In this document: piece after piece, positions 1 to 51,228 of the stretch
How the letters are laid out: the number at the start of each line of letters is the position of its first letter
Numbering within the stretch: the first letter of the stretch is position 1
Assembly (NCBI GenBank): GCA_025399215.1
Contig: MU621211.1
Coordinates: 1 to 51,228 of the forward strand
Length of the DNA: 51,228 bases
Direction: 5' to 3'
Source of the DNA: Globomyces pollinis-pini
Lineage: Eukaryota; Chytridiomycota; Chytridiomycetes; Rhizophydiales; Globomycetaceae
Translations under genes and position numbers: made by a program
Notes under the pieces: generated by a model
The model's database searches: none
What the model was told of the DNA's origin: nothing
The model's input: only the letters and a program-made list of their open reading frames with translations

Positions 1-302
1 TCCATCAAACCATATGGTCCATGGGAATCACGTTCTATCGATTAGTTTTTCCAGATTACCCATTCAACGAAGAATTTAATCCATTGCATCATTGGGAGTA
101 TCTTATTCACAAAATGGAAGAAAAGTATGCAGAGAGTAAAAATGAGTGTCAACAAGATGATCGTTACTACATTGCTTTTTTTCAGTTGATTGCAAGTATG
201 TTGATACCGGCGGATGACTATTTGGGATATATGGGATGTCCCAGTGGAGAGACCCAAATTGAACTTGATGATATTTTATATCATAACGTGTTTCAGATGT
301 AA
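1..302 (+). CDS. C-terminal part of an unrecognised protein, cut by the window edge
   Basis: The frame is open from the window edge (position 3) to the TAA at 300-302, about 99 codons. The ATG at 21 is in frame, but codons upstream of it are also open, so this is more likely the last exon of a longer gene. The product is acidic with a few aromatic and hydrophobic stretches (for example AFFQLIASMLIPADDYLGYM). There is no motif I recognise. Codon choice resembles the neighbouring genes. It could also be a chance open frame. Confidence 0.45.
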   Translation, partial: HQTIWSMGITFYRLVFPDYPFNEEFNPLHHWEYLIHKMEEKYAESKNECQQDDRYYIAFFQLIASMLIPADDYLGYMGCPSGETQIELDDILYHNVFQM

Positions 303-794
303 TATATTCTTTTTTCGATAAAACTTTTCTATTGTTATTCAGTTTCCGTTGACAATTACATACTTTTATGTATCTTAACTGCAAGACAGTACTATACTTT
401 TGGGATGTGGGCATTTCATCTTTTTCATCCCCTGCTTGAAGAATCAACAGTTTCATCGCGTTTTTTGAGTCATGTACGAAGATTTCTTCAAATAGATAAT
501 CATTGGATACATTGAATCTAATAATTATAGTTTATCACATTTACATGAAGTATCAAGTCTTGGCAGACAATCATATCACACTCTTTTACGACAGTAACGC
601 ACACTTATTCATTTTTTCATCCGCCAAAACGTTTGTACTCAGTGGAGCTGACTGGACTTAACCGATGATTGAGAACCGAGTAATGACCTAAAGGATTATT
701 TTCTTTAATGTATTCACTAGTTCCAATACGATAGTTAGCGAATGAATTTTTTTTTTTTTTTTGAGATTCAACTGATTTGAAATTGAATTTAGAA
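303..794. other. Intergenic spacer upstream of PUS10
   Basis: No convincing coding frame on either strand. It holds a run of 16 T at about 747-762, immediately upstream of the PUS10 start region, and otherwise unstructured AT-rich DNA. Confidence 0.5.
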
Positions 795-2854
795 ATGAGT
801 GATAAAATCCAAAAACTTCAAAAATTAGTTCATCACATTCAACCAACCATGACCACCAAAATCATCGAATTATGTACTCATCTCAATCTCTGTATCTATT
901 GTACTCAACGATACCTAGGTAATATGATAAATTAATAATTGTAGGTAAACGTGATTTTAAAAAAGATTATCGGGATCATATATTGGAATTACCTTTGGTT
1001 TGGAATCAAATTCAACATGTTATGACTAAAAAACAAAAATTGATTTCAAAGAAATATATTCGAAATGATAATGGGATTGAAGTGAATGAGAATGAAGTGA
1101 AAGAGAATGAAAATAAAGTGAAAGAGATAAAGGATGAGAAAGATGTGGATGAATTACAAGTGGTTAATGAATTAAAGAATGATACCATCGTATGTCCAAC
1201 ATGTCTTGGTTTACTTCAACTTTCACATCATCAACTAACAACCGAAATCATTCAAAAATTGGAATCAGAAAGGTATCAATTAAAATCAAATAAATTTAAT
1301 TTATCAATTCAATTACCAACTCAATTGACAATACGAAATCAATCCATGATACTTTGGATTAAAAAATCTGTTGCGTAGGTTGGTTATGATGTTGATTGGT
1401 TAGGGTTGAGGATTTGGTACAAATTCCTCATGCTGTGGAAGTCAAGGAAATCGTGAAACTGTTGGTCAAACGAAAGATTGAAGAGATGATGAAATTGGTT
1501 TTTGAACCTAAAGTAAGTCACTTTTATTTCTTTTTCTTTCAAAATCTTTGAATGTTACCTTGAATTCCATGAATTTAAAGAGTATTGTATTCTATAAACT
1601 ATCATGTTTATGTAAAGAGTATTGATGTATAGAGTGATTTTACCATGAATATAACATTCAATCATCCTGAAACGACTTCAGATTATGAATTTTTAACTTT
1701 GATTCCCAATACCAAACTCAAAGTGACCAAAAAACGTAAATCAGTAATCTTTTGTAACAATTGATCATTAGGGGGTAGTGACTTTACAAGGATTATCACA
1801 AGAAAAAGTATCAAAAGCAGTTCAATCTGCTACCTTTGAAGATTTTGAACGGTAAATTTGTTTTTAGGTTTAAATGGTAGTGGTCAATTTTGTCCTCCAC
1901 CAATGGTCAAGATGGGACCGATTGTAGAAGATATTAGTTTACAACATAGTCAAATTTATATTGCTGGTAGATATTGTAAACTGAAACGGTATTTTGAAAA
2001 AAAGTATTTATGATAGTCATATCTCAAATGCTGCATGGGTGATTGGAGGAAAAAGATTATGTGAAGATTCCGTTGAAGAATTAATTGAAAACTTTGTAAC
2101 AAAAAAATTTCGTAATACTGGTATTGTTAATCAATGATTGATTGATAGGGTTTAAATTTTCATCGGCTGGGTAAGTTTTATGAAGGTAATGATAGTCGTG
2201 AAGATGCAGATGTATTGATGTTGGGACGAGGAAGACCATTTTATATGGAATTGATTAATCCACATCATTTGAATGTGAGTGAATTAGAAATGTGGGAATT
2301 ACAGGAAACAATTAATAATCAAGTGGATGGAAAAATCAAGGTGAATGACTTACAAATTGTTTCCCGGTAATTTTTTTATATATTTCATATTATAGTGAAT
2401 CTACTTCAGTTTTAAAAGATTCAGCATCTACCAAATGCAAGTCTTATAGTTGTATGATCAAATTAAACAAACCAGTACCATTGGAATTATTAAAAAAAGC
2501 ATCTGAAATGAAAAATCTAACAGTTGATCAACGTAATCCTACTCGAGTACCCAGGTATGTAAAAATCACAAATTAAGATATAGACGAGCAGATTTAGTTC
2601 GAGTGAAAACGATTGAATATATGGAATTGATTCCACAAGGTATTGATGACAACCAGTGTACGACCCAAGTGTTGGTGAATTTAAAGACTTCAGCAGGAAC
2701 GTATGTGAAAGAGTTTATGCATGGTGATGAGGGACGAACGAAACCATCGTTGGTTGATTTGTTGGAGTGTGAGACTATTGAAGTGATTTATTTAGATGTT
2801 TTGGAAATCTTTTTGGATTGGCCTCAACAAACTTCTAAACCAGTAGTTGGTTGA
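795..2854 (+). CDS. PUS10: tRNA pseudouridine synthase PUS10
   Basis: Pus10-family synthase that makes pseudouridine 54 (and 55 in some lineages) in the T-loop of tRNA. Eleven exons join to 562 codons plus stop: 795-918, 945-1374, 1404-1512, 1633-1743, 1772-1851, 1881-1988, 2017-2120, 2149-2170, 2196-2366, 2396-2554, 2584-2854. Nine introns are 25-29 nt and one (1513-1632) is 120 nt. An N-terminal CIYC and a later CPTC give the paired zinc cysteines of the family. The catalytic block reads FKFSSAG-REDADVLMLGRGRPF, with the catalytic Asp in REDAD. It is followed by NPTRVPRRADLVRVK and the C-terminal TSAGTYVKEFMHGDEGRTKP motif. Length is close to human PUS10 (529 aa). The start ATG is the first in frame after an upstream stop at 762. 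PUS10 is absent from many familiar fungi, so its presence helps place the organism. Confidence 0.95.
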
Positions 2855-3657
2855 TAAAATAAACTTTGGTCTTGATATATGAACATATATATTGTTTTGA
2901 GATGGATCTAAGTTTTTTTAATATGGTTTAGTTGGGCGATTGTAGAGATCAGTTACGAATTGTGGGCCGTGAATAGTTTAGGGATCTTGTGCACCAATGT
3001 GACATTAGTGCCAATGCAGTTGTTTCACGTCGTGATGAGACGTGACGAAACATTTTTAGATTCACAGTTTTTGAATCAGTATGTTGATTGGATGACTGGT
3101 ACTCGTGATTCGTATTAGTTACTGGTAGGTATTAGTAGTTGGTAGTAATAGTTAATAGTTTATTATAAAAAATAAAAGTAAAAATTCTTTATTTTTTAAT
3201 TCATGGTCGCATGGAAACACAAAAACACCACAAGAAAAAAAAAGGCAACCTTGAAAATAAAGATGACTTTTTACTAGTAAATTCAGTTGAATTTATTATT
3301 CAGTTGAATAGATTACTATTACTACTAATAGATTACTACTAGTAAAATACTATTCATAAAATAGTTTGGTGATAGTTTTTTTTAGATGTTTATTTATTTT
3401 ATGATGTTAATGATTGAATAGTTGTTTATTGACAAGTAATAGTGAAGATAGTTCCATATGAGGCGTAATGTTTCAAGTAAAAAAACAAGAGATCCAGAGG
3501 ACAAACAAAAAAAATAAAAAAATAAACTCATTGATGATAGTTGGTAGTAGTTACTTAGTTGGTAGTTGTTTAGTGAGTTATTAGTTACTAGTAAGTAAAT
3601 AGTTTGTAGTTTTTTAGGGTAAAACAAAAAGGATGTTTTGAAAAAAGTTTTACTTTT
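2855..3657. other. AT-rich spacer with short degenerate repeats
   Basis: Apart from the possible exon at 2912-3118, I see no gene. From about 3120 to 3600 the sequence is built of reiterated short words: TAGTAGTTGGTAG-like strings, ACTAGTAA, and TTCAGTTGAAT occurring twice near 3283 and 3300. This is low-complexity DNA rather than a defined element. Confidence 0.5.
2912..3118 (+). other. Possible exon of a small protein; no start resolved
   Basis: An open frame of 68 codons ends in TAG at 3116-3118 and encodes a hydrophobic N-terminal half (FLIWFSWAIVEISYELWAV), then a more polar tail ending in DWMTGTRDSY. The same frame continues upstream to ATG 2879 apart from one TAA at 2909-2911. A micro-intron would have to remove that stop, but no GT/AG pair I tried keeps the frame. 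It is either a small membrane protein with a splice form I cannot see, or a decayed gene. Confidence 0.25.
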
Positions 3658-6600
3658 ATGGACGATTTGCAGTCTGTTAAAGAAAATCAAAAAGAATCCT
3701 ATATGAACAACAATTCTTCAATTCATAACCCTTTCATTATCGAAAAAAATAATAATCAATTGGTACTTACCATACATTAACCATTAGTTTCAATTACAAA
3801 ATGATGATAAATCATTTCAATCAATAGAATCTCATCTTGTTAAAATAGAACCTAATGGAGTATCTGATGATATTAAAATGTTAAACCATTTGCCTATCCT
3901 AAATCATAATCAATTAATCAATCAAAATAATCAAATTCAAAATAATCAAATGGTAAACCAAACCAATCAAAACAACCAAAATAACCAAAACAACCAAGTT
4001 GGAAATCAAGTTGTAAACCAAAACAATCAACCTGCTCAAGCAAATCAACTAATGCAAAACAAAAACTTGGTCAATAATCAATTACTAAATCAAAATAACA
4101 ATGTTCAACTAAATAATCAATCTAGTACCTTCCTTTCATTCTAACTCTCTAGTTGCTCAAAATAACAATCCCCAATATACAAACCAGTTCAATAATCAAC
4201 CTGATTTAATCATCCAACAAGTCAACTCTAAAACTCCAGAATTAATACAATCTAATAATCAAACTCAATCCGATCTGTTGATGCAACAAAATCAGCATAT
4301 GAAACAGCAAGATATAATGATGCAACAACTGGGTATCAATACTACAAACGATATCAATACTCAAAATCAACAAGATTTGATTCAACAATTGGGGCTCAAT
4401 AAACCTTCCGAACCTCAAGTTCAACAGAATCAAAATCAATTAAATCAAGAATTAATGATGCAACAACTAGGATTAAATAATAATACTCCAATGAATTCAG
4501 AATCCCAACAATCACAAGATTTAATGATGCAACAAATGTTAAATACTCCAAGGAATCAAGAATCTCAACAATCACAAGATTTAATGATGCAACAAATGTT
4601 GAATAATTCACAATCAACTACCCCTGTGCTAAAAACTGAACCTGTTAATAGTACTGGAACTCCACAATTCTCTTCAGCAATCTCTCCACCACAGCAACAT
4701 CAAACAATCCCAAACAATCAACAATTCCTCAAACAAGTAGATGCAAGCGGAAACACCGCTCAGTTTAACACTAAAAACCAGGCGTTTCCTAATCAGTTCA
4801 ACTCCTTTGATACCCATGTGAATTCTTTGCCATCATTAACAATTCAGACAAGTAAATCAAGTGAAAATTATTCTCCTCCAAATTCGGCAGCAATGGAACC
4901 TTCCCCAAAACCACCTGTTCAAGTAATAGCTTCTCCTGCCATGACCGATTCCAACTTTTCTTTCACAAATTCAAAAGATATTGAAATTTTACAAAAGAAG
5001 GTATGCTTTTTTTATGAAAAATTAATTTTAGTTGAATGATACTACTACTGAATTAAATTATTTTAAACGAAACATGGATGCTGCTCAAGCATTGGTAACT
5101 ATTTTTCAAATTAATCCTTTTAGCTACAACAAAAATTAGTCGAGATGCAAGAAGATTTTGACAAGAAAACTCAAGATTGGGCTGAACAATGTAAAATTAA
5201 AGATGCTGAAATTGCTAATTTGGAAACAAAGGTAATGTTAGTGTGGTTTCTTACTTTATTTTAGTTGAAAGAAACAAATAAACAACTTGATAAAGTGAAT
5301 GCATATGTGGCCAACAAAGTGGTTGCTCAAGCTACTCAATCTGAACAAGAAAATACTGCAATCGCAAAAGAATCAAAATCAGTGGATATGACTCAACAAG
5401 TCGCATCTCCAGCTGTTAGTATCCTCACCACCCTATTGGAACCCAGTGCACCAAGTTTATCGACTGTCTTGACTGCTCAAAGTTTAATTGCCAAAAGTCA
5501 ACAACAATTAAATCATAATCAAGCTCAACCTACCCCAGTTGTGAAAACAGCCTCACCAAATTCCAACACTCAACAACCTCCTCAGCCTAACTCAGTAGTG
5601 AATCAACAGAATCCATTACAAATCACTCCGCAGGCTGGTGTCTGTGCTCAACAGGTTATGGCTAATCAAACTATCCCCCAAGTGCAACAACAGGCTGTAC
5701 CAGCACAGCAATTACCGCCACAGACTGTGCAATCACAACAGTTGCCACAACAAACCGTACAGCAACAACTACCACAAACTCAACAACAATTGCCACCACA
5801 AACGATACAACAGCAGCAATTGCCACAGCAGAATATTCAAGCGCAACCACCGCAACAATCTGTCACGCCACCCAATATGCAAGGACAACAGTTTGTGATG
5901 CAAAATCAAATTGGTAATGGTCAAGCAACCATGACATCCTCTCAAAATGGCATTAATGGACAAGTTCAAATTAGTATGACCCAACATGTTTCTCCTCCTC
6001 AACCCAATAATCAACCACCAACAAATCAACCACAGAACCCTTCAATGATGGCGCAAGTTCAATCATTACAACAAACTTTTCCTCCCCAATTCATTACTCC
6101 ACCAATCACTCCTTTGATGGACGCCAAACAGAAATTATATCCTGGTCAATCAAATGGTACATTTATGCCAAATGTACAAAACAATGGTGTGTTTCCTAAT
6201 AATGGTAATAATCAACAATATCCAAATATGAGTCAAGAGGTGACTAATAATTTGAATGCCATCATGTATTCACAACAATTACAAAACCAAATGAATCAAT
6301 CACAAGCAAACACCAATCAATTAAACCATGCCATGGGATTTAGTGATCAAGTGAATACCACAAATATGATTTTAACTCAACCTTTGAATAATCAAACTTC
6401 TCATTCTTTGCAAACTCAAGCTCAAAACATGCCTACTTATACTGACACTCAAGCACAACAATTGAATCAAACGCTGACATTACCACAAACTCAAACTTTG
6501 AATCCAACTCCAATTTTTTCAGATCCAAATCAAATTCTGATGCCCAACAGTATGACTGCTACACCATTATTTGGAGAATCGATGGTGATGAACCAAACCC

Positions 6601-7444
6601 CAATGCCTTTGCCTTTGCATAGTGCAGACACTTTACATAAAATAGAAAATCAACAACAGAATACTAACCAAACATTACATCAATCCGCTCCCGAGTATAA
6701 CAATCAACCACCCAATTTAGAATACCATGCCCCTCCTCCCGTCCAAGTTGAATATTCACCACCATTCAAGAAACAAAAACAGAATCCTGAAAAGGAACAT
6801 GTTGAAATTTGGCCATCTCAAGAAAACATGATGCTTGGTGAAGCTGTTGAAAAGATGGGTAAGAAATGGGATGAAATCTCCAAAATGTTTGTGAATCGAA
6901 CACCTAGTCAATGTGAAGCTCAATGGAAAGCCATTCAACCACGACGAGGTAAATGGAGTCCCACCGAAGATCAAAGTCTATTAGCAGCCTATCATAGCAT
7001 TACTGAACAAGATAAAGCTGAAGGATTAGGAGCCAATACCTCTTTAACACTTTTCTGGTTTAAGGTAGCTTCTTTGATACCCGGACGATCTGGACAACAA
7101 TGTATGGCTCGATACCTTGAAACTCTTGATCCAAAATTAAAGTAAGTTTTTTATGACTTTGATTGTATAGAAAAGGCAAATGGGATCCTGAAGAAGATCA
7201 ACTATTAAATGAAGGATTTCAACTATATGGTAAAAGTTGGGTGAAAATCAGTGCACCCATTCAAGGTCGTACTCAACGTCAATGTCGAACACGATGGTTA
7301 CAATTAAATAAGGATCATCCAGAAGCCAAAAATATCAAAAAACCATCTCATACCATCTCGACTGTGATGGAGAAATCTATAGAAAGTCCTGCTGAATATT
7401 GTGATGATAGTGATGCTTATGATCAAGAATCTGATACTGAGTAA
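3658..7444 (+). CDS. Q/N-rich protein with C-terminal Myb repeats (SNAPC4/Bas1-like)
   Basis: Nuclear DNA-binding protein by architecture. Eight exons: 3658-3762, 3788-4124, 4153-5000, 5032-5094, 5124-5231, 5265-7141 and 7171-7444, separated by introns of 25-33 nt (the 5001-5031, 5095-5123 and 5232-5264 introns break a coiled coil). The first half is a long Asn/Gln-rich, prion-like tract. A predicted coiled coil lies around the exons at 4970-5340 (DIEILQKKLNDTTTELNYFK...). Another Q/P/N-rich stretch follows. Three Myb/SANT repeats then occupy the last 230 residues: WPSQENMMLGEAVEKMGKKW, GKWSPTEDQSLLAAY and GKWDPEEDQLLNEGFQLYGK, the last ending RTQRQCRTRW. The tail is acidic. Myb repeats of this kind occur in SNAPC4 and in fungal Bas1/Reb-type factors; I cannot choose between them. 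Confidence 0.85.
4500..4611 (+). repeat. 60-bp coding tandem duplication
   Basis: Two adjacent units with a 60-bp period (starting at 4500 and 4560) encode near-identical peptides around ESQQSQDLMMQQM. The units differ at a few positions. This looks like a recent expansion inside the Q-rich tract of the Myb protein. Confidence 0.85.
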
Positions 7445-7632
7445 TGATGGTTTTTTTTTTTGCGTATTTTGTAGATTTGTTTGATTAGCTTCTTTGTATG
7501 AATAAATACGTGCATTTTAATTTTCTTTGAATTTGTTCAATCTGGTATAGACAAATGAATTATGGAAATGTTAAAAATCATCAAATGCATTAAATTTCAT
7601 GGATTATATTAAAGATCAAACTATACTAGTCA

Positions 7633-10600
7633 TTATTCCCAATTATCTAATGCTGGTAATAACAATAGACCATTCTTGATTGCAATTTTCGATTCAAAAT
7701 CTTTTAAATCAATTCCTTCTTCAACATTTTGTAATGGTTTAAATCCATTAAAATCAAGATTTTCAATTTTTTCAATTTCTTGTAGATAAATTTCTTTAAT
7801 TTGTGGATAAGAATAAATAATTTTTAATGTTGCTTCAGATTTGAGTGATGATGGTAATAGATTGTAGAAATTTCTTAATAGTTTTATATCTGGAGTATAG
7901 GAATATAATCGTTCAATGTTCATGACAATATAAAATGCTTCGTTATGTAATCCACACCTTACAAGTGCTTCAACATAAGAGGTGATCATATTCAATGTAA
8001 TTGGAAATTTTTTAATGTTTAGTTCATTCCATACAAGTTGTAATTCAGTTGGTCGGTTTGCAAATCCTAATGCATCCAATATGATACATGCAGTGACAGG
8101 ATCAACTCCAAAGTTTGATCGAATAATTTCGTTTCCCAAGTTTGTGAAGAATAATGCTGCTTGGGAAGTTACAGGTATACTGGCCACATCTCGATCAATG
8201 AATGTTTCAGTATTTTGAAATGGATCTGAAAGTTGGTCAATCCAAAGTCGCTTCCATAACAGATAAGCTTTCTTCCATTGATTACTAAATGCATATCCAG
8301 ACATCAGAGCATTCATTAGTGCCATAGTGGGTTTTAACCCTCCATCTGGTCGTGTAACCTCTCTGTAAAGATTTTCCAGGTCTCTAACTTTTCCCAATCT
8401 TCCATAAAGTACCAACATTGTCCCTGCCAGGTTCAGAGACATTGGTAACTTTGTTTTCTTGAATTCTGTGTATTTCTGTAAAGCTTTTCCATAACTACCT
8501 GCATCAGAATAAGCAGCTATGATAGACCCATAACAAGATGTATCAAGTGCAATATTAGTACTACATAACTGACTCCAATACTTTTCTGCTTGTTGAATTC
8601 CCGAACCAACTTTAACTGCAGATCGAATTATTGTTGAAAACGCTCGAGGATGTGGTGCAAATTGTGTTAAATATTCATTCAAATATGATTCAGCGGTTAT
8701 GAAGTCTCCTTTTCTATGGTATTGAATAAGTAATGATAAAAATACCTTGCATAAAAACCTATAAACTCAGCCAAGACAAACGATCGAGTCTTTGTATTCT
8801 TACATAGCTCTGCACATTCATTTGCCAAGTCTGTATTACCCGATCTTAAATAAACCAATACCAAAGACAAAAACGAATCTGTATGTATTTCTGGATCAAG
8901 CAACCCTTGAATTTTTTTCACTCCTTCCAAGTCATTGAGTAAAGCATATCCACGAATCATATACATTGCTGATTTGTCACAGAATTTCGACACTTTAATA
9001 TCATCCCATATTTCTAAAGCTTTTGCCCATTGATTCTTTACAATCAAATAGTTTAAGAAGTGAGAATAAACTGAATTGGATATATAGCAATTCGCTGATT
9101 TAAGCTCCTCTAACAGTTCCCATGCTTGCTCGTATGTTCCTATTTTTAAATAGCCTTCTATTAAAACTTCAAACGTTTCTTGATTTGGTTTCAAACCCCA
9201 TTTCAACAAGTCAAGATATAATGAACCCACTTCGGACGGCATTTCATTATCAAAGTATGCTTGAAGTAGTAAGTTTACTACATGGGTATCTTTAAATTTT
9301 GCACTATTGAGCCATATCTGCGCTCTGCGAAACTGACGAGCTTTAATAATTTCCTTCATTAATCGTTTTTTACCTGCTCTAGACACATGTACGTTCTGAT
9401 CTTCCAATTCTGTAATAAAATCAATTGCTGGACCAAATTCATTGATCTTGGCATATGATACAACTATTGAATATATCTCCATTTGGTTCAAATCTCGATC
9501 AACTACACCAAAGTCCCAAAACACTGTGACTGCCAAGTCTGGCCTTCGTTTTGAACATAGTTCTGTAATCAAGCTTTTAATTGATGGGTATTTTGGGATA
9601 TAACCACAATCTAGCATATCTCTAGACATATCATAGGCTGCTTCAACTGATTCTGTCCGGCACAATGATTGAAACAACCAATCTACGTGTACATTTTTGT
9701 GGGAATCAGAGTATAGCTCCCTTCTGATATGTAATGGGAAGGAAAAATACATGGTTGACGCAGATACAACATTGTTGTGTTTCTCACAAGCATTCAAAAA
9801 TGGTACAAGTAAATTTGACCCGGCACTAATACCTAAACAATTTAGAAGCAGCATAAAAACCTTTTGACCTGCATAATGCCATAAGTTTTTGAGCAGTACT
9901 TATATCAGCATAACTAACCAAGGCACTAAATGTCTTGATATCAGGATTAATTGAGTGCGATTGCATGAATTGGATGTATAATAAAGCATCCTGATAAGTA
10001 ACAGGGCGTATAATTCTTAAAAAGTCATTGAAAAATCCAATATCAAGTCCATGGCCTTCATTCGCGATAGTTTTAATCATATTCATTACAAATAAACAAG
10101 TCTGGTGTTAATACATTGCACATACCTTTAACCGTACTGCCGAGTATCTATTTGTTTCCAGAGATCTGTTTTCATAAAGTAACAAATTCCCACCTAAAAA
10201 TTAATTGATTTAAATAAACCTTTAGAGCTTAGGATACCAGCCACAGGAAATTCAGCGTTTTCTAAATGATAGGAGATATTTTCAGCAGTTCTTGTCCCTT
10301 TCGATTGATCAATAAGATTATTGAAATTCTTCAGAGTTGACAAAAAGTCACCATAATGAAAGTTTGGTACTTTTCTTAGAATTCCAAACACCGAGTACAA
10401 AACTTCATGATCCATTGTGATATGATTCTTCAAAACTTGATAAATGGTTGGTAAGTCAGGATTATCTGATTTCAACCATTCTTGAGCATCTTGAGCATTA
10501 AAAAATACGACATTCTTGTATGCATCAATGCTTTTCGTATCAACATGCTTAATATCCCCCTTTGAATTCAATAGCATTTTTAGTTTTCCATCTCCATCTG

Positions 10601-10886
10601 GCATCTGTTTAACAGAATTCAACAATTTTGACCAAAGCTTATCATCAATTGACTCCCAAGCAGATTTATCAAATGATCTAATCATAACATTGCAAATACT
10701 CCAAACGTCATTATGAATTGTAGGTGCACTTTTTTCCAATAAAGTAGAAAGTAATTGTGTAGTTTGAACAGCAAGAATTCGCTTCTGGGAAGACATTCCT
10801 CTTTGACATATACTCTTCCACATGATTTTGTTTGTTCTGTTATCTACTGATTTGCTGTTGAATATTCCTGATTTTTGAACAAACAA
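7633..10886 (-). CDS. Large pentatricopeptide-repeat protein, probably mitochondrial
   Basis: Five exons on the minus strand, 10886-10220, 10193-10126, 10101-9861, 9832-8746 and 8713-7633, join to 1047 codons plus stop. The introns are 26, 24, 28 and 32 nt. The N-terminus is basic, Ser/Thr-rich and poor in acidic residues up to about residue 45 (RTNKIMWKSICQRGMSSQKR), like a mitochondrial presequence. The body is a chain of helix pairs of about 35 residues typical of PPRs, for example NQETFEVLIEGYLKIGTYEQ, SCYGSIIAAYSDAGSYGKAL and LNMITSYVEALVRCGLHNEA. PPR proteins of this kind bind organellar RNA in maturation, stability or translation. I cannot name the RNA target. It is convergent with the Myb gene, 188 bp away. 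Confidence 0.85.
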
Positions 10887-11112
10887 ATTGAGTCAGAAAA
10901 GTTTGAGTTTTTACGAACTATCAGTATTGAAAGTGATGGAAAGAATTAGTATGGAAGTGATTGGATTTAGCAGACACCTCATATTTATCAAACCATAGTT
11001 CAATCATACTCACTTGAATATCATACAGAGGTTTTTCAATCTGTTTGGCTTTTAAAATCGTTTAATTGTACAATCAATATTCTAATGGTATTTATTGTAT
11101 TTATTGAACAAT

Positions 11113-12750
11113 TCACTGGCTATTGGAAGTCGGTTGAAGTCCACCACTATTACTTGGTGCCGTCTTCAGTACTTCCAACTGGTTAATTTCTGTCGAAGTT
11201 TTACTTTTATGAAAGTCTGTCATTTCAATCTCCACCAAACTGGATTGAAAAGAGGTAGTAGAGCTCTCTGTTGACGCATTTCGTATCAAGAAACTTAACT
11301 GATCGATTAGAAGAACGTTAAATATGGCATGCGCAGTGAGTATAAACATCTGAATACAAACAAATGTATCCCATACGCGATCATTTCCTAATAAATCTGT
11401 ACTGCTTTGGATATGGCTGATTGTGAAGTAAATGACTCCCAGTAGCACCTGTTGAACAATCAATGTCAAGAAGAATTTGTCCTTCGTGTAGATTTTGCCG
11501 ATTGCAAAACTTATACTGTTGTTTAAACCTCTAAAGAAGCTTATTGCAGTGAAGCTGGTAGGTATCACGTTCCAAAGAAACATAATCAATATCCAATATT
11601 GATTATAACCCATCCAAACTGTAATAGTGTCAGAAGATATGCAATGCTCAACGTAAGGGTTCCAGCAGTATCCAAAATAATAAGCTCCAGCAAATCCAAG
11701 GTGTAGAAGAAGCAAAACACCACATATAATCAATTTGAATTGGATAGATGGCGCAGGAAACATAATTGAGAATAGAAATATAGTAGTTTGTAAGACATTC
11801 AGCAATGATGCCAAATTATGGAAGATCCAGGTGATTTCAATCAGGATATATTGAGAGTTGATATCTGGTAATTTCATGTACATATATACAGTGTTAACCA
11901 CATCATGCATGATCCATACAATTGAGGTGAACATGAGTAACTTCATGTATGCTGTCTTAGAATCTCTAACCTTGTGAAAGTAGATAAAGTAAGTGACTCC
12001 TAAATCCCCTGCTAAAGTTAATCCAACGCACAGATGCTGAACCATATCCCAAAAAGAGGTCGAATTTGCGATAGAATCAGTAGAAGGAAGGAACGTTGTC
12101 CACGAGACTGGTACATTGATAGATCCTCCTTGAGCATACATTGCTTCAAAGTTTCCTATTTTATCGCTTTTATAGCTGTTTGGACCATCGTTTTTGCTCA
12201 AGTCGAACTCTTCAGTAGTTCCTTGTTTTGAGATAAAACCCATTTTACCTTTACATTCATCTTCACCATAAACCGTCAAGAGTTTGTTTGAACTACACGT
12301 AAATGTATTTTGAATGCAATCTCCATTATTTAAAATATAAATTCCAAGGTATCCAGAAATCGTTGAATTGCTTGTCAGTATACAATACGCGCCATTATTT
12401 GCAAATCGTTTTATCGGAATATCATTATTATCTACATAAATAATTTCAGATGCTCCACTTTGAACATTATTGGATTTTTCCAAATCTAATGATGATACGC
12501 AGCATCGATTTCGCAAAGGAACTCCAAGTGATCCACATGTTCCTAATGGATTTTCCTCCAAAGTGAATGAATAAAAATGAGGCCATGTTTCATTTGATCC
12601 AGGTATAGGAGAACTAGGATTCATCACGTTAAACATGTACATTGATGATGGTGGACCAAGACAATTGTGATTGTTCAGCCATTCTGATTGTAAAACTGTA
12701 CTAGACATTGCTAAGCCGATGAAACAAATGACTGATATGTTGAATTTCAT
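11113..12750 (-). CDS. 7TM protein with Cys-rich ectodomain (paralogue 1)
   Basis: An intronless frame of 545 codons. There is a signal peptide (residues 1-18, ISVICFIGLAMSS), then an extracellular domain of about 220 residues with paired cysteines (CGSLGVPLRNRCCVSSLDL). Seven hydrophobic helices follow, beginning near residue 236: LCVGLTLAGDLGVTYFIYF; LLMFTSIVWIMHDVVNTVY; LIEITWIFHNLASLLNVL; FKLIICGVLLLLHLGFAGAY; WILIMFLWNVIPTSFTAISF; FFLTLIVQQVLLGVIYFTI; and IQMFILTAHAIFNVLLIDQL. The cytoplasmic tail is Ser/Thr-rich (about 65 residues). The topology is receptor-like, but I see no signature of a classical GPCR family. The clear paralogue is at 34501-36040, with the same ectodomain cysteines, the YYFGYCWNP loop and the same helix order. 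The absence of introns, in a region where almost every gene has many, suggests a retroposed copy or intron loss. Confidence 0.8.
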   Translation of the reverse strand: MKFNISVICFIGLAMSSTVLQSEWLNNHNCLGPPSSMYMFNVMNPSSPIPGSNETWPHFYSFTLEENPLGTCGSLGVPLRNRCCVSSLDLEKSNNVQSGASEIIYVDNNDIPIKRFANNGAYCILTSNSTISGYLGIYILNNGDCIQNTFTCSSNKLLTVYGEDECKGKMGFISKQGTTEEFDLSKNDGPNSYKSDKIGNFEAMYAQGGSINVPVSWTTFLPSTDSIANSTSFWDMVQHLCVGLTLAGDLGVTYFIYFHKVRDSKTAYMKLLMFTSIVWIMHDVVNTVYMYMKLPDINSQYILIEITWIFHNLASLLNVLQTTIFLFSIMFPAPSIQFKLIICGVLLLLHLGFAGAYYFGYCWNPYVEHCISSDTITVWMGYNQYWILIMFLWNVIPTSFTAISFFRGLNNSISFAIGKIYTKDKFFLTLIVQQVLLGVIYFTISHIQSSTDLLGNDRVWDTFVCIQMFILTAHAIFNVLLIDQLSFLIRNASTESSTTSFQSSLVEIEMTDFHKSKTSTEINQLEVLKTAPSNSGGLQPTSNSQ

Positions 12751-12908
12751 TGCTCAACCAATTAATAGGAATTCAAACTAACAGCTTTAGAATATTGAGA
12801 ATCTCCACGTAAATACCAAGACATTACTATGTTTACACATAAAAATCTGATAGATACATACATAGATAGATATAGATATATTATAATTATTATTAATGAA
12901 CTAAACGT

Positions 12909-14035
12909 TTATAGTTTAGCAACCCCAAAAGATTGTATAGCAGTAGGTCTTTTCGGTAGATTCACTCGCCGGTTAAAATCTAATGAAAGTGCACCACATT
13001 CCAAGAAAAATATGCATATTTGATTAAGAATGTTAGCATGATCAATATCTTCGTCAATGTGAAGGTATCGATTTGGAAAAATCTTCCTTATAAGTTTGAT
13101 TTGGCGTTGTAGTGTGTCAAAGTCAACGTTAAACTTCTGCTGTATTGGATGGAATTTGAGATTAAAATGCTTTGCTCGAATGATTTTCTACAAAATATTA
13201 ATCTTGATTACAGTATCATACGAGTACTTCAGGATTTGAATTAGCGGAAGTGGAGTCGACATCTAAAGCTGATCCTAGGGATTGAAATAGATTGGTAAAG
13301 AGTTGATGTATTCCACTGCTTCTATTGGTGGTGAACTATATTTAGTAACGTTCAACTCACTCCATATTCAGAATTAGGTGAGATAAGAACAACCCCATTA
13401 ATATGCTCAGGATAACATGTCACTAATAGAATCAATCCATATTCCGAGTTAAATACCTAATTCTGTAACGACAGGAATACAAGAGTCATATCCGATAATT
13501 GAATAGTTATCCATATCCCACTCCAATTTATAAATTAGATCAACCAAATTGATGATATGATCATCTAAGGATTCATCAGCTTGTTTAGAAGTATCTATAA
13601 TGTCATTAACATTGAAACATACCATAAATGACAATTCGATAGCCTCTTTCTGCCATGCTAGTTATGAATGTCAGAAACTTGATAGAGAAGTTTGGGAAAA
13701 TACAAAGAATCTGAACTGTTATATATAAACTAATCTACCTTTTTGCCCTGTTTTGGACCTACGATATTAACGTTGAGTAGTGGGGAGTACGTCAAAGTTT
13801 GTTTGTTGATGTATGAGGATATCATATGAGTATTATTGTTGAAAGTAGATCGATGCGGTTTTGGGATGGTTGTTATGAGGTATAAAATCAATAGTGTTGT
13901 TGAAGTTACAAAAGAAATAGATAAGTTGCTATGCGATAGAAATTTCTTAAATTCGGTTACAATATTGCGGCTAAACGCTCTTTGATGTCTGTTGGGGGAC
14001 GGTTGTGTTAAAGGTGCTTGTGTTCGTGTACCCAT
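12909..14035 (-). CDS. Alpha/beta-hydrolase-fold protein, nucleophile Ser replaced by Asp
   Basis: Six exons on the minus strand, 14035-13739, 13710-13623, 13594-13457, 13422-13361, 13335-13228 and 13187-12909, give 323 codons plus stop with introns of 25-40 nt. A membrane anchor lies near residues 38-56 (SISFVTSTTLLILYLITTI). The hydrolase core follows: GPKQGKKILCIFPNFS, MAERGYRIVIYD, YSIIGYDSCIPVVTEL and HINGVVLISPN. It aligns with the three hydrolases at 31145-39018, and the intron inside the D codon after RIVIY falls at the same place and phase. Two things differ. The GYSLGG elbow has become GYDSCI, putting Asp at the nucleophile position, and the GRGYSD motif is missing. The C-terminal exons do not resemble the paralogues and no clear Asp/His pair is visible. 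It is probably a pseudoenzyme or an enzyme of altered chemistry. Its start is divergent from RhoGEF 1, 215 bp away. Confidence 0.75.
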
Positions 14036-14250
14036 GGACCACGTTGGAAAGAACGATAACTGCTGACTACATTTGACATGATCCCCCTTGGCAGTGGAGC
14101 TCTTTGAAATTCATAGCGTTGTTCAGGATGTGAACTATGAATTGATGATTTTATTTAATATCGTCCTATATTTCCAGTGTTAATTGATTCAGAAGATTCG
14201 TAGGTAAAACTCTGAATTTTTTTATTGTTAATGCAATCATAATTGATGGT

Positions 14251-17200
14251 ATGTGTATTCTTATTACTGCTAGATCGGAAATAATGCTGAGAGCGACGCG
14301 CAAAGTCTCTCAAAAAACCATGTTAGCAAGAGAACGAAGAGAGTCATTTGCCAGCATCCTCAGTATCTCCGAACCAATAAATCCAGCAATTCTATCGCAA
14401 ACTGCAAAACGATTTGTTCAATCTGTCACCAAAACAACAGCGACGAAGGATATGCTCGAATATCAAGACTGTTTCTCTGGAAAGCATGGAGTGGTACTAT
14501 TAAAATTCAAATTGACATTTGATAATTAGGATGTTATCAGTGATATTACAGGAATAAGTAATCGGCACATTTGTATAATACTGGGTAAACGAAAAAGAGT
14601 TTAATTTTCAAAGGAAGAGCATTAGACGCACAAGGATTCTTTTACGATGTAACTTGGATGCATCGATTTCGAGACTCTCCAAATGAATTGTACAAATTCG
14701 AAGAGACCAAACCTGATGATACAAATGACAGTCTGTTATCAGGTTAGAATACATTTGGTGATCTAAATATACTAGATAAATTACCCACAGGTGTATTTGT
14801 ACCATTGGCAGCATGTTATTCGGCTACCTGTGTAAAAGGAAGATGTTACTCCCCAACTTGTCCAAAGAAAGCGAATAAACTGAAGGTAAAAACGATAGTT
14901 AACGATTTTCATAGAATGAAAACACAGTAATGATTCCTGACATTCGTTCATCAGCACCAGCACCACCAGAAGTAAAGGTATCGGATTTCAACTTACACAT
15001 AGCCAGCGGCTGCTGATTATTGGTCGTGCACAGTACCACCAGAGGTACTAGCATCTATGACTGCCAAGGAAATTACAAGACAAGAGGTTATCTTTGAGCT
15101 GATAGTCACTGAACAAGAATTTGTCAAAGATCTAGAAAATACCATTAAAGTAAGCAAGCTACCCACTCATACTATAGTTTATCATACATCCACTTAAAGA
15201 ATCCGATATAATTGATATTGAAAAACGGGAAGAATTTGTAAACCAAGTGTTTTCCAACATTGTTGAAATCTACACCTTAAATTCAAAACTTTTAAAGAAA
15301 CTGTTATCGAGACAGAAAGAAGAATTGGTGGTGGATCGAATTGGTGATATATTTGTCAATATATCCAACGAGATTTATCCCTATGTTGAGTATGGAGGAC
15401 AGCAAGCCTTTGCCAAGAGTGTTTTAGATGAGGAGCGACTGACAAATACCGAGCTCGTTAGATTTCTCAAAGTAAAAATATTTTTTTGATAATATGACAG
15501 GAGTGTGAGAAAATACCAGTGTTTAGAAAATTACCAATTGAAAGTTTCTTGGCACGACCTACAACAAGACTGGGACGGTATCCATTGCTTCTAAAACCCG
15601 TAATGGAAAAGGCTGCAGAGAACCATCCAGATCGTATACTCATTCCACAAGCTCTGACAGGGTTCAAAGCGGTCTTGACCAATATTAACATTGAAGCTGG
15701 CAAAGCGGAAAATATTCTCAAATTGGGACGATTAAATAAACAAATATTTGGACCAACAGATCAGACTGCTGTAAATATGGATTATTAAAAGTATAGTGTC
15801 TAAATTTGCTTGAAGAAGGTCGTCAGATAATTCGTGATGGGAAGCTGATGATGCGTAAAAATAATGAAACGGAAGTAATGGTATTTCTGTTTGATCACTT
15901 GCTACTTGTTACCAAACAAAAAGATAATGGATATAAGATCATTCGACATGTATTCTCATCATAACTTACATATTAGCCCATTCCCCTAGAGTTTTTGTCA
16001 ATACATGCAGACACAGCTTCATTAACGACAGCAGATTCAACCAAAACATTTCCAATCACTTTTGTACATCCTGGCAGGTTTGGGGGTACTTTTATCCTTC
16101 ACGCTGGAACGCAATCTGACCGCGATTCATGGGTAGAAGCAATCCAGAAACAAGCTCAGTTAATTACCGATCGAAAGCGTAAATTTGAAATGATATATCT
16201 TGTTGATGAGTATTTCCCAAGGACCAACCCTGTCAATTGTTCGTTAGTATACCTGAACCAGTTATTTATTGGAACGGATGATGGATTATATATTGGAGCA
16301 GAAGATGCTTACGGCGTGCTCCCTCGAATCGAAGTTAATGATGGTGGAATGTCCAACATTATGTCCGCACAGACCGAAAGATTCACCAAAGTCATTGATA
16401 TTGAAAATATCATACAAATTGATGTTATTCCAAAGATTGACATGCTGCTTTTGCTAGCTGGTACATAACCAAATATTTAAAACTTTAGGTAAAACTCTGG
16501 CCGCATATCCACTAAGAAGCTTGCTACAATTAGCAAGCGGAAATGCCCTGGAAGAAAAACTTCGACCAAGAAAGATTGGAGAGCAAGTCAAATTTTTCAA
16601 ACAAGGAGTGTGTAATAATTTGACTGTTGTTTGTACGGTTAAGTCATCATCTACCAGTACATTGGTAAAAATACTAGAGCCAGTGGGATTAGGTGTAAGC
16701 AAACATAATGGAAAAATTGGGAGGTTATTCAAAGCCAAAAACCAATCACTACGACAGGTTAAGGTAATGCTAGTGGTTTAATACCAGGAATTTGATGTAC
16801 CTGGAGAGTCAAGGTCACTTCACTTTTTATCTTCAAATATATGTGTCGCTAGTATGAGAGGATTTGAATTAGTAGAGTTTGAATCTTTGAAAACGCAAGG
16901 TAAATCAAAATTGCTGAATTTAGCATTATTGGATATGAGTGATCCGAATCTAGACATAGTAAAATGACCTATATATTTGATCAGTAGTTAAATCAAAAGC
17001 GAGATCGGGTTTTGAAACCCATTTCAATTTTCAAAGTAAAGAATAACCAATACCTGCTGTGTTATAATGGTATGAACTGACTGGTATTCATGCTAGAGTT
17101 TGGAATATTTATAGATGAAAAAGGACGGCGTATAAAACCTTCTTGGATAGTCTATTGGAACGGAAATCCAGTTCAATTTTGCATGGCATATCCTTACATT

Positions 17201-17383
17201 TTGGCTTATGATCCATCATTCATTGAAATCCGTCATATAGAAACTAGTTTAGTCCAACAAATCATTCGTACACATAATCTTCGCGGGTTGACCAGTGAGA
17301 ATGGTTTACTCCACTGCGTTATGGACTGCCCAAATAACCCAGAATATCAGTTACTGTTCCGGTTAAAGCAGCATTCCGAGTAG
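14251..17383 (+). CDS. Rho1-type GEF, DEP-RhoGEF-PH-CNH (copy 1)
   Basis: Fungal Rom1/Rom2-type guanine nucleotide exchange factor, expected to activate Rho1 at the membrane for cell-wall and actin control. Fifteen exons: 14251-14493, 14530-14584, 14614-14742, 14791-14885, 14915-14971, 15003-15149, 15178-15471, 15501-15770, 15797-15949, 15977-16460, 16489-16763, 16788-16899, 16924-16958, 16988-17069 and 17097-17383. They join exactly to 905 codons plus stop. Domains: a DEP-like region (about residues 60-145, LDAQGFFYDVTWMHRFRDSP); a Cys cluster CYSATCVKGRCYSPTC; RhoGEF/DH about 210-430 (FRKLPIESFLARPTTRLGRY); PH about 430-545 (HPGRFGGTFILHAG); and CNH about 560-890, ending near HCVMDCPNNPEYQLLFRLK. 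All introns are single units of 24-48 nt. Start: ATG 14251 opens the frame. ATG 14287 is an alternative, because 14249-14275 also looks like a micro-intron. Confidence 0.9.
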
Positions 17384-17556
17384 TTTTATCCTTGCTAATA
17401 AATTGAATTTCTTTGGTAAGAATTAGTTCCATAGTTCTTGATAAGCTACCCATTTCCAACATCCAGCAAACTAAACCGTCAATAATAATTTCAAGATATT
17501 TTTTCAAGTCATTGATAATAATTGTGTAATTTTGTCGAGATATTTTTTGACAGGAT

Positions 17557-20500
17557 ATGGGCAACCAAGCGCCAACTGATGATGAATGGTCATTGAAGAA
17601 GTCCGATACCGTAGATTCACAACATACAACTCTCAACCATACAAAAAGAACTCATCCAGCCTTCTTGTCATTGGTCGCTGCTCGTTTCAAGAACGATATT
17701 CCTTTGGGAATATCTTCAAAAGATAATCATGAATACTCAGAATCCTTTTTTGGAAAACATGGTGTGGTAAGTCTATTGAATGAGGTTAATTTTAGGTATG
17801 AAATCATTTGACGTTAAATTCAAAGGTATGGATGCCATTAGTCAAACTTATTCTATAGGTATTTACTGTTATTCAATTCATACTCAAAGGATACAATTGC
17901 TAATATTATCCATTCAAACGATAGGAACTTATGCGTTTTATTGGGAAGAGCATTGGCAGAACAAGGAATGTTTCATGATGTGTCCTATGTTCATAAACTA
18001 AGAGATTCATTGAACGAAGTTTATCAATTTGAACCTCATGCTGGTATTATTTTGCAGCATTAATCCAACTATAGGTAAATCGACTAACTAACTCTAGGTA
18101 TTGCTTGATAATTGTTGATTTTCTAGCTACACCATCCGGAATTTTCACCATTCTCTCTGATTGTTATTCCCCAACTTGTGCAAAAGGCAGAGTATGTTAT
18201 TCTATCACTTGTCCAAGGCGGTTCGAGCATATTAATCTCCAGAAACAACCCACTGTATCTGGTTCAGTGATTGAAGATGAGAAAGTAACCTATAAATCTT
18301 TTATTAGTATAGCCAATTGGAGATGATTGGGGAAGTGGAGTTCCAAAAGAACTGTTGGACTCTTTGTCTAAACAAGAAAGGGTTCGACAAGAAACAATCT
18401 ATGAGTTGATCAAAGGAGAAATCGAATACGTCAAAGATTTACAGAATACAATCAAAGTATTTTTAATTTTTAACACTATAGTTAATCGCTCAACCATTAA
18501 GGATCAAGGACATTATTGAGCCGACACGACGTGAGCAGTTTGTAAACGAAGTGTTTTCCAATATCAATGCTATTTGCAGTGTTAACGAAAAACTACTACA
18601 AAAGTTGCTGGTAAGGCAAAGGCAAAGTACCGTAGTGAGCAACGTCGGAGATATTTTTATTGAGATGGCCAAAGAATTTGTTCCATATATCGAATATGGT
18701 ACTAATCAATTTCATGCAAAGATCGTCTTGAATGATGAGCGGAATAGAAATACCGAATTGACCAAATTTATACAGGTAAATTTTATCTCTAAGTATAGGT
18801 ATAATTCGACGACAAGAATAATATTTAAGGTATATGATCTCAAGTGTAATTCTATAATAAGGTAAAGTAAATATACCCTCAACGGTATCAGGAAGTAGAA
18901 AGACTCAAAGATTTCCGAAAATTATCCATTGAATCATTCTTAGGAAGACCTACCTCAAGATTACTGCGTTATTCTTTGCTTTTAGAAGGAATCCTAAAGA
19001 AAACAGAAGAGAATCACGAGGATATTGAAGCAATTAAACTGGCGATGGTAGAACTGAAGAAAATCACTACAGCGGTTGATTTAGCAGCTGGAAAAGCCAA
19101 AAATAAGATTCGTTTGACCGAATTGACAGCAAAATTGTTTTCCTTAGATGGAGATGAAGTATAATTGCTTGCTAATCAATGTAGAAACTATTGAATTTGC
19201 TTGAGGAAGGACGAAGCATTATTCGAGAAGGCAATTTGATTTTGAAAGGAACAGGTACAACAGGTGATAAAGAAGTATTTGTGTATTTGTTTGACCATAT
19301 GCTTGTCATTACAAGAAAGAAGGAAGATAGATATAGAATTTATCGCAAAGTATGTCATAAACATTCTAAAATATGTAGCCTGTGTATCTGGAAATGGCAC
19401 AAATTCAAGTGGAAAGAAACGCATCAAGAGCTGCAGCAGGTCTAGCCAGAGTAGGTACAGTCACAGAAGCCAATCCTGCTACTCAAAGAACTTTCCCACT
19501 CACTATTATTCACCCAGGTAGATTTGGTGGTGCATATGTTTTGAATGCCGCCACAATTGCTGATCGTCAAAGTTGGATTGAGGCGATAGAAAGACAAAAA
19601 GCAACCTTGATATCACAGAAGGAAGTGTTTAAAATTTCTCCCATACTAGATGGAAGTTACTTTACACGATCAAATCCTATCCGATGCTCCTGTGTATATC
19701 AAGGACATATCTTTGTCGGCACTGACAGTGGATTATATATTGGTCGTGATTCTGCAAATATTACATCTGGGAATTTGAGATTCCAATACCAGCGATTTTT
19801 AAAAGTACTCGAGGTCGAATATGTGTCGCAGATAGATATCATTCCTAAAATTGAGATGCTACTTTTACTCCAAGGTAATCAATTTATCTCTAATCTGTCT
19901 AGACAAAACATTATTGCTCTATCCTGTTCGAGTGTTATTGGAGCAATGCGAAAGTTTTTCGGTTGCGAATGATAAAATAAAACCTCAAAAGGTTGGTTCA
20001 TCAGTTACCTTCTTCAAGCAAGGTACTTGTCAAGGCCAGCAACTTTTGTGTGCAGTCAAGAGCACCCCAATTAATACTACTGTAAAAGTGTTCGAACCAA
20101 TCGCTGGTGTCAAATCGAGTGGATTTAAACTCTTCAAGGCTGGAGTTGACAACCTTAAGCTTGTCAAGGTTTTGTTTTTGATGAAATTCATTTTCTTTAG
20201 GAGTTTTATATCCCAAGTGAGTCAAAATCTATCCATTTCTTTTCGTCAAAGTTTTGTGTTGGCTGTGTGAAAGGCTTTGAATTGGTTGATTTTACCACGT
20301 TGGACACACAAGGTATGATACATCATGTGTATTAAAAACTATAGGTTCTAGTTTGATGTTAATATTTAGGATTTTTGGAGCCAAATGATCCAACGTTAGA
20401 TTTCGTTCTTAAACGTGAACAAGTGAGACCCATTGCTATCTTTCGGTTACAAAATGGAAACTTTTTACTTTGTTATAATGGTAATAATAAGAAAACTAAA

Positions 20501-20789
20501 ATTAGATTTCGGATTTTTCTTGGATAAATTGGGTAGAAGATATCGCCCAGATTGGATTATCAATTGGTGTGGTACTCCTGATCATTTCACATTTCATGAT
20601 CCATACATTATTGCCTACGAACCTTCTTTTATAGAAATTCGTGATATCCGAACTGGACAACTTCAACAATTTATACCAACCTCTAATTTACGAGTTCTTG
20701 GTACTGATTACCCATTGCTACATTGTGTTATGGATTCCAACGAATTCCAAGACCAACAATATGTTTTTAAATTAGTTAAAAATGAATAA
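17557..20789 (+). CDS. Rho1-type GEF, DEP-RhoGEF-PH-CNH (copy 2)
   Basis: Tandem paralogue of the gene just upstream (173 bp away), with the same expected role. Twelve exons: 17557-17766, 17890-18043, 18127-18284, 18313-18456, 18482-18775, 18892-19158, 19185-19349, 19379-19874, 19903-20168, 20201-20312, 20370-20480 and 20506-20789, giving 886 codons plus stop. Domains run in the same order: DEP with ALAEQGMFHDVSYVHKLRDS; Cys cluster CYSPTCAKGRVCYSITCPRR (closer to the Rom2 norm than copy 1); DH with FRKLSIESFLGRPTSRLLRY; PH with HPGRFGGAYVLNA; and CNH ending HCVMDSNEFQDQQYVFKL. The outstanding oddity is that four of the eleven intervening sequences (123, 83, 116 and 57 nt) are chains of minimal-size GT...AG units. 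The exon between the DEP halves also lacks the intron that copy 1 has at 14585-14613. Confidence 0.9.
17767..17889 (+). other. Tandem intron, four GT...AG units
   Basis: Units 17767-17795, 17796-17825, 17826-17858 and 17859-17889 (29, 30, 33, 31 nt), each starting GTA and ending TAG or AAG, with no base between them. Removing all four joins GKHGV to DTIANIIHSNDRNLC, matching copy 1 (GKHGV-DVISDITGISNRHIC), where a single 36-nt intron occupies the site. Retaining any unit would give a stop or a frameshift. Confidence 0.85.
18044..18126 (+). other. Tandem intron, three GT...AG units
   Basis: Units 18044-18074, 18075-18097 and 18098-18126 (31, 23, 29 nt). The middle unit has a CTAAC branch-point-like word. 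Removing all three joins FEPHA to ATPSGIFTILSDCYSP in phase 1. Copy 1 has one 48-nt intron here. Confidence 0.85.
18776..18891 (+). other. Tandem intron, four GT...AG units
   Basis: Units 18776-18798, 18799-18829, 18830-18861 and 18862-18891 (23, 31, 32, 30 nt) inside the DH domain. Removing all four joins LTKFIQ to EVERLKDFRKLSIE. Copy 1 has one 29-nt intron at the matching site (15472-15500). Confidence 0.85.
20313..20369 (+). other. Tandem intron, two GT...AG units
   Basis: Units 20313-20344 and 20345-20369 (32, 25 nt) in the CNH domain. Removing both joins TTLDTQ to GFLEPNDPTLDFVLK in phase 1. Copy 1 has a single 24-nt intron here (16900-16923). Confidence 0.8.
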
Positions 20790-21192
20790 GTTACACCCAT
20801 GAATACGTAGTTTATTGTTATCCAAATTGTAAATTAGGTTGAAACAATTGTATGAGCCATAAAGTGTTTAAGAATAAGTGGGATGAGATGAAAGGAAACA
20901 GAAGCTATTTACTGATATATGTTTCATTCCACTATGACTATAACGTGTTTTAGTTTAAATATTTCCTTGCTCACTTTCATCCAAAGTATTAGAAAATCAA
21001 ACCCAGATCCATGATGTAGTTTATTGATTTGGCACGTTGCGGCTTGTGGAATGATTCAAAATCCCAACTTTTCTTTGGGGCGAATTCCCGATCGATCTCT
21101 ACTGAGTTTTGGTAGCGCCCTTCTCATGTCACAAAAGATTTGTTATAAAGCCAAACAAAGCAACGGTATAGTTTATCAAAAAAACAAAAACA
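20790..21192 (+). promoter_or_regulatory. Upstream region of micro-gene 1
   Basis: No gene seen. Contains GGGCGAATTCCCGATC at 21078-21093, nearly identical to GGGAGAATTCCCGATC at 27601-27616 upstream of micro-gene 8, and a TATA box (TATAAAG, 21144-21150) 43 bases before the start codon at 21193. Confidence 0.5.
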
Positions 21193-21417
21193 ATGACTTT
21201 CCTTACCCCAGCTGTTCGTCAATCTGTTCCATTCATGTGTTTCTTTGTAGGATCCGTAGCACTTACAATCAACCTTGCACAATTACAAAAACTTAAACAA
21301 GATATCCAACTTCTCGAAACTAAAAACTCAGAGACATTAAAACAATGTCATGAATTGGAGTTGGAAAAATTGAAGTTGGAAACTAAACTAGAGACTCAAA
21401 AGAAAACTTGGCTATAA
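21193..21417 (+). CDS. Micro-protein, subtype A (member 1), 74 aa
   Basis: Residues 1-28 form a hydrophobic segment (TPAVRQSVPFMCFFVGSVAL), residues 29-68 a Leu/Lys/Glu-rich helix with coiled-coil spacing (LQKLKQDIQLLE, CHELELEKLKLETKL), and the end is KKTWL. The subtype A hallmarks are the VRQS-PF-CF-VGS block, a single Cys in the helix and a C-terminal KK-x-W-hydrophobic. A TATA box (21144-21150) sits 43 bases upstream, favouring this ATG. Function unknown. The shape fits a small membrane-anchored or amphipathic coiled-coil protein that oligomerises, but this is inference. Confidence 0.8.
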   Translation: MTFLTPAVRQSVPFMCFFVGSVALTINLAQLQKLKQDIQLLETKNSETLKQCHELELEKLKLETKLETQKKTWL

Positions 21418-22116
21418 TCCTTTTGTTTGTTACTCCTTATAATATATTTCCGTTTTGTAAACCAGCTCTTTTCTTTATTAGAGGAATAACAGTCGTAAAT
21501 TACTTCAGTAGGGTGAATCATGTAGAGAACAACGTTAGATGTATGCTCACTAATATCGATTCTCACATTTTTATCTTTAAGAATTCATGATATTTAATAT
21601 GGAAGCCTGCTAGTTCATTAAACTGGATCAGTTGCATCGAGAGTACCAACACGAAAAAAGTCAAAAATAGAACCTTGATGGATGATGGAAATACTGTTAC
21701 ACTAATTATGATATTGAATAATATATTACTCTATCATTACATTTGGCTGATAGAATTGTTTAGTAGTTGTGTCCAGCTACACATGTTTTCCAACCCCTGT
21801 AGGGACTGTACCAAAGAGGCAGGTTGGGTAACATTTCACTTCCACTGCTAAATTCAGTTTATAAATCATAAGATAAGATGATTCAAATATCCAGTTCCTT
21901 TACTATCAGGACCCAACCTTACACACAACTCAACGATACGATGCTTCAATGGCTTTAATGGAAGCCTACATGAAGTCATTTGAAATATTCTTGTTTTTTC
22001 GGAGCCAAGTCGACTTGTTTATCAAATACAGAAAAGATCGAATATCTGATACACGTTTCAGTAATGTATTTAAACAACACAGATGTTTGGAAATACTCAA
22101 CAAAATATTTATCCAA
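21418..22116. other. Spacer between micro-genes 1 and 2
   Basis: Non-coding as far as I can see. The frame of member 2 is open upstream to an ATG at 21949, but those 56 codons have no counterpart in the other members and are probably 5' leader. AT-rich with no defined repeat. Confidence 0.4.
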
Positions 22117-22353
22117 ATGATCCCATTAACATTCGCTGCTGTACAAACCGCTGTCCCATTCTTCAATCTGGTGATTGGAACCACTGCCATGTCTTTAAAT
22201 ATCAATGCTGCTCAGAAATTAAAAAATGATTTACAAGAGTTGGAACAACAAAACAAACAAGCTTCAGAACGTTATAAACAACTTGAATCTGAAAAAAACA
22301 AATTGGCTAAACTTGCTGAACCTACTACTGGAAGAATGCTATTTTTCTTTTAA
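22117..22353 (+). CDS. Micro-protein, subtype B (member 2), 78 aa
   Basis: Start placed at ATG 22117 because members 4, 5, 8 and 9 begin at the corresponding residue; an upstream in-frame ATG at 21949 would add 56 unrelated residues. Hydrophobic segment AVPFFNLVIGTTAMSLNI (residues 12-29), helix QKLKNDLQELEQQNKQASER, then QLESEKNKLAKLAEP and the invariant tail RMLFFF. It differs from member 4 at 10 of 237 bases and only one residue (Asn/Ser at 37). The downstream TGTAAATA at 22406-22413 is followed by AAAA, a possible 3'-end/PUF-type site shared with members 4 and 8. Confidence 0.8.
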   Translation: MIPLTFAAVQTAVPFFNLVIGTTAMSLNINAAQKLKNDLQELEQQNKQASERYKQLESEKNKLAKLAEPTTGRMLFFF

Positions 22354-22996
22354 TCTCCATGGATTTAATTGATGGAAATTGTGTGCTGATATGTAAGACC
22401 TCATCTGTAAATAAAAAATATTATCGAATCTATATTCTTTTCGTTCCTATTTAAGTTATTGTACTTTTCAATGATAATGATGTAGGAATATTATACCTAA
22501 ATTTAGATATGTAATTAATTGAAATAGTACGAGATATCATTTAATACCACACAGTTAATCTGCACGCGTCAGAACTGATGAATCAACTATCAAGATTAAG
22601 ATCCAAGAGTGATAAAAACTAATTATTCACCATAGCCATTTTCATCACAACCCTTCGCCAGACCAGAGTGTACAAAGTCAACTATTATAATATACAGTAT
22701 ATGTATATTGTTCAATGCTCAATGCTTACTTTATTAATTTCACCTTATAGAATAACTTTTACGTATCAAGTACTAACAACAGAACGGTTTACCAAAAAAT
22801 ATCTAACATGAACGTGTTTGGCTTTAGCCAGTAAAGCCAATCCGGACGCGGGTACTGTGATATCACTGACAGAATCTATTGCCACCAGAAAAACCAAACC
22901 GATAATATTTGTATGTTTCAAAGACTGACCCACAAAAAATTAGCCTACCCAATATAAAAAAAACAGTACAACCAACCAGAAACGTATAATCTTGAA
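22354..22996 (+). promoter_or_regulatory. Upstream region of micro-gene 3, with a palindrome
   Basis: A perfect inverted repeat, TGGCTTTA and TAAAGCCA around a 5-base spacer, lies at 22819-22839. A related imperfect copy lies at 24314-24333 upstream of member 5. A TATA box (TATAAAAA, 22953-22960) precedes the start by 36 bases. No other gene seen in this stretch. Confidence 0.5.
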
Positions 22997-23224
22997 ATGA
23001 TCATGTCTTTACTTACCCCAACTGTCCGTCAATCTATTCCATTCATGTGTTTCTTTGTAGGATCTGTGGCAATGGGCGTTAATCTTGGACAACTTCAAAA
23101 ACTTAAACATGATATCCGTACAATGGAAATGAAGAATTCTCAAACTAGAAGTATGTGTCATCAACTTGAATTGGAAAAATTAAGGTTGGAAACTGCTTTC
23201 AAAAAACCATCTGCTTGGTTGTAA
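22997..23224 (+). CDS. Micro-protein, subtype A (member 3), 75 aa
   Basis: Same plan as member 1: TPTVRQSIPFMCFFVGSVAM, then LQKLKHDIRTMEMKNSQT and CHQLELEKLRLETAF, ending KKPSAWL. The protein begins MIMSLLTP; ATG 23003 gives MSLLTP, closer to the length of member 1, and may be the real start. The helix is more basic than member 1 and has two Met. No intron. Function unknown. Confidence 0.8.
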   Translation: MIMSLLTPTVRQSIPFMCFFVGSVAMGVNLGQLQKLKHDIRTMEMKNSQTRSMCHQLELEKLRLETAFKKPSAWL

Positions 23225-23791
23225 TTTAATTCATCTATTTACTTTTTTTTGACAAACATAACTTTAAGAACCTCATATTATTATTCTTAGCTGTTTAATA
23301 AAGCAACTTGTAATCTCTGTACTTGAATTTGAATTTTACTGAGTACGCGATTTAAGATAGTTTACACAGAGATTGTTCAATAATATTCCTCAGGTGGAAT
23401 CTAAAGTAACATCGTAACACCATTTGATCCAATCGTTGAACCAGTTTCTTTGAGTGAGATGGTATGCATTAGTTTATCCTTAGAGGAATCATAGAGATAT
23501 GATTGAAACATGAATATGTATAAACTTCAATCATAAATTCAATTACAAACAATATTACAATATACCATTTGATAATAATCAAAGACAACGTTATACGTGT
23601 ACTACACACAAAAATAAAGAATTACATGTGCTTTTAGTTGTGTTGTCGATCCAATTCAATTCGGCTGCTCCCCAAGCTCAAAAGGGACAGATGGGCTTTG
23701 ATGATGCCGTTTTACCGAATTTTTCTCCAAATCAGATCGATTGTTTCAGTTTCACTATAAATGACCGAGAATCATCAAAGGAAAACTAAAA
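23225..23791 (+). promoter_or_regulatory. Upstream region of micro-gene 4
   Basis: No gene seen. A TATAA at 23756-23760 lies 31 bases before the start codon at 23792. Confidence 0.4.
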
Positions 23792-24028
23792 ATGATCCCA
23801 CTAACATTCGCTGCTGTACAAACTGCTGTCCCATTCTTCAATTTGGTGATTGGAACCACTGCCATGTCTTTAAATATCAACGCTGCTCAGAAATTAAAAA
23901 GTGATTTACAAGAATTGGAACAACAAAACAAACAAGCTTCAGAACGTTATAAGCAACTTGAATCTGAAAAAAACAAATTGGCTAAACTTGCTGAACCTAC
24001 TACTGGAAGAATGTTGTTTTTCTTCTAA
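23792..24028 (+). CDS. Micro-protein, subtype B (member 4), 78 aa
   Basis: Nearly the same protein as member 2 (one substitution in 78). Hydrophobic segment AVPFFNLVIGTTAMSLNI, helix QKLKSDLQELEQQNKQASER, tail RMLFFF. Of the ten base differences from member 2, nine are synonymous, so the protein has been kept under strong constraint since duplication. TGTAAATA recurs 3' of the stop at 24054-24061. TATAA at 23756-23760. Confidence 0.85.
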   Translation: MIPLTFAAVQTAVPFFNLVIGTTAMSLNINAAQKLKSDLQELEQQNKQASERYKQLESEKNKLAKLAEPTTGRMLFFF

Positions 24029-24449
24029 TCTACACTACCCAATACATAACTTTTGTAAATAAAAAACTAATCTATTTTAACTCTTTCTTTTAACTTTATA
24101 TCTATAATGCGTAACGCTGTATTTACACCTGTCTTTGGTACTAACCAACATTCTCATGTGTGACAAAAGCTAAGCACATGATGTTCACGTAAAAAGCTTC
24201 TTCAAACCAACACATATCCACGAACATAACAGTCCAACCAAAACGAATGCACACAGATGATCAACAAGAGTTGGCAAGTGGCTATATCCCTCTAGCTTGG
24301 GTCAGACATTGTCTGGCTTTAACAGTACAGCCATAAAAAGGGCGGTTTCGAACGTTTGCTATCAACAACGTTGCAGAGGCTTGGTTAACTAGTGCTTCGT
24401 TTCAGGTTGGACTATATAAAGTGGTAGATGATGACGTTCCAAAACAAAC
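24029..24449 (+). promoter_or_regulatory. Upstream region of micro-gene 5
   Basis: Holds TGGCTTTAACAGTACAGCCA (24314-24333), a looser version of the palindrome upstream of member 3, and a strong TATA box (TATATAAA, 24413-24420) 29 bases before the start. No gene seen. Confidence 0.5.
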
Positions 24450-24746
24450 ATGATTCCATTAACATTCTCCGCCGTTCAAAGTGCAGTACCATTCGTGAAT
24501 CTAGTGATTGGAACAACAGCAATGTCAATCAATATCGCCCAAGCTAAAAAACTAAAGGGTGAAATTCGTCAATTGGAAACTCAAAACAAAGAAGCATCGG
24601 AACGATATAAACAACTTGAATCTGATAAACGAAGACTTTCAACTATTTCCTTGAATGAAAAACGAAGACTTTCAACAATTTCTTTACCAGGATTGTCTAG
24701 ACAAGATGTTACTGAAGAAGACACCAGCATGTTGTTCCTTTTTTGA
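24450..24746 (+). CDS. Micro-protein, subtype B variant (member 5), 98 aa
   Basis: The subtype B core (VPFVNLVIGTTAMSINIAQA; KLKGEIRQLETQNKEASER; YKQLESDK) is followed by a unique insertion. KRRLSTISL occurs twice with an 11-residue period (33 bp, units from 24627 and 24660), and the tail is SMLFLF instead of RMLFFF. Each repeat contains RRLS, which fits the basophilic (PKA-type) phosphorylation consensus R-R-x-S. This is the only member with a plausible regulatory insertion. The TATA box is at 24413-24420. Confidence 0.8.
   Translation: MIPLTFSAVQSAVPFVNLVIGTTAMSINIAQAKKLKGEIRQLETQNKEASERYKQLESDKRRLSTISLNEKRRLSTISLPGLSRQDVTEEDTSMLFLF
24627..24692 (+). repeat. 33-bp in-frame tandem duplication in member 5
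   Basis: Two adjacent units (from 24627 and from 24660) both encode KRRLSTISL. The second unit differs at a few bases and diverges after the ninth codon. Confidence 0.8.
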
Positions 24747-25364
24747 ACTGACAGATATGGTCATGACTACTTTTGATAGTTCTTTTTTCTTGAACTGCAT
24801 CACCCATCCGTTGGATTTATATGTCCACTTACCCTTCCAAATCAATTCGTTGTTTTACAAAGATAATAAAATCGACAATTGCATTTAGAATTCCATACGG
24901 TGTTTGAAATGAGATCAGTTTACGTTAACAAAGATATTTATAAAAGATATTTGATCTTGACAAATGATACTGTCAGTCAAAATAAGGTTAAAAATCAATT
25001 GAAATGGAATTTAAGACGTCAATATTCATGAAGAAAACAAATACAACCAACTTGGACATTCTACACGATTTGAATATCAGTCAAACCATCCATAGATATC
25101 AAACCAATTTTCAAAAACGAATTCATAATTTCATTATTAGAAGTGATTGGAAAAGACTAGGACTGTCACCCATTCTAAAAACCACATGGATTATGGAATA
25201 AGAAGCCGTGTAGATAAGCAGCAAATGAGATCTTCTTTTGCCGTTTGTTTCATTTTGGCTTGTGCAAGAGCCAATGAGACTTTACTTAATGGGCTAAACC
25301 TCAACGCGCATCAACAAATTGAATCTGTTTCAACTACAAATATAAAAAGTACCAAACCCAGTTA
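24747..25364. other. Spacer before the assembly gap
   Basis: Short open frames here (for example 25004-25201) have no recognisable content. A TATA-like TATAAAAA at 25341-25348 lies just before the gap and is placed where the promoter of member 6 would be expected. Confidence 0.4.
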
Positions 25365-25489
25365 NNNNNNNNNNNNNNNNNNNNNNNNNNNNNNNNNNNN
25401 NNNNNNNNNNNNNNNNNNNNNNNNNNNNNNNNNNNNNNNNNNNNNNNNNNNNNNNNNNNNNNNNNNNNNNNNNNNNNNNNNNNNNNNNN
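25365..25489. other. Assembly gap (125 N)
   Basis: Undetermined bases. The gap removes the start of micro-gene 6. By comparison with member 4, 162 coding bases should precede position 25490, plus a leader after the TATA at 25341, so the true gap is probably longer than 125. The near-identical copies at 22117 and 23792 are a natural cause of the assembly failure. Confidence 0.95.
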
Positions 25490-25564
25490 CAACTTGAATC
25501 TGAAAAAAACAAATTGGCTAAACTTGCTGAACCTACTACTGGAAGAATGTTGTTTTTCTTTTAA
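25490..25564 (+). CDS. Micro-protein, subtype B (member 6), 3' part only
   Basis: Resumes right after the gap as QLESEKNKLAKLAEP...RMLFFF and the stop at 25562-25564. The surviving 24 residues are identical to members 2 and 4. The 5' two-thirds lie in the gap. Whether this is a distinct third copy or a collapsed repeat cannot be decided here, although its 3' flank differs from those of members 2 and 4, which supports a separate locus. Confidence 0.8.
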   Translation, partial: QLESEKNKLAKLAEPTTGRMLFFF

Positions 25565-26500
25565 TCTCCTTTGTATGTGAATGTCCTTTCGTAATTATTA
25601 TGTAAATTGTTAATATACTCTTATTATAATCAAACATTTTCATTGGATTTTATCTTGGTAAGATGGTGAACGTTGATGGCACGTTATGCATCCTCATCAA
25701 TCTAAGTACTAAGCATGTTGAGCGTAACATGATAACACGTTGAAACATTTAGTTACTGCGCAAACCTAACCAAGTTGAATGCGGTATTCATTTTAATTTA
25801 GAAACCCATGTTGGGAAAGTGGTTTGAGTACATCATGTCGGAAGATCCTTTGGATAAGTTGTAATTTCCATTCTTTGGTTAATCTTAGTCATGGAATAAG
25901 AATAGTAAATTGAAGCCTTCAAGATATATAGACTAACCAGATTACAAGGATTTCGTCCATAATGTTCTTTCAATGTTGTTTTGATGTAATTTGATGAATT
26001 TCAATCAATGTGATAGATCTTGATAACGCATAATTTTGAATAGATCAACAGAAATTGGAAGAGATCACCAAAGTCGCATGTCCAGTACCCGATACACAAA
26101 TGCAATTAAAAAGTTTAATGAAAGTCTGTGATTTGTTTGATTGTCCGTTTTGATTGAACCGTCGATTATCACAAGTTTGTGTCTTTCTTCTATCTGCTTT
26201 TATGGGTTTTATTCAAACTGATTCGATCTGATTAATTGAATCTGTTTATTGAATTTGAATTCTATTCAGTTTTTATTGGTTTAATTTTTTGTGAGTGAAT
26301 GGAAAGTCCCTAGAAAATCACCAGATTGATAAATTTCCAAGGATTCAATTCTAATAAAGAAAAGAGTATATTTTTCAATAGTTGTATTCAATTAAACCCC
26401 TTTGATTCCTTGATAATTGGTCTCAAAGAGATGTTGAAATTTGTTCCCACAAAAGACAAAAATCTTTGAGTTTAAAATTCAACTACAAAAAAAGTCATCC
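25565..26500. other. Spacer with a possible short exon
   Basis: Mostly AT-rich and unremarkable. 26046-26153 is open and reads like protein (QQKLEEITKVACPVP...VCDLFDCPF), with no start. A short frame at 25809-25865 (MLGKWFEYIMSEDPLDKL) could be a first exon, but I found no micro-intron chain joining them in frame. Confidence 0.25.
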
Positions 26501-26731
26501 ATGGCACTCATCACACCTGCAGTTCGACAATCCATTCCATTTCTTTGTTTTATTGTAGGGTCAGCAGCATTGAGTATCAATTTAGCTCATCTTCAAAAAC
26601 TTAAACATCAAATTCAGGAATTGGAAGTTCAAAATGCTGATACTCTCAAAAAATGTCATGAATTGGAATTGGAAAAATTGAAGTTGGAAGCTAATTTAAC
26701 TGCATCTGGAAAGAAACCCACTTGGTTTTAG
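26501..26731 (+). CDS. Micro-protein, subtype A (member 7), 76 aa
   Basis: Start placed at ATG 26501 (MALITPAVRQSIPF) to match members 1 and 3; the in-frame ATG at 26441 would add 20 unrelated residues. Hydrophobic segment SIPFLCFIVGSAALSINLAH, helix LQKLKHQIQELEVQNADTLK and CHELELEKLKLEANL, end KKPTWF. The Cys in the helix and the KKP-x-W end are conserved with members 1 and 3. No clear TATA box close by. Confidence 0.8.
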   Translation: MALITPAVRQSIPFLCFIVGSAALSINLAHLQKLKHQIQELEVQNADTLKKCHELELEKLKLEANLTASGKKPTWF

Positions 26732-27680
26732 TTGCTACTTTTGATACTCAATATATCACAGCTATGACCTCATGAAATCATTTTGTTTAAAGCTTGTAAT
26801 TTTACATTAATAGTCTGGATTTTCTATGAAAGGATTAACCAATGGATTATTAAAAAAATTAAAGCATCAAATACCAATCCGACAATTTCCCGTACAAACT
26901 TAACCATTTGAATCCATAAGGCAATTAGATTAACTCAGTGTTTACAGATGAGCATGTGCTATTAGGTGTATAAATCATATGCTGGATAATTCATTGACTG
27001 ACATGTGTCTGCGGTGTGTTTTTCCAACTAAGCATACAAAACGCTTTAAAAGCTTATTGTAATATTTCGAGATATGAATGATGTTGCAGTAAAATAAATT
27101 ATGACTGATGTTAAATGAGGTGACCCTGGCTGTCTTTTTCATGTGGTTGGGTTTAGCTGATTGTCAGTTTCCATTATTTGTAAAGACAATACAAACAATG
27201 GATGCGATAACGATGATATTATTTTAAATGCTGATTAGATACGTTAGATTTACTCATCTGGTAAGATTGAATGAATAAGACCGTGACTAACTGAACTAAT
27301 AGAAAATGTACTCCAACTAAGATCGAATCGAAAGATTGAACTTTAAACAAGTGAGTCTAATTTACCACCACTTTGTTTACACAATCAACGCATTGTAATC
27401 TTAGTGAAAGAGCCGTGTGGCGAAAAGTCGTGGTAATTTAACCAACTCCACGATAAGACCCAGTCATCTAAAACACTATAATGAATGCTATTACTCTAGA
27501 TACAAATAAGTTACTATTTTAGTTCTAAATTAGTTTTCTATCTAAAGTGTATGCGTTTTTGTTATCAAAGCTGTGCGGCCAATAGCCACACCATTTAATT
27601 GGGAGAATTCCCGATCTTTTTCAACCGCAAATAAAGTCTTTAAATACAACCGAAAATTGTCTTCCCACTAACTTTATTGG
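26732..27680 (+). promoter_or_regulatory. Spacer and upstream region of micro-gene 8
   Basis: No gene seen. GGGAGAATTCCCGATC at 27601-27616 matches the element upstream of member 1 in 15 of 16 positions and lies 64 bases before the start. A weaker TTTAAATAC lies nearer the start. Confidence 0.5.
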
Positions 27681-27917
27681 ATGGTTCTTTCGTTTTCATC
27701 TTTACAATCAGTGGTTCCTTTCATGAATTTATTCATTGGTACCACTGCCATGTCTCTCAACATTGCTCAAGCTAAAAAGTTAAAGGAAGATTTAAAGAAA
27801 TTGGAACGTAAAAATATGGAAGCTGTTGCTCGTTTTAGACAATTAGAATCTGAAAAGGTTCAATTAGCTGCTTATGCTGAACCTCCTCAAACAAATCGAA
27901 TGTTGTTTTTCTTCTGA
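27681..27917 (+). CDS. Micro-protein, subtype B (member 8), 78 aa
   Basis: More diverged B member: SSLQSVVPFMNLFIGTTAMS, then AKKLKEDLKKLERKNMEAVA, RFRQLESEKVQLAAYAEP and the tail NRMLFFF. The GTTAMS core, the QLESEK word and the C-terminal RMLFFF are the same as in members 2 and 4. TGTAAATA at 27935-27942 lies 17 bases after the stop. No intron. Confidence 0.8.
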   Translation: MVLSFSSLQSVVPFMNLFIGTTAMSLNIAQAKKLKEDLKKLERKNMEAVARFRQLESEKVQLAAYAEPPQTNRMLFFF

Positions 27918-28992
27918 CTGAATGTTTATGGAGATGTAAATAAATTATTTTTATTAAATGTTAGTGTAATACATTCCTTTTCAGTGTTATCCATGTTTTT
28001 GTTTTTAATGAGCAGTTGTGATGTTATTCTATATACTAACTGTCTTGCGTTAGATTCACTTTTAGTCTTACTAACCACCAACATTGATGAATCATGACTC
28101 ATTTTGTTATCAGTAGATTTTGACTTATCAGTTCTTATCAATAAAAGATCAACCACATTCAAATTTTAAACTTTTCTGATGGATAAGAATTGATGAAAGA
28201 GATTGTAAAGAGTTCATTTAATATGGAGTTGAATTGACTGAGTAATGTGTCTGGAGACACAATGAATACGTTTGTTTCCAAGAAACTCACATCTTTAATG
28301 ATCAGAAATGTTTTGTAATCTAAATATATCAACGTTTAAAGGATTAGAGGAACTCATTTAAAATATTTGAAGTGGATCAATTCTGATCAGAAGAATTAAT
28401 CACAATGCAAATCAGAACAATTAATCACAATGCAAAGTTGTACTTTAAACGTGTCTGATATTACCATTACATGAGTATTATAATCTATTTTCACACAATA
28501 AAAAGAAAAAGAGATGGTACAACGGAGCGATAAGCGGTGAATTAATAGAGATTGATTTCTGACAGGGGTGAATTACGATCAAGAGGGACCTGCATGAAAT
28601 ACAACAATCGTTCAGGGGTGGAATACAAATCCCATCAAAACACAAAATAAAGAAAAAAAGAAATCACAGACTTTTTATAGAATCCAAAGAACGGCACATG
28701 ACAATGAAAAACACTTTCATTACAATTTAAAATTCAAATCTTGTAAAATTAAAGAATTTTAAATAATAAAAGAAAAGAGGAGAAAAGACCAGGGTCAAAT
28801 CTATCTTTAATTACCTTTATTTTAGATACCCCCCACTTCATATCATTGAACACAAATCACATGACACGCTGCTGTCTTGCTTTTGATTCGTCAATCTAGC
28901 GAAGACCGCTTCAAAGAGCATCTGTGTCTTGAAACAATGTATATATAAACTACTATTAATGACAAATAGTTTACGCTTTTACGATATTCAAA
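27918..28992. other. Spacer with a 25-bp tandem repeat and upstream region of micro-gene 9
   Basis: No gene recognised. Contains the 25-bp repeat at 28386-28435, and a TATA box (TATATAAA, 28942-28949) 43 bases before the start at 28993. Confidence 0.45.
28386..28435. repeat. 25-bp direct tandem repeat, two units
   Basis: Units 28386-28410 and 28411-28435 differ at one position (G/C). Each contains AATTAATCACAATGCAA. Confidence 0.9.
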
Positions 28993-29229
28993 ATGACCTC
29001 TTTCACCTTCTCATCTCTCCAATCTGTCGTCCCATTTCTTAACTTATTCATTGGAACTACAGCAATGTCAATGAATCTTGTTCAAGCTCAAAAATTAAAA
29101 AAAGACCTCCATAAACTCGAACGTAAACATTTGGAAACTTCGCAACGTTACAAGCAATTGGAATCTGAAAAAATTCAACTTGCTCAGTACTCGGAACCAA
29201 GTACTAACCGAATGCTCTTCTTCTTCTAG
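28993..29229 (+). CDS. Micro-protein, subtype B (member 9), 78 aa
   Basis: SSLQSVVPFLNLFIGTTAMS, then AQKLKKDLHKLERKHLETSQ, RYKQLESEKIQLAQYSEP and the tail NRMLFFF. Closest to member 8, with which it shares the SSLQSVVPF start. TATATAAA 43 bases upstream. It is the last member of the cluster; I found no further copy up to 30438. Confidence 0.8.
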   Translation: MTSFTFSSLQSVVPFLNLFIGTTAMSMNLVQAQKLKKDLHKLERKHLETSQRYKQLESEKIQLAQYSEPSTNRMLFFF

Positions 29230-30438
29230 GACATGGATTTTGGTCTGGCATACTGTAAAATATATCTTATTTAACAAATTGCCTAACCGCTCTCTTTTTC
29301 TTTCTTTAAGCACTTTGGAAAAAAAAGTTTCATCTTGAATTGTTCCGCTCTAGCATCACACATGGTCTTATTAATTTAGATCCATAGTAATTCAACTGGA
29401 TATCTCAACTTTTCATCGTGAGAATAGATTCTTCAAGGATAGTATAAAAACGTGCAACCTTTTTTTTGTAATTAGCTGCTAAGTAGATTATTAATCATAA
29501 CATTCAGACTCATTTCACATTTGATCTTGCGTCTTTCCATAAGGGTTTTCACGAGAATCCAGATGCAATTCTGTGACCAGAAAAAAAATTGAATGGGAAC
29601 TCAACAAAGCCCAACCAATAAAGAAAAATTGTTGTGGATTCATATATCAATCTTGGCTGACAAAAAGGCACTATGCAATTAGCGAGCAATGCTTTGATGA
29701 AAATGAATGGGATGGTCACAAAGAGTACAAACGTTACACAATCGGGGATGAAGGGCATGGTTCTGGATTAAAAGACAGGTCAATGATTGTGGTCGAATAG
29801 CATGATCATGTAAAGGAACTAGTCATATAGCATCGTTCGCATACTGCTCTTTCATATTTTCAGTCCGTTCGCATACTGCTCTTTCATATTTTCAGTCCAT
29901 CATATTGAGGTTTCTGTCTTATTTACAGCAAATATCAAGCACAAATGATCAATACAATTATGAATAGCGTGATTCTTTCAAATGATCAACCTGCATGGTC
30001 GGAATATGGCCGACTTGACTGTATGTGTCATCTGTGTGTTGGAGATGAAGTCAGTCACAATAACAACAACAACGTGGCAGTATCCAGTTGGATAATAAGA
30101 TAAAACCAGCAAAGGCTGACGAGAGTGTTTTTACTACTTTTGGACAGATGCACTCACTCCACCGTTTCGCGTGATGTTTTTTTTTGTTTTTTTGGATGGA
30201 TAGTAGTCAATATCGACCAAACGCAACACTGTATAATAAACTATCTTCATATCTTTTATACCGAAATAGTTTATACCGAATCGGCTTATACTGAATCCGT
30301 TATACCGATGATAATTTCATAAAGCAGTGTGAAAAAACAAACTTCGCCGATAACACGCCAAACCCCGCCGACCTGCTTCAAACTATAAAAGCAAAAAAAA
30401 TCCATAAAAGTCAACCAAATATACCAAGGAATATAGAT
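29230..30438. other. Spacer with a 32-bp tandem repeat
   Basis: No gene I can support. A frame at 29573-29800 is open but has no family resemblance, no intron signals and no matching promoter. The repeat is at 29835-29898. Confidence 0.45.
29835..29898. repeat. 32-bp perfect direct tandem repeat
   Basis: Units 29835-29866 and 29867-29898 are identical, beginning GTTCGCATACTGCTC and ending TTTTCAGTCC. Confidence 0.95.
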
Positions 30439-30975
30439 ATGATCAGTGTAGATAAATTTCAGTGTCAAGTTGAAGACAAATTGATTCGAATCAAATCAAA
30501 TGGAATTTGGGTAACTGATAATATGTCATATACTCCTGATTATCAAATCCTAGAATTGAAAGATATCCAGAAAATCGAATATATCGATAAGTGTTTATTG
30601 ATTCAATCCAGTATGTTGTGAACACTAACATCAGATCATCAATTATTCTCCATTCGAGTTCAATCATTATTACAAAAAGAATCACGACCGGATATGATTT
30701 GTATCAATTCCTCGGTAATTGATTTCGCATCGGTGTTGTACGAGGGTGAACTGATTTTGATTGTTTTGAGGAAATTATCCTTGTTTTCGTCTATTTATAT
30801 ATATACCAATAACGTGTCACCACATGTAATTTGGGTTTGTTGATGTTAGGTATTTTATGTTCCAGATGCAACTGATCGGATTGTGGTTGAGAAATCTTTG
30901 GTGGTGTTGAACCATCCGGTTGGGGTTACTGAGATTGATTTATCGTCGTTTTCTATCAAATGTAAATGGTTTTAA
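30439..30975 (+). CDS. Small protein of unknown function, 162 aa
   Basis: Three exons, 30439-30610, 30635-30825 and 30850-30975, with two 24-nt introns, give 162 codons plus stop. The sequence alternates hydrophobic and charged residues, suggesting beta strands (FQCQVEDKLIRIKSNGIWVT; ILELKDIQKIEYIDKCLLIQ; LNHPVGVTEIDLSSFSIK). No signal peptide or membrane segment is obvious apart from the hydrophobic stretch LILIVLRKLSLFSS. I do not recognise a family. Confidence 0.6.
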
Positions 30976-31144
30976 TCTCATGGGTTAGATTCTGATTGTA
31001 AATAAGGAGGTTGGATTGGCGTTTATCGGTTATAAAATTAGATTTGAATTGATGGATTCATAAATAAAGTGTATGATACCTAATAACCGTTTTATTACAG
31101 TACCATTGTATTTATATAACTAGAAAGAAATAGTATTGTATGTA

Positions 31145-32239
31145 TCATTCAATTTTTTTGAGAAATTCATCAATGGTATCCGCAACAAACTCTGGATATT
31201 CAATCAAAACTGAATGTGATGCATGATCCTTGATGACCATATTTATAGTAGGTATCAATCGTTTCAAATCATGTTGTAATTCAGTTGGTACTACTGTATC
31301 TTTATCACCCCAAATTCCCAAAATGTTTTTGGCATGTGTTTGACCCAGACTTTCAAATGCTGATTTTTGATTATTGAAATCGAAATTGAGGACGGTGGAT
31401 CGGAAAGATCGCATCAATCCTGGATTGTTTTTGATATGGTATTCTTGATATTCATTGAAATGAGCCTTTTCAGTTAATTAATGATATGGTACCACATCTT
31501 TGCTTTCCTGTGCTGTCAACAGATGATTTGTTAAACTGATTTTTGATAAAATTGTTGATCCAACTGTATGAATCAATAAATTACCCAAAAATGGAATTTT
31601 TAATAATGTAGCTAAAAATGGCATTTTCTAAAAACATCAATTGATATGAATAAAAACCTTCATGATTCCAGCAGGTGCAACCAAAATCACAGATGACACC
31701 CATTCAGGGTATCTAGAAACAAACCCAGCCGTGACAGCACCTCCTAACGAATATCCAATAATGGTCGCACCTTTCCAATCAAAATATTGCAACAGATTTG
31801 CTAATTGAACGATGAACAAGCCGTTATTATATATCGTTCCTGGTGAATCTGAATACCCTCTTCCATAAAGATCTGTTACTGTTAATCATCACTCCAAGTA
31901 CCATAGCAAAGAATCCTGTATCCCTTTGAAGCCAAAATATCAAACAATCTTGGTAAACATGGAGCAGGAGTAGAAATTCCATGAACAAATACCAATCGTT
32001 TGCCATTCTTTGGACCAATAAAGTAGTAATGGGTTTTTCCATAAGGTAAGTCAACATAACCATGTTCTTTACTATTAGTTTGAAAAAGTACCTGGCCAAT
32101 GGTCTTCTTTGAAGGTGACTATCGTTGATTTTGTGTCCTTCAATGATCCTAGATTTCCAGTATCTGAAGGTAAATAATATTTGTATAAACCAAACATTGT
32201 TAACAATGATCCTGTCAGTGCGATTTCGTAAGATTTCAT
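31145..32239 (-). CDS. Membrane-anchored alpha/beta hydrolase (paralogue A)
   Basis: Five minus-strand exons, 32239-32092, 32066-31902, 31872-31658, 31627-31493 and 31465-31145, give 327 codons plus stop with introns of 25-30 nt. There is a short N-terminal hydrophobic helix (IALTGSLLTMFGLYKYYLPS), then the fold: oxyanion motif FVHGIST, LYGRGYSDSPG, nucleophile elbow IIGYSLGGAVTAG (Ser), acid in GDKDTVVP and catalytic His in DHASHS. The complete Ser-Asp-His triad implies an active serine hydrolase (ester, lipid or thioester). The substrate is unknown. It belongs to a local family with 32811-33976 and 37852-39018: exons 3 (215 nt) and 4 (135 nt) have the same lengths in all three. Confidence 0.88.
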
Positions 32240-32810
32240 CGTCATCATTTCCTTCCAAATTTTTTCAAAGTTGTGAAGAAATATTTGAGACTCTTAATCT
32301 GTTGGAAAGTCTTTTATCGTTCATTGAGACACTTCAACAGATTAATAGTCTCATATACTAATCCTTGTGTGTGGTCCATATGAGACTCTTAATCAATTAG
32401 GTTTCGAGTTGACAGTATCAAAATTGTCTAATTGATTAAGACTCTCAGATAGCTTTTGACATTGGAAATCATATTTGAGACTCTTAATCTTTTAGAGAGT
32501 CTTGTATTTTTAACCTTCGACACTTTCCAAAAGATTAGGAGTTTCTAATATTTATTGCAATCATTGGTGAATAACAAAAACCACCTTCGATTCAGCCATG
32601 TTGGATTAACTTTGATTACTTTTGGTTATTGGCGTCTGTTGATAGTTTGAAGCTCAGGTGGATAAGACTTTTGAACTTTATTTTACACGGTTTGTAGCTT
32701 AATTGATCTTGATTTTGACTAATTCAATCCAATTCTAGAATCACTCTTGGTTACTCAGGTAAAATCAAAAATCAATATCGTTGTAGAAATTTATTATGAG
32801 ATCATTTTTC
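32240..32810. other. Spacer between hydrolases A and B
   Basis: No coding frame. Holds the three-hairpin array at 32287-32545 and otherwise AT-rich sequence. Confidence 0.5.
32287..32545. repeat. Three tandem imperfect hairpins with a common core
   Basis: Hairpin 1: arms 32287-32304 (GAGACTCTTAATCTGTTG) and 32335-32352, one mismatch over 18 bp. Hairpin 2: arms 32381-32400 and 32428-32447, one mismatch over 20 bp. Hairpin 3: arms 32477-32493 and 32529-32545, two mismatches over 17 bp. The left arms all begin GAGACTCTTAATC, then diverge, and each right arm matches its own left arm. That pattern points to arms maintained by pairing, or to three members of one small element family. Confidence 0.75.
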
Positions 32811-33976
32811 TTAAATGCTTTCCAAATATTCATGGATAGTGGAATCCATAAATTCAGGATATTCGACCACAATCGAATGTGTAGCATGGTGTTTAAACTT
32901 TAATGTAACTGATGGTATCAATTCTTCAACATCTTTGGAATAACAAGTATCAACTGTTCTATCTTCATCTCCCCAAATGCATAATACTCTATTTTCGTGT
33001 GTGTTTCCGATTTTCTCGAATGCACTGTGTTGATTTTGGAAATCGAAATGAATAACAGTGGATTTGAAAGCTCGTAGTACACCAGGATTGTTGTTGATAT
33101 GATATTCTTGAATTTCATTGAAGGGAACCTAGTGGACGTTAAATCGTACGTTATGTAGTTGGTAATGTAATGGGTTTAGATGAATTCTATTTCGTATTCA
33201 GATAACTTACCAAATTTGGACATGTGGACGGGTTAAATAGATGATTTTGTTTGTTGCCATTGATTATCCACTTTCTGGCAATTGAATAGTATACGACTGA
33301 CCCTAAGATAGGATATTGTAATGCTTTAGCTAACGGACCCAATCCCTAAAACATAAAAAAATAGTGTAAAGTACTTTCATTAATCCAGCTGGGGCAATGA
33401 AAACTACCGAAGATACCCAATCAGGATATCGGGATACATAACCAGCAGCAATAGCACCTCCTAAAGAGTACCCCATAACCGTTACGTTCTTCCAATTGAA
33501 ATATTGAAGCAAATTAGCCAGTTGTGCAATGAATAATCCATTGTCATAAATAACCCCAGGTGAATCTGAATATCCTCGTCCATATAAATCTAAAATTCTA
33601 TTAATAATGAGGGTAAATACCAAAACAAAGAATTCGGTATCCTCTTTCTGCCAATAAATCTAAGAAAGGACTGATGACAGGAGACGGAGTGACCATCCCA
33701 TGTACGAAAACAATGCGTTTACCATCAGCTGGTCCTAGAAAATAATAATGGGTTGTTCCATGAGGTAAATCAACGTAACCATGTTCTGAAATTCTAAGTA
33801 TTGAAATTGAAGTTACCTTCCCAATGGTTCTCCTTAAACAATACTTCGGTTGCTTTCGAGTTCCTCAATGAACCTAAATCACCATATTCGGAGGGAACAT
33901 AGTATTTATAAGCACCGTAGACCAATAGTCCGAATCCAAAGAATACAAGTTTGTTTTTTGATATTTCAGGAATCAT
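32811..33976 (-). CDS. Membrane-anchored alpha/beta hydrolase (paralogue B)
   Basis: Five minus-strand exons, 33976-33817, 33785-33621, 33589-33375, 33345-33211 and 33128-32811, give 330 codons plus stop. Three introns are 29-31 nt; the fourth (33129-33210) is 82 nt. N-terminal hydrophobic helix LVFFGFGLLVYGAYKYYVPS, then FVHGMVT, DLYGRGYSDSPG, VMGYSLGGAIAAGYV (Ser), GDEDRTV (Asp) and HHATHS (His). The triad is complete. Closest to paralogue A in both sequence and gene structure, so a local duplication. Confidence 0.88.
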
Positions 33977-34500
33977 ATTGGCAATGTTTCTACTGTTTGA
34001 TCGGCCTTTTAAGGATACTCTGGGGATTGAATAAGGAAAGTCCCTTCAATTGGGTTTCATCCATATCTGACCTTCGCTTTCCCCTCCCAAGTTTCATCCA
34101 TATTCTAAACTGGGATGCTCTTCCATTTCACACTCTTGGAGTTTTGCCATATTCTTTTTCTTTTCTCCATCATTAATCTGTGATTGGTCCATACGAGTTT
34201 GTCCGGTAGCACCAAAATTTTCTAAATTAAAAGGCGGGTAAATTGATAAAAACTGCCAACGACTTTGACTTGGCAGTTATTGAAGCAAAGTAGCACATGC
34301 GGAACTAAAAACTTATAAGCAACAATTTATGCCTTTGCTTTATTGCAAGATTCTTATAAATCAAAAGACACCTAAACTATTGGATAATCTGGAACGACTA
34401 TAATAACGGTTAAAAGAAAGCTACTACTTTTGTTAAGTAACCAAAATTTGGACTTGATTTTTTTACTTTCAATAGAGGCCAGTTTTTCTACGCGTTTTCT
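33977..34500. other. Divergent intergenic region
   Basis: Lies between hydrolase B (minus) and the 7TM gene (plus), so it should carry both promoters. I see AT-rich sequence but no clear TATA box or repeat. Confidence 0.4.
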
Positions 34501-36040
34501 ATGAGATATATACATCAAGTAATTTTATTCATCAGTCTTTCTCCAATACAAGCATATTCCGTTTTGCAAGTACAATACCAAAACACGTTGGAATGCAACT
34601 CCTCGCCAACAACAATGTATCTATTCGATGTAGATGATTTATTCACAATGGAACAACCTGCAAACGAAAAATGGCCAGAATTTTATACATTTACAGTTGA
34701 AGAGTCGCCTATAGGATATTGTGGTTCATTATCTACAACTTTGGTTTATGACTGTTGTGTATCTACTTTAGATTTAAGTAAATCTTTTGGGATTGCCAGT
34801 GGTTCAGCCGTGGTGGTTCCAGAAAATGATTTTAATTATTCTGTTAATCATTATGCAGCTGGTGGTTCGTATTGTATATTACAACAGAGTGGATCTAATC
34901 TTGTTAATGGTTATCGTGCGGTCTATATACTGAACGACAACAACTGCTATGATCAGTATCAATGCTACACAGATGGTACAGTGCGTGTCTTTGCTGAATC
35001 AAATTGTCAGGGTATCTGTTATGGTATTTAAGTACTGATGTGTAGGGGAGTACCTCAACATATCCTTGTCGAGAGAGCCATTAAGCCTTGTCATTGGTAT
35101 GAATCAGAATATCACAGGACGTTTTTTGAAAGGTAACAAACAGAAAATTCAAATATCTTGGATCACATACATGCCAACATATATGGCCATTCCATCACGA
35201 GACAAGCTCTGGGATAAACTTCAGTTCGTTTGTATCTACACATCAATCTTTGGGGATTTTGTTATATTATTTTATCCTATTTATCTCTACTTCAAACTTC
35301 GAAAGTGTTTTTTGCTTTTGACAACTACAAACTGTTTTGTGTGGTTACTCGTCAATTCTATTTCTGGATATTACGCTTTGGCTGTTTTACCTGATAATAC
35401 TACTCAGTACTATGTCATTGAAGTGATGTTTTTGTTACAAAACATTGCAACACTTTTAACGGTGACTCAAACTACATTGTCAACTTTTAAGGTCATGATG
35501 CCTAGACCTTCAGCAAGTTTCAAGTATTTAACTTGGATCAGCATATTAGTTTTACACTTTGTATTGGCTGGATCGTATTATTTTGGATATTGCTGGAATC
35601 CAGCAGGGAAGCATTTTATTCCATACGAATCTTATTTAACCTGGCTCCGATTTATGCCATTCTGGTATTTGTTTGTGTTTTTGTATGATATCCTTCCACC
35701 TATTCTAATTGTTTGCCAACTAATCCCAATCTACAAGCTTAGTTTCCGTGTCACTTTTTCAATCGATTTGATATTTACTTGGAGTATAATTACGCAAATA
35801 ATCATATGCATATTCTTTTTCACCATCAATTATGTTTCGTCCAATATGGACATTTTGGGTTTGCTTTCTGTCTAACTTTTTAGGGGACGACTTAAGCTTT
35901 GCATCGGTCAAGACATTAAGCTGTACGCTAGTCACTATTCATTCGCAATTGCATATGTTTATTCTATCAAGATTAAGGATCGTATTAAAAAAACTCTCAA
36001 TGATGCAATCAAAAACATTAACCAACAAGTGATCGATTAA
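34501..36040 (+). CDS. 7TM protein with Cys-rich ectodomain (paralogue 2)
   Basis: Three exons, 34501-35011, 35046-35869 and 35897-36040, with introns of 34 and 27 nt, give 492 codons plus stop. Signal peptide (VILFISLSPIQAYS), then an ectodomain that matches paralogue 1 in layout: EKWPEFYTFTVEESPIGYCG, YDCCVSTLDLSKSFG, AAGGSYCIL and VYILNDNNC. The seven-helix region carries the shared loop SYYFGYCWNP, and the last helix is in KLYASHYSFAIAYVYSI. The second intron was placed at GT 35870 because that keeps helix 7 in the frame aligned with paralogue 1. Unlike paralogue 1 (intronless) it has introns. The tail is short and basic. Role unknown; a surface receptor is the natural guess. Confidence 0.75.
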
Positions 36041-36452
36041 TAATGTTATATTAGTTGTACACTTTTCCATTTTAGTCGAAATAAATTAAAAGCTGCATGT
36101 CATTAAACTATAATGTGAGGTTGATACTTTCATGGCTGTTAAAATATATGGTATATAGTGTATTGGAGTTGATTGATCAAAATTGATAGTCTTTATATTC
36201 TAGTAATGAATTTTACGCTACAAATCAAATTGTTCCTAAAAATTGGTTATCAAGAGGTACCGTATTAATATAATACCAGATCGAAGGACTGGTGTATGAT
36301 AGTTACACCATGTATTATTACGTGAGGTTCCTTATATATTGTCATCGAAAAGGAAACAATCGGATCTTTTATTACTCATATATATATTAATAAGCGTTGA
36401 GTGCGTATATACTGCCTTTTAAAACACGTCTTTTCTTCAAAGTGGAAACTGT
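36041..36452. other. Spacer between two 7TM genes
   Basis: No gene seen. AT-rich, with TATATATATTAATAAG near 36380 upstream of the next start. Confidence 0.4.
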
Positions 36453-37346
36453 ATGACACAATTTACAAATCTAGAATACGCTAATATCATAGCGCATTCC
36501 GTCTCTTTGGTATTTTTATTCAGCTCAATTATTGTGGATGTGGTCAGAAACAGAACTGTAATTATGAAAGCACCTGCAGCGAAACTACTTTTTATCACCC
36601 ATTGCTTGATCATAATCTTTCATATCACTGGCATCAGGCTTACTTATTTATCAGCAATTTCCATGGAACTAAAAGAATCTATTGCTGTTTGGACAGAAAG
36701 AATGCTCATTTCTAACATCATTTATATATCGTCGGGCGTATCTGTATGCAGTATGTTACTTGGAGTATTTAGTTACACCTGGACTTCTGTTAATGCTTTA
36801 TTGCCTCATAGGAAACTTGCAAAACTTGTATCAACTTATGCGACCCTTATCGTTCCAGTTATATTAGTATTCCTTTCCATATTCTATCTGTCTCTGTTAG
36901 TTTCAATAATTTTACTCTTCAACCAACCCCGTCGTTGCTATTTCATAACAATACTGATATCTGTCATATTTCAAACATTGATTGGGTTCTTACTAATTCC
37001 AGTTATTCTGGACTTGATCAAAGCACTGTTTGGCTACTTTACTCTTATGTCAAGGAAGGGCCGATTATTAGAGTCTGTGGATATGGTTTCATTTACATTA
37101 TTCAGATACAACTTGGTAGCACTTACTTTATTTACTTTTGTGATCATATCAGCATATTATGATTATCAAGAAGTAGACATTTCTTTCATAATCTCTCCAC
37201 TCCCATCTCCAAATAAATACGATCAACCAAATACAATACGATTCACAGCATTCACCAACGTGATATTTGGTCATAGTGGCCTTATTGCCAGCTTTTTAAC
37301 ACTAGGGAAACTAATTAAACTGGTAAATGAATTGAATATGCACTAA
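36453..37346 (+). CDS. 7TM protein without ectodomain
   Basis: Intronless, 297 codons. Seven hydrophobic helices: IIAHSVSLVFLFSSIIVDV; AKLLFITHCLIIIFHITGI; NIIYISSGVSVCSMLLGVF; ATLIVPVILVFLSIFYLSLL; ILISVIFQTLIGFLLIPVIL; NLVALTLFTFVIISAYY; and VIFGHSGLIASFLTLGKL. The N-terminus is short and there is almost no cytoplasmic tail. It shows no sequence likeness to the ectodomain-bearing 7TM pair beyond topology. It lies on the same strand just downstream of paralogue 2. Family not recognised. Confidence 0.7.
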   Translation: MTQFTNLEYANIIAHSVSLVFLFSSIIVDVVRNRTVIMKAPAAKLLFITHCLIIIFHITGIRLTYLSAISMELKESIAVWTERMLISNIIYISSGVSVCSMLLGVFSYTWTSVNALLPHRKLAKLVSTYATLIVPVILVFLSIFYLSLLVSIILLFNQPRRCYFITILISVIFQTLIGFLLIPVILDLIKALFGYFTLMSRKGRLLESVDMVSFTLFRYNLVALTLFTFVIISAYYDYQEVDISFIISPLPSPNKYDQPNTIRFTAFTNVIFGHSGLIASFLTLGKLIKLVNELNMH

Positions 37347-37851
37347 TATGATTAGAAGTTTGGTAACAATGCACCTTTCACAACTGTAACAAATCATAGC
37401 ATCACAAAAAGATAATAAAATACCACTTGATACACAATGTCACAGATACACAGGTGTTACCCTATTGAACATCAGGCGAATTTCAAATGATGCGTTAGTG
37501 AAAGGACCTGGTAACAAAGATGTTCATATATGTCACTCTATGGCTGTTTTTACCCACTGTGAACGATGTGTCCGACTTGATTTATCAATGTAAACTTGTA
37601 AATATGGTCTATTAGAATTGTTTCTACCAAATACAAGGTTTGACGCTCTCTACCGACACCCAAAAACCTATGTATAAATGCCATAACGCACTTTGGTAAT
37701 CTTATTGGTAAAAGACACATATTTGGTTGTACCCTTTGTCCAACATAGATAGTTGAAGGCCCTTGGGCTACAACCGATCTGTACTTTCTGAGATAAATTC
37801 TACTAAAGCACAATATTAGGGTTAGATTATTCAATTGGTTTATATTTATAC
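37347..37851. other. Convergent intergenic region
   Basis: Between the ends of the 7TM gene (plus) and hydrolase C (minus). A 94-codon minus-strand frame (37834-37550) has no recognisable content and I do not call it. Confidence 0.45.
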
Positions 37852-39018
37852 TTAAAGACCATCAACAAATTCAGAAATCACCGACGCTACATATTCAGGG
37901 TATTCAATTAAAATAGCATGTGTAGTTGACTCTTTAATAGCTAGACGAATAGATGGTATAAGGTGCATCAGTTCGACAGCAAGATTAGTGGGTACAGTAT
38001 TATCATTATCTCCCCAAATACATAATATCCTATAAGAATGACTCTTGCCAACTTTGGAAAACAAGTCTGTTAGATTTGATACATCAAAATGGAGTAAAGT
38101 AGACTTGAATGCGGAAGGTAAGTTGAAATTTGTTTCAAAATGACGTTTCTGATAGTTGCAGTAGTTTATCTATACGTTGAGTAAGAGAGACACTACCCAT
38201 TCTGGAAAATCAATCCCTCGTTTCAGATCGTCCGAAATCTTTTGGTAACGAATAATATGAACACCCAAAGTGTGGAAATATATAGAACCAATAATTGGAA
38301 TTCTGACCATGGTGACGAGTGGACTTTCAGTCTACAAATTAATTAAAATGGAGGAATCTGTTGTTGATATATATATAAACTCTGAAATAAAAAATTATGG
38401 ATGGGATTGAGAAGTGAACTTACTTTCATAATGCCAGCAGGAGCAATAAAGGTAATGGAATTGACCAAACGCTTAAACTTTGAAGCAAAACCAGCGGCAA
38501 TGGCACCCCCAAGTGAGTATCCGATGAGGTTTACGCGAGTCCAGTTCAAGTATTGGAGCAAATTAGCCAATTGTGAAACCAAAAGTGCGTTATCATGATT
38601 TGCGTCAGGATTTTCTGAATGCCCTCTACCATACAAATCTAAGCGTTTAGAAAAGCTCAAAAACCGTAGCAGAGAACTCTAAATCCACTATTAGCCAAAC
38701 ACTGAATGAATTTCGAAACGGAACGAGCAGGGGATATGATACCATGAACAAATACGATACGAGTGCCATCCTCAGGACCGACAAAGTAGTAGTTAGTAGC
38801 ACCTAAAAATCAGTGATTCTTGTTTTAGTTATGAAATGATAGAGGTCATGAATTATTCGTTGTATCAAAATATTAGATATTATACCTTGAGGTAAAAGTG
38901 CGGTGCAATCAGAATGCGAAGGAGTGACAAAGGGTCGTTTTCGTCGATAAAGAAGGAAAGCTGAGAGAGCCAGAGAGAGCACGGAAAGGGGGACGAGAGT
39001 AGAAGAACGCAGGGACAT
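37852..39018 (-). CDS. Membrane-anchored alpha/beta hydrolase (paralogue C)
   Basis: Five minus-strand exons, 39018-38886, 38802-38665, 38638-38424, 38331-38197 and 38169-37852, give 312 codons plus stop. The introns are 83, 26, 92 and 27 nt, two of them unusually long for this genome. Leader STLVPLSVLSLALSAFLLYR, then FVHGIIS, DLYGRGHSENPD, LIGYSLGGAIAAGFAS (Ser), GDNDNTVP (Asp) and STTHAI (His). Exons 3 (215 nt), 4 (135 nt) and 5 (318 nt) match paralogue B in length, so gene structure has been kept despite protein divergence. Its start is 155 bp from that of eIF3j, a shared divergent promoter region. Confidence 0.87.
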
Positions 39019-39172
39019 GAAAAAGTAAAATCAAAAGAATCGGATTGATTTTGAACAAAATGTACTGTTCCTTGTGCAATTGCAAGTATTATACCCAGTT
39101 CAATTCAAGTTGTCTCTCAGGAACTCATCCTATTGTACATTTCAAGTTGTCTTTCTTTTTTTTACCTTTTTA

Positions 39173-40034
39173 ATGAGCGACGACGACTGGGAATCAAACG
39201 ACGTAGTTCCTGTAGCTGCAAATAACAAATGGGACGATGAAGACAATGAGGATGTAGCTGACGATTGGGATGCTTCCGATGAAGAGACTCCTTCTCCTCC
39301 TACTCCCAAACAAAAACCAAAACCAAAAACTACTTTGGCCCAGAAAATTGCAGAAAGAAAACAAAAGGAATTGGAAGAACAACAGGTTTCTATTTATCGC
39401 TCATAATCCAGGCTAAATTAGCTCTTGCCAGTGAATCCGAATTGGAAAGAAAACAGCGTTTGGCCGCCTCAGTACTTCCTTTTTACCGTCTTATTCTATT
39501 TTAGGTGTTGGAATCTGATATGGATAATGCAAGGGCTTTAGTTGGAAACTTTGCCAGTAAACTGGAAACTGTACTCACCAGTAGTTACTGAATCAAATGC
39601 TTTGGATGCCACCAATCCAAAATCAAGAGCAGAATTGGAGGATTATGCTAAATTGCTGTCAAAAAAGATTGCTACTTTTGAGGTACAAGTCTCCAGCTAT
39701 TAACGTTAGGTATTAATCTTTAGCTTAGTATATAGAATCAACTCTCCTACCCTAATTTCGTTGAAATACTTGTGAGGGATTTAGTAGCTTCACTCTCTGT
39801 GGATGACACCCGAAAAATTTCATCCTCTTTGTCCGCCATGATTAATGAAAAACAAAAACTATTGAAGGACTCAAAGGGAAAAAAGAAAGCTAAAAAGGCT
39901 GTTGCAAATGTTGCTGCAAGAGGAATCGATTTAACTAACTGTAAGCATATTTATTTTTAATCCTTAGATGATGATGATGGTATTCTATCTTTTTATTCAT
40001 TTTTGTAGATTTAGATGATGGTGATTTTATGTAG
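39173..40034 (+). CDS. HCR1: Translation initiation factor eIF3 subunit J
   Basis: Accessory eIF3 subunit that acts at the 40S decoding centre in initiation and recycling. Seven exons: 39173-39385, 39412-39471, 39505-39556, 39582-39682, 39736-39940, 39968-39979 and 40009-40034, 222 codons plus stop. The acidic N-terminus begins MSDDDWES, followed by TLAQKIAERKQKELEEQQ. The conserved core is NPKSRAELEDYAKLLSKKI, then NFVEILVRDLVASLSVDD. A Lys-rich stretch KGKKKAKKAV follows, and the diagnostic acidic end is DDLDDGDFM (human ends EDFM). Exon 6 is only 12 nt. The intron at 39683-39735 is a two-unit tandem intron. Confidence 0.95.
39683..39735 (+). other. Tandem intron, two GT...AG units (eIF3j)
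   Basis: Units 39683-39709 and 39710-39735 (27, 26 nt). Removing both joins KKIATFE to NQLSYPNFVEILVRD in phase 0, as expected from the family (human KITQYEKSLYYASFLEVLVRD). Confidence 0.75.
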
Positions 40035-40218
40035 TTGTACTAATAAATAAATTCATATTATTCTCATCCACATATTTTGCATAGATTGAAAACGAACAAA
40101 CACCTCAAACAATGCTTCTTCGTATGGAGAACCAAACTATAATAATGCCAACATTAGTATATTAAATGAAAATCATAATAACAAATGCAATAATATAATC
40201 CCTAAACTGTATAAATAT

Positions 40219-41676
40219 TCAAAGATCCATCTGTCTGGCAGTCTTATGTTCTCGAAATGCCTTCTTGGCTTTCGACCTGGCTTTACCTACAATGGTGTCA
40301 AATAAACGGCCACGATCATTTTTTCGGGTTTGCCCATCATCATAATCGAATGTTGTGTGAAATATTGGATTTTCATGGAAATGAATTGTCTGTATAACTT
40401 AGAAACTTTAATATTACCAGGCCTTCCCCTACAGCTTCTCGGAATGCATTCAATTGTCGGATCTTTCCCCAATCGTCAAATTCTACCACTTCTGACTTAA
40501 ACTTCAGTTTCATGGTTGGTTCCATGTGGCTCTATCATGTTAATTATTCTTTTAATACCTGAACAGAATTCAAAATATCACGAAATGACGACTTTTGAAT
40601 AGCTCGGTCACGTTTAGCCCTTGATTTTTGTGAATCTTCAAGTTAATGCATTCAGTTATACCATGTGATAGCTTATCCAAAGTTGATATCAGCTCATCGA
40701 GGCGTTCAAAAAACGGAGTCTCTTCTTGAATTTGATTCTAACGGATGAGCGAGATCAATACTCACAGTTGTGACATAATGATATCTGTCTTCCAAAAACA
40801 GCGCAATATTTTCTCCTGCGATAATTCGTACATCAACGTCATTATCTTCTAATAACTCCATATGACGATCCATAATTCTACTATTAAAACCCACAACAAT
40901 ACAAATTAAACTCTTCCTTTTCGTGTCTTTTCTCGCATTTGGAGTATATTAATCCAAACGACTGAAGTGTGTTATGCATTAATTTTGAAGTGATATCACG
41001 TTCTTCAAAATTGGATTGTAGAAAGTCCAGTAATTCCCAGCAAGTACTGCCGTCAATACTCTCAATAAAAGCAATTAGTCCTAAACTGATAGCAATTAGA
41101 ATGAAAATGAATTACGTTGCAGTTGCTGAACATTTCAATTCATCAGTTCCATTTTTTATACAATCCATTAACGAAGTAATAGTGGATTCAAATAATCCAA
41201 TATTATCCCCCGTAGTAATCCAAATAAGTGAAAGCGCTAAATTCAGTACGGTATTTTCGAATACCTAAATGGTAAGTTATGATTGTTCATCCACCTTGAC
41301 AAGCTAGAGAACCCTCCACACCATCACGTCTTAAAGTTTTAGCTAGAATTAAAACCCATTCATCCACATAATCAAGCACCGATTCCTTCAGCCATCGATT
41401 AGACAGCATTCGAATAGATCTTATCAAACATGCTTCACGAACACTTTCTATCAACCAATAAGCAACTCACCTTGATCTTTTATCTTCTAAATCCTTGATA
41501 CAGTTTTCGATTTGTGTATCAATAGTTTCTTCAACAATGGAACGTTGAGAAGCACTCCTTGACATAACAATGCTGGAATTCCCCATCGACGATGAGGTAT
41601 GAATTGAACCATCATCTGAATCGTCATCTACCAACATGCTCTCTGATAGCGATTTTTTACTCTTTCGTTTGCTCAT
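40219..41676 (-). CDS. IFRD-family protein (interferon-related developmental regulator homologue)
   Basis: Nine minus-strand exons, 41676-41471, 41443-41295, 41236-41116, 41085-40912, 40880-40766, 40737-40662, 40635-40559, 40531-40418 and 40389-40219, join to 400 codons plus stop. The Ser-rich N-terminus is followed by armadillo-like helices (SVREACLIRSIRMLSNRW; TSLMDCIKNGTDELKCSATA; DVDVRIIAGENIALFLED) and the IFRD C-terminal domain, with KSSFRDILNSVQ, WGKIRQLNAFREAVGEGL and ending GKARSKAKKAFREHK. IFRD proteins act in transcriptional control in animals, and IFRD2/Ifh-type proteins bind inactive ribosomes; the role here is not shown. The second intron is a two-unit tandem intron, needed to keep the helix SLACQALSLIWITTG in frame. 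ATG 41676 is preferred over an upstream in-frame ATG. Confidence 0.88.
41237..41294 (-). other. Tandem intron, two GT...AG units (IFRD)
   Basis: On the minus strand, units 41294-41265 and 41264-41237 (30, 28 nt). Removing only the first leaves a frameshift; removing both joins EGSLACQ to ALSLIWITTGDN in phase 1 and makes the whole gene 401 codons. Confidence 0.75.
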
Positions 41677-41870
41677 TGGAATTGAGTTTGTAAAATGGAA
41701 AATATTTAAACTCCACCTCATTGATTATGACTCAATTTTAATGAGTCATGAACGGTGACTCACTTCTACCAATGACTGTCGATTATACAACAACGCGATC
41801 ATAAGGAAGGGAGCTAAACTAGGGATAAAGAAACTTCGGTACTGTAATACATGATCTAGTATAAACTATA

Positions 41871-44800
41871 TTAAAGTCGTTTTAATCCCAAAAAACCATG
41901 TGCTGGTATATTCTTTTTTAATCCGTGAAAGTGTATTGACACTGTAGATTTACTCGGTATCGTTAAAAAGTCCTAAGAAATTAAACATTAAAGATACCAC
42001 AAGACTGATTCCAGTAACTGTTCCACTCTCCACACGACCTGTACCGTCTGTAACAAATCCAGATGAATGATGTACAATATATGAGGGCGAGTTGATTGCT
42101 GACAACACTGACTCTCCGTTAACAACAAGCTGGATTGAAGGCTTTGCTTTGGTGAAGAAAGCTAAATTGATTTCATATAATCCTGCATCCTTTATTCGGA
42201 TATTGTGATTATCGGCATCCCATTTGAAATTTTCTGGATCTGCGATTTAGTATACAACCAGTTACCAGTATTTGTAGTTTCCAAGTTCCAGGGAACAGCA
42301 CTCCCCAGCTTTAGGGTTCCCGAATTCCAAAGCCATTGTCCGCAACGATAAAATGGCTGCCGAGCTTGTCGTTCAAATAAAGTCTTACAAGCAGTTAGTT
42401 CGGAGCATAAAATGAATAGTTTCTCATCAAAATCAAGAGTCAGCTTCTGGACCATCAAATCATTGGTCATCGGCTGATCTTGCAAAGAATCTTGCTTTCC
42501 ATCTCTGCTACTATTGTTTTTTGAGTTTTTGATATGCGGTTGAAATTCATTAGAGAATTTTTGAATTTGGGTTTGCACCAAATCTTTGCATTGCAGTATT
42601 AAATCGTTCCTTACAATATTCAGTTGAGAATTGTTTGACATTTCTGATTCATCAATTGTTCGCTTTACCAGTTTTTGTGTCCAATTCTTTAATTCTAAAA
42701 TATTTTGATCTACCAATGAACTAGCGAACAACTTTTGATTGTCAGAATGATTGATTTCGTTCAATATTTCGTTTTTGATCCGTATCGCTTTTGATTCTAT
42801 TTCATTTTTGAATTCACTTAGCCGGTTCATCATCACCTCTTGCAATTTTTCTTGATCATTCCCTTTGAGTTTATATTTTGATACTATTTTTTGTAATGAT
42901 GACTTTTTCAAATAGTTTGATAGTTCATCTCTCGTTGCTATGTGCCGAATCAATTCTTCCAATACTGCAGTGTCTACTTTCCCTTTCACTATCTGCTTGA
43001 TACCTAGTAGTTTGTCTGAAAGCTTTTTGACATCCTGGTCTGTTTGATTGCTGCTATTCAGTAAGCTTTGGATGACAGTGTTTGTTGACCCAGTATTATT
43101 CAACGTTTCTTTTATATCAGCAGAATCATTACTCTTCTGGGCATTTCCATTCCTTAATTTCTTGATTTGATGTGACAGTTTTAAGACCTTTTCTTCCAGT
43201 TGATCGTTCTGTTCCATTAACGTTTCGTTGACCCTAATTTGGATTTTGTAGTCATGTTGAAACTTATGAAATTGGGAAGTAAGCAGCTGTAGGTGATTGC
43301 TTTTTTCATTGAGTTCACTATTTTCGAAAACTTGCGAGTCGTCTCGGGTTAATCCATCTATTTTTTGACTGGCGGCGTCTATTTTTTCTTGATTAGAACC
43401 TTCTTTCAAACCAAACTTGACAGAGTTATCTGTATTTAATCCGAGTTTTGATGGAGATTCAGCTTTAGATGTTTGGATTATGAATTGTGACGATTTTGTG
43501 TGTGTAGGCTTTGCATTTCCTGCCACTGAAGAACTATCTTGTAAATCGTTGTTTCCTTTTATATCTAGATTAGCTGAAACTGATCTATATTGTGAATCGT
43601 CAATGGGATTTGGTTTGTGTATCGCACTTTTTTGTTGGGGCAGAGGTGAACTGCCATGTTCTATAAAAGAAGCATCATATTTACCAGAGGAAGCGATCCC
43701 TTTAGGCATATCATCCACCATCTTTATATTATCGATGCCAATTGTAGCTTTTTTTGGATCAGTAAGTGGTGTATCAGTTTGTTGTTCGTTTACTGTGCCT
43801 TTCACATCAATTACTGATCGCCTTTTACTGTTTTCATATGCGGTTTCTTGGCGAATTATGTCGGCTTTGAGACCATCTGAGACACGACGATCTTTTGCTT
43901 GATTTATACTAGATTTCAATGATTTTATTTCATCGACATTGGCCTTTTCTTCCTCTGTAGAGTTACGAGAAGGTTCATTGATAGTTTGCTTTGATCTAGT
44001 TTTTAAATTTACATTTGATTGAGTATTAAGTGATTTTGTCGTTGAATTATTGCGAGGTGAATTGAACAAAGCTTGCGGAATGCGATCATCCTCCTGGTCT
44101 GGATCGTCAGATTTTACTCTTAAAATCCTTTCAATCTTGTTTAGTCTACTTAATATTTTGTCTATCTGTAATTGCATGTTAAAGTGATGATTTTGAGTAT
44201 TCTCTATTCCATTTGGCGGCAACAAACCATCCAGGCGATTTTCTACCTTTATCAATCTATTTTTAATAGAATCTTCTAAATCTATTTCCTCTACATATCC
44301 ATTGTTTACAAACACATTTTGGAGTGATCTGATGGCATCAAAATGGTCTTTTAATGACTCTTTAATGTCTTCAATGTCTGCAACAGAGACTGAAGAAGAT
44401 TCAGATGAGACATTTTTAGATTGATTTAAACTCGAAATTGATGATTTTCTGTTCTGTGTGACACTTCTATTCAGTTCAGAAGGTTTCATTGGTGAATCAC
44501 TAACCATATAATTGAAAGGGCTAAATTATTAAAATGCCTATTATAATAATACCTTTGGTTTAGGGACTTGTTTAATTCTTGATGGCTAGAGATAGACACT
44601 CTTTTAGGGGTAGATATTGAGGTTCTTGGCAAGACCATTTCACCTTCAATACTACTTAACGATTTCTGCAATTTCATAGATCTTGAGATTCCAGATCGTT
44701 TTGATACTCTCCTTTTTGTTTGATTTTTTGACTTCATGTTTCGTTGCTCATATGCGTGATCTTCAGCACTGGAATAATTGGGGACTTCAGTAGCAAGATG

Positions 44801-45143
44801 AATAGTGCTTAGTATTGGACTTTTGGAAACATTATCCATTCTGGAGGAACTTAAATGCGATCCATCGGATTTGCAATTTCTCGAGTTGTTTTCATTACAC
44901 AGATCGCCTTTCAGACTCCTACAATTATAAAAAAGCTTAATACTGAGGTTTATTTTGGACTTTTGTAGAACTATTATTCATGTTGAATTTTGCAGATCCA
45001 GATGTTGAATTTCGAAGATGTTGTTGATAGGCACTAGAAGAAGAAGAAACGAAATTAGGTTCATGGTATGATTCTCTGTAATCGTCGGCTATTAAGTCTC
45101 GTTGTGATTCCATTAGTTTAAGTTTGTTTTTTCGTGTTTTCAC
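41871..45143 (-). CDS. Long coiled-coil protein with C-terminal C1q-like domain
   Basis: Five minus-strand exons, 45143-44944, 44918-44553, 44520-42266, 42233-41998 and 41972-41871, give 1052 codons plus stop with introns of 25-32 nt. The N-terminal 300 residues are Ser/Asn-rich and disordered. Several coiled coils follow, for example MEQNDQLEEKVLKLSHQIKK and ISRLNKIERILRVK-like segments. The last 130 residues form a TNF/C1q-like jelly roll: FYRCGQWLWNSGTLKLGSAV, NFKWDADNHNIRIKDAGLYE, INLAFFTKAKPSIQLVVNGE, SYIVHHSSG and the closing HGFLGLKRL. The final micro-intron (41973-41997) is required to reach that closing strand. C1q folds trimerise, so a trimeric coiled-coil stalk with a C1q head is the likely form. 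No signal peptide is visible, so an intracellular place is likely. Confidence 0.8.
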
Positions 45144-45633
45144 AGCCTTAAATCAATCATCAGTGTTTGTATATTGTATGGAAAAGCTTAAATTCAACCA
45201 TTTAAATTATTCTAACTTATATAATCTCCTATATTTTGATAGAACAAACAGGTAAGCTGTAACTAGTATGCCATTTAGGAGGCAGGGACCAAGAAAAATA
45301 ATACATGAACATATTTCTTTTGTTCTTTGAAACTTTATATATTGCAATCTAATGGTACATAATAAATAAATCGTTCCCATTAGCTTTGAAACGGAGATAT
45401 AAGGTATAACTTAGATAAATTCCATAATGAGTTTCCAAGTTGTGTGTCTTCACCTCCATTAAGGTGGATTAGCCTATTAAAACATGAACGAACGGGTTAA
45501 TAAGTTACAATTTCCAATAATATGGGTTGGTAGGATTCCTATTTAACGAATACACCAATATCTGCTTCGCTGAGTTTATTCGATCTTTGTCTAAAAGATT
45601 TTGTATGAAACTACAAGTTCATCTACGCAATCA
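45144..45633. other. Spacer between coiled-coil/C1q gene and red1-like gene
   Basis: No gene seen; promoter of the minus-strand C1q gene expected here. Confidence 0.4.
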
Positions 45634-48600
45634 TTACCTAACAGGGAAGGCAATTTTGCATTCCAAATTCATTAATTGATTGGCAACTTCTTCACCCACT
45701 GACAACGGTATTTTGTTAAAGATACGAGTCGCATCAATTTCGATTATAGAAGACTATTACTTAATGAGGATAGTCTCTTACCTTCATTTCAGAGAGCAGA
45801 TGCTCTCCAAAAACCATCCCTATGTCCGCTGGATATATTTGCGACACAGGCAATATTTTATATAATCTATAAAAGAGCTGAACCAATTTAGTCGAATCAC
45901 ATCCCTGCTGATATTGTGCAGCAAACTCGATCATTCTAACAGTTAAAAATTAAATTGTAACAAGTTCAGTAGACATAGCTGGGTATCGCGAGGAAGTTTC
46001 AGTATTGTGCTGTCTGCTAAAACTAATTCTACAAGAGCCTGAAAACAAGAAGCATCTTCCATACCAATCAACGTAAAGTAATGTATCCACACGTATGCAT
46101 TTGTTGATATATCTTGCACAGGAAATCTCAGCTTCAACCCATCTGGTAATTTTTCAAACCCCAGTGCAATTAAGTATAGATCTTTGACGCAGACAGAATG
46201 GTTCTCTATATTCTACTATTAATTGAATTAATAAACCGAAAAGCAAATTCTGATACTTTCTTCCACCCAAGCTCTTAAATTGACCGGTTTGTGTAAAATG
46301 CATAGCTGGATTGCTTGATTCCACAATGCAAAGTCATCTGGTGTATTTTTAAGTGCGGTTTTTAGAACACCAAAAGCACCATCAAGCTTATTATCATACT
46401 ACTGTAAATTATTCATTATTACCATGAGATATTCCACCATTAAAGATACAAATCCAGAATACGAATAGATGGAGTCCAATATCGCAAGTAAATGTTTCAC
46501 TATTGTTTCTGGTTTCCATCCCATACATTTAAATAAATATTTGCACTGATTTCTAATAATCGCATAGATCAATAATTTGTCTCCAGCGGATTTTAATCTT
46601 TCAACGGTATGTTGAAACATGATTTCTAGATCTTTAGGATACATTTTCTTCTCATCCCACTTGATCTGGAAAAGTCGGGGATTAACCATAAAGTTAAATG
46701 GATATTCAAAAAATAAACTGGGCGGAATATGACCATGATTTAAATAAACTATGAAGACCAAAAAAAGTACCACATAATGGTCGTGAGACAAAACTCCCAA
46801 AATGCTTTTACCGAAAAGGTCAAACTGGAATTCTCTTAACAAACTACCTTGGAATTCACTTAAAAGATATTCATTCACGTCCTTTTGTTTATGTTGAATT
46901 AACTGAACAAACGCACTTAAGAGCATCAATGAATCTCCCTTCGTCACCACTAAAGATTATTAAAATGCAAATAAACCATTTTTCTTGCAAATAATTCTGA
47001 TAATAGTATACAGAACATCAACCTTTCTATCTTCTTGAGTTTCCCATAAATATAGTTGCCATTGAATATGGACAGAGTCTGGTAAGTTTAAAATAGCATC
47101 TCTAAAAATCACTCTAACTTCTTCAGGTTTGCTCTTTTGGCATTGTTTCGTCAATTCCAAATAAACAGTCCACAGTTTTGTCGATGTAGGGTTGGCTGAG
47201 ATTCCTTGGGATAATAGACTCAGTACTTCTTCAACATTTTTGGTTTTACCAATTTCAAATATGCCACTACTGCCAGATAACGCATACTTTATCCATAGTT
47301 CGGGTTGCAATGTATTTTGCTCCAATTGCACTTTTAAAGAACATTCTGTTTCGAAGTATCTGAATGGTTCTTCACCTTTCTTAGTAAAATCAAGTAAATA
47401 ATCTGACAGGAATAATGGAGGACTAACTGGCATATCCAGTCTTTGTGTTGAAATAACTGTTTTCAATGATTCAGCAACAGCTTTTGACTGGAATTCTTCA
47501 ATAAATTCTTGTATAAACGTAGAATTATTTGGATCGTTTAGAAATAAAGCGAAAGAACTAAAATCAATAGATTGCAACACATTTGCTTGGTGAGGATATC
47601 CGGAAATTGCATAATTCAAGAGTTGTTTAAAGAGCCATAGTTCGTCTACATATTATAGGTCATAATGAACTGCATACTTGGCATTTTGGAATCATTAATA
47701 TGTGCGGCATTACAGTTTATTTCGTTGCAAGACTGTCCCAGCAACTCTTTGGTGCACAATAGCTGACTAGTATTTTTACTGGTGTATACAATGTAATCAA
47801 GGTCATTAGAAATTGCGGAGCTGAGATTTAGATCCAGGAAGGATTCCTTATTCTACCATTAAATGTAATATACTACCAGTAACCGCAATTCCTGAACCCA
47901 TCTCTCAGGAAACAATACAAGGTCATTTTGCAAATGAAGAAGGTTAGTACGAACTTCATGATAATAATCAACTATACTCTAGTCGTAAAGATCAAATTTT
48001 TGTTACCACTGTATCAATACTATATGGCATCTGTCTTTCTCTTTTTTTTGAATGATCAAAATGATTAACCTGGATTAGTGAATAGTATCAAAATTAACTT
48101 ACAGTGTCTAATGACTTTTTTAATTGGTCTTGCGTTGCTCTTCTTTTCTCGACAATAATAGCTCGATTAGTATTCAAGAGTGACTTCAGCTTATCGATTT
48201 TACTCTGATTCTCAGTTAAACTGCTATTCAGCTTTAGAATAGCGCTATCCACTAAAGCTATTTTCAAATTTGAGCTATGTAGTGATGATTCTGCACTTTT
48301 ACTTTCCTCCTGAACCCTATTAATATTTCTTTCAAAGAGTTGCTTTTGATTCAACAAAACTTTCAATTGGTCTAGCACCACCTTTAATTCAGATCCGTAA
48401 CTTGATTCTAGCGATTTGAGAGTCGAGAGTCGTTTTTTCGTTAGCTCTCTGTATGTTAATAATTCATTCTTTGATTGTTCTTTCTTGTGTACAGTCTTTT
48501 CAATAGCGTAGATTTTAGCTTTAATATCATGAATTTGCTTCTGTACTGCGTCCATTCCTATGCTTAATTTCTGTATTTGATTTTTTAATGGTGGTTCGTT

Positions 48601-49207
48601 CATCCTTCCATCCTGCAATGTCTGATTTACGATTTTCTGTTTAGGAAGATCTGCGTATACAGCACGGCTAGATTGATTGGGTATCGACAAATTATTTGAA
48701 GAAATGGTTGGTGAATCTAACGTTGAAAAACATGTATTCCAAACCATGATCTGACAAATTCTTATTTCCCATACCATTATTATCACTGAATGCAATTGCA
48801 ATTGATTGATTCAAACCAAATTATTTAGTAAATATTTCTTACCCATTAATTCAAGCATGTTCCAACCAATACCAATACTTTGCAATTCTTTTAATTGATC
48901 CTTAACTGCAAGTAACCAACTTGGATATGAATTCAGTACTAAGTTGAGACGACAATACTAAATTACGTTGATATTGCATTGACGGAGAAATCTGCATTAG
49001 TTTATAAACCGCTTGAAAGTGGTCACATTTTGCCAACAGAGAAAGGATCTTGTGTGGACTCTCGTTAAGACTGTCTTTCAATCTAATTATATCTGAAGTC
49101 TGACTAAAAGAATCACTCAAATAATTCTCTTCTTCCGATTGTATATCATTCTGTGGTTCCGTAGTCGATGGTGATGATGTAGAGGGTTCATAATTGGTGT
49201 GATCCAT
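45634..49207 (-). CDS. red1: ZFC3H1/Red1-like zinc-finger protein (nuclear RNA surveillance)
   Basis: Minus-strand exons 49207-48940, 48905-48843, 48785-48103, 48069-48007, 47978-47877, 47852-47678, 47645-46977, 46949-46423, 46398-46237, 46212-45962, 45935-45782 and 45753-45634 give 1078 codons plus stop. Order: acidic disordered N-terminus; coiled coils (IKAKIYAIEKTVHKKEQSKN); a CCCH finger LLCTKELLGQSCNEINCNAA-H (C-x8-C-x4-C-x3-H) as in S. pombe Red1 and human ZFC3H1; then HAT-like helical repeats (LQPELWIKYALSGSS, STKLWTVYLELTKQC, DDFALWNQAIQLC). Family members scaffold the MTREC/PAXT complexes that route RNA to the nuclear exosome. The splicing around 48786-48842 (57 nt) is uncertain: the frame chosen gives an odd W/C-rich stretch, while a neighbouring frame reads DNNGMGNKNLSDH. 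The N-terminal block could be mis-joined. Confidence 0.78.
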
Positions 49208-49344
49208 TCAGAGTTCAAGTATTTGAAACCAGAAAATTACTTTTGAAAAAACGAATACGTACACAACCAACTGCATTCAATATCATAAGCGTATCTTTGC
49301 TTACTTTTATTATCACTATAAATTATCTACTAAACCGTGAATCT

Positions 49345-51131
49345 CTAAGATCGCTCCAATTCATCCACGATATTCGCTTCGGTGAGCAGGATTGTATCGC
49401 ACTTAATTCATTAGTAATAGCTTGGATTACTGCCACTTTCCCTTCCATTGCTACTAATGTGGCTCTGCGAATGCATTCATAGATATCTGATCCAGACATC
49501 CCTTCCATCAATTCCGCGATGTGCTCAAAAGAAAAGTCAATTCGTATCTTTGATGCTGCAAAAATCACCCGTAAAATATCCTTCCTGTCAGTATATGTCG
49601 GTAGCGATATGTGAATAATGCGATCCAGTCTACCAGACCTCAATAGCCCAGGATCAATCTGCTCTATATGGTTGGTTGTGGCTAATATCATAATTTGAGA
49701 CAAATCATTGCCTATCAGATCCAACTCCGCGACAAGTTGGGCATACAACTAAAAGTTATGGAATCATAGCAAACTTTCAAAGCCAGATCACCCATCCCGA
49801 CTCGATTAGAGAAAATAGAATCAATCTCATCTAAAAATACAATACAAGGAGACATAGACCTTGCTTCAGCGAATAAGTTGGCGATTGCTTTCTCCGATTC
49901 ACCTATCTTGCTATGGTTAGAGAATGTAAATACCTCTCCTTTGATCAGTGATGGAACAGAAACTGGTAAGAAAGCTGCACCTGACTCAACTGCCACACTT
50001 TTAGCCAACATTGTTTTGCCACAGCCCTTTTTATAGAATTAAACATGTCAATTTACTGGTGGCCCATACCTACAGCATTGATGTTTAAAAGTATCTTACA
50101 ATATTGTTCCCTTCGAAGGAGTCAAATTGAGGGATCGGAATGAATCTGCATATTTGTAGTACCAAATGACGCTTTGCTCTAATAGTTGCTATCAAATTAG
50201 TTTCACCTTTATACTTTTGCTTTTGAGTATCCACCAATGTCACTCCAGCGAGTCGAGGTTATACTATCTTTTATAACAGAGTCTCGTTTGCCAATGTTTT
50301 CAATTGCATTCAAAATTTCTTTCTTCATTAGTTGATGGAATCATTCATACTCTTCTTTTGAGAAATTGCTGATTTGAGACAGTAATTGGCTTTCCTAGTT
50401 TCCAGTAAATCTTGTGATAGTAATTCCAATTTTAATGTTTGAAAATCATTCTCTTGAAATCCAACTATTCTATCAGCAACAATTTCCACATTTGTATATG
50501 AATCTTCATCATGACCATTTGAGAATAATGGTTCTAGTTTATCCACAGTCGCGTGAATAGATGGTACTTCGATGTTGTACTATATGATTAGCATTCGATA
50601 CTTACTTTGAAAAGCGTTAAAGCAAATGGATGAATGGATTCTTTTGTAATTGTTTCCGCTATTAAGATGACATCATAACGACTAGATGCATCCTGATAGC
50701 CTAGCAGCATCGCACCATACAAATCTTCTCTCAAACTCTTTGCTGGAAATAGGGACGAAAAGTCCTCAATATGAACTGGGATTAAAAGAGACATTTACCA
50801 ATACAGTTCTCATTCAGTTGCAAAAAGAAAGAGAATATCCCATGTGCCCAGTTTGAAGGTTTTCTTTCTGTTAGTAACCAAGCGTTAAGTTTATGTATCT
50901 AGCAATTATCATCCGTGATCGGGAAATACAGGTATATTCCAATGTGTTGACCAGTTGCAAACTTGCCTGCTTTTACCTAAGATTAGCAGCCTTTTCACCT
51001 TGCCTACTCCGAGAGCTCCAGTCACCAACAGCGTTGCATTTCGTTCAACTTTGGGCAAGTGATGGAGTATTGAATTGTTCATTAAAAACAAAGAATTGAT
51101 TTGGATCTTTTTTAACCTCAAATTACTCAAA
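49345..51131 (-). CDS. AAA ATPase, AFG2/SPATA5L1-like, two AAA modules, 5' end unresolved
   Basis: The minus-strand gene begins at or beyond about 51131. The first module shows LLVTGALGVGK (Walker A, P-loop) near 51000, but the exons between it and about 50870 are not resolved. A linker with ADRIVGFQENDFQTLKLELL and TRWSDIGGYSKAK leads to the second module. This is clean: YGPPGCGKTMLAKSV (Walker A, split by an intron), IGESEKAIANLFAEARS, CIVFLDEIDSIF (Walker B), ILATTNHIEQIDPGLLRSGR (sensor 1, Arg finger region) and GMSGSDIYECIRRAT (sensor 2). AFG2-type ATPases release recycling factors from pre-60S ribosomes. The end is TAG at 49345 if the 26-nt intron 49377-49402 is removed, otherwise TAA at 49323. 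Introns of 30 nt flank a 13-nt exon at the Walker A motif. Confidence 0.75.
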
Positions 51132-51228
51132 ATACCATAAGCTACTGTTTAACTAGTAGACATGTCAACTGTGGATAAGACTATATCAATCGTTAATAAT
51201 TTCTATGGGCATTTGTTTCCACTTCTGC

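Follow-up and report, generated by a model that had tools for sequence, protein, structure and literature searches.

Bacterial FtsL, FtsB and DivIC, whose coiled coil lies in the periplasm, are built of a short N-terminus, one membrane span and a coiled coil. Parallel coiled coils of the GCN4 type have heptads with a leucine core and a core asparagine. Signal-anchored proteins of the mitochondrial outer membrane, of the Tom20/Tom70 type, have an N-terminal, moderately hydrophobic span and a basic C-flank; a review puts their WW hydrophobicity below 0.4, on an unspecified WW scale, and gives them usually at least three basic residues in a short C-flank (PMC4010795). In the p24 proteins and ERGIC-53, a single span leaves the C-terminus in the cytosol, where it carries the phi-C motif, a COPII export signal defined as a C-terminal hydrophobic pair or a terminal valine (PMC5464768).

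Here we describe a family of microproteins that resembles each of these systems in part. It is encoded in a 51,228-nt stretch of DNA (the window) from Globomyces pollinis-pini, a pine-pollen chytrid of the Rhizophydiales. It shares the plan of FtsL, FtsB and DivIC and gives weak profile matches, DivIC among them, but its genes are fungal and its members score under the DivIC cut-off. The Leu-core heptads and core Asn of GCN4-type coils are present, but in proteins that are membrane-anchored in plan and have no DNA-binding part; the search of PDB sequences gave no significant match (best E = 0.057, top profile hits mostly GCN4 zippers), which is not evidence of homology. The putative N-terminal span and its variably basic flank recall Tom20 and Tom70; however, the microproteins have no soluble receptor domain, their C-terminus is aromatic and no family of that type is among their Pfam matches. 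With p24 and ERGIC-53 they have in common the C-terminal hydrophobic pair and, presumably, the single span and cytosolic C-terminus, but they have no lumenal domain (only 10-12 residues), a longer helix after the span and no match to the p24 profile.

Results

Nine co-oriented genes at one locus

Reading of the open reading frames of the window between 21193 and 29229 gave eight complete microprotein ORFs (74-98 codons), all on the + strand, and a ninth that is partial. The nine co-oriented small genes proposed in an earlier sequence-only reading are therefore present, eight intact and the ninth as its last 24 codons. Three are of type A: A gene 1 (21193..21417; 74 aa, ending KKTWL), A gene 2 (22997..23224; 75 aa, ending KKPSAWL) and A gene 3 (26501..26731; 76 aa, ending KKPTWF). 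The product of A gene 1 is identical to P0004, from a 1914-nt contig, and that of A gene 2 differs at 2/75 residues from its relative P0005 (Globomyces sp. JEL0801). The B type comprises B gene 1 (22117..22353; 78 aa, ending RMLFFF), B gene 2 (23792..24028; 78 aa, with a CDS near-identical to that of B gene 1), B gene 3 (24450..24746; 98 aa, ending SMLFLF), B gene 5 (27681..27917) and B gene 6 (28993..29229), the last two of 78 aa and ending RMLFFF. For B gene 1 we took the ATG at 22117 as the start, in preference to an in-frame one at 21949, because conservation among the paralogs begins at 22117. B gene 3 has about 20 additional residues between coil and tail, with KRRLSTISL occurring twice. 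B gene 4 loses its 5' part to an assembly gap of 125 N (25365..25489), and what is left of the gene on the + strand is its final 24 codons and stop (QLESEKNKLAKLAEPTTGRMLFFF; 25490..25564). The length of the gap must be nominal, since the missing CDS (about 162 nt, judged from the other B genes) exceeds the run of N.

A search of the whole 18.5-Mb assembly with four members as queries recovered nine places at this locus, the fragment with one query only, none of them with an internal stop. It found no other confident copy; one weak match lay elsewhere (C74:37190-37330, E = 0.11), where 47 residues of the coil align at 36% identity. The tandem amplification seen by the earlier reading is thus real, with nine copies at one locus. 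That reading also contrasted the lack of introns here with the rest of the window. The contrast is weak: frames that stay open for as many as 777 codons occur in the same window, so a missing intron is to be expected in a 240-nt CDS, and with CDSs so short the lack of introns carries little weight. The window contains no Rfam match and no tRNA.

The ORFs are genes under selection and probably strongly expressed

The eight complete ORFs are real genes. Their alignment has a mean column identity of 51% with 13 invariant columns, and pN was below pS in 28/28 pairs of the intact members. dN/dS, for which a value near 1 together with absence of transcripts had been named as refuting the proposal, was below 1 in all of the 23 pairs (of 28) in which it could be computed, ranging from 0.03 to 0.70. 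B genes 1 and 2 differ by nine synonymous changes and one replacement. Codon usage tilts to the codons of EF1A and the histones, with a combined adaptation of 0.513 against 0.333 expected (z = 11.9, 604 codons); single-gene z-scores run from 1.9 to 6.0, and those of three of the eight genes (1.9, 2.8 and 2.8) are not above the best background frame (2.8).

A strict TATA box stands at -36 to -53 in 5/8 genes (binomial P = 0.003), all on the + strand: upstream of A gene 1 (21144..21149, -49), A gene 2 (22953..22958, -44), B gene 2 (23756..23761, -36), B gene 3 (24413..24420, -37) and B gene 6 (28940..28949, -53 to -49). Direct reading adds a probable sixth for B gene 4 (25341..25346, + strand), 18 nt upstream of the gap. 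The other three genes have no strict TATA anywhere in the 150 nt upstream, so the claim that the genes carry TATA boxes holds for part of the array. No common promoter motif rose above the window background in the 300-nt upstream stretches. Codon bias and TATA boxes together suggest that the family is probably strongly expressed, and the proposal of an abundantly made product is to that extent supported, as predicted expression.

Two diverged classes of one family

The A and B genes fall on opposite sides of one tree branch with support of 100/100. At the core position in column 54, 3/3 A members have Cys and 5/5 B members Tyr or Phe. The two subtypes of the earlier reading were retained, but in place of a separate fixed end for each we see one homologous family, whose classes have a hydrophobic C-terminal pair in common. 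Duplication of the whole A-B unit was considered and rejected: identity is 96% between B genes 1 and 2 but only 72% between A genes 1 and 2, so the A-B block was not copied whole recently. The visible 75 nt of B gene 4 differ from B genes 1 and 2 at two and one positions, and the flanks of these near-identical copies are dissimilar (24/60 upstream positions match between genes 1 and 2; 11, 16 and 26 of 60 match downstream). Near-identical B CDSs in dissimilar flanks fit gene conversion among old copies.

None of the eight members reached any curated Pfam cut-off, and none could be matched with confidence to a known family, in line with the earlier reading, which recognised none. For DivIC (PF04977) the best score among the eight members was 19.7 bits (E = 0.00074), below its cut-off of 28.9. 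The NCBIfam FtsL profile (TIGR02209) matched 3/8 weakly (best E = 0.00038, bits and cut-off not shown; the NCBIfam tally gives cut-offs for the first member only), and PHROG gave weak matches only (best E 0.0016). Generic coils and hydrophobic helices yield weak matches of this sort. The p24 family (EMP24_GP25L, PF01105) was absent from the Pfam families listed for the eight members at E <= 10, a listing from which filtering removes most hits weaker than about 0.1. A viral origin was also rejected, as 600 pattern matches in viral contigs contained no confirmed relative. All named relatives are from Globomyces in what was an insensitive search, so that the family is apparently restricted to this lineage, in agreement with the earlier suggestion. 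Titles and abstract openings of the literature listed on Globomyces, on lineage-specific small proteins of chytrids, on zoospore structures and on chytrid transcriptomes describe no such family, which to that extent is previously undescribed.

A moderately hydrophobic stretch is predicted to run into a coiled coil

Monomer models, made from a family of eight paralogs, predict a single continuous helix, of residues 6-73 in A gene 1 (mean pLDDT 85.8) and 5-67 in B gene 6 (mean pLDDT 74.0). The best coiled-coil register is identical in 8/8 members, with consistent heptads and a hydrophobic core, and an Asn occupies a core position (N47) in 7/8. Of the 13 invariant columns, six fall in the same heptad phase, for which P = 0.0022 with seven phases tried; a Fourier test for the heptad on averaged columns was modest, 329/10000 shuffles being equally high. 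This agrees with the order of a hydrophobic segment followed by a heptad-like helix, now specified as a moderately hydrophobic stretch and a coiled coil in one register.

By the charges at the e and g positions of the coil, self-pairing of A genes 1 and 2 and pairing between the two score -4, -5 and -6, worse than the pairing of either with any B (-2 to -3). B-B pairs are neutral and A gene 3 scores equally with itself and with B, so that A-B pairing is not demanded.

The best 19-residue Kyte-Doolittle means are borderline (1.50-1.83), and in 4/8 members (B genes 1, 2, 3 and 5) the best window lies at residue 1-2, off the PF..N stretch. Crude insertion sums are positive in 8/8; given so borderline a stretch with these sums, interfacial binding is possible. 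Membrane association of the family is probable. Over the 15 residues that follow the stretch, 3/8 members have a net charge of 0 and 5/8 one of +1 to +4, and in the A type an Arg precedes the stretch; with mixed C-flank charges and that Arg, topology is weakly supported and the charge rule is indecisive for A.

The same properties would largely suit microproteins signal-anchored in the mitochondrial outer membrane, with the cytosolic coil as adaptor or tether and the C-terminal pair as a partner-binding end. The best 19-residue WW windows on the stretch (octanol scale assumed) are 0.16-0.37 in 8/8, and at least three K/R follow within 15 residues in 7/8. However, if windows are also allowed to begin at the N-terminus, 2/8 exceed 0.4 (0.45 and 0.48) and 6/8 stay below, and within 10 residues only 4/8 have three basic residues, with acidic ones intermixed. 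To our knowledge the aromatic C-terminus has no known role in mitochondrial signal-anchored proteins, and we regard this location as unlikely.

The hydrophobic part could instead be a cleaved signal peptide that releases a helical peptide of 40-50 residues. It is N-terminal, as a signal peptide would be, and by direct reading AQA follows it in B genes 3 and 5, but the A type has Leu in place of the Ala of AQA. Conservation gives a mixed picture: among B paralogs, with the near-copy gene 2 left out, the stretch (78%) is conserved above the coil (58%), which speaks against cleavage, whereas it is not clearly above the coil among A paralogs (68% vs 66%) or between A and B (39% vs 44%). P, F, G, A and N are moreover invariant within the stretch, an uncommon pattern in a signal peptide that is cleaved off, and the heptad phase continues across its boundary with the coil. 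Secretion is accordingly improbable; where the sequence-only reading had left a choice between secreted and membrane protein, the membrane side is probable and the secreted side less favoured, from the B contrast that A and A-B comparisons lack.

A hydrophobic pair closes every copy

All nine copies end in a hydrophobic residue pair, including B gene 3 after its insertion; the fixed hydrophobic end proposed earlier stands in this restated form, as a pair shared by A and B. RMLFFF closes five of the six B copies and SMLFLF the sixth, ahead of TAA, TGA or TAG stops and with synonymous codon changes. NCBI models lose this tail: that of B gene 5 (BC833DRAFT_621326, P0007) lacks RMLFFF, and in that of B gene 6 (BC833DRAFT_621327, P0006) the tail is replaced, which implies a 29-nt intron (GT...TAG) across it. 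EF1A in this genome has a 29-nt intron. We rejected the tail as an intron of the family: TAA, with no AG there, is the stop of B genes 1, 2 and 4, the stops vary between copies and the tail codons of the five RMLFFF copies differ only synonymously. B gene 6 by itself may still use such an intron.

The pair, present in 9/9 copies, would suit a phi-C signal on a presumed cytosolic side, for which the charge evidence is mixed. The only p24 C-terminus readable in this genome ends ..FFEKRRII. Conservation of the B tail extends across some five residues, beyond the need of a two-residue signal.

A rod-like predicted helix with a fixed hydrophobic tail opposite its anchor would also suit a spacer, held in one membrane by its N-terminal helix and reaching with the aromatic tail into a facing membrane about 5 nm off (35 helical residues), that joins stacked cisternae or organelle contacts. 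The hydrophobic tail measures only about 2-5 residues, however, and with the roughly 20 extra residues of B gene 3 the distance from coil to tail is not kept; we think such a spacer quite improbable. That the array consists of selfish genes, of a spore-killer or toxin-antitoxin-like kind, is very improbable, since tandem amplification, apparent lineage restriction and homogenised copies are set against purifying selection, nine stop-free places and raised codon bias.

Discussion

We tentatively favour, at somewhat less than an even chance for the reading as a whole, an abundant signal-anchored coiled-coil micro-scaffold in which A and B are partners and the tail is a docking or ER-export signal. 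The nine genes would form one lineage-restricted family of abundant single-pass microproteins. After some 10-12 N-terminal residues, one moderately hydrophobic membrane helix (PF..F.G..A...N) would continue unbroken as a parallel coiled coil, about 35 residues long and most likely on the cytosolic side. Beyond it a variable linker would lead to the fixed hydrophobic end, W-L/F in the A type and LFFF or LFLF in the B type. Both the membrane helix and the coil may take part in dimerisation, A and B serving as specialised partners, and the dimers could cover a membrane surface or act as spacers on it. For the C-terminal pair we propose a docking role, in the simplest case that of the phi-C COPII export signal known from p24 and ERGIC-53.

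A more specific form of this micro-scaffold reading is distinctly unlikely to hold in full: a chytrid-specific, abundant A + B membrane micro-scaffold that arose in Globomyces or nearby, was amplified in tandem, continues its heptad without interruption from the bilayer into the cytosol and serves to build or space a membrane structure specific to the lineage, such as one in zoospores.

Annotation hides the family, both NCBI B-type models having lost the conserved tail. What emerges is a membrane protein family that seems young and is probably abundant, with two diverged classes in nine copies at one locus; our searches gave no named relative beyond a single chytrid genus. The family offers a compact case for orphan microproteins turning into abundant cell components, and if A and B co-assemble, they would constitute a new minimal membrane scaffold.

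Gene content and reality of the cluster

The microprotein cluster lies on the + strand at 21193-29229 of contig C122, in an 18.5 Mb assembly of 459 contigs from Globomyces, a chytrid of the Rhizophydiales. Eight of its ORFs are complete and a ninth is present as a 3' fragment; they run A B A B B (B) A B B, the bracketed B being the fragment, with A genes 1-3 at 21193-21417, 22997-23224 and 26501-26731, and B genes 1-6 at 22117-22353, 23792-24028, 24450-24746, 25490-25564, 27681-27917 and 28993-29229. The sequence-only reading had counted nine co-oriented genes; the common strand held throughout, but only eight are intact, the ninth being seen as a 3' fragment (B gene 4) directly 3' of a 125-N gap. 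The length of this gap must be nominal, since 125 N is shorter than the coding sequence it has to hold. When four members were used as queries against the whole assembly, they recovered between them the same nine places, and the sole extra match was a weak coil similarity (E = 0.11).

The cluster ORFs are genes. Alignment of the 8 intact members revealed 13 invariant columns, and pN was lower than pS in 28/28 member pairs. A dN/dS near 1, which together with absence of transcripts was named earlier as evidence against the idea, was not what we found: values were 0.03-0.70 over the 23 computable pairs (of 28), highest for A vs B, with many pairs so near synonymous saturation that their exact ratios mean little. 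B genes 1 and 2 differ by 9 synonymous changes and 1 replacement, and A gene 2 differs from its relative in Globomyces sp. JEL0801 at 2/75 residues.

One branch (support 100/100) separates A from B; inside each, the branching order is mostly not resolved. Near-identity of B genes 1 and 2 is confined to the CDS and includes the 75 visible nt of B gene 4, a pattern that fits homogenisation of the three by gene conversion. All named matches in the protein searches were from Globomyces. These searches depend on shared exact words, and one B-member query missed a B paralog (P0001) that another search found; moderate-identity relatives in other chytrids could escape, so restriction of the family to Globomyces is provisional.

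Expression signals and neighbouring features

Using EF1A, H2A and H4 from the same assembly as codon reference (643 codons), the eight genes pooled scored 0.513 vs 0.333 expected under background usage (z = 11.9). Individual genes scored 0.430-0.602 (z 1.9 to 6.0) and thirteen background frames 0.322-0.429 (z -2.4 to 2.8), so the three lowest-scoring genes are not distinct by z. The TATA boxes ascribed to the genes were present in five of eight (TATA[A/T]A at -36 to -53), but absent within 150 nt upstream of the other three; the motif occurs in a 100-nt stretch of this DNA with a frequency of 0.15. Codon usage and TATA boxes suggest, indirectly, that the cluster genes are probably strongly expressed.

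Elsewhere, a PPR gene contains, in the region 8641-8830 (-), a 32-nt intron and EF1A a 29-nt intron (L035:1489-1517), removal of which restores frame in each; judged from these two introns, this genome may favour mini-introns. Upstream of the cluster, two alike exons with PH_5/CNH matches (15977-16465 and 19379-19969) likely represent a tandem pair of Rho-GEF-type genes. Multi-span membrane proteins that look alike are encoded at 11113-12753 (-) and 34441-35875 (+); the two share by eye a WP.FY.FT.EE.P.G.CGSL region, had no Pfam match at E 0.001, and are possibly a chytrid receptor family.

Coiled coil, topology and C-terminal tail

AlphaFold2 predicted a single helix for A gene 1 (residues 6-73, mean pLDDT 85.8) and for B gene 6 (residues 5-67, mean pLDDT 74.0, last residues < 50). 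The coil register is identical in 8/8 members, and within the hydrophobic stretch the invariant P, G and N fall in the same heptad phase as three invariant Leu further on in the coil. This phase thereby holds 6 of the 13 invariant columns; its own P value is 0.0022, with seven phases looked at. A core position is Asn in 7/8 and His in one, while column 54 is Cys in 3/3 A and Tyr/Phe in 5/5 B. Charge pairing was poorest for combinations among A genes 1 and 2, and neutral for B-B pairs and A gene 3.

Hydrophobicity is moderate over columns 13-33, and the 19-residue window of highest hydrophobicity begins instead at residue 1-2 in four B genes. Before the hydrophobic stretch A members carry one Arg and B members are uncharged; among the 15 residues after it, basic ones number 2-7 and acidic ones 2-3, giving a net charge of 0 in 3/8 members and of +1 to +4 in 5/8. 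For some B members these flanking charges favour a C-terminus on the cytosolic side; for A-type members they decide nothing.

The last two residues are hydrophobic in 9/9 copies: the A members have WL, WL and WF, five B members have FF, and B gene 3 has LF. Five B copies end in RMLFFF and the sixth in SMLFLF, with TAA, TGA and TAG all serving as stops. B gene 3 has ~20 additional residues ahead of the tail, which is retained, as a linear C-terminal motif would predict. In this gene (24627-24686) KRRLSTISL occurs twice in tandem, spaced 33 nt, and its RRLS resembles a PKA site. The NCBI models of B genes 6 and 5, P0006 (BC833DRAFT_621327) and P0007 (BC833DRAFT_621326), are without the conserved tail.

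The C-terminal pair resembles the phi-C COPII export signal of p24/ERGIC-53 described in PMC5464768; the one readable p24 C-terminus in this genome is ..FFEKRRII. Against a simple phi-C reading, the same proteins largely fit the mitochondrial signal-anchor rule quoted in PMC4010795, and the choice of membrane leans only tentatively towards ER/Golgi. Our preferred inference is that the cluster proteins may act as a signal-anchored coiled-coil scaffold with a probably cytosolic C-terminus. The family is real, and is new as a family on a known architectural theme.
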